Part shown: piece by piece, positions 1 to 64,000 of the stretch
Layout of the letters: each line of letters begins with the position of its first letter
Position numbering within the stretch: position 1 is the first letter of the stretch
Assembly (NCBI GenBank): GCA_022574595.1
Contig: JACZRS010000004.1
Location: 1-64,000, forward strand
Origin: Planctomycetota bacterium
Lineage (GTDB): Bacteria > Planctomycetota > Phycisphaerae > Phycisphaerales > SM1A02
Length of the DNA stretch: 64,000 nt
Direction of reading: 5' to 3'
The notes under the pieces: model-generated
Told to the model about the DNA's origin: nothing
Database searches by the model: none
Seen by the model: only the letters and a program-made list of their open reading frames with translations
Position numbers and translations under genes: made by a program

Positions 1-132
1 TTTGTCTTTGGCACAGGTTTTGACGAGATCATTCTAGTAGTTCCACTGCCATTGCCACTAGCAATGGCTGCAGCAGGATTGGGAATTGTCGCTGTATTTC
101 GACGCAGACTTACCGCATTAGCTGGTGTGTAG
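1..132 (+). CDS. C-terminal end of an exosortase-sorted (VPLP-type PEP-CTERM) protein, 5' truncated by window edge
   Basis: The reading frame is open from base 1 and stops at the TAG at 130-132, giving the last 43 residues of a protein. The tail has the three-part architecture of exosortase substrates: a short motif (VVPLPLPLA), a hydrophobic helix of about 18 residues rich in Ala, Gly and Leu, and a basic end (FRRRLTALAGV). The same layout, with VPLP in place of the classical VPEP, ends the complete gene at 2337-3071, so the two are probably processed by the same exosortase (12954-13835). The body of the protein, and therefore its function, lies outside the window. Confidence 0.75.
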   Translation, partial: FVFGTGFDEIILVVPLPLPLAMAAAGLGIVAVFRRRLTALAGV

Positions 133-355
133 TTTAGCCAACTAGATCTAAGACCTCACTTATCAAGCTCACTATCTGTAGCTGTGCGCGATTATAATAG
201 CGTCGAGTCCTAAGCTGATTATCGGATGGACTATCAAAGCATATATTAATATCAAGATCAATTGTGTATACACTCAACCAGGAGATTTACAAGCGCAAAC
301 TTTAGAAGTTACACCTCTACGGCTAAGTCTGCTGTAAAGCATGCCGAAACAATAA

Positions 356-1543
356 GTGCCACTTTATTTGGCTATGAGAGGGGAATTATTGTTGCTTGTG
401 AAACCGCAAAATCGCAAACTGGCCTGCTGGATGATTTCTGTTTCGGTTTTGCTGTTGCCTAACAATCCAGTGCCAGGGCAAGATCCGCAGCCACATAATA
501 TCAAGTTAGAATTTGAAGCGCGATTAGCAGAGAGTTCTAATCAGGGATCAAGTGCTCAAATTCAATTGGCTGACTGGGCAGCGAAGAATGATCTTAACTC
601 CCAAGCGGAAAATCTGTACAGAGATGTTCTAAAAAAAGATCCATTAAATAATAGTGCATATCACGGATTAGTGCGGTTATCAAAAAGCCAGCCATTGGAA
701 GGTAATTCGAACACATTCATATCGACACGCCAACTACTACCAAAAAACTTTCGCATACACGAATCCAAGAATTACATCACTATATCAAATGCAAATTCCC
801 GATGGACTCGAACGCAAGCGAATCGACTGGAGCGGACCTACGAGCAGTTCCTGCGCTATACCAAGAAACTGAAATTAAAGCCATTGCCTCTTAAACAGAA
901 GCTAGTATGCGTTCTTTTTAAGAGCCGCTCGGAATATCAGGCCTTTGCACTAAAGCACGATCAATTAAATCTTCATTCGTGGAATTTGGGTTACTACTCA
1001 CCTCTAAATGACCGCATTGTATTATTCGATGGTCGTTCTGAGGTAGATGCAGATGAGTTCACTGACAATAGAATAATAGCTACGACCATTCATGAAGCTG
1101 TTCATCAACTTCACTTTCACACCGGCGTGATGAACATTCATATTCAATATCCTTTGTGGCTTTGTGAAGGACTTGCGACAAACTTTGAATCCAATTCAAC
1201 TAAACGAGCTTTCGGTCCAGAACAGGATTTCCAACCACGTAGAGAACACTTTCGTTCGTTAGTTGATAGCAATAAATTGCTACCCTTGAAATCGCTAGTG
1301 CAGCTTGACGCTCTGCCTGATACTAGCCAACAAACTAGCTTCACGATATATAATCAGAGCTATGCGTTAGTTTGCTGGTTGATTAAAAAGCGTCCTAAAG
1401 AATTCAGCAATTATCTAATGATGTTACGATCGGAGCCGCCCGGCCGACCAACAGGCAAACGGCATTTAGAACTGTTCGAGAAGGCGTTTGGAGACACAAT
1501 TATATTGCAGAAGCAGTGGCTTAACTATGAAGCCAAGGAGTAG
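356..1543 (+). CDS. Secreted HExxH peptidase-like protein (DUF1570/peptidase MA-like)
   Basis: A protein of up to 395 residues with a hydrophobic N-terminal stretch (about residues 22-38, ending near PVPGQ) that looks like a signal peptide, one TPR-like helical pair around residues 60-100, and a C-terminal metallopeptidase-like domain. The motif HEAVHQLHFHTG near residue 245 matches the HExxH zinc-binding signature, followed by WLCEGLATNFE, where the Glu is the expected third ligand, as in DUF1570/gluzincin-like proteins. The longest start is a GTG at 356. A purine-rich AGAGGGGA at 377-384 makes an internal TTG or GTG between 389 and 398 more likely, which would place the signal peptide at the N-terminus. 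It is followed 3 bp later by a lipoprotein gene, so the two are probably co-transcribed. The substrate is unknown and proteolysis is not proven. Confidence 0.7.
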   Translation: MPLYLAMRGELLLLVKPQNRKLACWMISVSVLLLPNNPVPGQDPQPHNIKLEFEARLAESSNQGSSAQIQLADWAAKNDLNSQAENLYRDVLKKDPLNNSAYHGLVRLSKSQPLEGNSNTFISTRQLLPKNFRIHESKNYITISNANSRWTRTQANRLERTYEQFLRYTKKLKLKPLPLKQKLVCVLFKSRSEYQAFALKHDQLNLHSWNLGYYSPLNDRIVLFDGRSEVDADEFTDNRIIATTIHEAVHQLHFHTGVMNIHIQYPLWLCEGLATNFESNSTKRAFGPEQDFQPRREHFRSLVDSNKLLPLKSLVQLDALPDTSQQTSFTIYNQSYALVCWLIKKRPKEFSNYLMMLRSEPPGRPTGKRHLELFEKAFGDTIILQKQWLNYEAKE

Positions 1544-1546
1544 ATC

Positions 1547-2089
1547 ATGAGGCGAATAATTGCATTAGGAATGATCCTTGTAAGCAGCTTTTTCTTCCAA
1601 GCAGGGTGTGCAGTTTATAGAGCATATCCAGGCGAAAAACTGCCAAGATCAGAGGTCGCAGTATTAAACGTACCATGGACAAATATCGTAATAGATGGTT
1701 CTCCTATACAGGAAAAATATGTGAGTAAGATCGAACTATTGCCAGGTTCACACATAATCCAATGGGAATATGTCTATCTCAATGATGTACGAGAACTGAA
1801 GCAGCTAGAGTTTGTTGTCGAAGCAAATCACCGATATCAGTTGGGCCAGCGCTTTTTCCCAGCTAATGGGTTTGATGGCGTTATTGGACTAGTTGCAGAC
1901 CTTGCGGTAGATACAGCTCTGTTGCCTTTAAAGCTGTTTATTGAGGAAAGTGAGCCCATAGAGGCCCCCAAAGGGGAGTATTACAAGTGGATAACAGAGC
2001 AGCGAACCAAGCATATCATAGCAGGAATGGCTCCAAACATCGTTCAAGGACACCAGGAAATCACCTATGTTCCCATTGAAACACCTTGA
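1547..2089 (+). CDS. Probable lipoprotein of unknown function
   Basis: A 180-residue protein starting with a basic, hydrophobic signal (MRRIIALGMILVSSFFFQ) that ends at AGC. This resembles a lipobox with an atypical Gln at the -3 position; the mature protein would begin with Cys20. The rest is a compact, probably beta-rich domain without a catalytic motif that I recognise; the stretch VNVPWTNIVIDGSPI-like with EKYVSKIELLPGSH resembles PEGA-like carrier/beta-sandwich proteins, but this is only a resemblance. It begins 3 bp after the peptidase-like gene, so it probably shares its mRNA and compartment. A weak inverted repeat (CCTTGAA/TTCAAGG, 2084-2115) overlaps the end but has no T-tract. Confidence 0.6.
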   Translation: MRRIIALGMILVSSFFFQAGCAVYRAYPGEKLPRSEVAVLNVPWTNIVIDGSPIQEKYVSKIELLPGSHIIQWEYVYLNDVRELKQLEFVVEANHRYQLGQRFFPANGFDGVIGLVADLAVDTALLPLKLFIEESEPIEAPKGEYYKWITEQRTKHIIAGMAPNIVQGHQEITYVPIETP

Positions 2090-2336
2090 AACCTAGTTAT
2101 TTGGATGATTCAAGGCTTCAGAGTTTAGGGAATACCCGCATATAAATCCCCAAATTTACCCATTTATTGCTTGCAGAAGCCATCAGATTAACTATCATGG
2201 GATTACTGCATGGGACGGATTGGTTTTGGAGGCTGATCCGCTAAACAAGTATTCGTGCGGTATAGAAAGAATAAGCCCTTAAGCTCTGCACGGATGGAAG
2301 AGTTAAGTAAGGTGCTGTGTTCGGAGGAGAAGAGCA

Positions 2337-3071
2337 TTGAAACTTAAGCAATGGGGTTTGACGACATGCTTAGCACTACTCATGACTATATCAAGAGGTG
2401 CGCACGCTTCCGATATGAATCCGTTTGAATATAGCGGTAGTGCAGGCACCTTATTGGGCTTAATGCAAAATGAAATGGGTAATGGAAACGGCGGATCCGG
2501 AGTGTTTGCTGGTGCGGGCTTCGGCACCAATATGGTCAATATTTTTCTTGTAGATCTTTCCGGCGCAAGTGGCCCTCTTAGCAATGCAGGTCTAACGCTC
2601 TTTGTTATGTGGGGTAACGGAGAAAGCCCAGGATCTGAGTACAGCGCTAGCGTTTCATTTACTGATATTTTCGACATAGGAAATGAAACGGGCCCACTCG
2701 AAGGCATAGCTGAAATATTTGCTCTTGGTGAAGGCGTAGCGATCGACCAGGGCACTGTTGCACTATCATATGCTGGCGGGGATGGTGGTATTGATGGTGA
2801 AATAGACCCAAGTGATATTACTCCACGTGGATTCGCTATTACTAACCTTCAAAGTATGAGTGAGGGCGAACTCATTGTAGCTTTCGAAGCTTTACAAGGT
2901 TCTATTCAAGATGTCGGCCTGTTTAACTTTGGCAATTCTAATCCAGATATGCTTTACGGTAATTTGCAACTTCAGCTACCTATCTTGATGGTGCCACTAC
3001 CACCACCACTGGGCTTAGCACTTGCTGGTCTTATTGGCGTGGTAATACTAAGACGACGGCTATGTCATTAG
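2337..3071 (+). CDS. Exosortase-sorted extracellular protein with VPLP-type PEP-CTERM tail
   Basis: A 244-residue secreted protein. It starts at a TTG preceded by a strong ribosome-binding site (GGAGGAGA at 2322-2329), and residues 1-24 form a signal peptide ending at AHAS. The middle is a low-cysteine, Gly/Asn-rich, beta-type domain with no enzymatic motif. The last 30 residues form the sorting signal: VPLPPPLG, a hydrophobic helix (LALAGLIGVVIL) and RRRLCH. Exosortase systems cut such tails in the inner membrane and send the body to the cell surface or polysaccharide matrix. The gene lies beside the end of the long polysaccharide operon that carries the exosortase but is transcribed toward it. 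About 250 bp of non-coding DNA upstream (2090-2336) leaves room for its own promoter; I see no clear sigma-54 or sigma-70 site there. Confidence 0.8.
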   Translation: MKLKQWGLTTCLALLMTISRGAHASDMNPFEYSGSAGTLLGLMQNEMGNGNGGSGVFAGAGFGTNMVNIFLVDLSGASGPLSNAGLTLFVMWGNGESPGSEYSASVSFTDIFDIGNETGPLEGIAEIFALGEGVAIDQGTVALSYAGGDGGIDGEIDPSDITPRGFAITNLQSMSEGELIVAFEALQGSIQDVGLFNFGNSNPDMLYGNLQLQLPILMVPLPPPLGLALAGLIGVVILRRRLCH

Positions 3072-3116
3072 TAATGCCTAGGTATCACTAGCCAAGTAAT
3101 TCTTACTAATTTTTTC
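3067..3116 (+). terminator. Candidate intrinsic terminator of the plus-strand PEP-CTERM gene
   Basis: A perfect 8-bp inverted repeat, ATTAGTAA (3067-3074) and TTACTAAT (3103-3110), encloses 28 nt and runs directly into a T6 tract on the plus strand. The stop codon of the 2337-3071 gene lies in the left arm. The stem is AT-rich and the loop long, so it may be weak. Confidence 0.45.
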
Positions 3117-3124
3117 TAGCTACC

Positions 3125-3157
3125 TACAAAAAAAGCAGGACCGATCACGAGGATCGG
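3125..3157 (-). terminator. Intrinsic terminator of the long polysaccharide operon
   Basis: On the minus strand a stem GGCCGATC/GATCGGTCC (arms at 3141-3146 and 3152-3157 plus flanking G/C pairs with one bulged base) is followed by CTGC and a run of seven T (plus-strand A7 at 3128-3134). It lies about 120 bp downstream of the last operon gene (RmlD, stop at 3277) and faces the plus-strand terminator above. Confidence 0.75.
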
Positions 3158-3276
3158 CCCCACTGGTAGGAAGAACAAAGTAAATTTGTACCAACTGACT
3201 TAGCTAAGCGTTTTCAAGAGTAACTGCTAGCCATCATTGGTGATGCTTAGCACATGCAGTAGTTTCTAAGGCATAC

Positions 3277-4188
3277 TCAAGCATTCTTTGAGATTGAATG
3301 CTTAGGGGTGATAGTCGAGTCGCCTTCATTCATCTTGCTTTCATTAATCAACTCTTTCATGCAATCTCGAAGTGCTATGTTCCAATCTCTTGGTTTACCG
3401 ATTAGCTTTATAGTTTCACCTAGATCGAGAACACCGTTACCTGGTCTTGCAGCAGGTCGTGGAAAATCGCTGGTTTTACATGGCTGCACAATGCAGTTAT
3501 TTCCCATCAAGCTAATGATTTCCTTTGCAAACTCATACCACGAACAAGAACCACCATTAGTAACATGGAAGGTTCCATGTGCACTAGATGCTAATAAGCT
3601 CAGAGTTTGCTCAGCAAGATCACAACACAATGTTGGCCGCCCGACTTGGTCCGAAACCACTTTAAGAGTATCGCGTATTTGTGATTCTCTGAAAATAGTT
3701 CGGACAAAGTTCTTACTATGCGCTGCGAACAACCAACTTGTGCGGATTATTAAATGTTTGCATCCAGTTTCTCGGATGGCTTTTTCACCAGCAAGTTTGC
3801 TTAATCCATAAATATTGCACGGACCAGGTTCATCATCAATCCGATGAGCTGCAATAGATGCTCCATTAAAAATATAATCAGTTGAATAGTGAACCAAGAG
3901 AGCGTTATTTTCTAAACAAGCTTTGGCTAGATTCTTAGGCCCGCGTTGATTTACATTCATTGCGGATTCTGAATCAGATTCTGCTCCATCAACATCTGTG
4001 TAACCACTTGAATTTATTACAACATCAAATCCGCGAATCGCTTTGCTTACCGCATCTGAATTGGTAACGTCCAGACTTTCGCAGCCGCGATAGCTATGTA
4101 GATCCATATCACGTTTAGTGCAGAATCTAACCAACTCTTGACCGAGCATGCCACTCGAACCAATAACAGCTATCCGCAGTTGGCTCAT
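3277..4188 (-). CDS. rfbD: dTDP-4-dehydrorhamnose reductase (RmlD family)
   Basis: A 303-residue extended-SDR enzyme of the RmlD family, which reduces dTDP-4-keto-L-rhamnose to dTDP-L-rhamnose with NAD(P)H in the cytoplasm. The N-terminal Rossmann motif GSSGMLGQE is at residues 10-18. The substrate-binding/catalytic elements are the STDYIFNG block and the YGLSK segment (Tyr and Lys of the YxxxK pair), and the length is normal for the family. It is the last gene of the minus-strand operon, 53 bp after the TPR gene, and is followed by an intrinsic terminator. RmlA, RmlB and RmlC are not in the window, so rhamnose precursors must come from elsewhere, or this member may act on a related keto-sugar. 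The ATG start (4186-4188) is well placed. Confidence 0.85.
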   Translation of the reverse strand: MSQLRIAVIGSSGMLGQELVRFCTKRDMDLHSYRGCESLDVTNSDAVSKAIRGFDVVINSSGYTDVDGAESDSESAMNVNQRGPKNLAKACLENNALLVHYSTDYIFNGASIAAHRIDDEPGPCNIYGLSKLAGEKAIRETGCKHLIIRTSWLFAAHSKNFVRTIFRESQIRDTLKVVSDQVGRPTLCCDLAEQTLSLLASSAHGTFHVTNGGSCSWYEFAKEIISLMGNNCIVQPCKTSDFPRPAARPGNGVLDLGETIKLIGKPRDWNIALRDCMKELINESKMNEGDSTITPKHSISKNA

Positions 4189-4241
4189 GTGTAATCTACT
4201 CTAGAAAGACAGAAGTGATTTTGTGGTTTAAGCAAAAACAT

Positions 4242-7200
4242 TTATCGTTGAGCCGATGTACTTGGCGATGGCAATTGCTCAATCAATTGTTGATGCTCAA
4301 TTTGCAAGTCAATACTTGATAGATCAGCTCTTTGCAAAATACGCTTCACACGGTTTAGCTCATTTTCCGCCCGCTCATATTTTTCTTGAGCGATTAGAAT
4401 ACGCGCTAAAGTTAATCTGAAAGTCGGACTATTTCTGAAGCTCTCAAGTGCACTATTAATTGCTTGCTCCGCCTCACTTAGCCGACCTACACCAAGCAGT
4501 GCACGTGCATGTGTATCTAGTACTTCAGAATTATTGGGACTAATTTTAATTGCACGCTGCGTTAGAATAAGTGCTTCATCATAACGCTCCCCTAGACTTA
4601 TAAGTGCATACGCAAGATTGTTAAGTGCAATTAAATGTTCGCGATCAATACTTAAAACCTTACGATAATGCTGCTCGGCACTGCTAAGATCGCCACGGCC
4701 TGCGGCAATAATGCCACGAAGTAGTTCGATGTTACTTGTACGAGCACCTTTAGCTTCAGCGGCTTGAGCAAGATCCTCCGCTCGATCATACAAAGATAAG
4801 TCTTTTATTCGTCCTGCGTAATCCGACCATGCCTTTGCCAACCTTAGATAATCAGTACGTGTCTTAAGAAACACAGGCTGCATTAACCCTAATACTTCAT
4901 AACCGTATTGAGCATCAAGTACTTTTACAAAAAGTAATAATTGATCCCACCAAATCTTGGATTCATCTGCCATCATATTTATGAGCGATCCTGCACGTGT
5001 AGAATCTCCTACCGCTAGATACACTCTAAGAAGTAACAATACTCTCTGAGGCGTCTTCAAACGCTCATTCCATATACGGTCCGCATGAGGAATTAATTGA
5101 TCGACTGCCAATGTGGGGTGTCCTAGATCAAGCTGAACAGAAGCTACAAAGGCATCCGGTTCGATACGTCTAACGCGTGTTCTTTGTCGCCAAGTCTGTG
5201 CAGCTAGTAGTGCTTCATTGAGTCGATTAGAATCACGGAGTAAGATTGCGGCCCATTGTGCGGGCTCATGTCTGCCAGGCAATTTCCTTGAGGCTTGATT
5301 TGCCAAGCGCAGTGCTTCATCAACCTGACCAGATTGCACATGTAGCATGACAGCTAGCTGCCACGCAGGCATAAATTGAGAATGTTCTTTTACAAGCTGT
5401 TGAGATAAATTAAGATCGCGCTGCGTGGGCTCAATTTCGCCATTATCATTCATAACCCTCAAGAGCAGGTTAAAGGAATCTTTCAATGGCTGGTTACCTG
5501 ATCCAAGATTATTAACCAGTTCCAAAGCTTGCTGTGGAGTTGAATCCTTTGATCCTAGTATGGCAATAGCTAATGTTGCTTGTATTGATTCGTTACTTGG
5601 CTCAATTTCTAATCCAGCTACGGCTGCTTTCTTTGCTTCTTCTGCTTGGCCTGTCGCCAGTAAAAATGAAGCTAAAGAATTCCATGCTTGAGCATTTTTT
5701 GGAGCCGTTTCAACAGCTTTGAGATAGAGTTTGTAAGCCTCATCAAAGTTGCCGTGCTTTTGGTGAAAGGCGCCGAGCAGCATATGTTCTTCACCATTAC
5801 TCCGATTTGCTGCTAAAGTTTTAATCAACTGCAATGCATATTGATACCGGCCTCTTTCAACATAAAAATCTGCTGCGATGAGAACTGCTATTTCACTCCT
5901 GTTTGAGTTACCCAAGAGTTGTTGAAATATTGCATCCGCGTCTTCTTGCTTGCCAATTTGAGCGTACATTGTTGCCAGGTCAATCATTACTGATTCATCT
6001 AGCGACTCGTCAGTGAATTGGCTGATTCTATCAATCGCGGTTTCTAGATCTCCTTGAGCCTGCAATAGCTTAATTTCCGCTAGCCTTGTTTGCGGATCAA
6101 GGCGAGGCCTTGATGCTAAGCGCTTTAGATATTCGCTTGCCTCGTCATTATCGCCAATTTGTTGCAGCAATGATATCAATCTTGGATAAAGCGATGTATC
6201 TGATGGGTACAGGTTAATTGCTCTCTTAATGTGATCTATTGCACGAGTAAGCTTAGGATCATCACCGACTAGCAGTAGCGCAGCCATTAGTGTTAGTGCG
6301 TGTTTAGAATCCCTTGTGCCTTGCAGTACATCACGTACATATTTTGTTGCACGCGCAATCTCTGCTGGATCATCTTTTTGAAAGTGATAAATATAAGTTG
6401 CTTTTGCAAGCATGGCCCGAGGTGAGTGTTCGCCTACTTGTGAAACTAGTATTTCGATTGCGGATTGAATTAATCGTGCATAATTCCAAGCTTGCGACTG
6501 ACCTAAGACAAACTCGGCAGCGGCTAATGATTTGGGTGCATTTGCTAGCAATTGAATCATTTTATCATGTGCGTCTTGATCACTAGTTACCAATAACAAA
6601 TGTACTCGTAATATTGTTATTTGAGAATCTGCTCGCTGCTTCTGTGTTGATTTAGCTACAACTCTATTAAAGAATTCTTGTGCTTCCTTACTTTGCCCAT
6701 TATGCGACAATAAGAGTGATATTTCTCCAGCGTGCGCTATAGACAGATCTGTTTGCTGCTTTGCAGTAGTTAGCAATAAATCTTCGTAGCCTAAGCGCCA
6801 TCTAAAACTCAGCTTAGTTAATAGTATATAAGTACGTGGCTTGGTTGCTTCGTCGTCAATTGCTCTTTGAATTATGCTTACTGCGTTCTCGGCAAATCCA
6901 TACCTTGCATGTATCTCAGCTAAAATGTGTATTACATCAGGGTCGTTTGGGAATTGTGCATATAGTGATTTGAACAATTGTTGCATGGTTGAAGCAGATC
7001 TGTTTTCATCATTACTTGATATACTTGCTTCAACCGCTTCATCCGTTTGCAACCAGGCTTGCCCCAAGAGGTGATATATTGAAAGTCCTGAGCCTGGAGC
7101 ACGTTGAATAACACGTTGAAGTAAACCAACTGCTTCTGCAAACTGCTCTAATTTAATCAGAGATTTAGCTTGAGCAATAGGAATAGAAATCCAGTGCGGA

Positions 7201-8477
7201 TCAATCCTTGCAGCACGCCTAAACCCAATAAGGGCGAGATCGTGTTCACCTATATGTTGATACGCCTCTGCAAGTAGAAATTCCAAGATTGCAGAATTTG
7301 GCTCTAATGCAAGTGCTTTTTGATAAGCAACAATTCCGTCAAGCCAATTTTGTTCAGACACGCTTAATCTAGCTTTGATAGCCTCGACCCAGCCTCTAGT
7401 CGAATCGCGTGTTTGGGCATCATCATCATTGGTGAGAGCTACTAGTTTATCGAGACTAATGTTTGCTTGTTCAAATTCCCCTTTAGCTGCATGAATCAGA
7501 GCTTTCCACTTCAGCAAATCAGCTGAAATATTCCCTAGTACATTCTCAGATTCGGACAATTCAGCCGAAGCGTAATCCAAGCGCATAGCCTGCCAATGCC
7601 AGCGCACCGCAGCTTCATAAACCCAAGATTGATTTGGATATTTAGTCTTTGTTGTTGCAAGAAGATCCTCAGAAAGGTCCCCTATTTCTAGAATATCAAG
7701 AAGGCTCATCATTACACTGAGGATCTGCCTTGAACCTGTTCCAAGAGAAGCTGCTTGTTCTGACTCAGTACGTGCCTCATCAATTCTTCCATAATCCTTA
7801 AGAGTTTGTGCTTTAAGAAGATAGAATCTTCCATCCACTGCCGACTCTTCTATCCACTTATCACAAAGATCAAGGATAGAATCAATATCTTCATCTTGGG
7901 CCTGCAAAGCTAGAATCTTAAGCGCTCTCCAACGCAAATCCTGCGGCTGTATTGAACTTAGCCGCTCAGCTAAATTAGCGACTTCTTCAAAAGAATTATC
8001 ACGATATGCTATCGTGGCCTTAGCCCGCAGCGCTTCGATATGGTCTTCGTCCAATGCAAGAATTCTGTCTGCGACTGATCCTAATTCTAACCAGAATCCA
8101 AGCCTAATGTAAAGCTGAAGCTGTGCATCAAGTGCTTGAAAGTTATCATTGTCATGTTCTAGTACCTTTTTATACAAATTTATTGCTGATCTTAGATGGC
8201 GATTGTTAACTTCTGATATTCGTGATCTAGTATCAGCAAACGCAAGCAATGCTTCAATATTATCTTGATTGTGGGATAACCCATAGCTCAAATCAGCAAG
8301 CGCTGCTTCATAATCTCCCCGAGCGTATGCTTCTAAACCGGTAGCGCAAGCTTGATCTGCAAGCCGCAATCTATAGACGCTTCGGAACATCCATAAAGAC
8401 GTTAAGATTGCCATTAAGACAACTACGACAACACTTACTATTACTAATCTACGTTTACCGCGAGAAGTTAAACGCAC
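4242..8477 (-). CDS. Giant membrane-anchored TPR protein of the exosortase/EPS system
   Basis: A 1,411-residue protein with a short basic start, one membrane segment at about residues 10-32 (VIVSVVVVVLMAILTSLW) and then almost entirely helical tetratricopeptide repeats to the C-terminus; motifs such as NPxxxxAWNSLASFLLATGQ and ALNNLAYALISLG are typical TPR helices. The single anchor suggests a periplasm-facing scaffold. Long TPR proteins accompany exosortase/PEP-CTERM and Wzx/Wzy export loci, where they are thought to organise the export complex; a direct counterpart is the PrsT-type TPR protein, but this one is longer and lacks an obvious lipobox. The start is a GTG at 8475-8477 with AAAGGGAT upstream, overlapping the preceding sugar transferase by 23 bp, so translation is probably coupled. 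Confidence 0.75.
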   Translation of the reverse strand: MRLTSRGKRRLVIVSVVVVVLMAILTSLWMFRSVYRLRLADQACATGLEAYARGDYEAALADLSYGLSHNQDNIEALLAFADTRSRISEVNNRHLRSAINLYKKVLEHDNDNFQALDAQLQLYIRLGFWLELGSVADRILALDEDHIEALRAKATIAYRDNSFEEVANLAERLSSIQPQDLRWRALKILALQAQDEDIDSILDLCDKWIEESAVDGRFYLLKAQTLKDYGRIDEARTESEQAASLGTGSRQILSVMMSLLDILEIGDLSEDLLATTKTKYPNQSWVYEAAVRWHWQAMRLDYASAELSESENVLGNISADLLKWKALIHAAKGEFEQANISLDKLVALTNDDDAQTRDSTRGWVEAIKARLSVSEQNWLDGIVAYQKALALEPNSAILEFLLAEAYQHIGEHDLALIGFRRAARIDPHWISIPIAQAKSLIKLEQFAEAVGLLQRVIQRAPGSGLSIYHLLGQAWLQTDEAVEASISSNDENRSASTMQQLFKSLYAQFPNDPDVIHILAEIHARYGFAENAVSIIQRAIDDEATKPRTYILLTKLSFRWRLGYEDLLLTTAKQQTDLSIAHAGEISLLLSHNGQSKEAQEFFNRVVAKSTQKQRADSQITILRVHLLLVTSDQDAHDKMIQLLANAPKSLAAAEFVLGQSQAWNYARLIQSAIEILVSQVGEHSPRAMLAKATYIYHFQKDDPAEIARATKYVRDVLQGTRDSKHALTLMAALLLVGDDPKLTRAIDHIKRAINLYPSDTSLYPRLISLLQQIGDNDEASEYLKRLASRPRLDPQTRLAEIKLLQAQGDLETAIDRISQFTDESLDESVMIDLATMYAQIGKQEDADAIFQQLLGNSNRSEIAVLIAADFYVERGRYQYALQLIKTLAANRSNGEEHMLLGAFHQKHGNFDEAYKLYLKAVETAPKNAQAWNSLASFLLATGQAEEAKKAAVAGLEIEPSNESIQATLAIAILGSKDSTPQQALELVNNLGSGNQPLKDSFNLLLRVMNDNGEIEPTQRDLNLSQQLVKEHSQFMPAWQLAVMLHVQSGQVDEALRLANQASRKLPGRHEPAQWAAILLRDSNRLNEALLAAQTWRQRTRVRRIEPDAFVASVQLDLGHPTLAVDQLIPHADRIWNERLKTPQRVLLLLRVYLAVGDSTRAGSLINMMADESKIWWDQLLLFVKVLDAQYGYEVLGLMQPVFLKTRTDYLRLAKAWSDYAGRIKDLSLYDRAEDLAQAAEAKGARTSNIELLRGIIAAGRGDLSSAEQHYRKVLSIDREHLIALNNLAYALISLGERYDEALILTQRAIKISPNNSEVLDTHARALLGVGRLSEAEQAINSALESFRNSPTFRLTLARILIAQEKYERAENELNRVKRILQRADLSSIDLQIEHQQLIEQLPSPSTSAQR

Positions 8478-9945
8478 TTTTTATCCCTTTAACTAAAACA
8501 CTCAATACTGTTAGTATTAAGATTTTCATATCTAAGTAAGTACTACACATTTTTACATATTCAGTATCAAAACGAATCCACTCTTGGAAGTCTAAGCCTG
8601 GGCTGCGCGTTCGGTTTAGTTGCCAAAGGCCTGTCATTCCCGGTCGCACACTAAGTCGAATATCGCGCCACGATGGGCAATATTGATTTTCCTTTTCCGG
8701 GCTAGGTCTAGGACCAACTAAACTCATATCGCCTACCAATACATTCCATAATTGTGGTAATTCATCGAGGTGACAAAGTCGCAGGAACTTTCCGACTTGC
8801 GTTACTCTTGGATCGTTTTCAATATAAAATTGCGGGCCATCACAAGCATTGAGTTTCTCTAAATCCAATTTAATTTTATTTGCATTACGACACATTGTGC
8901 GGAATTTCCAGCACTTAAAATCTCGTCCACCTCTCGATTGGCGAACATCTCCATAGAGTATTGGCCAACCATTATCAACAATAATCCATATCGCGATTAT
9001 GCAAATAAGCGGCAGCATGAAAACTAAACCTATGCCGCTTACAACAATGTCAATTGTTCTCTTTGTAATTAAATATCCCACACTACTATTACTTGAAGCT
9101 TTTGGGGTTTTAGATACTTCATCTTTTGGACCTTCTTGAGGTTCAATATCGTATATGTTGCGAACACTTACAGTTTGAGCCTGTCCATTTGTTTCAATTT
9201 CAGCATCGCAAACCCATATTGGCCCTATCAAACATTCATCTTCATCTAATTGAGCGATCTTGCCTATCCATGCAGGCCCTACGACTGTTACCTGACTAGG
9301 AATTTCAATTGATTGGTGCGCCCAAACTGAAGCACCTAATTCCTTAATACCGGCAATTGCAGCGTTGGGATATCTCCATATCTTAACCAAATTGTTAATC
9401 AATTTGTTTTCATCGTTGGTATCATGAGAAGTGTAGCATTGACCCGCGATACGGTGACTGTCAATATTAGATTGGCCTACCATGGCTCGAATCTTTCGCC
9501 AACCATCGCGTCTCAATTCTGACATCATCCATTTCTCAGCAATTCTTCTTTTTCGCGTAAGAAGAACCCTGTACGCTGCGTGTGTATTAGCACGATAGCG
9601 GCGCTCAATTCGTCGAACCATGTTACTTTCATCAATATCAACTTTCTCCGCATATCGATCTTCTTCAAGTGTTACTACACGCAGGCGCGTTACAGCTGCA
9701 CGGCGCCAGGCAAGCCGATCAATAAGCAAAGACAAGTCAAACAGAACCAGTTGCTCCGGTTCAACAAGCAGAAATAGGTCAACACCTGGCTGAAGTTGCT
9801 GCTTGGCTCCACGACGTATGCACTGTATTCCGTGAGTCCGCCAATATGCATCATGCAATTGCTCTGCATTTAGTCCCCATATTTGAGGAACTTTGTTGTA
9901 GTCACTTAAACGATTGGAAATTGCAATTTTTGAATCTTGAATCAT
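8455..9945 (-). CDS. Undecaprenyl-phosphate sugar phosphotransferase (initiating transferase, bacterial sugar transferase family)
   Basis: A 496-residue protein whose C-terminal 200 residues form the bacterial sugar transferase domain (WcaJ/PssY/WbaP type). It shows the signature KRTIDIVVSGIGL with a hydrophobic hairpin helix (about 295-325), then KFRTM, FLRLCHLDELPQLWNVL (Asp-Glu catalytic pair) and GDMSLVGPRP. This family moves a sugar-1-phosphate onto undecaprenyl phosphate and thereby starts repeat-unit assembly on the inner face of the membrane. Unusually, the N-terminal 280 residues contain no run of membrane helices as in WcaJ/WbaP. They look soluble, with a stretch (VVGPAWIGKIAQLDEDECLIGPIWVCDA) reminiscent of a left-handed beta-helix, and so resemble a monotopic PGT with an added regulatory domain. 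It follows the Wzc gene by 11 bp. Confidence 0.85.
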   Translation of the reverse strand: MIQDSKIAISNRLSDYNKVPQIWGLNAEQLHDAYWRTHGIQCIRRGAKQQLQPGVDLFLLVEPEQLVLFDLSLLIDRLAWRRAAVTRLRVVTLEEDRYAEKVDIDESNMVRRIERRYRANTHAAYRVLLTRKRRIAEKWMMSELRRDGWRKIRAMVGQSNIDSHRIAGQCYTSHDTNDENKLINNLVKIWRYPNAAIAGIKELGASVWAHQSIEIPSQVTVVGPAWIGKIAQLDEDECLIGPIWVCDAEIETNGQAQTVSVRNIYDIEPQEGPKDEVSKTPKASSNSSVGYLITKRTIDIVVSGIGLVFMLPLICIIAIWIIVDNGWPILYGDVRQSRGGRDFKCWKFRTMCRNANKIKLDLEKLNACDGPQFYIENDPRVTQVGKFLRLCHLDELPQLWNVLVGDMSLVGPRPSPEKENQYCPSWRDIRLSVRPGMTGLWQLNRTRSPGLDFQEWIRFDTEYVKMCSTYLDMKILILTVLSVLVKGIKSAFNFSR

Positions 9946-9956
9946 GAGGCGCTACT

Positions 9957-12248
9957 TTACTTTTTTTTATTTGTTTCATGAACATCTTCATGAGACAAAT
10001 TCATAGCATGCATCAGTACATTCTCTAATACTTCGGGTTGATTATTTAATTCACCATTTTGGGATTCACCATTTGCCATAATCAAACGTCTTTCTGAAAT
10101 AACAGAATAGGAGACGTAATGATCGCAATCAGAACGAACAGCCCGATTTAAAACCACACCTAGTGTTTGCACATTCAGTTTATCTAGATCGGCAACACAT
10201 TCTTCGAGCCTGTGGCGTGATCGTCCCCTCCGTACTGTAAGTACGACACAATCAGCGGAGGCAGCTATTGGTAGTAATTCAACGCTACCAATAAAGGGAC
10301 CTGTATCTAATAGGATGACATCATACATACGTCGAAGCTCATTGCACAAATCAGAAAACCCATCACGCCTTACAGATTCTGGCCCAAAGCGCGAATCCAA
10401 TCCAGCACAAAGAACGTCAAAATTAGAAGATATTACTCTAGTCGCTTGGCCTACTTCTATTTTCCTGCTAAGCACCTCTCTTAAGCCTCGGTGTTGTGAT
10501 AAGTTGTGTTGCTTTGTTACACCCATTCCTACAAGATCGCAGTCGACAATTAGTGTACGATATCCTGCGTAGGCATAGGATGATGCCAGCGCCATTGCCA
10601 AACTAGTTTTGCCATCACCCTGTTGCGGACTGGTAACAAGCAAGACAAAGCTCGGTATTGGAATGCGATGGGCTTCAATTTTATTTCTGATCTGATGAAC
10701 ACAATGCACTGCTACTTCAGCACGTGCTGGATCAAGATTGCCTTCTGCTAGATCCGGTAGTACGCCTAAGCAGCGGTACTTTGAGTCATCATGCCTTAAT
10801 TGGCTAACGCTATATGCTCTTTTATCTAAAATCCCCATTATAACAAACAATCCCAAACTAAATCCAAAGCCTCCCACACATCCTGCAATTGCAAGTTGAA
10901 TACGTTTATCTTTAGAAGGAGACAAAGATTTTGATCCACTTTCTACAATCTCTATCCGACCACTGAACATTGATGGATCGGATTCAAGCTTGAGAATATC
11001 AATCATATCTGTAACTTCATCTAGATCCTCATTAGTATCATTTTCTTTTTGTTGTAATTCAGTTAATCTACTTTGATCTTCGCTAAGCTGACGAACTTCA
11101 TTCTTTGCTTTAGCAAGCATCTCACCAATCTGTGTTCGTCGCTCAACAAGTTGTTCAGGACTCATACGGCCGGTAGATGCTCCATCAATAGAAACCGATC
11201 CTTTCGCTGCGTACCACCTCTCTCTAGCTGCTACTATCCGATTAGCGATTGTCTCCTCCAAAGTTGCAAGAATTCGCACTTTACTAATTATTGCGTGATG
11301 AGTCTCATTTCCATTGTACTTTTCCTTTAGCTGCTGCAGCTCTACTTCCAGATCAAGAAATTGTCGTCTCAATTTTGCTAAGTCAGGATCAATAAGTTCG
11401 AGCTCTTCTACGAGAGGCTCGGGGATGGGGATGTCGACATAGCCTTCAGTCGTATTATCATTCATTCCCAGCATTGCCATCTCTAAATCAATACTTGCAA
11501 GGGTTTGGCGTAATTCTTCAATTCCTGCGAGTTTAATTTCCAAAATTTGCCGCAAATCACTAGCTGCATATTCACTATTTGTAATAAAATCTCTTGTTTC
11601 TTTGCGATTAATATTGCGTTTGCCTTGCAGTTCCGTTCTTCGATCAAATAGCTTTTGAAGACGTGCTGCACGTTTGTCTCCTCCACTTTCACCGTGCAGT
11701 TTATAATATGAATCGAGTACAGCATTAACTACCAACTGTGCTTCTGTGGGAGTTGTAGATTCATATGTTACCACAATAAGCTCCGTTCCCTTTACAGCCT
11801 TGGCAGTTAGTCTTTTTGATACTAACTCACTTGCATTTGGGTTAGAAACTATATCCAGCCCCGATAGTGTGGGGCTTTGTAAAGCAAGTTCAATTACTCT
11901 AGGTGATCTTACTAATTGCGCTTGAGTTCCAACTACCGTATTATAAGCATATACATTTTCTGTCTCTTCCGTTGCGTGAAGAATAGCTGATCCGGTTGGC
12001 GCAACATGAATTCTACCAGTGCTCGAAAAACGTACAGGCGCAAATCTAAAGCCAGCAACTGCACATATAGTTGCCAGAACTATTCCTAAAGCAATTGCTA
12101 TCTTCCAACGACCTCGTAGCAAATCATCAAGCATGGCTATTGGTGACTGAGTAGAAGTGTGCGCTTGCATATTCATTGATGCAAGTCTTGCTTGTTCAGA
12201 TTCTGTGTCACGGAATTGTAGGTTTGAGTTATCAGTTGGAGTAATCAT
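9957..12248 (-). CDS. Polysaccharide chain-length regulator fused to tyrosine-kinase-like ATPase (Wzc/BY-kinase type)
   Basis: A 763-residue fusion. The N-terminal Wzz-like part has membrane helices at about 50-67 and 452-472 bracketing a periplasmic coiled-coil-rich region. The C-terminal part is a P-loop ATPase with Walker A (SPQQGDGKTS, about 540-549), A' (TLIVDCDLVG) and B (VILLDTGPF) motifs of bacterial tyrosine kinases. Such proteins set polymer length and couple the Wzy polymerase to the outer-membrane export channel. The usual C-terminal tyrosine cluster is not evident; only two Tyr occur in the last 60 residues (HYVSYS) and the end is acidic/Asn-rich. No Wza-like exporter is encoded in the window. 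It overlaps the EpsI gene by 17 bp. Confidence 0.85.
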   Translation of the reverse strand: MITPTDNSNLQFRDTESEQARLASMNMQAHTSTQSPIAMLDDLLRGRWKIAIALGIVLATICAVAGFRFAPVRFSSTGRIHVAPTGSAILHATEETENVYAYNTVVGTQAQLVRSPRVIELALQSPTLSGLDIVSNPNASELVSKRLTAKAVKGTELIVVTYESTTPTEAQLVVNAVLDSYYKLHGESGGDKRAARLQKLFDRRTELQGKRNINRKETRDFITNSEYAASDLRQILEIKLAGIEELRQTLASIDLEMAMLGMNDNTTEGYVDIPIPEPLVEELELIDPDLAKLRRQFLDLEVELQQLKEKYNGNETHHAIISKVRILATLEETIANRIVAARERWYAAKGSVSIDGASTGRMSPEQLVERRTQIGEMLAKAKNEVRQLSEDQSRLTELQQKENDTNEDLDEVTDMIDILKLESDPSMFSGRIEIVESGSKSLSPSKDKRIQLAIAGCVGGFGFSLGLFVIMGILDKRAYSVSQLRHDDSKYRCLGVLPDLAEGNLDPARAEVAVHCVHQIRNKIEAHRIPIPSFVLLVTSPQQGDGKTSLAMALASSYAYAGYRTLIVDCDLVGMGVTKQHNLSQHRGLREVLSRKIEVGQATRVISSNFDVLCAGLDSRFGPESVRRDGFSDLCNELRRMYDVILLDTGPFIGSVELLPIAASADCVVLTVRRGRSRHRLEECVADLDKLNVQTLGVVLNRAVRSDCDHYVSYSVISERRLIMANGESQNGELNNQPEVLENVLMHAMNLSHEDVHETNKKK

Positions 12249-12957
12249 GTTTTCGACCCTGACTTAGTATTGTCATGACAGATGAAAGGCCACTGAGCAA
12301 TTCTTCAGCAGCTTTAATTGATTTATCTAGTGGTATATCGCCGGACGTAACAATTTGTACTTGAGCAACACCTTGTACGGAAAGCGACAAGCGGCTGACA
12401 ATGCTACCTATCGCGCTAATTTCACATGTGAATTCACCATTAGGCAAAATGAAAAAATTGATAACGCGTGTATTTCTCTCAGATCCCCATCCATCAATCA
12501 TTTTGAAATGATAAACGCGAATTTGGATGTCCTTACCGTCTATAGAAACTTCATAATCCTGTCGATCATTAGTGTCCGGCTCATTCCACCCGTTAGCTGG
12601 AAAACAATTGGGTGGATAATGCCCTTGCATATCACGCGCATCACTGCAATGAACAATTATCAAGTCAGCAGGTTCACCACCGTCTAATCTTCCGAACTTG
12701 CGACTCAAGATAGCGTTAGGTCGAAGTATCTCAATTGCAGCTGTAGGAACCGGTATATCCTCACCAACCCAATCACCAATTCTGTACGGTGCATTACGAA
12801 ATATAATTGCAACCTCCTCATTCCTAGCTAATGCGTCTTTTTGATTTAGTAGCTCATCCACGTTGAGTGAAGGAAGAAACACCATCAGAAATAGCGCTAT
12901 TACAGGCGCGAATCGAGTAGGTCGCCGAAACAGTGCAATAATTGCAATTGGGCTCAT
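12232..12957 (-). CDS. EpsI-family exosortase-associated protein
   Basis: A 241-residue protein with one N-terminal hydrophobic segment (about 12-30) and a periplasmic domain. The family signature is GHYPPNCFPANGW at about residues 112-124, matching the H-x-P-x-x-C-x-x-x-x-G-W core of EpsI (DUF3485). EpsI occurs as a separate protein or fused to the C-terminus of exosortases and is needed for polysaccharide export in methylotrophs; its biochemical role is unknown. The start overlaps the exosortase stop by 4 bp (ATGA), so the two are translationally coupled. Confidence 0.85.
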   Translation of the reverse strand: MSPIAIIALFRRPTRFAPVIALFLMVFLPSLNVDELLNQKDALARNEEVAIIFRNAPYRIGDWVGEDIPVPTAAIEILRPNAILSRKFGRLDGGEPADLIIVHCSDARDMQGHYPPNCFPANGWNEPDTNDRQDYEVSIDGKDIQIRVYHFKMIDGWGSERNTRVINFFILPNGEFTCEISAIGSIVSRLSLSVQGVAQVQIVTSGDIPLDKSIKAAEELLSGLSSVMTILSQGRKHDYSN

Positions 12958-13835
12958 CGCATTGCCAATCTAAATGCCATGACAGGAAGTTCCAGCCAGC
13001 GAATGAGTCGAAGTATGCCTACAAGTATGACTAGTGCAATAGGAATCATGACCCAACCAGCAAGATCATGAAATACCTGTGCTTGATCAACAGAGCCATA
13101 ACCAAAAAACACACTAGTAGGGATAAGGCGCACAACGTTGCAAATAACCGCAACTAGCGGACTTATTCCCAACAAGACTATACGAGTACTCGTTCGTAAA
13201 GGCATACTAAATGCGAATGCATAAACCACAACACCAAAAGCAAGGATCATTCTTAAACCACTGCATGCTTCACCAACCGCTACAGGCTCATTATTGATTA
13301 CAAGAACCTGGCCCACGCGAAATGCAGGCACACCTATTAATTCCAAAACGATTTGTGTTACGTTCGTAGCAATATCTTGCAATGGTATTGCTATTAACTG
13401 CCTTATGCTTCCTGGAATTGGAATGAGAAAGAATAGCGCCAAGATTGCAGGCGAGAATTTGCGGACAATGCCAATGCCAGTCATACTCATAACGCATCCG
13501 AGCAACACCAGCATGGCGCCAGTATGAGATGCAATTTCTATATCCCGCTGCAGGCCAAAATAATTCAATAACCATCCAATGAAAACAATCGAAGGTCCAA
13601 CTAAGTTAAATTCAACCCGCATGGATGGTAGACGACTTCTTCTCAACCAAAATAGCCAAGCTGAGATTAAGGGCGCAAGCAAAATATATGATTGCTCCTC
13701 TCGCCCCATTCCTATACGCCACATCTCAGAAAGCGCTACCCTAGAAGTCCACACTCCTGCACTTAATAATAGCGCAAGCAATATCCAGTCATAAACCTTC
13801 CAACTTCTACGTAATGATGGTGTAAGTAATTTCAA
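12954..13835 (-). CDS. Exosortase (PEP-CTERM sorting protease/transpeptidase)
   Basis: A 293-residue polytopic membrane protein with about eight hydrophobic segments. All three residues of the exosortase active site are visible: Cys191 in EACSGLRM, Arg236 in CNVVRLIP and His256 in VFHDLAGW. Exosortases recognise the PEP-CTERM-type tail of exported proteins in the inner membrane, cut it and probably transfer the body to another molecule. The likely substrates here are the two VPLP-tailed proteins at the left of the window. The start is a TTG that overlaps the previous stop by 4 bp (TTGA). I cannot assign it to a numbered exosortase subtype from the sequence alone. Confidence 0.9.
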   Translation of the reverse strand: MKLLTPSLRRSWKVYDWILLALLLSAGVWTSRVALSEMWRIGMGREEQSYILLAPLISAWLFWLRRSRLPSMRVEFNLVGPSIVFIGWLLNYFGLQRDIEIASHTGAMLVLLGCVMSMTGIGIVRKFSPAILALFFLIPIPGSIRQLIAIPLQDIATNVTQIVLELIGVPAFRVGQVLVINNEPVAVGEACSGLRMILAFGVVVYAFAFSMPLRTSTRIVLLGISPLVAVICNVVRLIPTSVFFGYGSVDQAQVFHDLAGWVMIPIALVILVGILRLIRWLELPVMAFRLAMR

Positions 13836-14800
13836 TTTCGTATTGCTCGTTTTCTTAACTTGGTGCGATGCGCTCTACTTTTTTCTCTGCTCATGATCGA
13901 TGAAATGTTTTCTTGCGTCACAATTGTCTGGCTTACAATTAGACCATTTGGAACTACAACACCTGATCCTATGATGCATTCATTAATAACGGTATTCACC
14001 CCTATCTTTGCACCAGTAAATACGATACTTCTACGCAAAACTGAGCCATCACCGACAAATGCTGTGGGTTCAATCACACATGTATCGACCAGTTGGTAGT
14101 TCTTGTTGCTCTGGGGCACTTTTCCATTAACACATGAGTCCGAATTGTCTTGCTGTAGTGCATATTCAGACATAGCAGATAGATATGTTTGCCTATCTCG
14201 TAATCGAATAAAATTATTTGAAATTTGTACTGCATGCGCTCCTATTTTTTTTGCATACATTTGAGGCAACAACTGTTCTTTAACATCGAAAAAACCAACG
14301 GTCGGCACATGCTTCATCACAGATCGATGAAATACATATACACCAACTGGATCAGACTTATGCGTAATCCCAACTGCTCCTGTCTTCTCAGAATTGCAGG
14401 CAGCCACAAAGGATGCAAGACTACTAGGAGGTAAGCATGCGCCTTCAACTGCTAATAGTATTTCTGACTTTGCATACTCTTGAGCAACATCACGCAATAC
14501 CCCAGCAGTACCTCGCCAACGTCTTGGCTCAACTATTACTTGAGTCTGCGGCAGATTTGAATTTAGCCCTTTTAGACCGTCTAAGGTTTGCTGAATCTGT
14601 GCAGCATCTGATTGATTGCTAACAGCTATAACAACCATTCGGCATTGCTTTAGCTCATTGATAACTTCCAGCCAAGCGGCAAGCAAAGATTTACTTTGAG
14701 TAATTGGCAGGCATAACTCATGCACCTTTAGCTCGGAGCGTAAAGGCGATAGCCTCAACCCGCCTGCAAGAATAATTACATCTAATTGTTTAGTGGTCAT
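13832..14800 (-). CDS. Sugar-1-phosphate nucleotidyltransferase-like protein
   Basis: A protein of about 322 residues starting at the ATG at 14798-14800 (MTTKQLDVIILAGG). A longer upstream frame exists but overlaps the WecB gene and adds no conserved sequence. The N-terminus has the nucleotidyltransferase beta-strand and loop (VIILAGGLRLSPLRSEL). This is close to the LAGGxGTRLxPLT signature but without its canonical Gly-Thr-Arg, so activity may be altered. The C-terminal third has hexapeptide-like turns (IEPTAFVGDGSVLRRSIVF) typical of a left-handed beta-helix in GlmU/ManC-like proteins. It probably makes or binds a nucleotide sugar for the polysaccharide. It lies between wecB and the exosortase gene. 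Confidence 0.65.
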   Translation of the reverse strand: MTTKQLDVIILAGGLRLSPLRSELKVHELCLPITQSKSLLAAWLEVINELKQCRMVVIAVSNQSDAAQIQQTLDGLKGLNSNLPQTQVIVEPRRWRGTAGVLRDVAQEYAKSEILLAVEGACLPPSSLASFVAACNSEKTGAVGITHKSDPVGVYVFHRSVMKHVPTVGFFDVKEQLLPQMYAKKIGAHAVQISNNFIRLRDRQTYLSAMSEYALQQDNSDSCVNGKVPQSNKNYQLVDTCVIEPTAFVGDGSVLRRSIVFTGAKIGVNTVINECIIGSGVVVPNGLIVSQTIVTQENISSIMSREKSRAHRTKLRKRAIRN

Positions 14801-14846
14801 AGAAATTGATTCGATTACTGCTGCGCTGAGATAGCAGCAATTGCTT

Positions 14847-16043
14847 TTAACGCTTAATTGGTGCTTTTGCTTGGTGTTTTGAAATCTCAGCCGAGACACT
14901 TTGCTTCTTACTTACTACATCATGTACAACACAATCATAATTGCCATCAAGCACATCTAAAATCCTTTGAGCAGTGTTACCATCCCAAAGAGGTGGTCTT
15001 TGTGGTTCAGCTTTGCCTGCATTAATTGCACGGTTAGCAGCTGCAATTATTTCGTTGGGTTGCGTCTTAACCAGTTGATTTAGGCCATACTTAATCGTAA
15101 TCGGCCTCTCTGTATTTTCGCGTAAAGTTAAGCAGCGCACTCCTAGTACGGTTGCCTCTTCTTGTATGCCGCCTGAATCTGTAATGATCAGCGATGAACT
15201 CGAAAGCAAGGCCATGAACTCTGCATAGTCAAGCGGCGGCAATAGTTGTATGTTCTGAGAATCTAACTTAATATCGAATTCGGCAAGGTTCTTCTGAGTT
15301 CTCGGATGAATAGGGAACAAAATCGGCATTCGTTGGGCCACTGCGCTAAGGCCTTCAGCTATTGCCGCTAAACTTTCAGGATTATCTACATTGCTTGGCC
15401 TGTGGAGTGTAACAACGGCATAGTCACTGTTATCTACGCCATATTTGATTCTTGTCTCTTTAATAGGAAGTTTGGGGCGTACCCAATCCAGAGTATCAAT
15501 CATCACATTGCCCACGCAGAATATATTTGATGGGTCAATTCCCTCGGCTATTAAGTTGTCATCCGCGTCTTCCGATGGAGTTAGCAGATAACTTGACAGC
15601 CGATCTGTTAATATACGGTTGCGCTCTTCAGGCATGGACCAATCACGACTGCGAAGACCCGCTTCAACATGTGCGATAGGTAAATCGATGGTCGCAGCCG
15701 CAATAGCAGATGCTAATGTTGAAGTGACATCACCCACTACAATAATCACTGCAGGATCAACCGAATTTAAGACCGGCTCTATATCTCGAATAATCTTTGA
15801 GATTTGTTGCGCTTGTGTTCCTGGCCCAATTTGCAAACTAATATCTGGTTCAGGTAGATCAAGCGATTTAAAAAATACATCTGACATCATCTTGTCAAAG
15901 TGCTGCCCAGTATTTAAAAGTATCGGAGTCCAATCATTGTGCGCTTGCATAGCGCGATATATTGGTGCAATTTTCATGTAATTCGGCCTTGCGCCGAATA
16001 CTATTAGCGCCTTCTTCTTGGCTTTTTTACGTATGTTAATCAT
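14847..16043 (-). CDS. wecB: UDP-N-acetylglucosamine 2-epimerase (non-hydrolysing)
   Basis: A 398-residue enzyme that interconverts UDP-GlcNAc and UDP-ManNAc, supplying ManNAc for cell-surface polysaccharide. The family motifs are all present: FGARPNYMKIAPI at residues 17-29, GDVTSTLA, HVEAGLRS, MPEERNRILTDRLS, TLHRPSNVD and TDSGGIQEEATVLG. The length is slightly above the usual 370-380 because of a Lys-rich N-terminus and a 30-residue C-terminal tail. It sits next to a WecG/TagA-type transferase, which in other systems uses UDP-ManNAc (or its uronic acid), so the pair supports ManNAc in the repeat unit. Confidence 0.92.
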   Translation of the reverse strand: MINIRKKAKKKALIVFGARPNYMKIAPIYRAMQAHNDWTPILLNTGQHFDKMMSDVFFKSLDLPEPDISLQIGPGTQAQQISKIIRDIEPVLNSVDPAVIIVVGDVTSTLASAIAAATIDLPIAHVEAGLRSRDWSMPEERNRILTDRLSSYLLTPSEDADDNLIAEGIDPSNIFCVGNVMIDTLDWVRPKLPIKETRIKYGVDNSDYAVVTLHRPSNVDNPESLAAIAEGLSAVAQRMPILFPIHPRTQKNLAEFDIKLDSQNIQLLPPLDYAEFMALLSSSSLIITDSGGIQEEATVLGVRCLTLRENTERPITIKYGLNQLVKTQPNEIIAAANRAINAGKAEPQRPPLWDGNTAQRILDVLDGNYDCVVHDVVSKKQSVSAEISKHQAKAPIKR

Positions 16044-16065
16044 TGTTATTTATGGTTATCAACAG

Positions 16066-17259
16066 CTACGCAGTGATTACTGAGGCAATTTCAGGAACGC
16101 CTTGCATTACTAAACCCTGTTGCTGAAGCTCCTGCTGACACTCTCTGGTTTTAGCCAACCAAGTGTGACTGCGCACACGATTTTGACGTATTGTTGCATC
16201 CCCGGGATCGTTGATGGCTTTAGAAATTGCTTCTACAAATTCATCTGCATTACTGGCGATATTTACACAATCTGAATACTTAGAAAGTTCATAAAATGGG
16301 CTGCTAACGACCGGCCTGCCTACTGCTAGATATTCTTTTAGCTTGACTGGATTGCAAGCTTTTATCCAATCATTGTCATTCCAAGGCATTATAAGAACAT
16401 CACAAGCGGCCATATACGCAGGCACATCTTCATATGCCTTCTTGCCAAGCAAATGAACGTTCTCTAGTTCACACCACTGTAGTGGTAATGAGCATTGTCC
16501 TACTAAGACGAAATTCATCTGAGGAAGTCTGCGTGCAACTTCATTAAATAACTTCGCATCAAAGGTATGTTCATCAATTCCGCCAACAAACCCTATGCGT
16601 GGGTGCTTGATTAACTTCACATCAACCGGTTCGCTTTGTGCTGTAGCTGCCGCTTGTAGAAAATTGTCAAAGTCTACACCATGATCAATAAAACACGCAC
16701 GTTGACTTTGTGATTTCTCCTCGTTATATAACAAGTTTGAACAATAAAGCGTAATATCCGCAGCTTGCTTAAGCCGCTTGTCACAGTTTTTAATCAGCTC
16801 TGGATCAACACCGGGAAATTCTTCATATCTATCTGTCCGTTGATAAATCATGCCAGCTGCATCAATTTCCAAAGCTAGATCAATCGCAGTAGGACATTCC
16901 ACCCAGATCAGAGGTCTTGTAATCCCCATTCGCTTTATGCTTCGCTTGATTTGATAATGAACAATCGGCTTCAACAATTTGCGAGCAAGTTTTCCAGGTA
17001 CACTCAAGGGACTAAGTACCGCGAAATTACTATCAATTTCCACAAAGCCTCTTCGATAGCTTGCTAATTTTCTTAATACACGGCGAAAGAACATCGAGCC
17101 TTCTTTAAGGTTTGGCGTTCTAACGCCGATTGAATTTATGTATATAACCGGAATCTGCTGGGCAAATTGCCTGCACATCTGTATATCGTAATGGCCACGA
17201 TTGTGATACCACCAATCAGCGCCGCCGAAACAAACTAATCCATCGTAACAGCGCGTCAC
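16066..17259 (-). CDS. Glycosyltransferase (GT4/GT1-like, GT-B fold)
   Basis: A 397-residue cytoplasmic transferase of the GT-B class. The N-terminal domain contains YINSIGVRTPN and a donor-domain hinge (HPRIGFVGGID) near residue 215; the C-terminal donor-binding domain has GKKAYEDVPAYMAACDVLIMPW and then a conserved Lys-Glu (VKLKEYLAVGRPVVSSP), the E-x7-E-like nucleotide-sugar site. TuaH-like teichuronic-acid transferases share this layout. The donor and acceptor sugars cannot be told. The start is a GTG overlapping the upstream stop by 4 bp (GTGA). Confidence 0.8.
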   Translation of the reverse strand: MTRCYDGLVCFGGADWWYHNRGHYDIQMCRQFAQQIPVIYINSIGVRTPNLKEGSMFFRRVLRKLASYRRGFVEIDSNFAVLSPLSVPGKLARKLLKPIVHYQIKRSIKRMGITRPLIWVECPTAIDLALEIDAAGMIYQRTDRYEEFPGVDPELIKNCDKRLKQAADITLYCSNLLYNEEKSQSQRACFIDHGVDFDNFLQAAATAQSEPVDVKLIKHPRIGFVGGIDEHTFDAKLFNEVARRLPQMNFVLVGQCSLPLQWCELENVHLLGKKAYEDVPAYMAACDVLIMPWNDNDWIKACNPVKLKEYLAVGRPVVSSPFYELSKYSDCVNIASNADEFVEAISKAINDPGDATIRQNRVRSHTWLAKTRECQQELQQQGLVMQGVPEIASVITA

Positions 17260-18038
17260 GATTTACTAACCTCAGTAGATGGCTTACGAACTTTTCTAGT
17301 TAATTCGATCAACAGCATCCAAAGGAATTGGGTATTAGTGACGAGATAACGTTTCCACATGCGCCTTGGTTCTTGAAACGTTCTGTATAGCCATTCAATA
17401 CCTAGTCGTTGCCAAATCTCAGGAGCGCGTTTGACCTTTCCTGCCATGATATCAAACGTCCCCCCCACTCCATGACACACAGGCACTCTTAAGTTATCTC
17501 CGTACGCTTCGAGGAAAACTTCCTTCTTTGGAGATGTAATAGCTACAAAGAGAATGTCTGCGTTTGAATTTCTTATGTCTTCAGCTACTGCTGCAGATTC
17601 TTCTTCTTTGAAATAACCGTTTTGTGCACCCGCAATACCAACATTTGGGTATGCTTCATTTATACGCTCAATCACTTTGTCCAGAACGCTTTGTTCTGCA
17701 CCAAGCAAATACACGCAATAGTTATGCTTATTCGCAAGATCAAGCAGTGAATAGAACAGATCAATTCCCGTTATTCGCTCAGGCAGAGGTTGGCCAAGTA
17801 TTCTGCTTGCCCATACCACTGACATGCCATCCGCCAGTACAAGATCCGCTCCTAAAACCGCATCTCGCAGTTGTGGCTGTTTTTGCATCCGCACAATCTT
17901 TGCCGCATTAACTACTCCAATAACCAGGCGATCTTGCGCTTGAATAGAACTATTACACAATTCGATAGTTTGCGCAGCCGTCGCAGCATGTATCGGCACC
18001 CCTAATATCCGTCTAACGCTAGAGGTCTGGGTAATCAT
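17256..18038 (-). CDS. WecG/TagA/CpsF-family glycosyltransferase (GT26)
   Basis: A 260-residue protein matching the GT26 family along its full length. It contains ADLVLADGMSVVWASRILG (residues about 64-82), the ERITGIDLF motif, the Rossmann-like segment YLLGAEQSVLDKV and the C-terminal VGGTFDIMAGKVKRAPEIW and GIEWLYRTFQEPRRMWKRY blocks. Family members transfer ManNAc or ManNAc-uronic acid to a lipid-linked first sugar on the membrane face. Together with WecB nearby it suggests a ManNAc-type second residue in the repeat unit. Both ends overlap neighbours by 4 bp. Confidence 0.88.
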   Translation of the reverse strand: MITQTSSVRRILGVPIHAATAAQTIELCNSSIQAQDRLVIGVVNAAKIVRMQKQPQLRDAVLGADLVLADGMSVVWASRILGQPLPERITGIDLFYSLLDLANKHNYCVYLLGAEQSVLDKVIERINEAYPNVGIAGAQNGYFKEEESAAVAEDIRNSNADILFVAITSPKKEVFLEAYGDNLRVPVCHGVGGTFDIMAGKVKRAPEIWQRLGIEWLYRTFQEPRRMWKRYLVTNTQFLWMLLIELTRKVRKPSTEVSKS

Positions 18039-19177
18039 TGCTCACGCCTCCGCAACCAAGTGTAAAGGATCCACCCAAGATGGTAAGGCCGACATTCATA
18101 ATCAATAACAGTGGGACGAAACACACTATCTAGCCATCGCATTTTAAGGTTAGGGTGCGCTCGGGTGGCAGCTGCCCTGATAAAGCGTGTGGCTTTCTTA
18201 GGCTCTGCACGCGCGACTTTGCGCCAAATCACAGAATTCTCTTCATCAATTAACGAGCTACCAATTTCCGGAGCATTGTTTAGCCACTGCAAGCTGAGCT
18301 CAATTGCCTTATCAAAGCAGGGACCGCCTGCTTCTTGCAAGTCAAGTAAAGCCATCGGCCCCATTGAATCCTGATGAACTGAATAAACAGGATAACCTTC
18401 GATTACATTTCCGGTACGCACATCATAATGCCACCACCATTGTCCCGCATCTCCTTGCAGTTTGCAGATACGTTCAGCACAAACAGTTGCCGCGTTAAGC
18501 GATTCATTATCGCCAACTGCCTGGTGATATTTTGCTAACGCTTGAATTGGATATACCTGATCTGCAAAGCAGGAAACGTGCGATCTACCACCTAGGGATT
18601 TGGATTGATCTGTATGATGCGCAAAGATGCCTGCGCTTAAGTCAATACATCCTATGAGCCATTGCTTTGCTTGAAGTATTTCATTGCTAACATCTAACTG
18701 ATCATTTGCTACAGACAAAGCTGATAGCACCCAAGCAGCTTCGACCGTAGGGCATGGACAATTCGCTCCAGACATTTCACGTATCCGGTTTACCGCAACT
18801 TCAAGCTTCGGATGCTTTAATTCCGCAGCCGCCCAGGTGATTAATGCAACATCACCCAGATTGGTAACCGCATCAATATCCTCTATTAGCCTGCTGCAGA
18901 ATTGCTTTGCAGTTTCGCCAGCAAATAAATCTTGCTGCAAGTTCTCCGGCAAATACCGTGCGCCAATTACAACGATAGCGCCATATCGCATACTTTCGCC
19001 AATACAACACAGCTTATCAATCTCTGATTTTCGTAATGTAAATGCGAATCGATGTGTTTTTTTGCAGTACATTTTCTGCAATCCCGCAAGAGCAATTGAA
19101 GTAACTCTATTAAGGGTCTCACTCTCTAAAGAGAATAACTCAGTTGTGCTAAATTCTTGTTTCAAATCAGTTAACAT
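18035..19177 (-). CDS. Conserved helical-toroid-like protein of unknown function in the EPS operon
   Basis: A 380-residue, probably cytoplasmic protein of repeated amphipathic helices, with no signal peptide and no membrane segment. Spaced aromatic motifs (GQWWWHYDVRTG, then YPVYSVHQDSMGPMALLDL) and a periodic helix pattern recall alpha/alpha-toroid folds such as N-acyl-glucosamine epimerases, glycosidases or prenyl cyclases. I cannot name a family or a catalytic residue with confidence. Its start is 4 bp coupled with the GT26 gene (ATGA), which ties it to polysaccharide assembly. Confidence 0.5.
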   Translation of the reverse strand: MLTDLKQEFSTTELFSLESETLNRVTSIALAGLQKMYCKKTHRFAFTLRKSEIDKLCCIGESMRYGAIVVIGARYLPENLQQDLFAGETAKQFCSRLIEDIDAVTNLGDVALITWAAAELKHPKLEVAVNRIREMSGANCPCPTVEAAWVLSALSVANDQLDVSNEILQAKQWLIGCIDLSAGIFAHHTDQSKSLGGRSHVSCFADQVYPIQALAKYHQAVGDNESLNAATVCAERICKLQGDAGQWWWHYDVRTGNVIEGYPVYSVHQDSMGPMALLDLQEAGGPCFDKAIELSLQWLNNAPEIGSSLIDEENSVIWRKVARAEPKKATRFIRAAATRAHPNLKMRWLDSVFRPTVIDYECRPYHLGWILYTWLRRREQ

Positions 19178-19253
19178 ATTGATAAACAGAAAATATTTGC
19201 TCGATTAGTAATACAAATGACATTTTACAGTTAGATTTGAACAATACTCAGGC

Positions 19254-19955
19254 TCAAAGAGGACGAGCAGTTGCAATCTTTTCAAATCCTAATTTCTCTA
19301 TGGCTCGAATTGACGAACGGTTCCATACGCGACAATCAATATGTGCCGTACCTCCCATATCTCCGTATTTTCGCATCGCCTCGAATGCAAGTGCCCGAAT
19401 TAGACCTCGGCCTCGATATTGCGGAAATGTGAGCATTCCATAAAGTACATAGTCTTCATCCGTAAGAGGAACGAACCACTGCTCTATATACTTTCCCTTT
19501 CTAACCCACATCAAGGCAACCGTTCGTTCGTGCAGCACTCCGACATATAGCTGTCCATTCTGCTCGAACTCTTGTCGAATCGTATTTAGGTAAAAGAACC
19601 CTTCTTCATGCAGGATTGAATCAACAATATGCTGTGGTACCTCGTCAATTTGGCAGTAGTATTCGACACGCAATCCTGCAATGACAGGATAGATGGCATT
19701 GCGATTGGAGTGCTTGTATACATATTGCCTATAGTAGAACAAGCGCCGTGTGACTTTGAGAACGGCTCGCTTCCCAATGCCAAGCGCACCCCACCTGCGT
19801 TGGGCTCGCTGTAATCGAGAGATCCAAGGGCGAGAGGAATAGGAATCAACGGTTTGTAGGCTCACGAACCGTGCAGCGTCTTTCTGACCCCCTTCAACAG
19901 ATCTATTCGTTGAGACGAATAGTCCCTTGGCATTATTACGTGATTTTATCGCCAT
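19254..19955 (-). CDS. GNAT-family N-acetyltransferase
   Basis: A protein of about 233 residues with a GNAT domain in its C-terminal half. The acetyl-CoA-binding signature appears as FPQYRGRGLIRALAFEAM, followed by the terminal beta-strand/helix SIRAIEKLGFEKIA. The ATG at 19953-19955 is chosen over an upstream TTG (19970), which would add only five residues. Its location between a GT2 enzyme and the toroid-like protein suggests acylation of an amino sugar in the polysaccharide, but the substrate is unknown. Confidence 0.75.
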   Translation of the reverse strand: MAIKSRNNAKGLFVSTNRSVEGGQKDAARFVSLQTVDSYSSRPWISRLQRAQRRWGALGIGKRAVLKVTRRLFYYRQYVYKHSNRNAIYPVIAGLRVEYYCQIDEVPQHIVDSILHEEGFFYLNTIRQEFEQNGQLYVGVLHERTVALMWVRKGKYIEQWFVPLTDEDYVLYGMLTFPQYRGRGLIRALAFEAMRKYGDMGGTAHIDCRVWNRSSIRAIEKLGFEKIATARPL

Positions 19956-20116
19956 AATAAAATATTTCAATCATTACAATCGATTGACAAGCTATAAAGT
20001 GTTTCATTGTTCATTATCTAGAACGTACCTAAACTCAATTGCAGTTTGAATCGACATGCCAGCTAAGCTTACGGCTCTAAGTTTGAATCTTCGGTGATTA
20101 AGCCGCAATTGGAATT

Positions 20117-21109
20117 TTACATTTTAGGTTCTATTCGAAGCAGATGATATTTAACTGCAGCAACGGTTAATCTAACTCGGATATCACTACCTCGTTCTCC
20201 TTGCTTATCAAATACATACATAGCGGCCAATATTGGCATACGTATCAATTGCGACCCAACAAAAATAAGCCAAGTTGCCACCCACGCTAACAATCCACGA
20301 TTCTTTTTTTGAAACAGCAATAAGCTCTTTTGCTTTTGCACAAACATGCGCTCTGGAATTTGTGCAGTTGACTTTCCGCCACCTTCAATATGAATAATTC
20401 TAGATGTTGGCGTAAACACACATTTATACCCAGCTTTCCAAAATCTATAACACCAATCAGCTTCTTCCGCATAGATGAAATAATCTTCATCCATTAAGCC
20501 AACTTTTTCTATTGCGGATTTCCTGGTGAGCATAAACATGCCGGTTACTACTTCCACTTCACGTTCATCTTTGCGATCCCACCAACCCATTTCAGAACAA
20601 CCAAGCCATCGCGACTTAGCAAATTTTCGGGTAAACCCAAGTTGAGTTAGAAGAATTGTTATAGGAGAAGGAAATAGAAAGCAGGTATTTGAGATACTTA
20701 CTTCATCATCAAGAACTTGGCATCCAACTATGCCTATCTCAGGGCGTTCATCCGCAAATACTATGCACTTGTCTATTGCTTTATCCAAAACAATAGTGTC
20801 TGGGTTCAAAAGCAACACATATCTCCCTTTTGCGATACGTATTCCCTGGTTGTTTGCTCCGGCAAAGCCATTGTTTGTAGAGTTCGCTATTACTTGAACT
20901 GATGGGAACTCTGCATCAAGCATTTCACACGAATTGTCATTACTTGCATTGTCAACAACAATTATTTCGTACGAAATGTCAATACATTCAGCAAGTATGG
21001 AATTTAAACAATTACGCAAATAATCACGTGCATTCCAATTTACTATTACAATTGAAACATCACAAGTGGAAGGCTCAGCAGTCTGAATATTCTTATAGCT
21101 TTGTATCAT
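20117..21109 (-). CDS. Family 2 glycosyltransferase (GT-A fold), rhamnosyltransferase-like
   Basis: A 330-residue GT2 enzyme. It begins with VSIVIVNWNARDYLRNCL, has YEIIVVDNASND (first conserved Asp), then GRYVLLLNPDTIV (the DxD-type element) and the acceptor-side region FIYAEEADWCYRFWKAG, which is characteristic of the WbbL-type rhamnosyltransferase branch. A hydrophobic C-terminal segment (about 285-310) could attach it to the membrane. With RmlD in the same operon, transfer of rhamnose is a reasonable inference. The start overlaps the FemAB-like gene stop by 4 bp. Confidence 0.85.
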   Translation of the reverse strand: MIQSYKNIQTAEPSTCDVSIVIVNWNARDYLRNCLNSILAECIDISYEIIVVDNASNDNSCEMLDAEFPSVQVIANSTNNGFAGANNQGIRIAKGRYVLLLNPDTIVLDKAIDKCIVFADERPEIGIVGCQVLDDEVSISNTCFLFPSPITILLTQLGFTRKFAKSRWLGCSEMGWWDRKDEREVEVVTGMFMLTRKSAIEKVGLMDEDYFIYAEEADWCYRFWKAGYKCVFTPTSRIIHIEGGGKSTAQIPERMFVQKQKSLLLFQKKNRGLLAWVATWLIFVGSQLIRMPILAAMYVFDKQGERGSDIRVRLTVAAVKYHLLRIEPKM

Positions 21110-22176
21110 TTAGCACGCTGAACAACGCGAGATTTCTTACGTTCTTGACGCTTGTAATGTAAATCAACTGCTCTTTGCATTACATTACCCATTACTCCCG
21201 ATGGCGTTGCTTCAAATACCCCAGGTGAAAATACATCTTTCCCGCCCAATCCTTTCTTGAAATGATATACACCGGGGTTGGTGATCGGGTCAATTCCTCC
21301 GAGGTCATACCACCTGAAGCCTCGCTCCTTTGCAGTTGTAATTGCATTCCATTGGAGCATGTATGAAGCTTTTGTTTTTAAGCCTTCTTTTTCTGTAGCT
21401 CCTAGAAGATAAATGCAAGTATCTCCTAGCATACTAGTAACCTCGCCAGCAACTACATGCCCATTTATCTCTGCAAGCGCAACATCAAAGCGACATGCAT
21501 GGTCATTACTTTGTTGCACAGAAGCAAAGAACTCAGCATCAAGATCAACTGAAAACTGTTTGTGCTTGATGAAGGTATTAAACAGTTCGCTAAATTCTTG
21601 CATTATCTCAGAGCTGTTGCCTGTGCGAATTGTTAAACCGTTTCTTTGAGCTTGATTTAGGCAGTTACGCCATTTTTGAGCCAATTGTGAACGAAGAGTT
21701 TCCTCTGGGTAGTTTAGATCAACGATTAATGTTCGCTCTTGCTGTACGTTGGTAGCTCTTGTGAATCCAATTTCCGCAAGTGGAGCATTAATATTTTCGC
21801 TTAGAATCGGTTCACGAAGGGCTGGTTGAATGTCAACTCTAAGTAACAGGTTGCGTCGCTTTACAAATTCATCTCGCAAAGCATTCATGCACAGGAAATA
21901 CCTTGAGTGATGATCCGATTTATCTTGCCAAACAATCGGCCCCCAACTCACATAAGCCAATCCACCTAAACCTAACGGCACGTTTTTGACTCGTACATTC
22001 GCTAAACCCAGCAATTCGCCATCACCTTCAATAACCACATTTACGCTTATGGCTCTACGGCGTTCCGCTAATGCATTAGCGTACACCCAATCCTGTCTGT
22101 AGCTAAAGTCACTAAATCGCTTAACCAATGTTAACCATTGTTTGCGATCAATCGATTTTACTGTTAACTGATTCAT
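21106..22176 (-). CDS. FemAB/GNAT-like acyltransferase of the polysaccharide system
   Basis: A 356-residue protein of the FemAB-like double-GNAT family (lipid II-dependent aminoacyltransferase relatives). Conserved parts are EETLRSQLAQKWRNCLNQAQRNG (split here: about residues 150-172), a central GEVTSMLGDTCIYLLGAT strand-turn and the C-terminal WYDLGGIDPITNPGVYHFKKGLGG. Genes of this family are regular partners of exosortase A loci, where they are annotated as FemAB-family PEP-CTERM-associated proteins. The likely role is adding an amino-acyl or acyl group to a polysaccharide precursor; this is inferred. Confidence 0.8.
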   Translation of the reverse strand: MNQLTVKSIDRKQWLTLVKRFSDFSYRQDWVYANALAERRRAISVNVVIEGDGELLGLANVRVKNVPLGLGGLAYVSWGPIVWQDKSDHHSRYFLCMNALRDEFVKRRNLLLRVDIQPALREPILSENINAPLAEIGFTRATNVQQERTLIVDLNYPEETLRSQLAQKWRNCLNQAQRNGLTIRTGNSSEIMQEFSELFNTFIKHKQFSVDLDAEFFASVQQSNDHACRFDVALAEINGHVVAGEVTSMLGDTCIYLLGATEKEGLKTKASYMLQWNAITTAKERGFRWYDLGGIDPITNPGVYHFKKGLGGKDVFSPGVFEATPSGVMGNVMQRAVDLHYKRQERKKSRVVQRAK

Positions 22177-22205
22177 CTACTATTTAGCTTTGCTTAAAGT
22201 AAGAA

Positions 22206-22868
22206 TTAGCGAAGGCGCTTTGCAAGCAATTTGGATCTTCGGATTGATCTAAAGATCATTCCTTCATTGTTATCAATCAATTCAGCAATGCTTTTTGCAT
22301 TGTCATCACAGGTAACAGTATTGCGTGCTTGCAGCCAATCGTTCTCGTTTGCATTGCCTCGATCACTTGTATAAACATGTTTGAATCCTGCTTGTTTTAG
22401 TGTTTTTAGCGCCCGTCTGTCGTATTCGCCAAATGGGCACGCAGCATTCTTGATATTCTGGTTAATGATGTTTTGAAGTTTTTCTCTAGCCACAAAGAGT
22501 TCTTCCTTCAGATCACCATTTTTCGCTGCTCGCCAGGAGCAATGGTTCATTCCATGTAAGCCGATCTTCAGACCCGCTTCTAATAATGAGCGAATGTATT
22601 CTGCATTTAGATAATTTGGCTTATCTACAAAACCAGCTAACACAAAGAATTCAGCCACTAAATCTCTTTCTATTAGAGCTGGCAGTGCTAACTTCACATC
22701 TGAAATATTTCCGTCATCAAATGTCAGCCTAACATTCGGCCGATCCTTAACCAAATCCAAGATGGATAGAAAATTCTTTTCCGAAATCCATACTTGCTGT
22801 TCGCCAGGTTCCAGATGTCTTTGGGGCAGGCCAATCCCGTGAAACGTCAAATTAATGATCGTGCTCAT
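22206..22868 (-). CDS. Polysaccharide deacetylase (NodB homology domain)
   Basis: A 220-residue protein with NodB-type carbohydrate esterase 4 motifs: LTFDDGNIS (the two Asp residues of motif 1, about residue 43), EFFVLAGFVD, and GLHGMNHCSW, corresponding to the H-x3-5-H metal-binding motif 2. The C-terminal half has CPFGEYDRRALKTLKQAGF, the motif 3/4 region. It has no signal peptide and so would act in the cytoplasm on a lipid-linked or nucleotide-linked N-acetyl sugar, or be membrane associated. Deacetylases of this family accompany exosortase polysaccharide loci. It is shorter than the DUF3473 type found in XrtA systems. Confidence 0.8.
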   Translation of the reverse strand: MSTIINLTFHGIGLPQRHLEPGEQQVWISEKNFLSILDLVKDRPNVRLTFDDGNISDVKLALPALIERDLVAEFFVLAGFVDKPNYLNAEYIRSLLEAGLKIGLHGMNHCSWRAAKNGDLKEELFVAREKLQNIINQNIKNAACPFGEYDRRALKTLKQAGFKHVYTSDRGNANENDWLQARNTVTCDDNAKSIAELIDNNEGMIFRSIRRSKLLAKRLR

Positions 22869-22924
22869 GTAGTATTTGTTACTAGTAAGGCGTATATCTC
22901 GGGAAGAGATGGTATAGCCGTTTA

Positions 22925-24337
22925 TTAAGAATGCGATCTACTAATTCCAACGCAAGGAGGATTTGCAAATGAATGTCGCGTCCTAGACAATGGAGTAGAC
23001 AAAGCTGTTGAAGCAATTCTAGTTTTCCTTGTTGGTGTTAGGCTACCAATAATTGCAAGTAGCAAAAACCAGATCACATAAATTTGTCCGAAATACGAAA
23101 CTGCAAGAAAGACTATTGTGTGTACAAATAGAGCGACGCCTAACGACCAGCCTAACACCATTTTTGCGTGGTCATTTTGCATGGATCGCCAAATCCTTCC
23201 TACATTTGAAAAAGCAATAACCAAAGATAAAACAAATAGTGTAAGAGTTGCGATTCCTCCTCTTACACTTTCTAGCACATACTGGTTTGTTACATCAGCT
23301 AATCCCCAACCCCAATGGGCTGTCGAGGTAGTTCCCAGCAGCCACCATTCGCCAACTCTATTGATTGCTTGGTCTATAAGGTAGTATCGATGCCAACCTG
23401 TGGATCCACCTACAAGATCTATTCTTGATATTAGGTGCCACACGGGTGCATTCATAATTAGATGCAGACCGACAAGTACTATTAGTACTCCGGCGCAGAT
23501 CCACCGCATCCAGTGCCTTAAGAACCACATTGCGGCTCCTATGCAGGCAACTGCAACAGCCATCATTGGTGTACTTGAAGCACAAGCAAAGATAATCAAA
23601 CTGCATGCACCTAAGCTCACAATTGAGCACATTCTCCACTTAACAGAACTAGAATAACTAGCAGCAATCATTGGCAATAGTGATGCCCAAAAGCAACCTG
23701 CAAGAATGGGATGTGAAAATGCTCCCTGGCATCTCAATTTACCTTGTCGAATAACCGTAATCTCAGGCACGCCCCCGAAAATTGAAAACATGTTCCTTCC
23801 GGTGCTTCTTTCAATCAAGAACGCCATAGCCACAGGAACGCTAATTATTGCCAAAGCTCGTATTATTGCTAATAAATCATTCCAATCACGCACCAAAATT
23901 CGAAATAAGAAGTACATGCCCACCGCATCGAACATGAATCCAAGACGATTGATGAACGCTGCTGTGCTTGCGTGTAGCAATGTGTATGAAATTGTGCTAC
24001 TAAATGCCCACAACAATGTGACAACATCAAGTGCCTTCCACGTAAAGCTTGTCATCTCAGAACGCGTAAATACTCGAATCCAACCAAATATCACAAGCAC
24101 GCGCAATAGATTGAAGTCTAAGCCCATTACAACAATGCGTTGAGCCTGTGCTACAAAGCACGCCATTATTAACATCGGTATCACTGCGTATTTGCGCGGC
24201 ACAAAGAGCATGATGAGCCCTAGTACTACAACGGTCACAACACCGACAGGGTGCAGTGTCGTCTGGTTAGCCCACTCGAGTTGACCAAGTTTTGCGATAA
24301 TAAAAATCATTAATAGTCGCGACTGCAAAGCAGCCAC
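22925..24337 (-). CDS. O-antigen polymerase/ligase-like membrane protein (Wzy candidate)
   Basis: A 470-residue polytopic protein with about 11 hydrophobic segments and a larger periplasmic loop near residues 290-350 (WHLISRIDLVGGSTGWHRYYLIDQ... region) carrying Arg/His-rich elements. The layout is that of the Wzy/WaaL polymerase-ligase family, whose members join undecaprenyl-linked repeat units or attach them to an acceptor. It lies next to a Wzx-type flippase, so polymerase is the preferred reading. These proteins share little sequence, so the assignment is from topology and context. Confidence 0.75.
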   Translation of the reverse strand: MAALQSRLLMIFIIAKLGQLEWANQTTLHPVGVVTVVVLGLIMLFVPRKYAVIPMLIMACFVAQAQRIVVMGLDFNLLRVLVIFGWIRVFTRSEMTSFTWKALDVVTLLWAFSSTISYTLLHASTAAFINRLGFMFDAVGMYFLFRILVRDWNDLLAIIRALAIISVPVAMAFLIERSTGRNMFSIFGGVPEITVIRQGKLRCQGAFSHPILAGCFWASLLPMIAASYSSSVKWRMCSIVSLGACSLIIFACASSTPMMAVAVACIGAAMWFLRHWMRWICAGVLIVLVGLHLIMNAPVWHLISRIDLVGGSTGWHRYYLIDQAINRVGEWWLLGTTSTAHWGWGLADVTNQYVLESVRGGIATLTLFVLSLVIAFSNVGRIWRSMQNDHAKMVLGWSLGVALFVHTIVFLAVSYFGQIYVIWFLLLAIIGSLTPTRKTRIASTALSTPLSRTRHSFANPPCVGISRSHS

Positions 24338-24358
24338 ACAAACTAACTGATGCCTTAC

Positions 24359-25081
24359 TTAATGCGTTAGGGATTTTTCACTTTGCTTATTGATAAAACG
24401 GCTTAAGAGAGACTCAACATTGCAGTATTGTGTTAGTGGCTGGGATAAGTGTTCCAAACTAGGTAACAATTGATCCAAAGATTTTTCCCACCAACGACTG
24501 TCAAGTATCAATTGCTGAATTGATTCAGGAAATCTAAAACGCAATATCCTTGCTGGCACGCCAGCTACCACAGCGAAATCAGGAACGTCCTTTGTTACAA
24601 CCGATCCTGATCCAACAATGGCGCCAAAACCAATTCGTGAACACTTCTGTGTAATGATGACTCTTTCTGCTATCCAGCTATCGCTTTCAATTGTCAGTTC
24701 TCCAAACTGAACCGCGTCTTCATGAAGATAACCCAGATTAGCATCGAAGAAAAATGGATGGGTGGATAACCAATCGATAGGATGGTTTCTCAGAAATACC
24801 TTTATGTCACTTGCAGTCGATACATAGCGCCCCACTTTAACACCAGCAGGTAAAGCACCTGGACTCATACAAGTGCCATAGCTATATGCCCCTACACTAA
24901 CTCCGTGATACTTCTTTAATATATCGCGCGCCGTCGCTGAGTAAAAGGCACCTTTCTCCAATCGCAAGACTGCCTTCCATACAGCGCTCCGTAGATAATC
25001 ATAGCCGTATAATTTCAAAAGTATTGGAGCAAACGAACTCATGCATACTTCATTCTTACTGTATTGTTCTTGCTCACTCAT
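24359..25081 (-). CDS. Hexapeptide-repeat O-acetyltransferase (left-handed beta-helix)
   Basis: A 240-residue acyltransferase of the CatB/LacA/maltose-acetyltransferase superfamily. It has the hexapeptide-turn region around residues 55-175 (VGRYVSTASDIKVF, IGFGAIVGSGSVVTKDVPDF, AVVAGVPARILRFR), which forms the beta-helix and CoA-binding coil. The usual catalytic His is probably in FLRNHPIDWLSTHPFF. It is likely to transfer acetyl from acetyl-CoA to a hydroxyl of a sugar residue in the cytoplasm. It lies between the flippase and the polymerase genes. Confidence 0.82.
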   Translation of the reverse strand: MSEQEQYSKNEVCMSSFAPILLKLYGYDYLRSAVWKAVLRLEKGAFYSATARDILKKYHGVSVGAYSYGTCMSPGALPAGVKVGRYVSTASDIKVFLRNHPIDWLSTHPFFFDANLGYLHEDAVQFGELTIESDSWIAERVIITQKCSRIGFGAIVGSGSVVTKDVPDFAVVAGVPARILRFRFPESIQQLILDSRWWEKSLDQLLPSLEHLSQPLTQYCNVESLLSRFINKQSEKSLTH

Positions 25082-25115
25082 ACTAAATTACAAAGAAAAT
25101 AGTTTGCCCAATCGT

Positions 25116-26603
25116 TCATTTTCGTTGCGCAATATCATTAATAGCAACGGCGTCTGATTGAATAGCAATACTTTTCTTACGAACAATGCTAATTGCACGT
25201 GATAATTCCGTACGCAAATCTGATATACTTAACATACTAAGCAAGACACAAATTAACATTGCTGTAGAAATACCAATTACAACCCCCCAATTAGTCCCAA
25301 TCTCTAGCAATGAAGTAATTGCTGCTGTCAGTGCTATCCATAAACCGGATAAGATAAATGGCCATGCTATTAGTCCGAATGCAATTCTTTGGCGGCGCGC
25401 TAATCGAATCATTGAATAAAGCAATGCAATTATTTCACCTAGACATCCTGCTGCAGCGATCCACATAAGTTCGTAATCCATCACTGCAGCTATTACCGCG
25501 ATACTCAGAGTGCTGTTACGCCACATATTTGAGTACATAAGATTTTTTGTATCACCCAATGCCATTGCAGCAAGAATTGGAACAACACGTAAAAGCCTTA
25601 CTGCCTGCATAATCACCAGCCATACTAGGAAAGAGTTTACCGCTGAATACTTTTCGCCATAAATCAGAATGATTAGAGGAAACGCACTTATTATTAGTAC
25701 AACTGCAATACAGCTACTAATCAATGCTAGTGCAATACCGCTTTGGCGATATCTTTGGCAAAATGCTTCATGGTCATCTTGTACTCTAGAAAACAAGGGT
25801 AACATCAATGCAGATGCGCTGCGCGTTATCAACATCTTTGGAGCTTGTAGTAAAGCAAATGCGACTGAGTAGACACCAAGCTCTCCCATTGTATACCATG
25901 TTCCCACTATTACTCGATCACCATGAAATATTCCAAATATCAATAATCCATTAACAAGTAGCGGCCACCCGAATGACAGAAATCGCATTAGGTAATTAAT
26001 ATTAAATGTAATTCTATAAGGTCGCTTAGCGACAATATGAGATCCAATTACTGTTGAAACTGCCTGTGCAATAACTAACCATAAGACTGCGGAATAATCT
26101 CCAAGCCACGTAGCTATTGGCCAGGCTGCAATTGCAATTATCAATTGCGGAAATACTTCAACAAATACTGTTGCTTTGAAACGGAGTTGGCGTTCTAGCC
26201 TTCGGCAATCAGTGTGTGTGAAACCTTTAACGATGGGTACTATTGCTAAACACCTAAATGCCCAAATAGCATCTGGCACATCAAATAGCAGACCGATCAA
26301 TCCTGCAGAGAAGAAGATTATTGCACCTACAATCAATCCACGGATAGCGAGCAATAAATGTGCGGCACCTTGAAATGGCTTCTCTTCCCCATCACGCGCT
26401 TGAACAAGCAATCTATCTATTCCAAGATCGCCAAGCATTGTAAGAAATGCAATGGTTACTAAGAATGTAGCAGCAATTCCAAAGTCTTCCTTGCTCAGCA
26501 AGTTAGCCAATATTGCGATTCGCGTGAAAGCTAGCCCTTGAGCTACTACATTACCTCCTGTTACCGTAAATACGCCTTTTACTACTTTTTGTCTAAGTGA
26601 CAT
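25116..26603 (-). CDS. Lipopolysaccharide/exopolysaccharide flippase (Wzx-like, MOP superfamily)
   Basis: A 495-residue protein with 12-14 membrane segments, starting with a cytoplasmic basic tract and the characteristic first helix (VVKGVFTVTGGNVVAQGLAF, residues about 7-26). The family moves undecaprenyl-linked repeat units from the inner to the outer face of the membrane. Features typical of Wzx/polysaccharide_synt types include ILANLLSKEDFGIAATFLV and a Gly-rich second helix. It supports a Wzx/Wzy-dependent assembly route with the neighbouring polymerase candidate. Confidence 0.85.
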   Translation of the reverse strand: MSLRQKVVKGVFTVTGGNVVAQGLAFTRIAILANLLSKEDFGIAATFLVTIAFLTMLGDLGIDRLLVQARDGEEKPFQGAAHLLLAIRGLIVGAIIFFSAGLIGLLFDVPDAIWAFRCLAIVPIVKGFTHTDCRRLERQLRFKATVFVEVFPQLIIAIAAWPIATWLGDYSAVLWLVIAQAVSTVIGSHIVAKRPYRITFNINYLMRFLSFGWPLLVNGLLIFGIFHGDRVIVGTWYTMGELGVYSVAFALLQAPKMLITRSASALMLPLFSRVQDDHEAFCQRYRQSGIALALISSCIAVVLIISAFPLIILIYGEKYSAVNSFLVWLVIMQAVRLLRVVPILAAMALGDTKNLMYSNMWRNSTLSIAVIAAVMDYELMWIAAAGCLGEIIALLYSMIRLARRQRIAFGLIAWPFILSGLWIALTAAITSLLEIGTNWGVVIGISTAMLICVLLSMLSISDLRTELSRAISIVRKKSIAIQSDAVAINDIAQRK

Positions 26604-26686
26604 TATAATTATTGCAATCTTACAAATTCTTTAAGACCAGCTGTAAACCTCACACAGATCTGGATACACCCAATGATAATGGTATT

Positions 26687-27547
26687 TCAGTAACCATATT
26701 TAGCTAAGCGTTTTTTAACTTTCTGAGAAAACGACACTAGTTTCTCATCATGTCTATATGCATATGCCCTATCTGAATTCAAATTTTTTGCCGCCTGGCT
26801 TAACAACTCTGGAGATGCATCAAGCTCACAAAAACTATTTAAAGAGCTTAGGTAATCAACTGGATTCTTGAGTAGATCTTCGAAGCGTATCTGCATTGCA
26901 TGATCTCCGTTCATTCCAACGTGCTTTGAAGCTTCCTGGCAATATTCTTCCCACAGTGAAAATCCACCATCCAATGTAGAGCAACGCAACATCGAAATGA
27001 GACCATAATTTTGCCAGTGGCGTCGAGGCAACATTACTCGAATACCTGGTTTCCCAAATTTAGAATGTCTTCGCCTAAGTACTAGATCGGTGCGGACTTT
27101 TAAACTCTGTGCTACATCAACACCATTCCGGGTAATGTGAATTACTTTCGCACCAGGGAACAACCTCAACCAAAGTGGTAGCGTGAATGTATTTCTAGGA
27201 TCCTTCCAACCCCAATGCTCTGCAATGTTGAATAGAGTTCTATATCTTAAGTATTTTATCATTCCAAAATAAGACTTAATCCTTGGTGATGACAATGAGA
27301 AGCGTATATATTCTTCGACACAAGCACATATATCTTCTGAATCGAATAAATCACGAACTGAATTTGGATTTTCCCAAGAAGCACCACATTGAACAAAGGT
27401 CCAGATATTGAGTTGCTGAAAGAAATTTGCTTCGTTCTCTCCTGTCTTAGACTGACCTACAAATAAGCCAAGCGTCTCCAATGCTTTGCAGAGGGCAGTC
27501 GTCCCTGACCGATGCATACCGATGATAATTATGGGTTGATGTTTCAC
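26687..27547 (-). CDS. PAPS-dependent sulfotransferase
   Basis: A 286-residue protein that opens with the 5'-phosphosulfate-binding loop IIIIGMHRSGTTALCKAL (residues 6-23), which binds the cofactor PAPS. The second cofactor element (3'-phosphate-binding) is at FPGAKVIHITRNGVDVAQSL, near residue 130. It would sulfate a hydroxyl of a sugar residue, making the polymer anionic. The start is a GTG (27545-27547). It is one of three intact sulfotransferases in this block; no PAPS-synthesis genes are in the window. Confidence 0.85.
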   Translation of the reverse strand: MKHQPIIIIGMHRSGTTALCKALETLGLFVGQSKTGENEANFFQQLNIWTFVQCGASWENPNSVRDLFDSEDICACVEEYIRFSLSSPRIKSYFGMIKYLRYRTLFNIAEHWGWKDPRNTFTLPLWLRLFPGAKVIHITRNGVDVAQSLKVRTDLVLRRRHSKFGKPGIRVMLPRRHWQNYGLISMLRCSTLDGGFSLWEEYCQEASKHVGMNGDHAMQIRFEDLLKNPVDYLSSLNSFCELDASPELLSQAAKNLNSDRAYAYRHDEKLVSFSQKVKKRLAKYGY

Positions 27548-27599
27548 AGATTATTTGCAATTAATTTAGCTAGCCAAATTCGAAAAGACTTCATTTAGC

Positions 27600-27921
27600 T
27601 TAATTATTATTATCACTAGCATCTAAGATATTGGTGATTGCCTCAGTCTCTTCATTGTTCTGTTCAAACCAGAATGAACCACCACCTTGCGAAACGTCAG
27701 GCTTGTGAGTGTCGAAGGCAGAGCCTATTAGACAATATGCCAAGTGTGCAATCCTGTATTCGTTTGTAAAATCCTCACATCCGGCGAAACTAAGCCGTTC
27801 GTAATAAGCATCGCCAAACCCAGAGTCATTGTGCAATCGACTAAGATCATTTCACGACTCTGCGTATGGAGTACGCGCGAATTGTGTAGCACACTATTCA
27901 ATACAATTCGCATCACAGCGG
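27600..27921 (-). pseudogene. Decayed 3' fragment of a FemAB/CelD-like acyltransferase
   Basis: The 27600-27836 frame encodes SGFGDAYYERLSFAGCEDF, which matches the C-terminal motif of the two intact relatives: LGFGDASYKRLHATQ in 29121-30452 and FGFGNAQYKRSYCDD in 32420-33637. Upstream of this motif the frame is closed by a TGA six codons before the TTG at 27836. The expected preceding helix seems to continue in another frame (VLNSVLHNSRVL, 27728-27931 frame). The rest of the gene is gone. This looks like the remnant of a third copy of the acyltransferase, between two sulfotransferase genes. The match is short, so confidence is moderate. Confidence 0.5.
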
Positions 27922-28968
27922 CTATTTCCAAGCTGTGTCATCATAGAATTCGTAATAGACCGGCTCGACTTCATTACGAAGTTGTGAAATTTCACGTTTC
28001 GTCAACTTCCCTACCCAATCCGTAGTAAGTGCTCGACTATCCCTCTCAAGCCAGTGTGTTGCACCAGCAGGACGCTGTTTACCACTGGATCTGGTGAGTG
28101 AATCGATCACTCTCTCCGTCTTAACTCCTATAGGCATTCCCAACTTGGCAAACAGTTTCTTAAACTCAGGGAGTGGGTTTGTCGCAAAATCTTCATGCCG
28201 AATAAAGATCCAGCCAGGGTGATTCTTGCGGTATTCAGAGACCACATGATTTAGGATGCTCCATAAAAGTCCAACTTCTGTCATCAAGTCCGCCTTAGAC
28301 CTCAAAGCTAGCTCCATGCGATCTCGAAAGGGCTCAAGCATGTCCCGCATCAATAGTTCCTGATCAAGCAACTCTCGAAAATTAAAACGCCATCCACGCT
28401 TCTTAAGGCTGTATGCAAAACCAGCGGGATGCCGGATCATAACCACAATTTGCATTCCAAAGTGTCTCTCCAGCCACTCGCTAGACATAAGTGCAACCGG
28501 ATCCTTCACAACCGCGCGCAGCTGCCTTTTGCGATTGAGAATGAGTAGGAAACACTGTCGCGCAAGGCTTTTAACGTCCCGAAACGACTTTGTTTGACGA
28601 ATCACACGAAGTTCTGCTTGAAGCACATAGTGAAAGCGGAGTGCACTCTCGATGTATTCAAAATACTCTTCCCCATTTTCCTCGCACAAGTATTTAAACC
28701 AATTTTCGCACCAAGCACCTCGTACGCCGGGTCTACTCCAGTGGCAATTAAACGGCTCATGGATGTAGGCCATGCCCTTTGCCGAAGCCAGTATGCGCCC
28801 AACCCATGTCGTCCCCGATCGATGAGCGCCTGTCACTAGTATGGGTGATGATGACTCTCGACTCTTCACCGCCCGTGGTGTTGACTCGGTTGAGATATCA
28901 ACTTCTTCCACACTTAGAGTAGGTATAGTATTTCTATCCTGATTCTTATTGAACGATTCATTCTTCAT
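27922..28968 (-). CDS. PAPS-dependent sulfotransferase
   Basis: A protein of about 348 residues if started at the ATG at 28966-28968 (MKNESFNKNQ). The PAPS-binding loop is PILVTGAHRSGTTWVGRIL, followed by AYIHEPFN, which is the form seen in carbohydrate sulfotransferases. The 3'-phosphate motif is at IVVMIRHPAGFAYSL near residue 175 of the longer frame. The open frame continues 27 codons upstream to 29049, but that part is a piece of another sulfotransferase (see next entry), so I prefer the internal ATG, which has GGGAAG about 10 nt upstream. Role as for the other sulfotransferases: sulfation of the polysaccharide. Confidence 0.8.
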   Translation of the reverse strand: MKNESFNKNQDRNTIPTLSVEEVDISTESTPRAVKSRESSSPILVTGAHRSGTTWVGRILASAKGMAYIHEPFNCHWSRPGVRGAWCENWFKYLCEENGEEYFEYIESALRFHYVLQAELRVIRQTKSFRDVKSLARQCFLLILNRKRQLRAVVKDPVALMSSEWLERHFGMQIVVMIRHPAGFAYSLKKRGWRFNFRELLDQELLMRDMLEPFRDRMELALRSKADLMTEVGLLWSILNHVVSEYRKNHPGWIFIRHEDFATNPLPEFKKLFAKLGMPIGVKTERVIDSLTRSSGKQRPAGATHWLERDSRALTTDWVGKLTKREISQLRNEVEPVYYEFYDDTAWK

Positions 28969-28992
28969 ATAAGATGCACTTCCCGACGCCCG

Positions 28993-29085
28993 CCATGGTA
29001 CCCCCAAAGTATATTGCGACTCCATGCGCTCGATGGGATTTCGCATCAAGTAAATAATCTTTGCCTCTGGAGCATGGGAGCAATA
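28993..29085 (-). pseudogene. In-frame fossil of a second sulfotransferase upstream of the intact one
   Basis: In the same frame as the sulfotransferase at 27922-28968, the codons between the TGA at 29086-29088 and about 28993 read HAPEAKIIYLMRNPIERME followed by SQYTLG. This is the canonical 3'-phosphate-binding segment of sulfotransferases (PxAKxIxLxRxPxxRxxSxY). Such a motif belongs in the middle of the enzyme, not before its PAPS loop, so this is a truncated piece of another copy left by recombination or deletion. It is probably not translated, or would form a short N-terminal extension if the TTG/ATG at 29044-29049 were used. Confidence 0.65.
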
Positions 29086-29120
29086 TCATTCATACATCAA
29101 TCACGTATAAGAAACTTATG

Positions 29121-30452
29121 CTATTGTGTACTAAGAGAACGCATGCTTCTTCTCAGGAGATGTTGTCGCCAAATGCGCTTTGTAATTCTCTTTAAGCCGA
29201 GTTTTCTTAAGGTATGTTTGGCAATCCGCAATGTAATTGAAGTGCAAGAAATGAATGTCCACTCTAAAGAAGATAGGAAACCTTTCCCATACACTTGTAT
29301 TGACAAGTCCTCTTCGATCTGAGTAGCATGAAGACGTTTATATGAAGCATCACCAAAGCCAAGATCTACTACATTCACCCCCTCTTCAGTTAATGAAGTG
29401 AGAACACGATTCATAAGAACAGTTCCAGGTGAAAACTTCTGATACTTTGGCAAGAATCCTGTAGCGAATAAAGTAAACCTATCATTCACCACAGCACCGA
29501 GGACATACGATATAAGTATGTTGTTTGACTTAAGTAAATAGCCTCTAAAACTACCAATCGAAGCAAGGGCTTGAGTAATTGTTTGCCAATGTTGGTCATT
29601 GGTAACACCTGTACCTAAAGCAGACTGGTAGGTTTGTGATACTATGGAAGCGGCATCTTCAATAAAAGGTTGCAAATCGCAAATTGAGCTGAGCATTTGC
29701 ATTTCTAATGATCCACCAAAGTATGTGGTAAGCTTTCTATCCTTCCTGCGAAAAGTGGACATTGTTTTGCTTGAATTAGTGCAATTTTCAAGTCCAGTTT
29801 CTGCATCTCGCAACTCGCGATACAAGTGGAATTCGGGTTTTAGTATAGATTTGAATCTATCCTGAAGATAATGAACAATTTTCATTGCCGCTTTGTCATT
29901 AAGTGGTATGTGCTGCAGATTTAATATATCAATTCCACCCGATTTTAATTGACAATCAAAATAATCAATAGCAGCATCAATCGAACTTGCTTTATCATTG
30001 GTTATTATTCCATCGAAAAAGATTGTCCAACAGCGCATCGAGAGAATCTCAAGTCCAATTGCCTTCAAGCAAAATACCGGACAAACAGTCTGCCTTCCTA
30101 TTAACAATGCAATAGGCTCTGCATCATCATAAACCACTATGACATGTGGTTTAGTTTTCTCATCAAATGTGTGGCACAGTTGTTGGAAAAATATATAATT
30201 TGAAAAAGGTGCATTTCTACCAAATTTATCTTCAAGGTATTGCCAGTCGCCCCGAATCTTTTCAATGTCCTCCAGAGATTTTGCTACTACTATCCTGTGC
30301 TTGCACAAAGACCCTGATTGCTGCAACTGAACAGCAGGATCAGCGATAGATTCTTTTTCAGATACTTCCGTCTTCAATTTATTTTGATCTTGTAAGTGGA
30401 GGCCATGATCCAACTGAAAATCGGAGCCTATTCCAGATATATCCGGGAACAT
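29121..30452 (-). CDS. FemAB/CelD-like GNAT acyltransferase
   Basis: A protein of about 443 residues, of the double-GNAT type annotated as 'cellulose biosynthesis protein CelD' or BcsL-like. Visible family marks are the N-terminal IRGDWQYLEDKFGRNAPFSNY, KTMSTFRRKDRKLTTYFGG and the C-terminal VDLGFGDASYKRL. The ATG at 30450-30452 is taken; a TTG two codons earlier is possible. Either start overlaps the preceding sulfotransferase by about 75 bp, an unusually long overlap. It probably attaches an acyl or amino-acyl group to a sugar; the substrate is unknown. It resembles the gene at 32420-33637. Confidence 0.72.
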   Translation of the reverse strand: MFPDISGIGSDFQLDHGLHLQDQNKLKTEVSEKESIADPAVQLQQSGSLCKHRIVVAKSLEDIEKIRGDWQYLEDKFGRNAPFSNYIFFQQLCHTFDEKTKPHVIVVYDDAEPIALLIGRQTVCPVFCLKAIGLEILSMRCWTIFFDGIITNDKASSIDAAIDYFDCQLKSGGIDILNLQHIPLNDKAAMKIVHYLQDRFKSILKPEFHLYRELRDAETGLENCTNSSKTMSTFRRKDRKLTTYFGGSLEMQMLSSICDLQPFIEDAASIVSQTYQSALGTGVTNDQHWQTITQALASIGSFRGYLLKSNNILISYVLGAVVNDRFTLFATGFLPKYQKFSPGTVLMNRVLTSLTEEGVNVVDLGFGDASYKRLHATQIEEDLSIQVYGKGFLSSLEWTFISCTSITLRIAKHTLRKLGLKRITKRIWRQHLLRRSMRSLSTQ

Positions 30453-31509
30453 TTGCAATTCGATCTCTGTTTGCTAATGCCGCGCGTGTGACGGTAAGAG
30501 GAAGTCCTAAGCAATGAAATCCGAGTGCGGCAAACGGAGTTCGCACAGGATCAATGTCATAACCTGATTGCTTCATCAACTTTCCACAGACGGTTTGAAT
30601 TTCACCTATTTCAGTCGCACTGAGCTTTTTGCGCCAACGTTGAACGGAGTTTTGTGAAATGCCACCATGCCGATTGAACGCGGAAAATGAACTGTTGAAA
30701 ATAGGCACATCAAGCATTGTCGGAGAAAAGTCCAGCGACAACCAATTTAGGAGATCGGTAACTGATTTCTTCGGCGATTCCACAATATCCTCATATCGCT
30801 GCAAATAAACTCGACTCTTGTCAAATCGTTGCTGCGCGCGCCAAGCCGCTCTGATAACGCCACGCCACAGGAGGCAATGGATCAGAATGTTGTATGACTT
30901 GTTGACGCGCCGGCGGTCTCGTTTTATCGCTGGGAGATGCTCAGGATCGCGCTCAAAGTCGAATCCACTATTATGGACTCTGATTGCCTGAGTACTTGCT
31001 ATCTCACGATACGATGCAATGATGGCGCGCGGATCGCGAACCATACATATGACTTTTGCCTTGGGATATCGCTCGAGTATCTCTGTAATCCGGAACACGT
31101 GTCGCGGTGTCTTCTCACCCCAGCGCGCTTTTCTTGCCTTAAATGCTTTCAGTCGACAATACCCTTCGAAGTATGCGTCTGCACCTTCACCTACGCTGTG
31201 AGCAGCTTGTCGGAGTTCTTCCCGCTGGATTCGACCTTTTTCGGGATCACCGGAATGGCCATATGGTCGATGTGATAGAGCCAAGAAATAGTCCTCGCAA
31301 CGCTGCAAATCGTTGGCGCTTAAAGCCTGCTGTTCACGGCCTTTCATCTCTATTCGCAGGTGATCGAAGTAGTGTGTTTCACCTGAGGTCTGAATATCCG
31401 GGTGACCGTTCAGAATTGCCTGCATTAAAGAAGTGCCAGATCGAGAGGCACCTACTATGAAAATGGGCGAGTCAGATACGACTGTCATTTGATTTTTCAG
31501 CTTAGTCAT
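30379..31509 (-). CDS. PAPS-dependent sulfotransferase
   Basis: A 376-residue enzyme with the 5'-PSB loop PIFIVGASRSGTSLMQAIL at residues 15-33 and the substrate His/Glu region SGETHYFDHL right after it. The 3'-PB region is AKVICMVRDPRAIIASYREI, followed by KSYNILIHCLLWRGV. It is longer than its neighbour at 26687-27547 and differs in sequence, so the three sulfotransferases are not recent copies and may sulfate different positions. The ATG at 31507-31509 is well supported by the motif spacing. Confidence 0.85.
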   Translation of the reverse strand: MTKLKNQMTVVSDSPIFIVGASRSGTSLMQAILNGHPDIQTSGETHYFDHLRIEMKGREQQALSANDLQRCEDYFLALSHRPYGHSGDPEKGRIQREELRQAAHSVGEGADAYFEGYCRLKAFKARKARWGEKTPRHVFRITEILERYPKAKVICMVRDPRAIIASYREIASTQAIRVHNSGFDFERDPEHLPAIKRDRRRVNKSYNILIHCLLWRGVIRAAWRAQQRFDKSRVYLQRYEDIVESPKKSVTDLLNWLSLDFSPTMLDVPIFNSSFSAFNRHGGISQNSVQRWRKKLSATEIGEIQTVCGKLMKQSGYDIDPVRTPFAALGFHCLGLPLTVTRAALANRDRIANVPGYIWNRLRFSVGSWPPLTRSK

Positions 31510-31606
31510 AGGTTTTATTAGTTATTGAAAGGGCTGGATGCGTTACCGCTCGGTTCCACAACTCTCGATTAAGCATGTTGATTCTGTTTCGACATGTGAT
31601 TAGCCA

Positions 31607-32284
31607 TCATATAGTTCGCACCATCACAATGCCCCGCCGCCCCTCATTGGCAGCGACAAACCCCCATCGCTTGAAGAATGCGCGTCCACGCTTATTGTGC
31701 CTTTCCACTATTAACGCAATAGCATCTCTTTGGTTTTCTTTTGCTCGCCCAATAGCAAACGACATGATCTTGTCAGCGTGGCCTGAACCCCGACACTCGG
31801 GTGATACTGCTATCAACTCGATCCACAAGCGGCGTTGATATTTTGGCAATGGGTATTTTGAGCCAGTCTCTTTTCTAATATATGGGCGAAGGTATTTGCT
31901 AATCGTCATTAACGAAAGGCAAGGCCGGGCAAGAACCATACGAAAGTACGCAAGCCTGTTGCCCACTCGTTCGCTTCGTTCAAGTTTCCACGTCTCCTCA
32001 TCAGTGACGAGTAGACAGAAACCCGTGATGCGTCCATTGTCTTCGACCGCCCAGCATTCTGCGCCATCGGATTTGAGCGCGGTTCTCCACCATGTTCTTT
32101 GATAACTCTCTGGACCTTGCCACCGTGGTAACCATGTAAGATTCTGTTGACATACGTGGCAAAGGGCCAATATATCCGACTCATCGTAGGTGCAATGGCG
32201 CATACTAAAGGGCTGGTTAGATTGAGTATCTGAATGTCCATGATCATGCTGCAAAGATTTTTGGATATTTATCAAACTGTTCAT
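31607..32284 (-). CDS. GNAT-family N-acetyltransferase
   Basis: A 225-residue acetyltransferase. The domain runs from about residue 25 to the end, with GRITGFCLLVTDEE as the central strands, LWIELIAVSPECRGSGHADKIM as the acetyl-CoA pyrophosphate loop (R-G-x-G) and GRAFFKRWGFVAANEGRRG as the closing strand. The N-terminal His/Gln-rich stretch (HDHGHSDTQSNQ) is not conserved. It probably acylates a sugar intermediate, judging from the operon. Confidence 0.75.
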   Translation of the reverse strand: MNSLINIQKSLQHDHGHSDTQSNQPFSMRHCTYDESDILALCHVCQQNLTWLPRWQGPESYQRTWWRTALKSDGAECWAVEDNGRITGFCLLVTDEETWKLERSERVGNRLAYFRMVLARPCLSLMTISKYLRPYIRKETGSKYPLPKYQRRLWIELIAVSPECRGSGHADKIMSFAIGRAKENQRDAIALIVERHNKRGRAFFKRWGFVAANEGRRGIVMVRTI

Positions 32285-32419
32285 TCATGACATGCTGCAT
32301 AGACCGCGCTTCAGATCAGAATCGTGATATCCACAGCAGACGACAAAAGTCGTTTCAATAGCCAAGAGCACTATGTTCTCGATTTTCATAATTTTTAGCT
32401 CGGTGATTAAAAACATCCA

Positions 32420-33637
32420 TTATTCTTTACGCTTCAACAGACGCTTACGCCATGCTTTTCGGACCTTCTGCAATGACTTTGTTGATAAAACAACGCGCCT
32501 TGTTCCCTCGTATGCCAGAGTGGATGCAGTCTTGGCCACATTCATGCACACTGCAATCAGGCCCGGACCATAGACTCTTACTGATGCCTCATGGCGGATA
32601 TCATCACAGTAACTGCGTTTATATTGCGCATTCCCAAAGCCGAAATCTATGTGGTTAATTCTTTCATCTTGACACAAGTTCTCGAGGAGTCGCGCAAGCA
32701 AAAATGTTCCGACATGGTATTTTGCTAATTCAGGAGCATATCCAGTGGTCCATGTATGAAATCTGTCTAAATACGCTATCCCATTCCAAAATGCAACAGG
32801 TTTTCTATCCACATACAATATGAAAGCTCGCATCCATCCCTTGTTCAGCGCGAGCGATACAAGTGCACGCATTTCATTATCACACTTGAATCCCCCAGCA
32901 AGCGCGTACTGATACGTCTTTGCCGCTATGACCTCAGTATCTCTCATTATTTGCTCTAGATCTGAGGGTTGGTTGAGAATCTTGATCGACCATCGCTTGT
33001 CAAATTCACTCAAGAATAACGATGTATATCTCCTAAGATTTCGTCGTGTGTTCTTGGATCTTGAATTACAATAGTCTTGATATGAAATACCGAGGTAACC
33101 TGTCCAATGCTCCACCGGAACAATGCAGTGATCTTTACTTCGAAATTGGGGAATTCGAGTAGCCTGTCTGTATATATTCGACCGTATGTCAAGATGATCC
33201 AACTGGACCACATGCACTACACGCCGGCGTAGTAGACTTAATATTTCTTCAAAGACAGCCTGGCAATGATCATCATCTAAATTCCCAAGAAATCCACCTT
33301 GAATTATCCGCAATTTGCACAGCATTGGGATCTTACGGGACAGCCTGTTAACGAAATCATTGGAACCAATTGTCTCTATTCTACCGACAACAAGTACACT
33401 AGGCTGAGAGGAATCGCCAAGTACCATTACATGCGGCCGAACAATTGTCTTTCGCACCTCATTAACCGAAAGGAATAAATCAATATCAGCGTTCGGATGC
33501 GCATGCATTTTCTGCCACACATTACGAATCGCCTCCACCTCACATACAGTCCTCGCGGTTCGGATCTGCAAGTTGGCAGGCAAGAGACCAGAGTCTCGAT
33601 CGGCTGTCGAGGTAATGTCTTGTACGATATCCATCAT
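32420..33637 (-). CDS. FemAB/CelD-like GNAT acyltransferase
   Basis: A 405-residue relative of 29121-30452. It shares the N-terminal 'IRNVWQKMHAHPNADIDLF' layout, the middle SKNTRRNLRRYTSLFLSEF and the C-terminal HIDFGFGNAQYKRSYCDD motif. The two proteins are clear homologues but not near-identical. The C-terminus is basic (KAWRKRLLKRKE), perhaps for membrane contact. Role inferred: acylation of lipid-linked sugar. There are two in-frame ATG codons at the start (33637 and 33634). Confidence 0.72.
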   Translation of the reverse strand: MMDIVQDITSTADRDSGLLPANLQIRTARTVCEVEAIRNVWQKMHAHPNADIDLFLSVNEVRKTIVRPHVMVLGDSSQPSVLVVGRIETIGSNDFVNRLSRKIPMLCKLRIIQGGFLGNLDDDHCQAVFEEILSLLRRRVVHVVQLDHLDIRSNIYRQATRIPQFRSKDHCIVPVEHWTGYLGISYQDYCNSRSKNTRRNLRRYTSLFLSEFDKRWSIKILNQPSDLEQIMRDTEVIAAKTYQYALAGGFKCDNEMRALVSLALNKGWMRAFILYVDRKPVAFWNGIAYLDRFHTWTTGYAPELAKYHVGTFLLARLLENLCQDERINHIDFGFGNAQYKRSYCDDIRHEASVRVYGPGLIAVCMNVAKTASTLAYEGTRRVVLSTKSLQKVRKAWRKRLLKRKE

Positions 33638-33808
33638 TTATTTAAAGGTCTAGGCAATCGATCTGAGCGAGTTGAGTCAACAGACATCAACACTACAGCC
33701 CACAGGGGTCACGGGGTTGAGCCCAGCTTGCATTCGGGAAAATAAATAGGTTGTCAATTCGCCCAAATAGTTCGCTGGAGATCAACCCCGGCGCTTTAAG
33801 GGATCTGC

Positions 33809-36800
33809 TTACTCGTGTTCGAATGCTCCAACATCACAAGGGGGGCTCTTGCCAGTCGAACGCTGCAAACCTAAGGCGTCTGAGACGGCGATTGGTACAT
33901 TCAATCGATCTAGGAGCGGCGAGTTGGGCCCAGGTCGATAATCATTCTCTGCGGCGTTCACATAACCGGGATCGCCTACTGTCGCATCTACACCACCATA
34001 AAATGCCTGATATGTACTAGTCATGATGTAGTTATTGTTAGAGAAGGCGTACTCGTAATCATTACTTGGCGGCAATAAAAACAGATCCCACGAGCATCCT
34101 CTGACTGATACGTTTGTCATTAAAGGTGATTGCAAAAAGAATTTAATATTTTCGTGTGTGACATTCCAAAGCAGAAAGTGATTTGTGTTTAGATTTAACC
34201 AATGACTGTTAGGAGGCTCGTCAGCAGTATTCCCTATTCGGTCAATGTGGACATTTACAAATGCCACATCATTGCGCGTAATGGCATCGTTGCCGGCATC
34301 ATATATGCCTTGAATTTGACCATGAGCCTTATAATCCATCACATTGTAGAAGATAAAATTTTCAATTTCGGTGATGTTTGGGTGATACCACTGTAGGAAG
34401 TCCGAATGTTCTGAAGGGGGACCAAATCCGTGGTGTGTTGCAACTATGTTGACTACCATACCTGCTGGATCACGCAAAAGATCCCTGCCGATATTGTTCA
34501 TCACCAGGTTTCGCATCAGATACATTCTTACCATAGGCATGTTGAAGTCTTGAATTTCAGATTCTGTGATGAAAGTTCCTGATGTCCAACCGGCCCAGCC
34601 GGTGTGCCACCTTGTATAATCCGTTACTCCAGAACCCTGTAAAATAAGACTATCCCCCCAGGCAGCTCCACTTCCGCCTATGCCAGCCGAAATGAGCGAA
34701 AGATCCTTCAAATGAATCAAGCCGTTATTGAAGCCGTGACCACCAGACGTTATGCGTACTTGATCAACCGTTGTTCCAGGCGCACCTGCAATCGTTAGCC
34801 AGCGATTATCTATATTTACACTATTAACATTAGAACTAGGCAGGGCATGATCGCCTGCGGTTAAGTAAATCGTTCCACCGCCCGCATTCCCGCCTTGAGC
34901 TGCCTCAATTGATTGTGCAGCAGCCACAATACTCTCACCAGGGTTTACATAGCGAACTTCATTAGGGAGTACACCTGTCGCGTTGGCATACAATTGACAA
35001 CCGAAGGTCTCAGAGCCGTTCGTTAACTCGTAGTTGTAACTGAGCAAGCGTGGCTCACCCGCATCTTTAGGATACGCAATAACGCGCACTTCAACAGGAC
35101 CATCTTTAAAGTCTGCTGCCTGCAATACAGCCCAGTATTCCCATACATTGGTGCGTGGGTTGAGCGTCATTTCTGTAACTGGCGTCCATGATCCGCCTTC
35201 AGCTGAAAACTCTACGCGATCAATGCCATTAATGTGAAAAGCAACCACGCCAAAGTTAAAATCACCATCAAAGGTTTGGTAAGGCACAACGTCAAAATGT
35301 GCAATTACCTTTGCATCATAACCCGCATCACTTGGGCTACCAATTGCACCAGGTTCAGATGTTGGGCTAGAAAAACCATCTCCTGGGGGAATTACAGGCG
35401 CGCCATCAGGAATTTCACCGCTATCGCCATTGTCGCCGCCATCGCCGTCATCGCCGTCATCGCCGCCATCAGGAAAGTCATCATCTGGAGGATCATCAGC
35501 ATCACCATCAACTTCATCTCCGGGTTCCCAACCACCATCATCACCGCCGTCGGGTTCATCACCACCACCGTCGGGTTCATCACCACCATCTGGTTGATCA
35601 CCACCACCATCTGACTGACCGTCTTCGGGTGGTGTTCCAGCGCCGCCATCACCATCGTCTGACTGGTCGTCTTCTGTTGGTGTTCCACCACCGCCAGCAC
35701 CGCCGCCGCCACCGCCGCCGCTGCCGCCGCTGCCCAATTTGCTTCGTCTACTTCTACCCCCACCACCGCCACCAGCACCACCACTAGGGGCAGAATAAGG
35801 ATCATGCTGCAATACAACTTTTTTGTTTAAATCTAAGATTTCTTCATCTAGCTCTTCTTCTTCAGTCAAATCATTAAGCGCTAATTCCTCTTCAGTTATC
35901 TGCAAATCTTCATCGGATGAAGCATCATCTTCAGCCAGCCTAGTGTATTGGAATTCAAAATCGTCAGATTCCAAATCGTCGCCAAACAGAATTCTCCAAT
36001 CCTGGTTAGTCCTAAAAACAATTGGGCGACCATCGCGCAATCTAAACGCTTCGGGCATACCGCGATATACGGTATACTGCTCTACTTCTCTACTACCAAG
36101 AAGAATGAATGAGCGATAAGAGACAAAGGCTGAAAGATCATCTATAACATTCTGATAGCGTTGGTTGGTCGTTTGTAATTCTTCAGGGAGTACACGACGC
36201 AAATCTATGGGCAAGCCCATAACACTTATTGCTGAATTGCGATGGCTGGCATGTGCTGTTTCGATAACTTGATCTAACAGATCAGACATCGCTTCTTCAT
36301 AAAGAAGTGAAGCATCCTCACCCGCCAATTCAATGCCACGCTCTTGCTCCTCAATTGGTAATATTGAAAAGAATAGTCTGTTACGACCAGGATCAAGAGT
36401 TACAAGCCTTCCAGGATTCTCCTGTATAGCTGTTTCTAGGGTCTCAGCAATATCCTGCACTATTATCGCCCACTGTTCCTGCGTAGCGCTAAACAGTTTC
36501 CCTACTGAAGGAAGATCTACACTGACAATGACTGGATCCTTAGCAGTTCGAACTTCAGTGGCCATAGCAGCGGATGAACTCGATATTGATTCAGTGAGAT
36601 CCTGCATCATTATCGCCCATTGCTCAGATGTAGCTCTAAACAGTTTCCCTATCGCTGGAAGATCTACACTGACCAGGAATGGATCCTTAGCAGTTCGATC
36701 TTCAGCCGCCATAGCAGCTGTTGGCCGCGCTAACGAAGCTGTGATAATAGCCGTCGTTGCTATTAATAGCCCCGAAATCCTCCCGATCGGGATTCCCGAA

Positions 36801-36883
36801 CAAACCATCGTTAGTCGCAGTCTCATAATGCGAGCGATAAACGAATTCCAAAGGCAAACAAACTTACGGGTATAGCTAACCAT
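33809..36883 (-). CDS. Large secreted protein: duplicated N-terminal module, Gly/Asp-rich linker, parallel beta-helix-like domain
   Basis: A 1,024-residue protein. The start ATG at 36881-36883 has a clear ribosome-binding site (GAAGGAG, 8 nt upstream). A long signal region ends near PTAAMAAE, residue 60. Then come two copies of a ~49-residue module (AKDPFLVSVDLPAIGKLF and AKDPVIVSVDLPSVGKLF), a domain up to about residue 350, and a Gly/Asp/Pro linker (about 370-510) that is strongly acidic. The C-terminal half (about 640-1020) has the strand pattern and Asn ladders of right-handed beta-helix/pectate-lyase-like proteins (GGGTIYLTAGDHALP). It is the first structural gene after the NusG-like regulator, so it may be a secreted polysaccharide-modifying or matrix protein. 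No catalytic residue can be named. Confidence 0.7.
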   Translation of the reverse strand: MVSYTRKFVCLWNSFIARIMRLRLTMVCSGIPIGRISGLLIATTAIITASLARPTAAMAAEDRTAKDPFLVSVDLPAIGKLFRATSEQWAIMMQDLTESISSSSAAMATEVRTAKDPVIVSVDLPSVGKLFSATQEQWAIIVQDIAETLETAIQENPGRLVTLDPGRNRLFFSILPIEEQERGIELAGEDASLLYEEAMSDLLDQVIETAHASHRNSAISVMGLPIDLRRVLPEELQTTNQRYQNVIDDLSAFVSYRSFILLGSREVEQYTVYRGMPEAFRLRDGRPIVFRTNQDWRILFGDDLESDDFEFQYTRLAEDDASSDEDLQITEEELALNDLTEEEELDEEILDLNKKVVLQHDPYSAPSGGAGGGGGGRSRRSKLGSGGSGGGGGGGAGGGGTPTEDDQSDDGDGGAGTPPEDGQSDGGGDQPDGGDEPDGGGDEPDGGDDGGWEPGDEVDGDADDPPDDDFPDGGDDGDDGDGGDNGDSGEIPDGAPVIPPGDGFSSPTSEPGAIGSPSDAGYDAKVIAHFDVVPYQTFDGDFNFGVVAFHINGIDRVEFSAEGGSWTPVTEMTLNPRTNVWEYWAVLQAADFKDGPVEVRVIAYPKDAGEPRLLSYNYELTNGSETFGCQLYANATGVLPNEVRYVNPGESIVAAAQSIEAAQGGNAGGGTIYLTAGDHALPSSNVNSVNIDNRWLTIAGAPGTTVDQVRITSGGHGFNNGLIHLKDLSLISAGIGGSGAAWGDSLILQGSGVTDYTRWHTGWAGWTSGTFITESEIQDFNMPMVRMYLMRNLVMNNIGRDLLRDPAGMVVNIVATHHGFGPPSEHSDFLQWYHPNITEIENFIFYNVMDYKAHGQIQGIYDAGNDAITRNDVAFVNVHIDRIGNTADEPPNSHWLNLNTNHFLLWNVTHENIKFFLQSPLMTNVSVRGCSWDLFLLPPSNDYEYAFSNNNYIMTSTYQAFYGGVDATVGDPGYVNAAENDYRPGPNSPLLDRLNVPIAVSDALGLQRSTGKSPPCDVGAFEHE

Positions 36884-37271
36884 TACACAACTCCTTCAGG
36901 AAAACCTCAGCAGGGACTATACAGCCCCAAGCATTCCAGAGAGTCGCAATAGGAAGGCACATATGCCAGTAGTAACCTCCAATAAGAAGAATCTATTGCC
37001 TGCCTGTGTTCGCAAATCAGCTACAAATTGTGCAACCGTTTAGGCTTACGTAAATGGAGTATTTGTGAATAAATACTCAATCTACCTATCTTAACAATAT
37101 TAGTTTTTGTAAATTTGTGTTGAAAAATAAGTCTGGGCTTCGCCCCCGTCAACTGCGCGATTTCTAACTCGCTGCAGTGATAAGCCAAGAACACAAATTC
37201 TGGTCAACTCCAATGGCAATCCATTAACCTAGGGAGCCTAAAAACAACAAGAAAGGCCGATTCATTTCTCC
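36884..37271 (-). promoter_or_regulatory. 388-bp operon leader with hairpins, candidate antitermination element
   Basis: Non-coding DNA between the NusG-like gene and the first large operon gene. In minus-strand RNA it contains the terminator-like hairpin described separately (37240-37281), a small GGGC-GAA-GCCC hairpin (37135-37145) followed by TTATTTTT, and a perfect 8-bp hairpin GAGTATTT/AAATACTC (37057-37078, 6-nt loop). No ORF or promoter is convincing. RfaH/LoaP-type factors act through sequence or hairpin elements in such leaders; whether one of these is the element is not known. Confidence 0.45.
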
Positions 37272-37281
37272 TCAAATCGGC
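37240..37281 (-). terminator. Terminator-like hairpin straddling the stop codon of the NusG-like gene
   Basis: A perfect 7-bp inverted repeat GCCGATT (37275-37281 arm on the minus strand) and AATCGGC (37256-37262 arm) has a 12-nt loop containing the TGA stop of the NusG paralogue. It is followed in the transcript by CTTTCTTGTTGTTTTT. Hairpin plus U-rich tract fits an intrinsic terminator placed between a regulator and the operon that it probably controls. Confidence 0.6.
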
Positions 37282-37817
37282 TCGATTAAATCTGCATCAA
37301 TCTCCAATAGAGCCGCCTGCCCTAGAGTGCGAATTTGAAGCGCTAAACGACTCGGACCTAGACGGCTGGAAACTACACCCTCGATCCCCTGGAATGGTCC
37401 GCTAAGAACTCGGCAGTGTCTTCCAACGACCGCAAATGGGTAAAGATCAAGTGAGGCTTGGCCAGTGAGCGCGCGTTCAATATGGGCAATCTCATTTGCA
37501 AACTGCTCTTGATCAGGAACTTCAATAATGCTGCAAACTCGCTTGGTAGAGACTGCTTCGTACGCAGTTTCCAGTTCAGAATCCAGAAATACATAACTTG
37601 GAAAAAGTGGAACACTAGTCCGAAATTTACGCCCGCCTATAAAATGAACCCTTTGGACTAGAGGCAAGAAGAATCGCACACCCATAGAGTCAAGAAAGCG
37701 TCCTAGAGCTTTTTCTTGACGAGGCTTGGTCCACAACACTCTCCACTTCTTAATTGTTGAGCATGTGAGACTTACTGGGCCATAGTCGACATTGTTATGA
37801 TGAGTGAAGGTTGTCAT
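37272..37817 (-). CDS. NusG/RfaH/LoaP-family transcription antiterminator
   Basis: A 181-residue NusG paralogue. It has an NGN domain (residues about 22-115: WRVLWTKPRQEKALGRFLDS, then FFLPLVQRVHFIGGRKF and LFPSYVFL) and a C-terminal KOW domain (VVGRHCRVLSGPFQGIEGVV, residues about 128-148). Specialised NusG paralogues (RfaH, UpxY, LoaP) bind RNA polymerase and stop premature termination in one long operon, usually from a leader element. Being first in a 34-kb minus-strand run of EPS genes is exactly that context. NusG itself is normally encoded beside secE and ribosomal genes, which are absent here. Confidence 0.88.
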   Translation of the reverse strand: MTTFTHHNNVDYGPVSLTCSTIKKWRVLWTKPRQEKALGRFLDSMGVRFFLPLVQRVHFIGGRKFRTSVPLFPSYVFLDSELETAYEAVSTKRVCSIIEVPDQEQFANEIAHIERALTGQASLDLYPFAVVGRHCRVLSGPFQGIEGVVSSRLGPSRLALQIRTLGQAALLEIDADLIEPI

Positions 37818-38491
37818 ATGTCAAGGTACCAAAAATCCATAGAGACTTTCGCGCGCAATTAATAAAGCGTGCATGTTCCAACACAAACGTTTCAAGAACG
37901 CCAATGTATAGATTTCGTACCTAGCCCCGAATCTCCGACGTTCTTCCTACCTTACTCCTAGCTTGGTGGGTTCAATGTGATTGGGACCGCAGCCCTCGCC
38001 TCATGAATCGACCACTGGAGCCTTCATTAGGATACATGGCCTAGAGCTAAACGCAAGCTCAATCCCAGTAAGAACCTAGGAGAATTCGCACAATCTGGCA
38101 TTTTTGCATTATGTGACCTCAAAGATGTAATTCTTCGCAGAAAAACGCTCTCAGACAGTAAATTTAGGCTATTTGGCAATAGGAGTGGATAGTAGTCGCT
38201 AAGTCCTTGGAGCGAAGTAATTTAAGCAAAATCACTGCCAATAAGTCATTAGCTTCTTATTTCGACATCAGCATACCAAAGTGCTTTCCCAGGGCTGACT
38301 ATTTTGAGGGTAGTAATCCAGGGTTCGATAATTCAGCATTGCTGCATTGATGATTTTATATCATCAACCTAAGCCCTTAGTCGTTAACGCAATTTACCAA
38401 ATACTAAAACATATACCACTACTTCTTTAGCAGATTTTGCACACGCAAACTTGCAGGATGCATCGAATTCCTATCAATTTGCTGCAAACGG
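37818..38491. other. 674-bp non-coding region upstream of the NusG-like gene
   Basis: No convincing ORF. It should hold the promoter of the EPS operon; a poor sigma-70-like TTGTGT-16 bp-TATTAA can be drawn on the minus strand near 37855-37885 but is not reliable. A perfect inverted repeat TTGATGAT/ATCATCAA with a TTTAT loop (38347-38367) could be an operator or the end of the 38492 transcript; no U-tract is attached. Confidence 0.4.
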
Positions 38492-39667
38492 CTAACGAGG
38501 GTAGTGAGGTATTCCATAGTTTGAGTGCCTGAACATGCCATGGACCCACTCGTTATCCAGCCGAGACATAAACGCGTTTGTTGATAGAGCCGCCGACAGC
38601 ATCTCCTTTGAAGATGAGTGAACCAAAAGTGAAGGGTGTTTATAGGGATGAAAGAACCCTCTCCCCGAACATACTTCAGCAACTATACTATCAAGCCGAC
38701 CAAATAATGCATTTGCGCCTCTATTTCTAGCACTTGAAAATAGATGCGCCATGACTTTGGCTACGTTCTCAGGTTTAGTAACTATCTGTACGACCTGCCC
38801 AAATCCATCTTTAAAAAGATAGTACACATACCATCCAATTAGTTTGCCATTGCTGTCACGAACCATTGATCCGATAACTTCCCCGTGATCAACTGGACCT
38901 CGTGAACAGTCCAATAGCCATCGCAAAAACTCTGGATCATAGTCAGGCCTAAGAGGGCTTGACTCTAAGAACTCAGGCAGGTGATCAATCATTTGATGAA
39001 TATTAAGTGGCTCTTCCTCTACAACTGAAGTCGCAAGGCGAAATGGATTTATTGGAATCTTCTGCAAGATAGAGTCCATACACAAAGCAACTGGTTGACC
39101 AGCCCACCAAAACGGTGCGGTCCATCTTGGCAAGCAAACCTGAGATAGCAATAGTTTTGCTGGCCTAATAGGTCGAAACCATCGACACCCAGACAGCCAA
39201 TGGTCATGTCCGCCTAGAAATTTCCAAAGAGGAAGTACACGGTCATTAGCACCAACTACAGTCAGATCCTGAGGGCCTTGAAGCACCCTACCTAACAGCA
39301 TCAGACCAGCTGCACATTGCTTCTCATCTAGTCGTGACCACAAAGGGCCTCCAGCAACCACCTTTATTTTTCTGCCATGCAAAACCATTCGACGAACATC
39401 GACACCTGCAAATGCAGTTATCTGACCATTGGGCTCTTCATAAACAAGCGACCTTAGTCCATCTTCAAGCCAGGGATTATCAAAGAAAACCTTTTCAAAA
39501 TAGTCAGCCAATTTCTCAAAAGCACCTGAATTGGACATTCCATAAGAAGCATCGTAGAGCTCAGAAATTTGAGACAGATCTGCCCGTTCAAGTGGACGTA
39601 TAGCACCTACCTTATTAGTTGGAGTCTTCTTTGTTTGCACAGATAAATGACCTGAGTTCATTAACAA
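38492..39667 (-). CDS. GNAT-like acyltransferase family protein
   Basis: A 391-residue protein with a GNAT-type N-terminal half: IRPLERADLSQISELYDASY (start of the fold), ITAFAGVDVRRMVLHGRKIKV and a weak acyl-CoA loop in GLMLLGRVLQGPQ. The C-terminal half carries a second similar unit (GKLIGWYVYYLFKDGFGQVVQI). It resembles double-GNAT proteins found in polysaccharide and lipid loci. It is divergent from the flavoprotein gene at 40024 and separated from the EPS operon by 674 bp, so it may belong to either the EPS set or the biosynthetic cluster. Confidence 0.6.
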   Translation of the reverse strand: MLMNSGHLSVQTKKTPTNKVGAIRPLERADLSQISELYDASYGMSNSGAFEKLADYFEKVFFDNPWLEDGLRSLVYEEPNGQITAFAGVDVRRMVLHGRKIKVVAGGPLWSRLDEKQCAAGLMLLGRVLQGPQDLTVVGANDRVLPLWKFLGGHDHWLSGCRWFRPIRPAKLLLSQVCLPRWTAPFWWAGQPVALCMDSILQKIPINPFRLATSVVEEEPLNIHQMIDHLPEFLESSPLRPDYDPEFLRWLLDCSRGPVDHGEVIGSMVRDSNGKLIGWYVYYLFKDGFGQVVQIVTKPENVAKVMAHLFSSARNRGANALFGRLDSIVAEVCSGRGFFHPYKHPSLLVHSSSKEMLSAALSTNAFMSRLDNEWVHGMFRHSNYGIPHYPR

Positions 39668-40023
39668 TAATGTCCCGCAAATGGATGCAAATTTCTCTTA
39701 ATCATTACCCAGGAACATCGAGAAACCAGCGCTAATCTTGCTGCCTTTCTTATCTCAATTGCCCTAGAACGCTCAGACATAACTAAAAAAAAGTATCTAT
39801 TACAGTCTGATTCTATGTAAGTGGAGGAAACTAACGCAAGACTTTGTGCAAAAAAGAGCCGTAATAATACAAGGTTCTGCTATTTATGATCCAAAGCTAT
39901 TCATGGAGGCAATAAGCACAGTTCAATCGCCTTGCTACGCCTCGGGTAGAAAAGTATCCTCTATGTTATTACAGGACCACTTCCTCCCGATCAAGCAAGA
40001 TACAAACTGCTTAAAAAACGAAC
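39668..40023. other. 356-bp divergent intergenic region
   Basis: Lies between the minus-strand GNAT-like gene and the plus-strand flavoprotein gene and probably carries promoters for both. A GGAGGAAA sequence at 39822-39829 looks like a ribosome-binding site, but the nearest frame (GTG at 39846) runs into the flavoprotein gene in another frame and shows no recognisable protein. Confidence 0.4.
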
Positions 40024-41748
40024 ATGATACCTATGAAGAATTACGAAACAGATGTTCTGGTGGTTGGAGGCGGCGGGGCTGCCACCGCCGCAACAATAAG
40101 CGCTCACGAAGGTGGGGCCAGAACAATGCTTGCGGTTAAAGGTCAATTTGGTGTTCCAGGAAAAAGAGGAGCCGGAGCTACTTCAAATCCACTAGGTGAT
40201 TTCTGGACCATCAGAACTGTAGGACCAAAAGGCAGCTTCTTTAATCCACCAGAATTGGTCTATGCGGACATGATTCAAGCGGGACTCGGAATGGCGGATC
40301 CGGCAATATGCAGGGTGTTTGTTGATGAGGTGTCCCATGCTCTAGAGCGGCTCAGTGAAATGGGAATGAAATTTAAAAGCAAAATGTTAGCAACAATGCC
40401 CGCAGATGCCAAAGCTGGAGGCACGCATGGAATTGTCGCTATTCAAAAAGCTATTATTTCTGCAACTAATACCCAGGTTGTCGAACATGCAAATCTAACC
40501 GATTTAATTGTCCAAAACAACAGATGCCTTGGAGCATTTGGAGTTGATGATGAAGGCGAACCATTCCTCATACAAGCTGGTGCAGTAATACTTGCAACAG
40601 GAGGAGTAGGGCAACTCTTTAAGCATAGTTTTAATCCATCGGGAAATACCGGTGATGGTTATGCCATGGCTCTGCGCGCAGGGGCAACTTTATTTAACAT
40701 GGAATTCATGCAGCAAGGTTTGGCTACGACTTTCCCCAATCAAGCAATGGTAATGCTCTATGAAATGGATGAACCTTATCATCTTACAAATACTGACGGG
40801 AAAGCGTTCCTGGCGGATTATTTACCCGCAGGCGTAACCTGCGAAGATGTTTCAAAGTTAAAAGCAAACCATTGGCCGGTCAGTTGCCGAGATGATGCAA
40901 TCCACTTAGATAGAGCAATGAAGGGAGAAGTATTAGCTGGACGAGGCACGGAAACCGATGGCATTTACATTGATCTTTCCAAAGGTGAACGAGGATTTGA
41001 ACCGGAACTATTCGCGAAATTTATGCTTGCAAAGGGTATAGATATAAGAAACGAGCTTGTGCAAGTACAGAATCACCACCACACAAGTAACGGCGGAATT
41101 AGAATCGACACTAATGGAAATACCAGCATTGAAGGCCTATTTGCTGTTGGTGAAGTTGGTGGTTGGCAAGGCGCTGATCGCCTTGGTGGAACTATGCTTG
41201 GAGGCTCACAAGTCTTTGGTTGGCGGGCAGGAACGCAAGCTGCAAGTATTGCATCAACCCGCCCCAATATCTCGTTAAAAGAAGAAGATGTACAGGACAA
41301 TCAACAATTACTCGCTCAAATTAAGTCATCAAACGGAAATAAAACTCCGGATGATCTAAGACCCGCCTTGCAACAAGTAATGTGGGAGAACCTGCTCGTA
41401 GAGAAGTCTGAACAAAGTCTAAATCAAGCAAGAGAATTTATTCTTAGCCAGCGCAGTAATCTGTTTAAGTCGATGTATATCGCCAAACCAACAGATACTG
41501 CAATTGCCTTTGAACATATTAATTTGTTAGATGTAGCGGAAGCGATCGTTGAAGCTGCTTCTATGCGTAAAGAAAGTCGTGGAAGCCACTACCGCAGCGA
41601 TTTCCCTCAAATTGATAACGATAATTGGCTGACAAACATTTTCATATATCGCAAAGACAACAAACTTCAGCTTAAAAAAGAGTGGGTTGCGGAGTCTGGT
41701 GGTTGGGAAGATCAACCTGGTGATATTCGAATTAAGCCGTGGGGTTAA
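40024..41748 (+). CDS. FAD-dependent oxidoreductase (succinate dehydrogenase/fumarate reductase flavoprotein family)
   Basis: A 574-residue flavoprotein. The N-terminal dinucleotide-binding motif is VLVVGGGGAATAATISA, followed by the family GKRGAGATSNPLGDF segment. A second FAD stretch occurs as AVILATGGVGQLFKHS, and the C-terminal substrate/FAD region is IEGLFAVGEVGGWQGADRLGGTML. This is the fumarate reductase/L-aspartate oxidase/3-ketosteroid dehydrogenase superfamily. No iron-sulfur or cytochrome partner genes are adjacent. It lies convergently with, and 6 bp from, the UbiD-type gene of the biosynthetic operon, which suggests a role there. The exact substrate is unknown. A start at either of two ATGs (40024 or 40033) is possible; neither has a good ribosome-binding site. 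Confidence 0.82.
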   Translation: MIPMKNYETDVLVVGGGGAATAATISAHEGGARTMLAVKGQFGVPGKRGAGATSNPLGDFWTIRTVGPKGSFFNPPELVYADMIQAGLGMADPAICRVFVDEVSHALERLSEMGMKFKSKMLATMPADAKAGGTHGIVAIQKAIISATNTQVVEHANLTDLIVQNNRCLGAFGVDDEGEPFLIQAGAVILATGGVGQLFKHSFNPSGNTGDGYAMALRAGATLFNMEFMQQGLATTFPNQAMVMLYEMDEPYHLTNTDGKAFLADYLPAGVTCEDVSKLKANHWPVSCRDDAIHLDRAMKGEVLAGRGTETDGIYIDLSKGERGFEPELFAKFMLAKGIDIRNELVQVQNHHHTSNGGIRIDTNGNTSIEGLFAVGEVGGWQGADRLGGTMLGGSQVFGWRAGTQAASIASTRPNISLKEEDVQDNQQLLAQIKSSNGNKTPDDLRPALQQVMWENLLVEKSEQSLNQAREFILSQRSNLFKSMYIAKPTDTAIAFEHINLLDVAEAIVEAASMRKESRGSHYRSDFPQIDNDNWLTNIFIYRKDNKLQLKKEWVAESGGWEDQPGDIRIKPWG

Positions 41749-41754
41749 CAAATA

Positions 41755-43131
41755 TCAACTATCTTTATTATCCAGAAACTCCGACATATCAATCTTATCT
41801 AGCAATTGCTTGGCAATGGTATTGCGCTCAATCTTTCGCTTGCCTACAAGTGGAGCAGTCGCATCTATCCCCAATTTCGAAGTAATGCCAGATTCGCCGC
41901 GGCATGATGGATCTAACGGCGTACCCTGCAAATCCTTAAAAACAAAGACATCCTGATCAGGCTGAACGTTTAGCGCAACTGCGCAGTTCACTTGCCTTGC
42001 ATCACTAACATTTACATCAGCATCAACAATAGTTACGTGCTTTGTATATATATCGCTCTTGCATAACGCTTCTATAATCTTCCGAGGTGCTGCATCATCC
42101 GATTTTTCAATAGACACAACAATGGTTAATGGTGCGACGATTTTCACATTCTTTATTGACGGTGATGCTGACTGAGCAACTTTTTTAATTGAGTACTCCA
42201 TGCCCAATATGGGAAGCACTAAATGCTCAGAATGCCCACTTGCAATATCTTGAAAAATTGGATCCTTGCGGTTAGTAATAGTGTGTACTTCTAAAACAGG
42301 AGTTTGCATCGTACCCGTTGCGTATCCTGTAAACTCACCAAACGGCCCTTCTTCAATGCGCTCATTAGGTCTTACAATTCCCTCAAGTACAAACTCTGCA
42401 TCTGCAGGTACAAACAATCCTTTATTCTTAACACACTCAACTACTCTTAGCGCTTCACCTTGCAAGCCTCCGATGATGTCGTATTCCTCTACATCAGTTG
42501 ATCCTGTATAAACACCGCCTAGCGACAATATAGGATGAACTCCAATGAAAGCCGCGATGGGCATAGCTTGATTCTTCGCCACATATTTCTGATATATCCC
42601 GTCTAAATGCTTACCCGCAGCCATATATATACCGGTTCGATTACGGCCAGCAATCATCAGACGATGAAAACTCAAATTACTTTTTCCGGTTTCCGGATCA
42701 ACCGCAACAACAATTGCAGCTGTGATATATGGCTTATCACAATCTTTCTCGTGATAAATTAGCTTAGGTAATACTCCAAGATCAACATCCTCATCCACAA
42801 CCACTTCATCTTGAACTGCTGCGCTATCAATAACTTTGGGTTTGATAGGATTCTTACACCCATTCTCATAACGTTGCGACAATTCAGCAACAGTAACTCC
42901 AAGCGCAAGGGCTAGACGAGATAGCGAACCGCAAACATTTGTTACCAAAGGAAAGCTGCAACCTTCTACATCTTCAAAATAGAATATCGGCAAACGATAC
43001 GATTGTTCAAACTTCGCAAGAATTGCAGTAGTTTCATAATTGGGATTCACACACCGCTTAACAGTTACAATGTCCTGCGGCCGATCCTGCCTGACTTGAT
43101 CGAGAAAACTGCGTAAATCAACCATTAGCAA
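41755..43131 (-). CDS. UbiD-family (prenylated-flavin) decarboxylase
   Basis: A 458-residue enzyme matching the UbiD/Fdc1 family along its length. The N-terminal region is DLRSFLDQVRQD; the cofactor/metal-binding part includes RTGIYMAAGKHLDGIYQKY. The catalytic Glu-containing segment is EEGPFGEFTGYATG, which corresponds to the conserved E(Y/F)xxxxGPFGE block with the Arg-Glu-Glu triad. Such enzymes use prenylated FMN for reversible decarboxylation of aromatic or alpha,beta-unsaturated acids. The flavin prenyltransferase UbiX is not in the window. It ends the seven-gene minus-strand operon and begins 20 bp after the acyl ligase gene, so its substrate may be an acid processed by those enzymes. 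Confidence 0.87.
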   Translation of the reverse strand: MLMVDLRSFLDQVRQDRPQDIVTVKRCVNPNYETTAILAKFEQSYRLPIFYFEDVEGCSFPLVTNVCGSLSRLALALGVTVAELSQRYENGCKNPIKPKVIDSAAVQDEVVVDEDVDLGVLPKLIYHEKDCDKPYITAAIVVAVDPETGKSNLSFHRLMIAGRNRTGIYMAAGKHLDGIYQKYVAKNQAMPIAAFIGVHPILSLGGVYTGSTDVEEYDIIGGLQGEALRVVECVKNKGLFVPADAEFVLEGIVRPNERIEEGPFGEFTGYATGTMQTPVLEVHTITNRKDPIFQDIASGHSEHLVLPILGMEYSIKKVAQSASPSIKNVKIVAPLTIVVSIEKSDDAAPRKIIEALCKSDIYTKHVTIVDADVNVSDARQVNCAVALNVQPDQDVFVFKDLQGTPLDPSCRGESGITSKLGIDATAPLVGKRKIERNTIAKQLLDKIDMSEFLDNKDS

Positions 43132-43151
43132 GCTCTTGATTGTTAATAATT

Positions 43152-44705
43152 TTATTTCTCACAGTCTGCATCAAAAAGTCTACGTAGCGCTTGGTGATCA
43201 ATTTTACCCGTCGTGGTTCTAGGTAATGTATCAATAAATTTGATTTTGTGCGGCGTACGCACAAATGACAAGTGTTTTAGGCAGCTAGCGCGAATGTCCA
43301 GTTCTGATTGCTTCGCTCCAGGTTCTTGTACAATACACGCTACAATTTCTTCTCCAAGCATTTCGTGTGCAATCCCCATCACAACTGATTCAGCTACGCC
43401 TTGGATATCATTAATTACTCTTTCAATTTCCTTGGGGAATATCCGTTCTCCGGCACTTTTTATCATTTGTGATAATCGACCGACAAGATATAGTTGACCT
43501 TGAGCATCTACAAAACCTAAATCACCAGTATGAAGCCGGCCTTTTGAATCTATAATTCCATCTGACACTTCATCCCCAGATACATAACCCCGCATAACAT
43601 TTGGGCCAGTAACAACAATTTCACCTTTTTGTCCGCTAGGTACTTGTGTTCCATTTTTATCTAGTATTTCGATGCGAACTCCGGGCAATGGCTTCCCACA
43701 GAAACCATCCTTATTTGTATCACTGCTATGTTCACTAAAAGTTATACGCGGGGAAGCTTCGGTCTGGCCATAAGCCATGTATAGCTTTGCATTTGGTTGA
43801 GCAGCAACAAGTTCAGCTTGCTCTTTCAATGAAAAAGCACCGCCGGTAACAAGTAAGTATTTCAAATCAGGTAAGTAAGTACTACTTAACTTGCTGCGTC
43901 TAAGTAAAGTTGTAAAGAAATAAGGTACGCCAGAGAAACCACTTACTTTGTATTGTGCTAATTCTTTAAGTACTTCAGATGGAAATTGGAAACCATTGGA
44001 AAAATAGACAGTTCCACCAATATTCATATGAGTAATCAACTGCATTCGTCCATGTATAAAATAAAGAGGTACAGAAACAAGAATGCTGTCGCTGCTGGTT
44101 AGATTCATATATTCGTTTGCAGCAACAACATTGGAAATCAGATTTTTATGAGAAAGCATCACACCTTTAGGTTGACCTGTTGAACCTGATGTATAAATAA
44201 TTACCGCAACAGCATTTTCATCTATATCTAAAGGTTTGTTTTCGATTGACTCTGTTTTACATATGTCCGCTAAAGTGTGAGTGCCAAGAGATGTAGTATT
44301 AGCATCAGACGCTGGCTTGTCAGAAATAAATACGAGATCGGGGAATCCTGCTAGTGAACCTTGGCTTGTCAAATTTATAAACTGTTGATTGGAAACTACT
44401 ACTGCAAATGGTTTACATTCCTGTAGTGCTGTACTAATCATTTCGCGCCCTGCAGTAGCGGGTATATCTACAGATTCTGCACCCGCTTTGAGAATACCCC
44501 AAAAGTAGATCACAGAATCCAGAGTACTTTCAGAAATTATCGCAACACGACACCCCGGGCCGATTTCAAGTCGATTTAATCTCGCTGCAACCTGCGCGCT
44601 CTTCTTGTCAAGATCGCGGAAAGAGATCTTCTCATCTTTGAAGACAACTGCTGCCTTGTCCGGCAATTGCTTAGCATTTTTAATTAGAAGATCAGGAAGA
44701 AGCAT
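43152..44705 (-). CDS. AMP-dependent acyl-CoA/acyl-ACP ligase (ANL superfamily)
   Basis: A 517-residue adenylating enzyme. Core motifs are visible in order: A3 P-loop VIIYTSGSTGQPKGVMLSHK (residues about 166-185), A5 LYMAYGQTEASPRIT, A7 RLHTGDLGFVDAQGQLYLVG, A8 hinge IKSAGERIFPKEIE and A10 lysine PRTTTGKIDHQALR. It activates a carboxylic acid as the acyl-AMP and transfers it to CoA or a phosphopantetheine. An acyl carrier protein is encoded 17 bp upstream, so loading of that carrier is plausible. The substrate is unknown. Confidence 0.88.
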   Translation of the reverse strand: MLLPDLLIKNAKQLPDKAAVVFKDEKISFRDLDKKSAQVAARLNRLEIGPGCRVAIISESTLDSVIYFWGILKAGAESVDIPATAGREMISTALQECKPFAVVVSNQQFINLTSQGSLAGFPDLVFISDKPASDANTTSLGTHTLADICKTESIENKPLDIDENAVAVIIYTSGSTGQPKGVMLSHKNLISNVVAANEYMNLTSSDSILVSVPLYFIHGRMQLITHMNIGGTVYFSNGFQFPSEVLKELAQYKVSGFSGVPYFFTTLLRRSKLSSTYLPDLKYLLVTGGAFSLKEQAELVAAQPNAKLYMAYGQTEASPRITFSEHSSDTNKDGFCGKPLPGVRIEILDKNGTQVPSGQKGEIVVTGPNVMRGYVSGDEVSDGIIDSKGRLHTGDLGFVDAQGQLYLVGRLSQMIKSAGERIFPKEIERVINDIQGVAESVVMGIAHEMLGEEIVACIVQEPGAKQSELDIRASCLKHLSFVRTPHKIKFIDTLPRTTTGKIDHQALRRLFDADCEK

Positions 44706-44722
44706 TTATAGGCAATATAATA

Positions 44723-44986
44723 TCAACCTACTCGTCTTCCTGCGGTTCGCCTTTGCACATACTCTGTTAAACGCTGCACTGTGCCGAACGTTTCTGGAGA
44801 AATGTCCTCGAGCTCTACCGGAAATTGATATGTTTCTTCGATCCAGAGCACTAACTGCATCATTGCGGTGGAGTCAAGAATCCCATTTCCCACCAAATCA
44901 GTAGTGGCCGATAACTCAACCCCTGTGTCTGGCGCAAACTGACTTCGAATATAATCTATTAACTCAAACTCTGGCCCCATGGTCAT
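44723..44986 (-). CDS. Acyl carrier protein
   Basis: An 87-residue protein from the ATG at 44984-44986; a much longer upstream frame overlaps the enolase gene and is not used. TGAGGAAT lies 7-8 nt upstream as a ribosome-binding site. The carrier signature is GNGILDSTAMMQLVLWIEE with Ser39 as the phosphopantetheine attachment site, and the length and helix pattern fit a discrete ACP. It probably holds the acyl intermediates of this cluster after loading by the ligase at 43152-44705. A phosphopantetheinyl transferase is not in the window. Confidence 0.9.
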   Translation of the reverse strand: MTMGPEFELIDYIRSQFAPDTGVELSATTDLVGNGILDSTAMMQLVLWIEETYQFPVELEDISPETFGTVQRLTEYVQRRTAGRRVG

Positions 44987-44990
44987 TTCT

Positions 44991-46130
44991 CTATTCCTCA
45001 CCCTCAAAATTGAAAACACGATCTTTAATGGTGTACCGCGCCAAACGCTCACTGTCAACGATAATCCCCAAACCAACCTCCATTCCATCGCCAGACTTGG
45101 ATTCCCCCGCTTTTTCTATGTCAATAATATCGTCCTCTAACAGGAATCTACTCTGCCCCTTTCCTTCCAAACAAGCGAAAACACCCATTCTTTTGCCAAA
45201 TATCTCTGATGCTCGTGAAAGGATGCCAGTCTCCCCAACCAGAGTCCCAAGGTGACAGGCTATATTGTTCTCCAGAGCAAACTTAACAAGACGCTGTGAA
45301 CCACCGAAACCACCACACTTACCAAGTCGAACATTTATTATGTCTATAGCTTGAGCCTCGACGCAGCGTTTCGCATCTTCTAAGGTACAAACCGATTCAT
45401 CACCCATGACCCTGATCCCCAATTCCTCACGCACCTGACGCATACCCTTTAGATCAGCAGCATGAACTGGTTGCTCCACTGATTGAATTTCAAATTGCAG
45501 CATAGGTTTAATCGCTAAAACAGCTTCGTCAGCCTTCCATTTGCCGTTTGCGTCTATTCTTAGTTCTATTGTGTCACCAAGACAATCAGAAATAATCTGT
45601 ATTCGCTCTAAATCATCATCCAACCCTACCTTGAGTTTTAAGTGTTTGCATTGGCCAAGTTTCAACATAGCGCATTGTCGAGGCAATTTATCCGTTGACA
45701 CTTCATATCCAATAACAATGCCGCGTTCAAGCTCAACACCCTCTTTTATGCTGATTGCTTCACCAATTGGAAAACCAAAGCAATGTCCACCAAGATCAAG
45801 TAGAGCAAGCTCAAAACCACACAAAGTTGCAAGTTCACGATCTGTATTTTCTAGTTGCGTTATGAGAGATGAAAGCAGTTGCTCCTTATCATCAAACTTT
45901 CGACCAACAAACGCCGCGGCCAATGCTGGCGCATGATCGTCAAATACAGATTCAACAGTTTCTCCCGTTAGATACTGCCTTGGGACAATTTCTCCAAACC
46001 CAACTCTTCCATCCTCATCCGCTGCACAAACAATAAGAGATTCAGCAACTTTTCGTTCATGCAACGCGTGCTGAAAGGGCGTTTTCAGCGGAATCCTAAT
46101 GTGGTAAATGCGAATTGCTTTAACAAGCAT
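44991..46130 (-). CDS. Enolase-superfamily enzyme, muconate-lactonising/o-succinylbenzoate synthase subgroup
   Basis: A 379-residue enzyme with the full catalytic set of the MLE subgroup: K165-x-K167 (LKLK), metal ligands D193 (RIDAN), E219 (VEQP) and D244 (GDES), and K271 (LGKCGG). Members abstract a proton next to a carboxylate: muconate cycloisomerase, o-succinylbenzoate synthase, N-succinylamino acid racemase and dipeptide epimerases. The position between GH3 and ACP genes gives no precedent known to me; a carboxylate-bearing small molecule or amino-acid-like substrate is likely. It overlaps the GH3-like gene by 11 bp and precedes the ACP by 4 bp. Confidence 0.88.
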   Translation of the reverse strand: MLVKAIRIYHIRIPLKTPFQHALHERKVAESLIVCAADEDGRVGFGEIVPRQYLTGETVESVFDDHAPALAAAFVGRKFDDKEQLLSSLITQLENTDRELATLCGFELALLDLGGHCFGFPIGEAISIKEGVELERGIVIGYEVSTDKLPRQCAMLKLGQCKHLKLKVGLDDDLERIQIISDCLGDTIELRIDANGKWKADEAVLAIKPMLQFEIQSVEQPVHAADLKGMRQVREELGIRVMGDESVCTLEDAKRCVEAQAIDIINVRLGKCGGFGGSQRLVKFALENNIACHLGTLVGETGILSRASEIFGKRMGVFACLEGKGQSRFLLEDDIIDIEKAGESKSGDGMEVGLGIIVDSERLARYTIKDRVFNFEGEE

Positions 46131-47778
46131 CGTATCGCTCCACTACCGTAAACCGATCAGCAAATTTAACATCGCGTGTTAGATGAATCGGTTTGATCTG
46201 ATCGTCGCTGGCACCATCATTAATCTTGTCTTGACGCCATTTTGAGTAGCTTCCCACTTCTACCACCCATATCTCTGGTGCCCCAAGTCGCTGAGATTTC
46301 CGCTTGGATTCGTATTCTGTATTGCAAACTGAAAGCTGCTTGTCAACCTCATTTGCAAGTGATTGAAAATTGTTGTTTTCTCCAATTTGCGTAGGCTCAA
46401 CAAGTATCACATAGTGAGGTAGAGGCTCATGTCCAGGAAAAAGTACGAACCAAGATGCTTTAAGGGATACTTTTGTTGAAGCAGCATCAAACGCTATAGT
46501 TACTTGTTGCTCAGTAAGTTTTTCTCCAGTTAACGAGCATGTTGCACCTACGCGATAAAGAAATTCGATTGTCGGCGTGCCATCTCTCTTGCCAGTTACG
46601 CGCACAACATCACCAATGTTATATCGATACAGTCCCGATGATGTACTCAATAGCACCACATACAAATCGCCTACAACAATTTCATGCGCAAGCAATACAT
46701 CGGGGTTACTCTTATCAAATTGATCAAGTGCAATGAATTCATAAAAATGTGTGTTGGTTGCGAGTACCCCCCCACTGACATTATCTTCTATGGGAATAGC
46801 TAATATTCCTTCTGAAGCCATAGTAATGTAGTCCCGACCTGGTATTGAACTAAGATGCGGCTCCAGCAAACGATGATAAGGGCTTAGCATTTCACTTCGC
46901 CAACACACCGCAAGCTCTAGCTCAGGCCAAATTTCCGTTGCGATTAACTGCGGATCTTGACTGCGCATTATATTGCGTAATGCATCAGCTCGGCCAGGAT
47001 TTCCTGTAAATGTAGTTTCGATTTCCTCACGCAGATTTGCTGGTACATTGACCGATTCCAACAAGCCACCGTTTTGAATATCGTTAATTAACTCATCTTT
47101 GCAAGCGTTAATCTTATTTAGCAGCAAGACAATCGTGCTGGGATTAAGCGTCATAATGATTGATATATCGACTTGCTCTAGCAGAAGCCTGGCAATTGTG
47201 TAATGACGACTATCAGTATCTGATATCTCTGAGATAGATGCTGGAAGTGATGGTTTTTTGTCCACTCGCAAGCTTGCTTCCCACATTTTCCAAAAAGCAC
47301 TTTCAGAACTACAAGGCGTGCCGCCTGCGGTATTAAAGGTTGAACCCGAATCAGCAAAATTGGTTAAAATTCTACCTTTCTTAGTCTTTGGATGTTGCTG
47401 AAAAGTCAAAGCCCAGAACACCGAGAATGCTCGAGCTTTATCGCGTATGAGTGAACCGGTAACCGGAATATACTTTGGCTTAGCTGTAGAACCACTTGTG
47501 ATAAAGTAACGGCGTACTGGCTCAGAAACGAGTACTCCAGTTTCTCCCTCCATCATACGCACAATCGCAGGACGCAGATCTTCGTATTCCACTCGCGGCA
47601 CTGCTCGTTGATAATCTTGGGCTGTCTTAATGGAAGCAAAACCATGAGCGCGGCCATACTCACTATCAATATTGGGACTAATGACTTTTCGCAATAAACA
47701 GTCCAACTGCGCTGCTTTGGGATCTTTCAGCCCTTCATAAAAACTACTAATTACCTTAGGAACAGACACTCTACACAT
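46120..47778 (-). CDS. GH3-family acyl-adenylating enzyme (auxin-responsive GH3-like)
   Basis: A 552-residue protein of the GH3 family. It has the N-terminal YGRAHGFASIKTAQDYQRAVP motif (split across residues 39-59), the ATP-binding loop YFITSGSTAKPKYIPVT (about residues 88-104), the AMP/acceptor region TSSGLYRYNIGDVVRV and a C-terminal cap domain. Plant GH3 enzymes couple acids such as jasmonate or auxin to amino acids; many bacterial relatives exist with unknown acids. In this operon it could form an amide or ester with the acid handled by the neighbouring enzymes. The start is the codon at 47776-47778, overlapping the alpha/beta hydrolase by 8 bp. Confidence 0.85.
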   Translation of the reverse strand: MCRVSVPKVISSFYEGLKDPKAAQLDCLLRKVISPNIDSEYGRAHGFASIKTAQDYQRAVPRVEYEDLRPAIVRMMEGETGVLVSEPVRRYFITSGSTAKPKYIPVTGSLIRDKARAFSVFWALTFQQHPKTKKGRILTNFADSGSTFNTAGGTPCSSESAFWKMWEASLRVDKKPSLPASISEISDTDSRHYTIARLLLEQVDISIIMTLNPSTIVLLLNKINACKDELINDIQNGGLLESVNVPANLREEIETTFTGNPGRADALRNIMRSQDPQLIATEIWPELELAVCWRSEMLSPYHRLLEPHLSSIPGRDYITMASEGILAIPIEDNVSGGVLATNTHFYEFIALDQFDKSNPDVLLAHEIVVGDLYVVLLSTSSGLYRYNIGDVVRVTGKRDGTPTIEFLYRVGATCSLTGEKLTEQQVTIAFDAASTKVSLKASWFVLFPGHEPLPHYVILVEPTQIGENNNFQSLANEVDKQLSVCNTEYESKRKSQRLGAPEIWVVEVGSYSKWRQDKINDGASDDQIKPIHLTRDVKFADRFTVVERYDAC

Positions 47779-48631
47779 GCCCCGCTTCTAAACGCTGCAT
47801 CCAGTTGCAAAGAAGTGACGCTAATAAATCGGGGACTTCAAATTGCATCCCGTGCTGTGCTTCACAAGATTCCATACTTATAGATTTGCTATCTAATTGA
47901 TTAAACTTCTCAATCGTTTTTTCATTATCAATTGCTTTATCATTATTTGCAGTTATTAGCAAGATTGGGCAATTGATTTCTGCAAGACGAAGCAAGGCAT
48001 TAGCGCTCATTTTTAACATTATTCCAAAGAACCGCGGCGTGATAGTTCGCAAGCGCAATTTATCTTTTAGTATGTAATCTTCCAACCATTTGCTATCTGT
48101 GTACATCTCCTCATTTATCGGATTATCCAAACACGGTTCATCCAAGGAAAGTTCTGTTTCTCTAATTCTATCTTGTTGTTGCGTGATACGCTTGTGAACG
48201 GTATCTGATGGATAAATACCGGGCGCAAGTAAAGCAAGCCCATTTAGATCATCACCTAATTCTAATGCAACATTTATAGCTAAAGCTGCTCCCCAACACC
48301 AACCAAGTAAATATAGTGGACGTGCATCATCTTTGTACACATTTATAATTTGCTTTACATCTAAAACCAATTGCTGACGCGATAGTGCATCGCCACAACT
48401 TTGTTTGTTTATTCCTGACTCTCGCCTATCAGCGCCAATTACATCCACATTACTTTTATTTAAAACTTCAGCAAGTGGCGCAAACCATTGAGAATGGCTC
48501 ATCACACCATTAAGCAAAACTACCGTGGCAGTTGGCTTGGTTGCACGCCATAATCTATAGCTAAGCTGATAGCCATCTGTCATTCTAAGCGTGAGCTGCT
48601 GCTCATTGGATTCATTTGCGCATTGTGCCAT
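47771..48631 (-). CDS. Alpha/beta hydrolase with cysteine nucleophile
   Basis: A 286-residue alpha/beta hydrolase-fold protein. The nucleophile elbow is G-W-C-W-G at residues 110-114, so Cys112 replaces the usual Ser. The acid is probably Asp in LLITANNDKA (about 228) and the base His in CEAQHGMQFEV (about 264). Cys-Asp-His triads occur in dienelactone hydrolases and in PHA synthases, which also have GxCxG and act on acyl thioesters. With an ACP and an acyl ligase in the operon, an acyltransferase or thioesterase-like role is attractive but unproven. The oxyanion loop is VVLLNGVMSHSQWF. Confidence 0.82.
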   Translation of the reverse strand: MAQCANESNEQQLTLRMTDGYQLSYRLWRATKPTATVVLLNGVMSHSQWFAPLAEVLNKSNVDVIGADRRESGINKQSCGDALSRQQLVLDVKQIINVYKDDARPLYLLGWCWGAALAINVALELGDDLNGLALLAPGIYPSDTVHKRITQQQDRIRETELSLDEPCLDNPINEEMYTDSKWLEDYILKDKLRLRTITPRFFGIMLKMSANALLRLAEINCPILLITANNDKAIDNEKTIEKFNQLDSKSISMESCEAQHGMQFEVPDLLASLLCNWMQRLEAGHV

Positions 48632-48661
48632 TGCGCAATACGTCCTTCATTGCTAAGCGGT

Positions 48662-49441
48662 CTATATTACAGCACCGCCGGAAACATTAATTGCCTGTCC
48701 AGTAATTCCCTTTGCTTGCGGTGAGACTAAGAACAGCGCAAGGCCAGCTATTTCCTCAGGAGTGATTAGTCTTTGCTGCGGACTATCAGATGCTAACTGT
48801 TGAAGATATTCTTCAGCTGATTTACCAAACATCTTGCCTCGTGCGCCCATTGTATATTTAGTCAATTCAGTATCTAAGTGCCAAGGGCAGATCGCATTGG
48901 TAGTGATTCCTACCTTGGCCACCTCAAGTGCAATTGACTTTGTAAATCCTATTACCGCAGCCTTTGATGAAGCGTAAGCGCTGTTGTACGCAGCTCCCAC
49001 CAACCCTGCGACAGAAGAAATATTCACGATTCGGCCGGCTTTTGCCAGCACCATGTGGCGCAGCACTGCTTTAGTACAGTAATACACGCCCATAAGATTG
49101 ACATCTATTACTTCACGCCACTTCTCATCATCCGACATCACCAAATTAGCGACATAGCTTGCACCTGCATTATTTATCAGTATGTCAATGCGTCCAGCTT
49201 GCTCCATTGCTATTTCGATCATCTTTCCAACTGCATTAGAATCTGTTACATCAGTTTCAACCGAAACAGCTTTGCCGCCTGCGTCATTGATTTCACTTGC
49301 GACAGTTGTGATCTGATCAGTGTTGCGTGCAGCCAAGACAACAGTAGATCCACATTGTGCAAAAGTGAGCGCTATTTCCTTGCCGATACCTCGCCCAGCG
49401 CCTGTGATAATCGCAACTTGTCCGCTTAAGTCGATATTCAT
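48662..49441 (-). CDS. Short-chain dehydrogenase/reductase (FabG-like)
   Basis: A protein of 259 residues if started at the ATG at 49439-49441 (MNIDLSGQVAIITG), which gives a normal SDR length; an upstream start adds ten unconserved residues. The motifs are GAGRGIGKEI (NAD(P)-binding), NNAGASYV, the catalytic Ser in NISSVAGLVG and Tyr/Lys in YNSAYASSKAA. It resembles 3-oxoacyl-ACP reductases by sequence. It probably reduces or oxidises an intermediate on the ACP or CoA. It is the first gene of the operon, 30 bp before the hydrolase. Confidence 0.88.
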   Translation of the reverse strand: MNIDLSGQVAIITGAGRGIGKEIALTFAQCGSTVVLAARNTDQITTVASEINDAGGKAVSVETDVTDSNAVGKMIEIAMEQAGRIDILINNAGASYVANLVMSDDEKWREVIDVNLMGVYYCTKAVLRHMVLAKAGRIVNISSVAGLVGAAYNSAYASSKAAVIGFTKSIALEVAKVGITTNAICPWHLDTELTKYTMGARGKMFGKSAEEYLQQLASDSPQQRLITPEEIAGLALFLVSPQAKGITGQAINVSGGAVI

Positions 49442-49528
49442 TACAGGGCATGGTAACACCAAGAACGGCATAGGCGAATTGGAAAATGATCTGCCACCAC
49501 CTAAGCCAATCTATTTAGCGGATAAGCT

Positions 49529-50632
49529 CTAACCCCATTGCTCAAAGAGAATTAGAATGTCGCTTGTACCAACTGCTCCATCTTCATCCAGGTCAGCTGG
49601 ACAGCATTCATTTCGATCAGGACAATCTCCCCAAGCGCTTAGCATGATTAATAAATCATCCATATTGACCGTGCCATCGCCATTTAAATCCGCAGAAGGT
49701 TCCGCAAAGGAGCTTACATAATAAATCGCGTTAGCCAGTATCTGAAAATTGTTTCCCTCTAAATCATCCAGAGCATTGGGTTGATATTCACCCGGTTGAT
49801 ATCCGAAGACAATCCCCTTCCACTCCGGGCGTTTATGTGTAAAGCCTAGCAGATGTGTGCTTCCATTTTGTGAATAGTTACTACCAAAGAGAACTTCAAA
49901 TTCACTTACATCATCATTAATTTCAAAGTTTAAATATCGCTCATCCGGGGTGTTATTAAATGATCTATATGTACCCGCTGGTACACCCCTATCAAGATCG
50001 CTGTAATTCACTTGAGCAGTATATTCAATAGAATTGCTGGTAATAAAGTGCAAGGGTGAAACGTTTATTACATTCTGGCCATCCACTATATTCCAAGGGA
50101 CAGATCCATATGCGCTTGCGCCAATCACGCTTTGAATTGATTGCTTACCGCTTGTTATATATGAACCATGATGGAAAGATATCATGCCGCCACCCGCTAC
50201 AAGATAGTTTTCCACAGCTTCGGTAAACGCTTCTTGCCGGGCAATGTTATTTGCTGCTGAACCGTTGTTGGGAATTCTGTGGGCGAAATAGATCAGTACA
50301 TCATAAGCATCAGGATCACATAAGGATACGGATAACGCTTGCGTCGCTAATTCAATGCTATTGGTTGGGATTTCCAAAATGCTGTTTGGGGTGTGACTAA
50401 TTTTCAGGCCTGTACCGTGTTGTCCTAGTGTAGCTGACAAATCGCCTGGTTCAGTCAAATCCTCGGGTGGCAATCCGTGAGGATTCACATAGTCACTAAC
50501 AATTAGAATGCGCAGTGGATCATGTGGCGGAAGTTCAGCAGCAAATGCTGCTTGGCTAACCATCACAACAACCCCAACACTCACAATAAATCGCTGCACG
50601 ACAGCAGAATATGACAACACACCACGACTCAT
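49529..50632 (-). CDS. Secreted ThuA-like protein with dockerin-like C-terminus (paralogue 1)
   Basis: A protein of 367 residues from the ATG at 50630-50632, which precedes a proper signal peptide (MSRGVLSYSAVVQRFIVSVG...AFAA); the longer upstream frame is not conserved in the paralogue. Residues 35-290 form a ThuA-like (class I glutamine amidotransferase-like) domain: PLRILIVSDYVNPHGLPPEDL, AYDVLIYFAHRIPNNGS and GGGMISFHHGSY. ThuA proteins are linked to trehalose/sugar use, but the enzymatic role is uncertain. The C-terminal 60 residues contain two EF-hand-like DLNGDGTVNMDDLL-type repeats ending in ILILFEQWG. A near-copy lies at 56350-57462. Confidence 0.78.
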   Translation of the reverse strand: MSRGVLSYSAVVQRFIVSVGVVVMVSQAAFAAELPPHDPLRILIVSDYVNPHGLPPEDLTEPGDLSATLGQHGTGLKISHTPNSILEIPTNSIELATQALSVSLCDPDAYDVLIYFAHRIPNNGSAANNIARQEAFTEAVENYLVAGGGMISFHHGSYITSGKQSIQSVIGASAYGSVPWNIVDGQNVINVSPLHFITSNSIEYTAQVNYSDLDRGVPAGTYRSFNNTPDERYLNFEINDDVSEFEVLFGSNYSQNGSTHLLGFTHKRPEWKGIVFGYQPGEYQPNALDDLEGNNFQILANAIYYVSSFAEPSADLNGDGTVNMDDLLIMLSAWGDCPDRNECCPADLDEDGAVGTSDILILFEQWG

Positions 50633-50850
50633 TAGAAAATCCTTCAGCCTCCTGGCCATGTATCTCACACAAGGCCTAAAACGCGAGTATAACCAACCAA
50701 TAATCTGAACCGTAGATCTTTTTTCAAAATTGCCAATTTCCTTAAATAATGGCCTCATTTTGGGCTGAGAGTTAAGATGGGCGAGACTTGAGTCTTGAGG
50801 GGCGAGACTTGAGGGATGAGTCCCGCCACGGCGGATTCCAAGCAACTTGA

Positions 50851-50876
50851 GCATAAAGCCGCGACCGTTGGTCGCG
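50851..50876 (+). repeat. Dispersed palindromic repeat B, copy 1
   Basis: GCATAAAGC followed by CGCGACC-GTT-GGTCGCG, a perfect 7-bp stem with 3-nt loop. An inverted copy is at 53287-53311 with a single loop difference (AAA), including the GCATAAAGC flank except for its first base; a half copy (CGCGGCTTTATGCC) is at 55020-55033. Confidence 0.75.
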
Positions 50877-51140
50877 TTCTTCAATCGGGACTGGTGGTGT
50901 TTTAGCCATGGAAAATGAATTTCACAAATTCCATATTTTTTCATTTTCCGTGGGTTTGGACACGCACGTATGCGCGCGCAAATGTGCGTTTTTGAAGAAT
51001 TTTCACCACGGAGTCACGGAGACACAGAGAAGAAATATATACAAAGTTTAGCGGCTGGCGTCTCGCCAGCGCGTTCCAGTCAGGAGTCAGGGTCTCAAGA
51101 CTCAGGACTCAAGACTCATCCCTCATAGCTCCGCTACCTT

Positions 51141-51188
51141 GATGTCGAAGCGCAGCGGAGATCCCGATTCCATCGGGGCCTCGATGCC
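51141..51188 (+). repeat. Dispersed repeat A, copy 1
   Basis: A 48-bp unit starting GATGTCGAAGCG and ending CGATGCC that contains the hairpin CCCGAT-TCC-ATCGGG. Copy 2 is at 55036-55083 with three mismatches by eye. Confidence 0.75.
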
Positions 51189-51202
51189 TTCTTCACCCAA
51201 TT

Positions 51203-51230
51203 AAAAAGCCCGGGCAGTTATCTGCCCGGG
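51203..51230 (-). terminator. Intrinsic terminator downstream of the broken beta-helix gene
   Basis: A perfect 9-bp stem CCCGGGCAG (51209-51217)/CTGCCCGGG (51222-51230) with a TTAT loop; in the minus-strand transcript it is followed by CTTTTTAATT. It ends about 45 bp after the stop codon at 51277. Confidence 0.85.
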
Positions 51231-51276
51231 GCTTGGGTTAAGGTTAAGGCTTAAGCATTTTATTCAGTAAAGTAGC

Positions 51277-53104
51277 TTAGTCGAACGGGTCCTCGCCTGG
51301 GCAGCCTGATTCGCCAGTGCATGTGCATTTGTCGCAATCTTCGATCCAGTGCGTCATCCAACAATCGTAGTTTTCCTTTTCTTCTTCGGTTCCATTTTGC
51401 ATTATGTATTCGTAATCATCCCATTCTGCCTCTGATATGCAGGCATCATCGAGCTCATCTTCGAATGATAGAACTATGGTTCCAAAGGGGGCGCAGTAAC
51501 ACGGACCCCAATTGGCAAACAAGATCAAAAGGTCTGAAGTATTAACGATGCCATCATCATTAAAATCAGGAGGTCCGCCTGGATCAGTACCCCACAGCGC
51601 AAATAACGCAAGTATATCTTGGGTACCAACTTCGCAATCCCCATTAAGATCCCAGATGCAGGATTCAAACTCGTATGAGCCCATATCTACATCACCGCCG
51701 CCTATGCGATCATTGAGATCAAGATCGGGGTTGTCCCCGACTGTACCGGAGGTGCAATGTTCTCCATCATTGTTGATGTCGTAGAGATCACATTCAACTG
51801 CAGAATTGTCAGCTGTATTGATGCACGGCGAACCCGTGTCAAGACGGTAATTGCCTGTGCCGGCCTCAATGAAATCGGGATCTTCATCAGTATTATCGTC
51901 TCCCGCGCCGGACCAACCTCCTTGAACATCACTATAATCTACAGTGCCGCTAGTACCGCTTTCTATAATTTGTGCTTACTCAACTGTGGCGCTGTCATCG
52001 ACATTGAAGTAAAATATGCAATTGTCAGCATCTATATAAGCACCGCCTATATTAAAGACGCCGCCTCCGAAACCGGTGGAAGCATATTCGCCATCTTTGC
52101 CTGCTTCGTTATCGACAATGGTGCAGTTTATTAAGTCTATGACGCCGCCACATGGGGTTGGAGGGCTTTCTCCGCAATATCCAATCTCGTTATAAATCGC
52201 GCCTCCATCTCCGGGGACGCTGTTGTCATAAAAGAGGCTGTTGGTAATCTGCACGATACCTCCAATGTTGGCCAACCCGCCGCCATCACCAGCCGAAACA
52301 GTCGTTCCAAAGGGTGGATTCTCGTGGAATACACAGTTGACGATTACTGGATTACTACCGCTCTTAATGCTCATGCCGCTGCCTATATAGGCAACATTCT
52401 TAGTGAACTCGCAGCGGATTATTCCCGGATCACCAAGAACCAACATTCCGGCTCCTTCGGTCTCATTAGTGCCAACACCGTTGGCGACACCATCTTGAAT
52501 AGTGAATCTTTCGATGAAGGTCGTGATCGTCAATGTCGCTACCAGCAGCAACAACGTGAAATGCATCGCCGCATAGCGCCGCAGCAGGTGGGTTGCAATA
52601 TTCTTCATCCCAAAGTTCATCACAGCAAAATTCATATCCATGTATATTACAAACCGTATCACAACACACTTCATCCGGTCCACCACAGGAGGTAGCTGGC
52701 AATTTATATAGCACCGCGCTTAGGATTGTAATGTTGCCGATCAAATCCCGATCTTCGGGCTCCATTTCTGTTCCTGCAAAACCTCCTCGCAACAATACGC
52801 CTTTCTTAAGCAAAAATGTTGCTTCACGATCACCGCTGCCATCTGGATGATCGGCATTGTTTTGGTCAACGTAGTAAGTACCTGCCGCGACCCAGACCTC
52901 GTCGCCTGGATCCGAATCTTCCAACGCATTCCAGAGATACTTGTAAGCATTAGATCCCCAACCGGAGCCATTACCAGAAGTTGATCCATTCCTGCCGTCA
53001 ACACGGAGAGTATCCGCGTTTACTGATGGGCTAAGGACTATAGTAGTAACTGCACACACAGCGGCCGCGCAGAATAGCCGATTATTTAATCTATTAGATT
53101 TCAT
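51277..53104 (-). pseudogene. Broken gene for a secreted right-handed beta-helix protein with dockerin-like domain
   Basis: Start ATG 53102-53104 with a signal peptide (AAAVCAVTTIVLSPSVNA). Then comes a typical polymorphic-membrane/beta-helix core: TLRVDGRNGSTSGNGSGWG, GDEVWVAAGTYYVDQNN, ATFLLKKGVLLRGGFAG. The frame shifts by one base near 52525 (GSDIDD continues as TTFIERFTIQDGV in the other frame). It then runs to an in-frame TAA at 51976-51978, where the context ATVE-stop-AQIIESG suggests a former Ser codon (TCA to TAA) in an E-S-A-Q motif. After the stop the same frame continues unbroken through YSDVQGGWSG, GSYEFESC and two dockerin-like repeats, ending with a Cys/Asp/Glu-rich tail at 51277. 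Two independent lesions support pseudogenisation over sequencing error. Confidence 0.8.
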
Positions 53105-53286
53105 GGTATTTTTTTCCTAAAATATAGGTTACTTTGTTTGTGCATCATTAATGATGCGTAAGCTCGGGGTCCATGTCCCACATAGGCATGGATCCCTTTT
53201 GACATCTAAGTTCAATTGTTCGAGTTTGTACTTTGGTGGTCCTCGCTGTCGATTCACTTTCTTCATCGATTTTTCCTTTCTTTTTA

Positions 53287-53311
53287 CGCGACCAAAGGTC
53301 GCGGCTTTATG
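53287..53311 (-). repeat. Dispersed palindromic repeat B, copy 2 (inverted)
   Basis: CGCGACC-AAA-GGTCGCG stem followed by GCTTTATG; the reverse complement matches copy 1 at 50851-50876. It lies between the HAF-repeat gene and the broken beta-helix gene. Confidence 0.7.
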
Positions 53312-53346
53312 TTCATGCCTCATGGCTCATACCTCATGGCTATCTT

Positions 53347-54591
53347 CTACCCCCAATTACTAAACAATATTAATAAATCACTCGTGCTGACAATTCCATT
53401 TCCATCAAGATCGTATGGACATTCATCACATGGACCCCAGTTATCCAGCAGCAATACCAAATCATCAAGATCAATTTCACAATCCAGATCCAGATCACCC
53501 ACCGGTCGCGGGTGAGGAATAAGTAGCGCCATCCCAGGAAATCCACCTTCCGCGCCATTACCGGAGCCAGCAATCATGCCTTCGTTATTGATCGCCCAGA
53601 CCTCCGCAATAGTAAACTCCGCCGGCACAATATCGTTCAAATTGCTCATCACCCCATTTTGCCAGATGAAAGGCGCGCCGTTGCTTCCGAAATCCCAAGA
53701 CAGTCCAACCACTTGTCTGGCATCATTTACGCCGAAGGCAAAGCTTTCAGTCCGACCCGGCAGCACTCCGAGATCGATCATCTTGCCATCAGTCCACAGA
53801 AATGCGTGACGCACATCATCTTGTAAGACCTCATCGAACTTCGTGCCCGAACCGGCGACGTTACCATTGTTGCTGATGCCAAAACCTGCGCTTGTAAAAC
53901 CATCGGGAATAAATGGTAGTTCGGTCACCTTGCCGTTATCCCAGATGAACGCATGAGAATCTATAATGTGACTACTTCCCATCCACCCGGTTACTTGTCC
54001 AAGTTCATTCATGGCCAAGGCTTTACTGTTGAGAGTGTTGAGATAGTCGCCTAGACCCGTCATGCGTCCATTCTCCCAAATAAACGCCTCAGCTGCGGGA
54101 TTCCCGTTGACGAAATTCCCCCAGAACCCAGAAACTTGGCCAGCACTATTGATCGCTGTCGCTTGGCTGAAATTACCGCCCCGTAGAGTCCCGAGGTTGG
54201 TGAATTCGTCGGTTTCGGAGTCGTAAAGGAACCCGAGTCCGCTCAGCCCGTCGCCGTCGAGGTTAAAGGTCCCCACGATCCACGTTCCCTCGATATCGGC
54301 TGCTTCGCTTGAGAATGTATCGACAGGGACGTTTACATCTACCATCCCCGTCTGGGGTGTCCAGAAGAAAGCTTGACTTAATTGGTCGCTACATTTCGTG
54401 CGAAGTCCAGCAATGTGGCCAAATGCATTTATGCCTCTACCACTAGCCGATGGCGGCCCCAATGGCCCGCACGGGTCAGGATGAACAATCACAACCTCAT
54501 ACCCACACTCCGGCTGAGCGTTCGCTTTATCAGCCATCAACAGGCAGACCATTGTTGCCACTGCGATCATTATTTTTATTTGTCCATTCAT
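53347..54591 (-). CDS. Secreted HAF-repeat protein with dockerin-like C-terminus
   Basis: A 414-residue protein from the ATG at 54589-54591 (MNGQIKIMIAVATMVCLLMA, signal peptide ending at ANA). The body consists of repeated units ending in 'DLG' and 'HAF': AFFWTPQTGMVDV, AFIWENGRMTGLGDY, AFIWDNGKVTELPF, AFLWTDGKMIDLGVLPG, the signature of extracellular HAF-repeat proteins. The last 60 residues carry two dockerin-like repeats (DLDLDCEIDLDDLVLLL and DLDGNGIVSTSDLLILF) and end in SNWG. The function of HAF proteins is unknown. Confidence 0.8.
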   Translation of the reverse strand: MNGQIKIMIAVATMVCLLMADKANAQPECGYEVVIVHPDPCGPLGPPSASGRGINAFGHIAGLRTKCSDQLSQAFFWTPQTGMVDVNVPVDTFSSEAADIEGTWIVGTFNLDGDGLSGLGFLYDSETDEFTNLGTLRGGNFSQATAINSAGQVSGFWGNFVNGNPAAEAFIWENGRMTGLGDYLNTLNSKALAMNELGQVTGWMGSSHIIDSHAFIWDNGKVTELPFIPDGFTSAGFGISNNGNVAGSGTKFDEVLQDDVRHAFLWTDGKMIDLGVLPGRTESFAFGVNDARQVVGLSWDFGSNGAPFIWQNGVMSNLNDIVPAEFTIAEVWAINNEGMIAGSGNGAEGGFPGMALLIPHPRPVGDLDLDCEIDLDDLVLLLDNWGPCDECPYDLDGNGIVSTSDLLILFSNWG

Positions 54592-54855
54592 GTTTCGTTT
54601 TCCTCGTGGCTCATAACTCATCCCTCATGTTGCTCGGAATCCGCGGAGGCGGGGCTTCATCCATTGCTCATCCTCCGGCAAATAGGGAAATGCTACACTT
54701 ATTATACGAGAAGCTAGGCTAATTAGGCTAACAAAACACTTTTTTATAGATGTATTTATTTTGGCTCATTAACTAGGGATAACACTTGCAACCTAAGCGA
54801 AACCATACTCAGTGATACAATCTTAAGCTAACAAGGCTACAAGGCAGTTTGGTCA

Positions 54856-54948
54856 AAAAACTGTCTGTAAAACTATAGAAAAACTGTCAGTAAAACCGTC
54901 AGTAAAACTATAGAAAAAGTGTCAGTAAAAGTGTCAGTAAAACTGTAA
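54856..54948 (+). repeat. Short-period tandem repeat (about 10-13 bp units)
   Basis: Units are AAAACTGTCAGT, AAAACCGTCAGT, AAAAGTGTCAGT and AAAACTATAG, arranged in a partly alternating order over about 93 bp. No similar tract occurs elsewhere in the window. Confidence 0.75.
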
Positions 54949-55035
54949 CTAATTACTGATAAGAAGTTGATCAAAGCTCTAGTTATTGAGGCAATTTGCG
55001 AGGAACCCGATACAACGGACGCGGCTTTATGCCAC

Positions 55036-55083
55036 GATGTCGAAGCGAAGCGGAGATCCCGATTCCATCGGGACCACGATGCC
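55036..55083 (+). repeat. Dispersed repeat A, copy 2
   Basis: The 48-bp unit with hairpin CCCGAT-TCC-ATCGGG; it differs from copy 1 (51141-51188) at three positions by eye. Confidence 0.75.
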
Positions 55084-55113
55084 ATCCCCACTAGTGCCAA
55101 GTGCTTCTTCCAA

Positions 55114-55146
55114 ACGCAGCGGGTCAAGCCCGCCGGCTAAACGGGT
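55114..55146 (+). repeat. Dispersed repeat C, copy 1
   Basis: A 33-bp unit, ACGCAGCGGGTCAAGCCCGC followed by CGGCTAAACGGGT, with internal pairing GCGGG/CCCGC. Copy 2 at 57807-57839 differs at one base. Confidence 0.8.
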
Positions 55147-55221
55147 CAATCTTAATGCCTCGATGCCATGATGCCTTGGTGTCTTGACGCCTCGGTGTCT
55201 TGGTGTCACAATGCCTCCATC

Positions 55222-55539
55222 ATGGGACTTATCAGTATTGCTGCGTTCAAACCTAAGCCGGGCATGGAAGACGAATTGCTCAAAGTTATTGAGGATCGAA
55301 TACCGCTGCTGCGCAGCTTGGGCATGATCACAGAGCGTAAGCCGATCAATATGCGTTCGAGTGAAGGCGTGTTTGTTCATGTCTCTGAATGGGTTGATGA
55401 TGATGCGATTTCTCGCGCCCACTCAAACCCCGATGTCCTGGCACTCTGGCAGCGTTTCGACGATTGCTGCGAATTCGTCAAACTCGATTCCCTTTCAGAA
55501 TCTCACAATGACTTTGCAACGTTTACTGCGATAGATTGA
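55222..55539 (+). CDS. Small ABM-like (dimeric alpha-beta barrel) protein
   Basis: A 105-residue protein from the ATG at 55222; the longer upstream frame is translated repeat DNA. It has the pattern of antibiotic-biosynthesis-monooxygenase-like proteins: LISIAAFKPKPGMEDELLKV strand-helix, then SEGVFVHVSEWVDDDAI and SNPDVLALWQRFDDC. Such proteins form small dimeric barrels acting on heme, quinones or polyketides, or of unknown role; no substrate can be assigned. Its last 25 codons are copied at about 56119-56197, 3' of the divergent lipoprotein gene. Confidence 0.68.
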   Translation: MGLISIAAFKPKPGMEDELLKVIEDRIPLLRSLGMITERKPINMRSSEGVFVHVSEWVDDDAISRAHSNPDVLALWQRFDDCCEFVKLDSLSESHNDFATFTAID

Positions 55540-55562
55540 GAGGCATTAAGCAGATGCGCCTG

Positions 55563-56015
55563 TCAGTTAGGATCTATAACAATTGCGCCGCCACTCTTGT
55601 GAATAACTATGGTTTTCTTCTCTCCAGTCAAATCGAAAACCTGCGTGCCGATCCTTAACTTAGTTCCCGTGTCTAGTAGGTTGAAGGTATATCCCTCGAA
55701 TGACATGCTGTTAACGCCTTCATTATAGTAATTTGTAAATGATTTGCCGAAGGCTGTAACAGTAACCGCGGCTGTCCCCGAACCAGAGACAACTAGCGAT
55801 CCGGATGCACCGCCACCAGTTTGATCTTGTGGCAGAACCATGGGGACGCCTTCGAAGATAAGTGTTACTTTGTCCATATCTATTACAGCTTTGTCCTTCT
55901 GTGACTTGAGCGTAAATTGCCAAGTCTCGCTGCTACCGCAACTGCTCAAAGTGAGTGCAAACAAAGCCATCGCCACAAGAAAAAATACATTGATTCTTTT
56001 AGTGGTGCTTACCAT
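55563..56015 (-). CDS. Small lipoprotein
   Basis: A 150-residue protein with an N-terminal lipobox (ALTLSSC, Cys26) after a hydrophobic signal. The mature part is a Gly/Ser/Thr-rich, probably beta-sandwich domain with no cysteine after the lipidated one. No family is recognised. It is nested between the ABM-like gene and that gene's duplicated fragment, on the opposite strand. Confidence 0.65.
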   Translation of the reverse strand: MVSTTKRINVFFLVAMALFALTLSSCGSSETWQFTLKSQKDKAVIDMDKVTLIFEGVPMVLPQDQTGGGASGSLVVSGSGTAAVTVTAFGKSFTNYYNEGVNSMSFEGYTFNLLDTGTKLRIGTQVFDLTGEKKTIVIHKSGGAIVIDPN

Positions 56016-56084
56016 CCCAGTTCTCCTAAAGCAAATTGTGGCAAGTATCGGCTTACCGCTCAGGCGAGGCTGCGCAGCAGGAGC

Positions 56085-56197
56085 ATAATAGCATACTACA
56101 AGCTGATCAAAGTGTGTTCCATTGTAGAGAGTACTTCAATCTCGATTCCCTACCAGAAACACACAATGACTTCGCGACATTTGAAGTGATTGATTGA
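56085..56197 (+). pseudogene. 3' fragment of a second ABM-like gene
   Basis: In one frame this codes for FHCREYFNLDSLPETHNDF followed by ATFEVID and a stop. The end of the intact gene reads CCEFVKLDSLSESHNDFATF, then TAID and a stop. DNA similarity continues for six bases past the stop (TGAGAG... context). No start or upstream part remains, so it is the relic of a duplicated gene. Confidence 0.7.
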
Positions 56198-56349
56198 GAG
56201 ATTGGTGTGATATTGATCGTGCATTGATACACGACTATCCAATTCACCCGGACTCTTGCCAAGGCCTCAGTTTCCGTTTGCTTAGTTCTGAGTCTCGATA
56301 TTTTCTTGCCTAATGCCTAGTACCTAGTGCCTAATGCCTAATGCCTTCT

Positions 56350-57462
56350 TCAACCACAATCCCCCCAACTGAATAATAGGTCAAGAAGATCTTGTGTACT
56401 AACTGTCCCATCTCCATTTATGTCAGCTAGACAGCATTCACCTTTATCAGAACACTGACCCCAAGAATTTAGCAGGTATTTCAGATCGGCTTCGTCAACT
56501 ATTCCATCGCCATTAAAGTCAGCACAGGGTGTGGCAAAGTTGCTTACATAATAAATCGCGTTAGCCAGTATCTGAAAATTATTGCCATCTAAATCATCCA
56601 GGGCGTTGGGTTGATACTCACCAGGCTGATATCCCACGACAATCCCATTCCATTCCGGGCGTTTATGCGTAAAGCCTAGAAGATGAGTCGTACCAATTTG
56701 GTCATAGTTGCTAGCAAAGAGAACTTCAAATTCATCAATGTCATTATTTATATCAAAGAAAAGGTATCGCTCATCAGGGGTGTTATTAAAGAATTCATAC
56801 TTACTCATTGGCACACCACTATCGGGATCGCTATATATTACTTGATCGGTATATTCAACAGAATTATTGGTAACAAAGTGTTCAGGTGAAACGTTTATAA
56901 CATTTTGGCCATCGATTGTGTCCCAAACTACACTTGCTACTGCAGTTGCCCCAATGATACTTTGAATTGAATCTTTGCCGCTTGTTTTATATGAACCATG
57001 ATGGAAAGATATCATGCCTCCGCCCGCTATAAGATAGTTTTCCACAGCGTCTACAAACGCTTCTTGCCGAGCTGTGTTGTCTTTTGCTGAACCGTTGTTG
57101 GGAATTCTGTGGCAGAAGTAGATCAGTACATCATATGCGTTAGGAGAACATAGTGACACACCTAACGCCTTCGTAGCCATTTCAATGCTATTTGTTGGGA
57201 TTTCCAAAATGCTATCAGGCTCCTTGCTGATATTCAGACCTGTACCTGGCATTTGTAATGCAGCAGATATGTCGCCAGGTTGAGTCAAATCCTCAGGCGG
57301 CAATCCGTGAGGATTCACTTGGTCACTAACAATTAGAATGCGCAGTGGATCGTGCTTTGGCAAATCAGCAGCAAACGCTGCTTGGCTAAAGATCACAACA
57401 GCTCCCACAGCCATAACAAATAGCTGCACTTTGGCAGTAATTGACGTTACAAAATTATGCAT
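56350..57462 (-). CDS. Secreted ThuA-like protein with dockerin-like C-terminus (paralogue 2)
   Basis: A 370-residue protein, colinear and highly similar to 49529-50632. The signal peptide ends at AFAA (about residue 31); the ThuA-like domain begins PLRILIVSDQVNPHG and includes GGGMISFHHGSYKTSG; the dockerin pair is DFNGDGIVDEADLKYLL and DINGDGTVSTQDLLDLL, ending LFSWGDCG. Short parts are almost identical in DNA (for example around 56540-56610 against 49712-49782), so the copies are fairly recent. Secreted; sugar-linked function suspected only from the ThuA name. Confidence 0.8.
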   Translation of the reverse strand: MHNFVTSITAKVQLFVMAVGAVVIFSQAAFAADLPKHDPLRILIVSDQVNPHGLPPEDLTQPGDISAALQMPGTGLNISKEPDSILEIPTNSIEMATKALGVSLCSPNAYDVLIYFCHRIPNNGSAKDNTARQEAFVDAVENYLIAGGGMISFHHGSYKTSGKDSIQSIIGATAVASVVWDTIDGQNVINVSPEHFVTNNSVEYTDQVIYSDPDSGVPMSKYEFFNNTPDERYLFFDINNDIDEFEVLFASNYDQIGTTHLLGFTHKRPEWNGIVVGYQPGEYQPNALDDLDGNNFQILANAIYYVSNFATPCADFNGDGIVDEADLKYLLNSWGQCSDKGECCLADINGDGTVSTQDLLDLLFSWGDCG

Positions 57463-57872
57463 TTTAGTTTCCTCAGACTCCTGGCTTCACATCCCTAAGT
57501 GTTTGCCTAATATGGGATTATAACTAGCTTGTAGTCTATTTTGTTGATGTTTTTTCAAAATCGTTGTTTTGGGTCAATAAAGCCGTATTATCGGCAAAAT
57601 GTATTGCATGGTAAGTCTTGAGCAGTGATGCCCAGCTCGTCTGGCGGAGTTGCATAACAGCTGGCTACGAATAACTTGGGTACAGGGGAGATAGTGGGGT
57701 AATGGTAATCCTAAATTTTCAATTGTCATTCTCGCGGGTTGGATGCCCTTTTCAACAGTGTCAAGATCCGCCATGGCATGCGGCCTACCTAGTGACTTCT
57801 TGCATAACGCAGCGGGTCAAGCCCGCAGGCTAAACGGGTTTTTTCTCGATGCCACGATGCCTAGTGCCATCT
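57463..57872. other. 410-bp intergenic region
   Basis: No convincing gene. It contains repeat C copy 2 (57807-57839) and a short octamer tract (TCGATGCC/ACGATGCC, about 57843-57870) just downstream of the sugar-dehydrogenase-like gene. Confidence 0.6.
57807..57839 (+). repeat. Dispersed repeat C, copy 2
   Basis: The 33-bp unit with one mismatch to copy 1 (55114-55146); the flanks (CTAGTG... and ...TCGATGCC) are also similar. Confidence 0.8.
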
Positions 57873-59414
57873 TCACCCACACGGTCCCCAATTGGCGAAG
57901 AGAATAAGCAGGTCGCTTGTATTGACAAAATAGTTTTCATCAAGATCGGCTGGACACGCATCACACGGGCCCCAATTTGCGAATAGTGCCAGCAGATCAG
58001 AGATGTTCACGACGCAATCGCCATCTAAGTCACCAAGTAATGCATCCACATACCTGAGCCGGTAAATAGCATCGTCAGCAAGTGAAACAAAGTATATATC
58101 TCCATTGAGCGGATGAGCAGCAAGATCGACTGTCCGACTAATATCAGAAGCGAAATCATGGATCGCAATCAACTGATCACTCTCATCCACTTGCAACTTC
58201 TTTATCCATGAACCGGCTACATAGTCTGCGAAGAAAATCCCGTTATCAAAAGGCGGTGGGTAGAACGGCCCTTTATAGAAGACACAGGCCGTGGCAGCGT
58301 TGCCGACCATACCTGGAGGGCAGGAGAGATTCGGATTGAAGTGATGCCAGCATACGACGGGGTCGGTCAGCGGTCCAGGGTTGTCGGGCGTTTCAATTGA
58401 ATCACAACCACTGTGGGCGGGATTTGAATTAGGATAATTCGGGGTGGGCAGCACACCTTCAAAGCAAGGCCAGCCGAAATTCTCACCACCGTACGCTATA
58501 TTGACCTCTTCATATTGGTACCAGCCGACATCGCTGACAATCAGAGTACCCGGCGCTGGCGAATCAGGATCGACCACAAAGCGATAGGGATTGCGCAAAC
58601 CGTTGACCCATATTTTCGACCTCTTGTCAGCAGCATCACCCGTCCAATGCGGGTTGGAAGGCATCCCCAAACCGGTGGCAGGATCGATGCGCAATACTTT
58701 CCCCGCTAATGAGCCAAGATATTGTGAACGAAACGCACCTATATCTTCATCCTCGCCGAACATCCCTTTGGCAAAGCACTCCGGATCACTTCCACCATCA
58801 TCCGTAAATTCAAAGTGTGCCGCATCACCAGCCGATGCAAACATCGATCCGTCCGTGCCAAAGCGCAAGGAGCCGATGGCGTGAGATCGATCACACACGG
58901 GAAAACCTTCCGCAGGCTCAGCACCTAGCAGCACAAGACGCGATTTGAGATCAGCGCTGTTTCCGTCACTGTCAATCGTCCCTGTGTAGCGCGTAATGCG
59001 GCCGAATGTCCCCTGCTGTGGCGACTCATCAGGTTCGCCGAAAATGGGATCGACAACATAAAGTAGATAGACGTGAAGATTAGTTGTGAAATCGGGGTCG
59101 ATGGCAATACCCAGCAGACCGCGATCCCACTCGCCGTTGACTTCTTGGGTAAGGTCGATAAATGGTTCGGCTAGCACTACGCCATTTTGAACGACCCAGA
59201 CAATACCGCGCTGTTCTGTCACGAAGAAACGACCGTCTTTGGCAAACGCAATCCCCACCGGCCGATCGAATCCCGAGGCGATCAATTGCCGCTCAAACCC
59301 GGAAGGAAGTTGTGGAGTACCTCCCGCAGCTACGTGAGTTGAAGCGATTGCATCAGCGCATATTAGAGCAATAAGCGCTAACCAATTAGTATGTTTGCAG
59401 CCAAGAGTATTCAT
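57873..59414 (-). CDS. Secreted glucose/sorbosone dehydrogenase-like (YliI-type) beta-propeller with dockerin-like end
   Basis: A 513-residue protein from the ATG at 59412-59414, which overlaps the upstream stop (ATGA). After a signal peptide ending near HVAAG comes a six-bladed propeller of the glucose/sorbosone dehydrogenase family: FDRPVGIAFAKDGRFFVTEQ, GLLGIAIDPDFTTNLHVYLL and LRNPYRFVVDPD are its hallmark segments. Soluble aldose dehydrogenases of this fold use PQQ; cofactor use here is not shown. The C-terminus has DLDGDCVVNISDLLALF and DLDENYFVNTSDLLILF repeats, ending ANWGPCG. Confidence 0.8.
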   Translation of the reverse strand: MNTLGCKHTNWLALIALICADAIASTHVAAGGTPQLPSGFERQLIASGFDRPVGIAFAKDGRFFVTEQRGIVWVVQNGVVLAEPFIDLTQEVNGEWDRGLLGIAIDPDFTTNLHVYLLYVVDPIFGEPDESPQQGTFGRITRYTGTIDSDGNSADLKSRLVLLGAEPAEGFPVCDRSHAIGSLRFGTDGSMFASAGDAAHFEFTDDGGSDPECFAKGMFGEDEDIGAFRSQYLGSLAGKVLRIDPATGLGMPSNPHWTGDAADKRSKIWVNGLRNPYRFVVDPDSPAPGTLIVSDVGWYQYEEVNIAYGGENFGWPCFEGVLPTPNYPNSNPAHSGCDSIETPDNPGPLTDPVVCWHHFNPNLSCPPGMVGNAATACVFYKGPFYPPPFDNGIFFADYVAGSWIKKLQVDESDQLIAIHDFASDISRTVDLAAHPLNGDIYFVSLADDAIYRLRYVDALLGDLDGDCVVNISDLLALFANWGPCDACPADLDENYFVNTSDLLILFANWGPCG

Positions 59415-61144
59415 GGACACGGCCCCCAATTGGCGAAGAGGATGAGCAGGTCATTTGTATCTACAACACCGCTTCCATCAAAGTCGGCTGGCCCTGCTGT
59501 ACCCCATTGAGCGAAGAGTTCAAGTAGGTCGCTTGTTCCGACATTAACGTCACCATCAAGATCCCATGGACATTCTGTACACTCATCAGGAATTCCGTCT
59601 CCGTTATCGTCCTTCACAGCCCCCGCTGCTATTTCACAATTATCGGGGATACCGTTTTCGTTGCAATCGCTGCTCTCACCAGAATCGATATCATCGCTAT
59701 CTGGTTTGCCGTTGGCGTTGCAGTCATAATCGCCGATGCGCAGGAAATAGACATCTTGCTCACCGTTAAAAGTTGCTGACCACGCTAAATTCGCGCCAAC
59801 ATTATCGGAAATCATGTGGTAATAGTCACCGATTTTATTTTGGTTGGGCCAACCGAGCCAACTATTATAGACCGGGCTGAGTTGTATGTTTGGTGACCAC
59901 GTTCTACCGCCGTTGGTTGAAAAGGTATAGAACAATTCCGACATGTTGGGCTGACCGGTGTTTCGTGTATCGTTAAAAACGACGTCGATGCGGCCGTTGG
60001 GCGCTACAGACATAGTTCCGAACCACTGCCAGGCCGCGTTATCTACCTGATCGTCATTAAGGCGTATCGGAATGCTCCAAGTAGCGCCGCCATCTGTGCT
60101 GCGAACGAAATGCACATCCAATGGATCAGCGCTGGGCGGATTGACCGAGCATAACATATATACCTCTCCCAACATCGGCCCTTCAGCATGATTAACGACT
60201 ACATGCGCCTGACCAAGTAATCCTGCGGGGTTCGGACCACCAGATATAAAAGCTTGTATGTCACCGCCCATATCCACAGGCGCCACGAAGTCGAAATGTG
60301 GAGGCAAGCTTTCGTCTTGCATTGAGCTGGACTTGAGGATTACAAACTCTCTGCCAGCAATATACAGCTCTCCGCTCGGTCCGACCGCTAAAGTTCCCCA
60401 TTGCGGATTATTTGGAATGTAAATACAATCCAAATATGTTAGATTTCCATCGTAAGAGCGTGTGAACTGACCATCGCAAACACTGAATGATAATGTCCAG
60501 TTTGCGTAGATGTTGCCGTGGCCTATGCCATCCGTACGATCAATGACCATCCATTGTTTGTCACCGCCCCAAGCCCACACCGCTTCACCCCAACTAACCC
60601 CACCATCGGTGGATTTGAATACCTGACAGTCATATTCGTTTGTGACACGTAAACTGTTGTAGTAAAAATTACCCTCAGTATCGAAATCCAAAACTGGATC
60701 AGTTCTAAAAACACCGGGCTCTATCACACCCGGAAAAGTCCATGTTCGCCCGCCATCATTGGAATAGGCCCAACCGGCTTGACGGAAGTTAGATTGAGTA
60801 TTATCGAATTGACGCCAGCCGATTGCCATACGATTTGGAGCGGTCGGGTCAACTGCTATTGACGGTTCGTTAGCTGCGTCGTTGAGAAAATTGTTCCCTT
60901 TAGAATCAGTATTCACTTGCACACTGTTTGAAAGACCAAACGAAGGCAAAGCAGCGGGCGCACTGATACCAATTCCTGGTAAATAACTGTTACCGGTTTT
61001 CTCGTGTGGCTGGTTCGTGATCAACGGTTTATTGTCATCTGCCTGAGCGCCTTCCTCGACACCATAAGATGAAGCCATCGTCGCAGCGCTTCCCAGCGCA
61101 ATAAGAACCAGCCAATGAGCACACAAATACCTTAGAGTAATCAT
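59411..61144 (-). CDS. Secreted BNR/sialidase-like protein with dockerin-like end
   Basis: A 577-residue protein from the ATG at 61142-61144 (signal peptide MITLRYLCAHWLVLIALGSA...ASS). Several Asp-box motifs (S-x-D-G-G-x-T-W) are visible: YSNDGGRTWTFPG, KSTDGGVSWGEA, RSTDGGATWSIP and FSTNGGRTWSPN. This indicates a BNR beta-propeller as in sialidases, though sialidase residues were not identified. The C-terminus has a DxDxDG-rich linker (DCNANGKPDSDDID) and two dockerin-like repeats ending NWGPCP. The stop overlaps the next ATG by 4 bp, so it is translated together with the sugar-dehydrogenase-like protein. Confidence 0.78.
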   Translation of the reverse strand: MITLRYLCAHWLVLIALGSAATMASSYGVEEGAQADDNKPLITNQPHEKTGNSYLPGIGISAPAALPSFGLSNSVQVNTDSKGNNFLNDAANEPSIAVDPTAPNRMAIGWRQFDNTQSNFRQAGWAYSNDGGRTWTFPGVIEPGVFRTDPVLDFDTEGNFYYNSLRVTNEYDCQVFKSTDGGVSWGEAVWAWGGDKQWMVIDRTDGIGHGNIYANWTLSFSVCDGQFTRSYDGNLTYLDCIYIPNNPQWGTLAVGPSGELYIAGREFVILKSSSMQDESLPPHFDFVAPVDMGGDIQAFISGGPNPAGLLGQAHVVVNHAEGPMLGEVYMLCSVNPPSADPLDVHFVRSTDGGATWSIPIRLNDDQVDNAAWQWFGTMSVAPNGRIDVVFNDTRNTGQPNMSELFYTFSTNGGRTWSPNIQLSPVYNSWLGWPNQNKIGDYYHMISDNVGANLAWSATFNGEQDVYFLRIGDYDCNANGKPDSDDIDSGESSDCNENGIPDNCEIAAGAVKDDNGDGIPDECTECPWDLDGDVNVGTSDLLELFAQWGTAGPADFDGSGVVDTNDLLILFANWGPCP

Positions 61145-61371
61145 GGACACGACCCCTGTTTGTATATTAGTCATCATCGCAAATCTCGTACATGGGACTC
61201 TGGTAACGCGTAACAATCTACACCATCATCCTACCTCACAATTATGATCAATGAAACAACTTTTTATTGAATGAGGATTCTTCCTCTTTTCCGATATTCC
61301 TCGTCGCCTTGATGGCTTTATGCATCACCCGTTCTTTGGCAGCCACAAAAACATCCAGTACAATCAGCGGT

Positions 61372-61854
61372 ATGATCTTGCAACACAAGAACAGTGGTTG
61401 GATGTGGGCAATATTCACTACACGATGGGTACTAGGGCTGATTTTCTTCATAGCCGGTTGGTGGAAATGTTTCGAAATGACGCCCAAGGGTCATGCTGAG
61501 CAGTTCTTCATTGGTCAGTTTGATTCAACCTGGATCCCGCACTGGCTGCTGTGGGCAATCGGGACCTCGATTCCAGTGCTAGAACTACTTGCAGGCTTGC
61601 TAGTATGCCTCGGTCTCTTGCGCATTGTAGCTTACGTGACTCTTGGAGCGATCCTCGTCACTGTTACTTATGGGCATTTGCTGCTGGAGCCGCTGTACGA
61701 CACCACCGGCCACATCTTCCCACGCCTTGTCCTGCTTGTGTTTGTGTTAGTAGCCCCGCGCGCTTACGACGTGCTATCGCTTGATTATCTGATTGCGTAT
61801 ATTCGCAAGCGCAGCGATCACGCGCCACCCTCTATAGATAAGAATCAATCTTGA
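61372..61854 (+). CDS. DoxX-like membrane protein
   Basis: A protein of about 160 residues from the ATG at 61372 (MILQHKNSGWMWAIF); an upstream TTG start (61267) would add 35 residues without conservation. There are four hydrophobic segments: WVLGLIFFIAGWWKCFEM, WLLWAIGTSIPVLELLAG, a third at IVAYVTLGAILVTVTYGHLL and a fourth near LVLLVFVLVAPRAYDVL. The first-helix Arg/Trp-rich start and Glu in helix 2 fit the DoxX/MauE group. Function unknown; the family is often linked to sulfur or redox metabolism. Confidence 0.65.
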   Translation: MILQHKNSGWMWAIFTTRWVLGLIFFIAGWWKCFEMTPKGHAEQFFIGQFDSTWIPHWLLWAIGTSIPVLELLAGLLVCLGLLRIVAYVTLGAILVTVTYGHLLLEPLYDTTGHIFPRLVLLVFVLVAPRAYDVLSLDYLIAYIRKRSDHAPPSIDKNQS

Positions 61855-61976
61855 CTCGGTGGCAGAAGGTACAAGGAAATACCAACCTCCGCGATGGCTT
61901 TACCTTCTTCACTCAATTGCTTGATACACTAATACCTGCATGCCTTTTCTTCCCTTCGCCACACCCGATCTATGGT

Positions 61977-62323
61977 TTACATGAATTCGATTTGAGTTAA
62001 CACATAGCCTGATACGGTGGCTGCTCCCAATGCCAGTACGAGCAATGTAATTCGTGCGCGACTGGAGTCGAGATAGAGTGGTAGCGCCCAAAACCCAAAG
62101 AACCCAACGAACGAAAATACAAAATAGGGGTTATGAAAAACCGAAACCAGAAAATAAGTGGTGTCATAAGCAGCGCCCAAAGATTGGTCTCCAACTGCCC
62201 ATAACCAATACACATACCAATGTAGATACCCAAGAGCCAAGTGAACACGTAAGCGCAGCTCCAACCCACAATAGTCTCGATGGCCCCGGCAATACTGCTC
62301 AATGGATCGTCGATGATTCTCAT
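61977..62323 (-). pseudogene. Small membrane protein split by an apparent frameshift
   Basis: Two overlapping frames on the minus strand each look protein-like in a different half. The 62323 frame begins MRIIDDPLSSIAGAIETIVG with two hydrophobic helices. The 61977-62264 frame ends with FSFVGFFGFWALPLYLDS and ARITLLVLALGAATVSGYVL. Joining them near 62120-62150 (at the TTTTT or CCCC run) would make a single protein of about 115 residues with three or four helices. It could be a real frameshift or a base-calling error. No homologue is recognised. Confidence 0.4.
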
Positions 62324-62388
62324 GTGTAATAAAATCTTATCGAGTAACTCAAGTCAAACAATCGAAGCTTGATTTCTCGCCCCCCCAC

Positions 62389-62425
62389 CCCCAAAAAACA
62401 CCAAGCCCCCGCATTTGCGAGGGTT
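62389..62425 (-). terminator. Terminator of the polA-tRNA-Asp transcript
   Basis: Minus-strand stem CCC-T-CGC/GCG-G-GGG with AAAT loop (arms 62406-62412 and 62417-62423), followed after TTGGTG by T6 (plus-strand A6 at 62393-62398). It lies about 47 bp after the tRNA. Confidence 0.6.
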
Positions 62426-62469
62426 CTTGTTAGTTCATTTCACTCAGCTTATACAGAGTTTATTGTAAA

Positions 62470-62543
62470 CGAGGCGGACGGGACTCGAACCCGCAACCAC
62501 TGGATCGACAGTCCAGGACTCTGACCAATTGAGCTACCGCCCC
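62470..62543 (-). tRNA. tRNA-Asp (anticodon GTC)
   Basis: A full cloverleaf of 74 nt on the minus strand: acceptor GGGGCGG/CCGCCTC (one G-T pair), D-arm GCTC/GAGT, anticodon stem CTGGA/TCCAG with loop CTGTCGA (anticodon GTC), T-arm GCGGG-TTCGAGT-CCCGT and discriminator G73. The 3' CCA is not encoded. It lies 63 bp after polA on the same strand. Confidence 0.95.
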
Positions 62544-62606
62544 GAAATAAATAGGCCCTTTCGGAGACGGATACTCTATCACCATTGCCTAGCTGGTCAA
62601 GAAGCA

Positions 62607-64000
62607 CTATTTGGCATCGATCCAGTTAGTGGAAACAGCTGTCTGCACAACCAGCGGGACCCGCAAACTCATCGCAGCTTCCATCCTCTCTTTGACAAAT
62701 GCTTCTACATCTCTGGCCTGCTCGATCGGTGCCTCAAGCACTAATTCATCGTGGATTTGCAGCAATAAGCGAGCATCAGCAAACTCATTAGGCAGCAATC
62801 TATATAGATCAACCATGGCTAACTTAATAAGGTCCGCAGCTGATCCTTGGACTACTGAGTTGATAGCCATTCGCTCACCCAGTGCTCTTTGTTGGCCGTT
62901 GGTTGAACTGATTTGAGGAATCTCGCGTCTGCGTTTGAGCATCGTTTCGACGTAGCCTTGTGTTTGGGCGGTAGTGATACATTTATTTAGAAATTCATCG
63001 ATGCGCGCAAAGCGGGATTTATAATCGTTGATTATCCTCGATGCTTCATCGATGGAGACTTCGCCGGAGAGTCTGCGAGATAGGCCATATGGGGTTATGC
63101 CGTAGACTATTCCGAAGTTGACCATCTTTGCACTATCGCGTTGATTGGGTGTGACGTCTTTAGGATCTACATTAAAGACATCGGCTGCGACCTGTGTATG
63201 AATATCCTCACCGCCAACAAAGGCTGCGATGAGCGCTTCATCTTCAGATAAATGTGCAAGTAAACGTAGTTCAATTTGTGAGTAGTCAGCACTGATTAGC
63301 ACATTGCCAGGTTCTGCGACGAATGCTCGGCGAATTTCTCGTCCAACATCCGATCGAATCGGAATATTCTGCAAGTTAGGGTCAGATGAACTTAATCTGC
63401 CGGTTGCTGCTACGGTTTGATGAAAAGAAGCGTGCACTCTGCCTGTTTCTGGATTTATCGCTTCCTTTAGCGCGACTAGATATGTATTAACCAGCTTGGT
63501 TAACTGCCTGTAACTTACAATAAGCTCTGGTACTGGTGTATCTACGGAAGGGTCAGCTGCGAGTTTTTCAAGCACCTCAACATCAGTTGAAGGCCCGGTC
63601 TTGCCGCGTTTAGTAGCCTTTAACCCCAGGCCGGGCGGATCTTGCTCTGGGGAATTAAATAGTGCAGCCGCTACCTGCCTTGGTGAATCGGGATTAAATG
63701 GATGCGGCGCTGCATCACTAATTTTTGTGCGAAGTTTATCAATTTGCTTTTGCAACTTTTCCCGCTGCTTATCAAGCTCAAGCGGATCGACCTTAATCCC
63801 GTTCCATTCAAGCTCCGCAAGAACCTCAACCAAAGGCATCTCAAGATCTTCAAACAACGAACGCAACTTCATCTTATCTAGCTGTGCATTAAACTTGTTA
63901 TATAAGCGCAGAGTAATATCCGCATCTTCAGCTGCATAAGGCGAAGCTGTCTCAAGCGGAACCTTATCAAAGGTTATTTGCTTCTTGCCTGAACCAATAA
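62607..64000 (-). CDS. polA: DNA polymerase I, C-terminal part (5' truncated by window edge)
   Basis: The open frame continues to the window edge at 64000, giving about 463 residues of the C-terminal region. It begins in the exonuclease-like domain (SPYAAEDADITLRLYN) and runs through the polymerase domain: motif A DYSQIELR, motif B RDSAKMVNFGIVYG and motif C IHDELV, with GRLSSSDPNLQNIPIR at the thumb-palm region. The conserved Phe in motif B (NFG) is the discriminating residue in Pol I. Fills gaps and repairs DNA. No oddities are seen. Confidence 0.95.
   Translation of the reverse strand, partial: IGSGKKQITFDKVPLETASPYAAEDADITLRLYNKFNAQLDKMKLRSLFEDLEMPLVEVLAELEWNGIKVDPLELDKQREKLQKQIDKLRTKISDAAPHPFNPDSPRQVAAALFNSPEQDPPGLGLKATKRGKTGPSTDVEVLEKLAADPSVDTPVPELIVSYRQLTKLVNTYLVALKEAINPETGRVHASFHQTVAATGRLSSSDPNLQNIPIRSDVGREIRRAFVAEPGNVLISADYSQIELRLLAHLSEDEALIAAFVGGEDIHTQVAADVFNVDPKDVTPNQRDSAKMVNFGIVYGITPYGLSRRLSGEVSIDEASRIINDYKSRFARIDEFLNKCITTAQTQGYVETMLKRRREIPQISSTNGQQRALGERMAINSVVQGSAADLIKLAMVDLYRLLPNEFADARLLLQIHDELVLEAPIEQARDVEAFVKERMEAAMSLRVPLVVQTAVSTNWIDAK

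Follow-up and report, generated by a model that had tools for sequence, protein, structure and literature searches.

A conserved tandem-hairpin leader element that tracks a specialised NusG paralogue in Planctomycetota

A NusG paralogue at the head of a polysaccharide gene run

The stretch of DNA analysed here, referred to throughout as the window, comprises 64,000 nucleotides on contig C18 of a Planctomycetota genome with an assembly size of 4.09 Mb, and carries a long series of genes on a single strand (Table 1). The leading gene encodes a NusG paralogue, and the genes after its leader encode products that include a flippase, glycosyltransferases, sulfotransferases, GNAT/FemAB proteins, WecG, an epimerase, an exosortase, a Wzc-like ATPase, a sugar transferase, TPR proteins and RmlD. 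A previous reading of the sequence alone had placed a NusG paralogue first in a single-strand run of about 34 kb, with a 388-bp leader between it and the first structural gene. Each of these points held on reanalysis, and the leader length proved exact. This leader and a second gap of 374 bp (27548-27921) are the largest intergenic gaps of the run, and a further same-strand gene (38492-39667) ends 674 bp upstream of the paralogue. Because of this upstream gene and the 374-bp internal gap, the run is treated only as a putative operon. Homologues of the 1024-aa gene occupy an early position in many related operons.

Table 1. Features of the window discussed in the text.
Feature	Coordinates	Strand	Evidence or remark
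NusG-paralogue-led gene run	37817 down to 3277	all (-)	34.5 kb
5′-UTR block upstream of paralogue	37916..37953	(-)	strongly conserved; window, L003, L004 only
Specialised NusG paralogue (NGN + KOW), 181 aa	37272..37817	(-)	Pfam NusG E 4.5e-10
Terminator-like hairpin over paralogue stop codon	37256..37281	(-)	U-rich tail CTTTCTTGTT
Hairpin P1, variable-sequence stem	37149..37180	(-)	folds; own versus swapped arms
28-nt core: P1 3′ arm, GAC-GG linker, P2	37131..37158	(-)	R1 36.1, R2 36.4 bits
Hairpin P2, GGGC-GAA-GCCC	37135..37145	(-)	covariation of central pair
8-bp hairpin	37057..37078	(-)	fold; sequence not conserved in L003/L004
Block GCACAATTTGTAGCYGATKTGCGAAC	37008..37033	(-)	conserved in L003, L004 only
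First structural gene, 1024 aa	33809..36883	(-)	without Pfam match
Polysaccharide/exosortase genes	3277..33637	(-)

With an NGN and a KOW domain, the latter at 19.8 bits lying under the Pfam cut-off of 22.3, and with a separate housekeeping NusG in the same genome (G000:C23:153784; 162.4 bits, above cut-off), the protein belongs to the specialised NusG paralogues (NusG-SP). Its best NCBIfam score is that for UpxY (76.4 bits, below the cut-off of 100), and the scores for RfaH (49.5; cut-off 144.5), LoaP (33.4; cut-off 125) and nusG (27.4 versus 135.7) likewise fall short. An AlphaFold model built from 16 sequences (mean pLDDT 82.9, pTM 0.56) predicts an NGN domain and a KOW domain in beta-barrel form, which leaves room for fold switching. 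Among solved structures, the protein matches 8f5g best by sequence, an entry titled as a NusG-RNA complex. A second paralogue on contig C10 of the same genome, with 44% identity to that of the window, also leads polysaccharide-type genes (pyruvyl transferase, flippase, sulfotransferase and others). The analysis supports a specialised paralogue of the RfaH/LoaP/UpxY kind at the head of a long, putative polysaccharide operon whose leader is conserved. The housekeeping nusG gene (L242, ~153165-154314 on C23) is followed by two stand-alone KOW mini-ORFs of ~65 aa each.

A hairpin with a U-rich tract at the end of the paralogue gene had been noted from the sequence, and it is present, with the stop codon (37274-37272) in the loop of its 6-bp core. 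By pattern alone this hairpin is not above chance (1 found versus 2.0 expected in the stretch). It is probably real nonetheless, as evident by the compensatory changes in the equivalents at the same position in L003 (G065:C48) and L004, where AACCGATC/GATCGGTT replaces the CCGATT/AATCGG of the window.

The 37057-37078 hairpin does form the perfect 8-bp stem that had been described, with a folding z of -2.2; its sequence, whose conservation had been proposed as a check, is not kept in L003 or L004. Blocks 37033-37008, 37953-37916 and 37096-37083, the last with an exact match only in the window, L003 and L004, are excluded from the general element described below because they occur in these three loci only. 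The same three share a conserved, possibly promoter-like region at ~38030-38070 (-), upstream of the paralogue. The contig of L004 carries a Chloroflexi title, and its locus is Planctomycetota-like and nearly identical to L003, so it is likely a mis-binned MAG contig.

Searches of the leader with Rfam returned no match at the gathering score and nothing relevant at E<=10, the sole hit there being a chance one to snR13 on the opposite strand (E 4.8). Single-sequence folding gave weak signals (z +0.5 to -2.2). A scan for sigma-70 promoters in the leader region found 4 where 3.0 were expected, and these candidates were rejected, among them one at 37152-37124 that overlaps the element and whose first hexamer does not occur in elements of the GCGC-GAC form.

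Sequence and structure of the P1-P2 element

Comparison of the leaders of related paralogue loci revealed a conserved element of ~50-60 nt that consists of a hairpin P1, a GAC-GG linker and a hairpin P2 (RGRC-GRA-GYCY). A script search found it downstream of the paralogue in 33 of 61 loci (the window, 51 others among relatives, L004, and L005-L012), the distance from the matched gene end to the core ranging from 68 to 262 nt. These 33 are called cis loci here. The core consensus approximates GYGC RNNY GAC NN followed by P2; core positions 1-10 form the 3′ arm of P1, which pairs across a variable loop with a 5′ arm immediately upstream. A degenerate core pattern (<=3 mismatches) matches the window's own genome twice, each time shortly downstream of one of the two paralogues, and a reversed control pattern gave no match there. 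The hairpin at 37135-37145 had previously been listed as one of two separate structures following the stop codon. Its coordinates are exact, and its role is revised: it constitutes the 3′ half of this widely conserved tandem-hairpin element.

Two covariance models were built, R1 from 31 of the 33 cis sequences and R2 from 69 sequences. In these 69, the central pair of P2 is A-U in 37, G-C in 31 and G-U in one, and the outer pair is G-U in 38. P2 cells are paired in 97.8% of cases, versus 92.9% in shuffles (0 of 500 reach the observed value) and 25-48% in slid versions. The script accepted a site only if at least three of the four pairs of P2 were formed, the closing pair was C-G and the loop was one of a restricted set, so the P2 statistics on the cis set that it found lean towards pairing. 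Two of the four pairs are invariant and only one is changed on both sides, which is no more than in shuffles. The thermodynamic folding of the element is unremarkable, and when P2 has the A-U pair it is not the fold of minimum energy. An outer 3-bp stem around P2 was considered and dropped, as only 62% of its cells are paired.

The evidence for P1 comes from comparing each 3′ arm with its own 5′ arm and with arms swapped between sites. A combined set of 93 sites was assembled after setting aside L178, L115, L199 and L118, and one further site (L211) has too little upstream sequence for this test. Across the remaining 92 sites, own arms give more favourable duplex energies than swapped arms (z -5.5; 0 of 5000 permutations), and the separate subsets agree (33 cis sites, z -2.9; 40 class sites, z -3.1; 19 test sites, z -2.9), with the caveat that related sequences within groups can inflate such permutation tests. 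Helix scores of at least 8 occur at 33 of 92 sites versus 20.5 in permuted sets, and at 32 of 82 versus 18.8 once 10 near-duplicates are removed (0 of 200 permutations in each case). In the test set alone the count is 8 of 19 versus 5.0, a value reached by 12 of 300 permutations. On these comparisons P1 has statistical support, though it is not visible at every site.

Distribution of the element and the genes that follow it

The element tracks the paralogue. With R1 (E<=1e-3) it was detected in 33 of 201 related genomes, all of them among the 50 that carry a paralogue, a count that is partly circular because the training set of paralogue-adjacent sites came from these genomes. A sample of 397 genomes of the class gave the same picture: the element (E<=1e-3) is present in 48 genomes, 47 of which are among the 200 with a paralogue (Fisher 2e-14), and outside the window's own order 28 of 29 element genomes have one. 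With R2, 30 of 80 class genomes that carry a paralogue have the element, versus 1 of 80 that lack one; some of the positives had contributed training sequences. Eight of 241 genomes in a phylum sample carry it, including two outside the class (G541 and G600) in which it lies just downstream of a paralogue.

The association is not complete in either direction. The element was not detected in 17 of the 50 paralogue-bearing relatives (R1) or in 50 of the 80 paralogue-positive class genomes (R2). Conversely, at the thresholds used, elements occur without a paralogue in G400 and G268 of the class and in G571 and G710 of the phylum sample, and G537 of the latter has an element but only a weak paralogue elsewhere. 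A degenerate class-wide consensus had no matches in viral contigs.

In much of the window's order the element lies behind the paralogue, and in other families it lies in trans. We assembled 33 trans sites by passing over those that directly follow a listed paralogue; two of the 33 (L181 and L188) proved to be behind one after all. The element usually stands 40-500 nt before an ORF on the same strand, often 40-150 nt before unlinked polysaccharide operons. The genes that follow match polysaccharide proteins of the window or resemble nucleotide-sugar, flippase, Wzc, WecG, exosortase or glycosyltransferase genes, several of these assignments being made by eye from the start of the sequence. The exceptions are L178, L186, L187, L115 (a giant secretin-like ORF, judged by eye) and L118. 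In G164, G124 and G153 the element comes first, followed by a LuxR-type response regulator (named by eye), the paralogue and the operon, and G460 has three element sites and one paralogue, on a different contig.

A test set of 20 sites that had entered no model (18 from the R2 class scan, plus G541 and G600) shows the same P2 architecture. Pair 16/22 is A-T in 16, G-C in three and G-T in one, pair 14/24 is G-T in 17 and G-C in three, and all 20 have a GNA loop with G-A closure. Same-strand ORFs could be scanned at 17 of these sites (66 ORFs), and the families matched include GDP_Man_Dehyd (14), Epimerase (14), Polysacc_synt_3 (7) and Epimerase_2 (3). When first or near ORFs were scanned singly, a polysaccharide-type or export gene was found near 15 of the 17 sites, with weaker assignments at L214 (ABC2_membrane), L215 (O-mannosyltransferase-like) and L222 (AAA_31/Wzc-like). 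Sites L211 and L212, from one genus (G243 and G275), precede RHS-like and RCC1-repeat genes instead. In a control of 66 ORFs from 14 random regions (of 71 ORFs and 15 regions listed, partly from the same genomes), no such family except one exosortase appears among the 25 families listed of 116 matched, the other 91 being unlisted.

A candidate antitermination pair and its alternatives

From its position, orientation, structure and co-inheritance, we infer that P1-P2 is a candidate loading site of the paralogue family. It seems fairly probable to us, judging by the conserved sequence, the covariation, the location, the co-occurrence and the polysaccharide genes around the element, that paralogue and element form a specialised antitermination pair in which the element recruits the factor for processive elongation. 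As the leader is transcribed, the NusG paralogue would recognise the tandem hairpin, most probably in the nascent transcript. It would then be loaded onto RNA polymerase and accompany it along the long polysaccharide operon, so that pauses and early termination are suppressed. Where the element usually follows the paralogue gene, as in the window's order, the factor would act on its own operon. In three genomes the element precedes a response-regulator/paralogue pair at the head of the operon, and in other families elements at the start of unlinked operons would make up an RfaH-like regulon. Intrinsic terminators downstream of the element show no clear excess (9 of 33 loci, 3.9 expected; 4 of 60, 3.8 expected), and the process opposed may be Rho action, pausing or NusA.

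The sequence-only reading had assigned the decision to a different place, with termination at the stop-codon hairpin depending on whether a ribosome reaches the stop codon, or on the factor itself. This hairpin is probably real, being kept in the closest relatives through compensatory changes, but as a general device the proposal is not supported and we consider it extremely unlikely. Of the 33 cis loci, 9 have a terminator-like hairpin with a T tract between the end of the paralogue gene and the element, where mononucleotide shuffles give 2.0; the others show no such signal, and only in the window, G065:C48 and L004 does it lie exactly over the stop codon. Moreover, a factor loaded at P1-P2 could not rescue this terminator because the hairpin is transcribed before the element. 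In the window it would be a separate, partial terminator that probably sets the entry of transcription into the operon.

The form in which the element would be read must also be weighed. C-GNA-G loops are very stable DNA mini-hairpins, and the P2 GNA hairpin might therefore be recognised in single-stranded, non-template DNA of a paused bubble, in the manner in which RfaH reads ops. RfaH recognises a small DNA hairpin, according to PMC7593976. Against this, P1 and P2 together exceed the length of a transcription bubble, and both the frequent G-U outer pair of P2 and the covariation of P1 fit RNA better than DNA. Length, G-U pairs and P1 thus favour RNA, short of proof, and leave the DNA form unlikely. 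We regard it as highly improbable that an unrelated regulator of the polysaccharide genes instead uses the element as a DNA operator or as part of a promoter, a view that could draw on the several trans sites within 40-150 nt of the first gene and on a GTAA motif that precedes the core by 39-40 nt at 12 of 60 sites. The element lies on the operon strand wherever the following gene could be assigned, both of its hairpins covary, and it follows the paralogue gene in cis loci and tracks the paralogue, all of which speak against an operator. Structured leader RNAs that promote processive antitermination are also known from phage HK022 (put, formed by tandem hairpins) and Bacillus (EAR). By analogy, the two hairpins here could act directly on RNA polymerase, with the paralogue a mere partner or neighbour. 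The few paralogue-less elements fit either account, but the strong co-occurrence of element and paralogue makes direct action very improbable. Neither put nor EAR is known to be linked to a NusG paralogue, whereas the element, which has no Rfam match, occurs here with one.

The proposed pair of paralogue and P1-P2 element resembles known systems to differing degrees. One close parallel is LoaP with the dfn/mln leader hairpin of Bacillus velezensis, likewise a specialised NusG paralogue of long operons, where PMC12691694 describes a leader RNA hairpin that is required for antitermination and a factor that antagonises NusA-dependent termination. The sequence match to 8f5g is a further point of likeness. 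The LoaP hairpin is a single one of UNCG type, whereas here the hairpins are in tandem, the P2 triloop is GRA (GAA or GGA) and the operons are for polysaccharides. RfaH, which is recruited by ops in non-template DNA (PMC7593976), controls several unlinked operons by way of a short signal in their leaders, as the paralogues here would. Its KOW domain forms an alpha-hairpin, where the model here shows a beta-barrel that may still switch fold, and the ops sequence GGCGGTAGCGTG has no match in the leader at <=2 mismatches. UpxY of Bacteroides capsule operons shares the location inside a polysaccharide operon and the best NCBIfam score. However, UpxY acts in leaders upstream of upxY (PMC7819879), whereas the present element is usually after the gene or in trans.

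We would give an even chance to one broader idea, taken as a whole: that this paralogue family, spread through the class and beyond among Planctomycetota-like bacteria, is recruited by a tandem-hairpin leader RNA with a variable P1, an invariant GA linker and a GNA-loop P2. Acting both in cis and in trans, this RNA would switch on a surface-polysaccharide regulon in which factor and element are co-inherited, and so be the equivalent in RNA of the RfaH/ops regulon. Little is known, to our knowledge, about operon regulation in Planctomycetota. In the open-licence PubMed Central set we found no paper on NusG paralogues together with Planctomycetes, none containing any of four core sequences, and none joining JUMPstart, ops, polysaccharide and Planctomycetes. 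As of 2020, the recruitment of operon-encoded NusG paralogues was described as unknown in PMC7593976. P1-P2 offers a concrete and compact candidate recruitment signal, with two separately mutable hairpins and representatives across numerous genomes. For each paralogue it predicts the operons under control, and it opens the regulation of exopolysaccharide/exosortase clusters in Planctomycetota to study.

The GTAA motif mentioned above lies just before P1 (for example at L162, L167, L190 and L221), and at non-cis sites it is a candidate promoter part or factor site.

Follow-up and report, generated by a model that had tools for sequence, protein, structure and literature searches.

The 64,000-nucleotide stretch of planctomycete DNA analysed here (the window) carries a compact eight-gene locus, hereafter the cassette (Table 1). 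Seven genes, from SDR to UbiD, are packed on the minus strand with gaps from -11 to +30 bp, and the gene for the FAD enzyme converges on UbiD, their ends 6 bp apart. From FAD to SDR the intergenic distances are 6, 26, 17, 4, -11, -8 and 30 bp. The order, strand, families and spacing that the first-pass annotation had given for the packed run were all reproduced, and the 6 bp spacing of the convergent pair agrees. Open reading frames are intact in all eight genes, whose families are as previously named; the FAD gene has a second in-frame ATG upstream at 40024.

Table 1. Genes of the cassette and of its surroundings, with positions in the window.
Feature	Position	Strand	Support
FAD enzyme (FAD_binding_2 + Succ_DH_flav_C)	40033..41748	+	Pfam 2e-33 and 1.1e-19
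UbiD-family prFMN-dependent decarboxylase	41755..43125	-	TIGR00148 296.8 bits
ANL acyl ligase, acyl-CoA/acyl-ACP synthetase type	43152..44705	-	Pfam AMP-binding 1.3e-78
Discrete acyl carrier protein (ACP), phosphopantetheine site Ser39	44723..44986	-	Pfam PP-binding 9.9e-6
MLE/enolase-superfamily enzyme, N-acylamino acid racemase / dipeptide epimerase-like	44991..46130	-	
GH3 acyl acid amido synthetase-like enzyme	46120..47778	-	Pfam GH3 1.1e-55, with GH3_M and GH3_C
Alpha/beta hydrolase (ABH), Cys nucleophile	47771..48631	-	Pfam Hydrolase_4 1.8e-27
SDR oxidoreductase	48662..49441	-	Pfam adh_short 1.1e-58
Exosortase from neighbouring polysaccharide cluster (context, outside the cassette)	12954..13835	-	TIGR02602 123.8 bits, above cut-off 105.55
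UpxY/RfaH-like antiterminator heading polysaccharide cluster (context)	37272..37817	-	NF033644 2.5e-21; Pfam NusG 4.5e-10
GNAT-like protein adjoining cassette (uncertain member)	38492..39667	-	homologue 26-27% identical beside G062 cassette

All eight families are also clustered in a second planctomycete (G062) and in two gammaproteobacteria (G341 and G342), and a third gammaproteobacterium (G907) holds a partial cassette interrupted by a contig end. The gene order GH3-MLE-ACP-ANL-UbiD is conserved across the two phyla. A search limited to the class of G062 covered only three genomes. UbiD, ANL and SDR are just 33-45% identical between phyla and belong to large families, so that one-to-one orthology between the copies is putative. 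The SDR, ANL and alpha/beta hydrolase families are very widespread, which might suggest chance neighbours without joint function, but an arrangement of eight families that recurs clustered in three other genomes and partially in a fourth, with internal order kept in two phyla, exceeds chance and in practice refutes that explanation. The proposal of an unassigned biosynthetic cluster made by the first-pass annotation is upheld by this co-occurrence, and no characterised pathway matching the cassette was found. Nor was a description of the eight-gene set found in the open full-text literature, a scope outside which most subscription papers lie. Related cassettes additionally encode a methyltransferase; a search of the window genome revealed no homologue of it. 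A UbiX-family flavoprotein adjoins the G907 copy. The eight genes form a complete, coherent biosynthetic unit, to which we found no counterpart among described systems; the best reading of the cassette is that it is rare, mobile and linked to exosortase and exopolysaccharide (EPS) genes.

On the cassette contigs of the window genome, G341 and G342, which are the three with long contigs, an exosortase lies among polysaccharide genes 26, 28 and approximately 54 kb away, respectively. No exosortase was found on the G062 cassette contig, where polysaccharide-type genes flank the cassette. The antiterminator in the window scores 76 bits with NF033644, under the cut-off of 100. A Pfam search with the GNAT-like protein returned no match, and acyl transfer onto polysaccharide is a possible function. 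The GC content of cassette and EPS cluster is 43%, compared with 48.7 +/- 2.7% sampled from the genome. The exosortase/EPS setting did not feature in the first-pass annotation, nor did the methyltransferase and UbiX of the relatives or the recurrent pairing of GH3 with a racemase-like MLE.

This pairing is also found as adjacent genes in six more planctomycete genomes, whose GH3s are the next-best matches behind the cassette GH3s. In the GH3 tree the cassette enzymes form a single clade (SH-aLRT 99), and GH3-MLE adjacency is clustered on the tree, requiring 2 changes versus 11.3 in shuffles (0/500 as low). The cassette GH3 combines the GH3 domains with the three adenylation motifs TSGST, SE and YRYNIGD, all retained in the alignment, which places it in the family. 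In the MLE, residues K165, K167, D193, E219, D244 and K271 are invariant among five aligned homologues and provide the KxK motif, opposite-side Lys and three acidic metal ligands of the N-acylamino acid racemase / dipeptide epimerase group. Both of these enzyme kinds, to which the MLE is nearest, act on N-acyl amino acids. The closest PDB entry, both by sequence and by predicted model (Z 40.2, rmsd 2.6, 353 aligned), is the N-succinyl-Arg/Lys racemase 2p88, with cycloisomerases and OSB synthases reaching almost equal Z so that several subgroups are close to tied. The N-terminal loop carries its own motif, F-x-H-[AS]...R.

UbiD scores above the TIGR00148 cut-off of 244.85, its nearest PDB entries are 6h6x/6h6v, and the Arg of SFHR and both Glu of EGPFGE are retained in all five copies. 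UbiX is present in all four genomes with a whole cassette (G000, the window genome, where it is encoded elsewhere, and G062, G341 and G342). Family score, catalytic Arg-Glu-Glu and genomic UbiX together identify a UbiD decarboxylase. The FAD enzyme, which shares 62-65% identity with its orthologues from four further cassettes, is likely a dehydrogenase or oxidase acting on a carboxylate substrate. It retains the Sdh-like H350 and R383; the HPTG region instead reads QQGLATT and the RGEGG region EMDEPYHL. Since these residues of characterised relatives are missing, the reaction is uncertain. Against succinate dehydrogenase, fumarate reductase and L-aspartate oxidase equivalogs the best score was 279 bits (cut-off 718). 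An AlphaFold2 model built from three sequences had a mean pLDDT of 36.6 and was discarded.

The remaining proteins would supply acyl handling and reduction. Ser39 of the ACP (numbered from the ATG at 44986) sits in a conserved DS-x-AMM motif, and the DS motif is retained in four cassettes. The ANL ligase retains its P-loop and catalytic Lys and is 48% identical to the G062 copy and 35-40% to the gammaproteobacterial copies. For the SDR, which retains YxxxK, the corresponding values are 59% and 35-37%. The nucleophile elbow of the alpha/beta hydrolase is GWCWG, and therefore the Cys nucleophile recognised at first pass is real. This Cys elbow is retained in five cassette copies, with Ser in the hydrolases of other GH3-MLE operons; the enzyme is possibly an acyltransferase or thioesterase.

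Our preferred model, to which we assign a probability of roughly 0.5, is of a dedicated biosynthetic cassette that has spread horizontally and is tied to an exosortase/exopolysaccharide locus, with a product that is probably a modified N-acyl amino acid compound. The substrates, product, order of steps and transfer to polysaccharide that we infer are as follows. GH3 would adenylate a free carboxylic acid and couple it to an amino acid, yielding an N-acyl amino acid from which the racemase-like MLE may take the alpha proton, epimerising the substrate (or eliminating). Desaturation by the FAD enzyme would follow, after which UbiD, using prFMN, could strip the carboxylate, by then alpha,beta-unsaturated. 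ANL may charge the ACP with a second acid, SDR may reduce this acid or the core, and the Cys-hydrolase may transfer or release the acid; ANL-ACP and the Cys-hydrolase would together act on a thioester. In the relatives the product would additionally be methylated. The acylated, decarboxylated, amino-acid-like product type suggested earlier, itself putative, fits this model. A tentative extension is that the cassette defines a new class of natural products in two phyla: N-acyl amino acid derivatives made without NRPS or PKS, through GH3 ligation, epimerisation by an enolase-superfamily enzyme, desaturation by a flavoenzyme and prFMN-dependent decarboxylation to an enamide, for or attached to an exosortase-linked extracellular polysaccharide.

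Two described systems offer points of comparison. Gene clusters that link an N-acyl amino acid synthase (NAS) to an exosortase occur in planctomycetes among others and make for example stieleriacines; they desaturate and methylate the amino acid part and include nitroreductase and ThiF-type enzymes (PMC12479983, PMC7293339). The cassette resembles them in its nearby exosortase and polysaccharide genes (26-54 kb, same contig, three genomes) and in its proposed N-acyl amino acid chemistry, desaturation and methylation included, but amide formation would fall to GH3, and FAD enzyme and UbiD replace the nitroreductase and ThiF-type enzymes. Assignment as a NAS cluster was rejected, the exosort_acyl family (TIGR03694 type) having no match in G000, G062, G341 or G342. 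In Singulisphaera acidiphila ornithine-lipid (OL) synthesis, N-acyl ornithine is the product of OlsH, a bacterial GH3 that uses free acid and ATP to form this N-acyl amino acid; the neighbouring OlsI is an acyltransferase of the alpha/beta-hydrolase type (PMC12493201). The cassette likewise has a planctomycete GH3-type ligase and an alpha/beta hydrolase, here in the same operon with an 8 bp overlap.

This likeness raises the alternative of an OlsH/OlsI-type amino lipid, in which GH3 makes the N-acyl amino acid, a further acyl chain comes from the hydrolase, the remaining genes tailor a membrane-lipid head group and exosortase proximity is incidental. GH3 adjoins the hydrolase as in the planctomycete pathway (PMC12493201), with an ACP near, and a related operon, ParA-ABH-MLE-GH3-ABH-patatin (planctomycete loci L013, L083 and L084), looks lipid-directed. 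This operon shares with the cassette a GH3 adjoining a racemase-like MLE plus alpha/beta hydrolases, but has Ser-type hydrolases (in G003), in contrast to the Cys-type enzyme of the cassette, as well as patatin and ParA, with UbiD, FAD enzyme, ANL, ACP and SDR not seen. Compared with OlsH/OlsI the cassette adds MLE, UbiD, FAD enzyme, ANL and SDR; OL synthesis has no known role for UbiD or the FAD enzyme. Identity with OlsH (108.1 bits, equivalog cut-off 620) and with the OlsHI-associated ACP (38.8 bits, cut-off 130) was rejected, both scores falling well short. We consider an amino lipid unlikely, albeit the likeliest of the alternatives.

An aromatic-acid or quinone-like pathway is more doubtful still. 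MLE, ANL and hydrolase would parallel MenC, MenE and MenH, which are similarly grouped, GH3 would join an aromatic acid to an amino acid, and UbiD and the FAD enzyme would decarboxylate and oxidise the aromatic acid. Aromatic acids are typical UbiD family substrates, the relatives have a methyltransferase, and MLE and ANL reach 107.6 and 230 bits with the MenC and MenE models. However, MenC, MenE and MenH scores are all under cut-off, and MenD has no match in G000 or G062 and none above cut-off in G341 and G342. The cassette also includes UbiD as well as a dedicated ACP and a GH3, the last two without a role in menaquinone synthesis. Assignment to menaquinone synthesis was rejected on the Men scores and the missing MenD of the window genome, in agreement with the earlier view that the cluster does not fit that pathway. 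Improbable altogether is a catabolic operon degrading an aromatic or amide compound via MLE, hydrolase, UbiD, SDR and FAD enzyme. Each of these five families has catabolic members, and a Cys-type hydrolase following an MLE-type enzyme is reminiscent of dienelactone chemistry, but GH3 and ACP indicate synthesis, the surroundings are devoted to polysaccharide synthesis, and Pfam/profile annotation detected no ring-cleaving dioxygenase, transporter or regulator within the cassette.

The pair of GH3 and racemase-like MLE, recurrent in planctomycetes, is an addition to known pairings, and the cassette provides an entry point to what the acyl-activating genes near exosortase/EPS loci produce. If the proposed GH3-MLE-FAD-UbiD route is true, N-acyl amino acid chemistry would gain a decarboxylation step that depends on prFMN.

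The eight-gene set put forward by the first-pass annotation is real, every gene being placed by Pfam and NCBIfam in the family named there (FAD enzyme, UbiD, ANL, ACP, MLE, GH3, Cys-type alpha/beta hydrolase and SDR). The tight packing it described also stands, with gaps of 6, 26, 17, 4, -11, -8 and 30 bp and the FAD gene convergent to UbiD. The catalytic residues are intact wherever checkable. MLE retains both lysines and three metal ligands, UbiD its Arg and Glu pair (UbiX is encoded in the window genome), GH3 and ANL their adenylation motifs and ACP its serine. All five cassettes encode a hydrolase with Cys as its nucleophile; the three hydrolases inspected from GH3-MLE operons outside the cassette carry Ser. 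In the FAD enzyme H350 and R383 are retained as in Sdh, but its HPTG and RGEGG regions are replaced, so it is neither a standard succinate dehydrogenase nor a standard aspartate oxidase.

The cassette recurs in two phyla. Among 294 sampled Planctomycetota genomes, one additional FAD orthologue was found, in G062, where all eight families lie in a gene order identical to the window. A genome scan with GH3 identified a gammaproteobacterial MAG (G341, locus L015) with eight of eight families inside 11 kb, and a Woeseia MAG (G342, L016) with seven at the locus and the hydrolase just outside it. Searching the order of G342 added a partial copy in G907, whose contig starts within the ANL gene and which holds ANL, UbiD, SDR, FAD enzyme and hydrolase, adjoined by a UbiX-family flavoprotein, a GNAT and a FemAB-like protein. 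The same search gave a 3.1 kb contig in G765 with an FAD orthologue that may be decaying or misassembled, since it carries one in-frame TAG. Matches are rare (2/294, 1/369 and 4/246 genomes, query genomes included), and the copies are known from few genomes, at least some being MAGs. The order GH3-MLE-ACP-ANL-UbiD is constant across every complete copy. A SAM methyltransferase is added in G062, G341, G342 and G907, and was sought in the window genome and found absent.

The GH3-MLE pairing extends beyond the cassette. GH3 matches occur in 72 of 392 Planctomycetota genomes, and in each of the six loci that rank directly below the two cassettes (L053-L058) MLE directly adjoins GH3 with a hydrolase on the opposite side. 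On the GH3 tree the cassette proteins form a single clade (SH-aLRT 99). Mapping the MLE label on this tree takes 2 changes, versus 11.3 in shuffles. Several of the six loci belong to a conserved operon of ParA-like ATPase, hydrolase, MLE, GH3, hydrolase and patatin; this second lineage (L013, L083 and L084, from planctomycetes G003, G239 and G152 respectively) looks like an undescribed lipid-type operon. In a gammaproteobacterial MAG (L021), GH3, hydrolase and MLE adjoin a carbamoyltransferase, a ThDP enzyme and a MatE transporter; here the pair may serve a further natural-product cluster.

GH3 enzymes produce N-acyl amino acids. Mainly because of this, and because the window MLE is closest to N-succinyl-amino acid racemase both by sequence and by model, homology suggests that the cassette makes an N-acyl amino acid compound. 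GH3, by its family activity, would form an amide on putative substrates, MLE would use its retained residues for alpha-proton chemistry of presumed outcome, the FAD enzyme may desaturate, and UbiD, again by family activity, would decarboxylate a presumed unsaturated acid. ANL would load ACP, SDR would reduce, and the hydrolase would serve in transfer or release. We give this broad mechanism a probability of about 0.5; the exact order of steps as proposed is far less secure. Among known systems, OlsH produces N-acyl ornithine in a planctomycete and OlsI is an acyltransferase of hydrolase fold (PMC12493201), but the window GH3 and ACP fall far under the OlsH and OlsHI-ACP cut-offs, respectively. 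Menaquinone synthesis was rejected, as family cut-offs were not reached and no MenD was found in the window genome.

FAD protein identity across phyla is 62-65%, and that of neighbouring cassette proteins about 30-45%. The planctomycete FAD pair is no closer than cross-phylum pairs, and in trees cross-phylum FAD divergence is far below that of the other cassette genes. Strong constraint is the sole explanation we offer.

Coordinates of the cassette, its surroundings and related loci
Feature	Position	Strand	Remarks
Sorting-tail protein	window 2337-3071	+	C-terminus VPLPPPLGLALAGLIGVVILRRRLCH, similar to PEP-CTERM/VPLP sorting tail; near exosortase locus; no Pfam match
Exosortase	window 12954-13835		123.8 bits (cut-off 105.55)
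UpxY/RfaH-like antiterminator	window 37272-37817	-	heads polysaccharide cluster, immediately past the GNAT
GNAT	window 38492-39667	-	borders cassette
FAD gene start	40024 or 40033	+	either possible
Secreted proteins (two, similar)	window 49529-50944; 56350-57462	-	dockerin-like tails, type shared at C-terminus by several neighbours; far side of cassette
Second exosortase, window genome	G000:C10:177551-178267		other contig
FAD orthologue L050	G765:C303 810-2534
L021	1-10294

The setting of the cassette is polysaccharide synthesis, the window exosortase being accompanied by chain-length and sugar-transferase genes. Exosortase and cassette share a contig in the window genome (26 kb apart), in G341 (28 kb) and in G342 (about 54 kb); they lie on different contigs in G062 and G907. 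By our own estimate, with no tool behind the figure, chance would bring exosortase and cassette this close in three genomes roughly 1 time in 10,000, if a genome of 4-5 Mb carries one or two exosortases. The GC content of both the cassette and the extracellular polysaccharide cluster is 43%, versus 48.7 +/- 2.7% for the genome (26 sampled tiles), which suggests a common foreign origin for the two.
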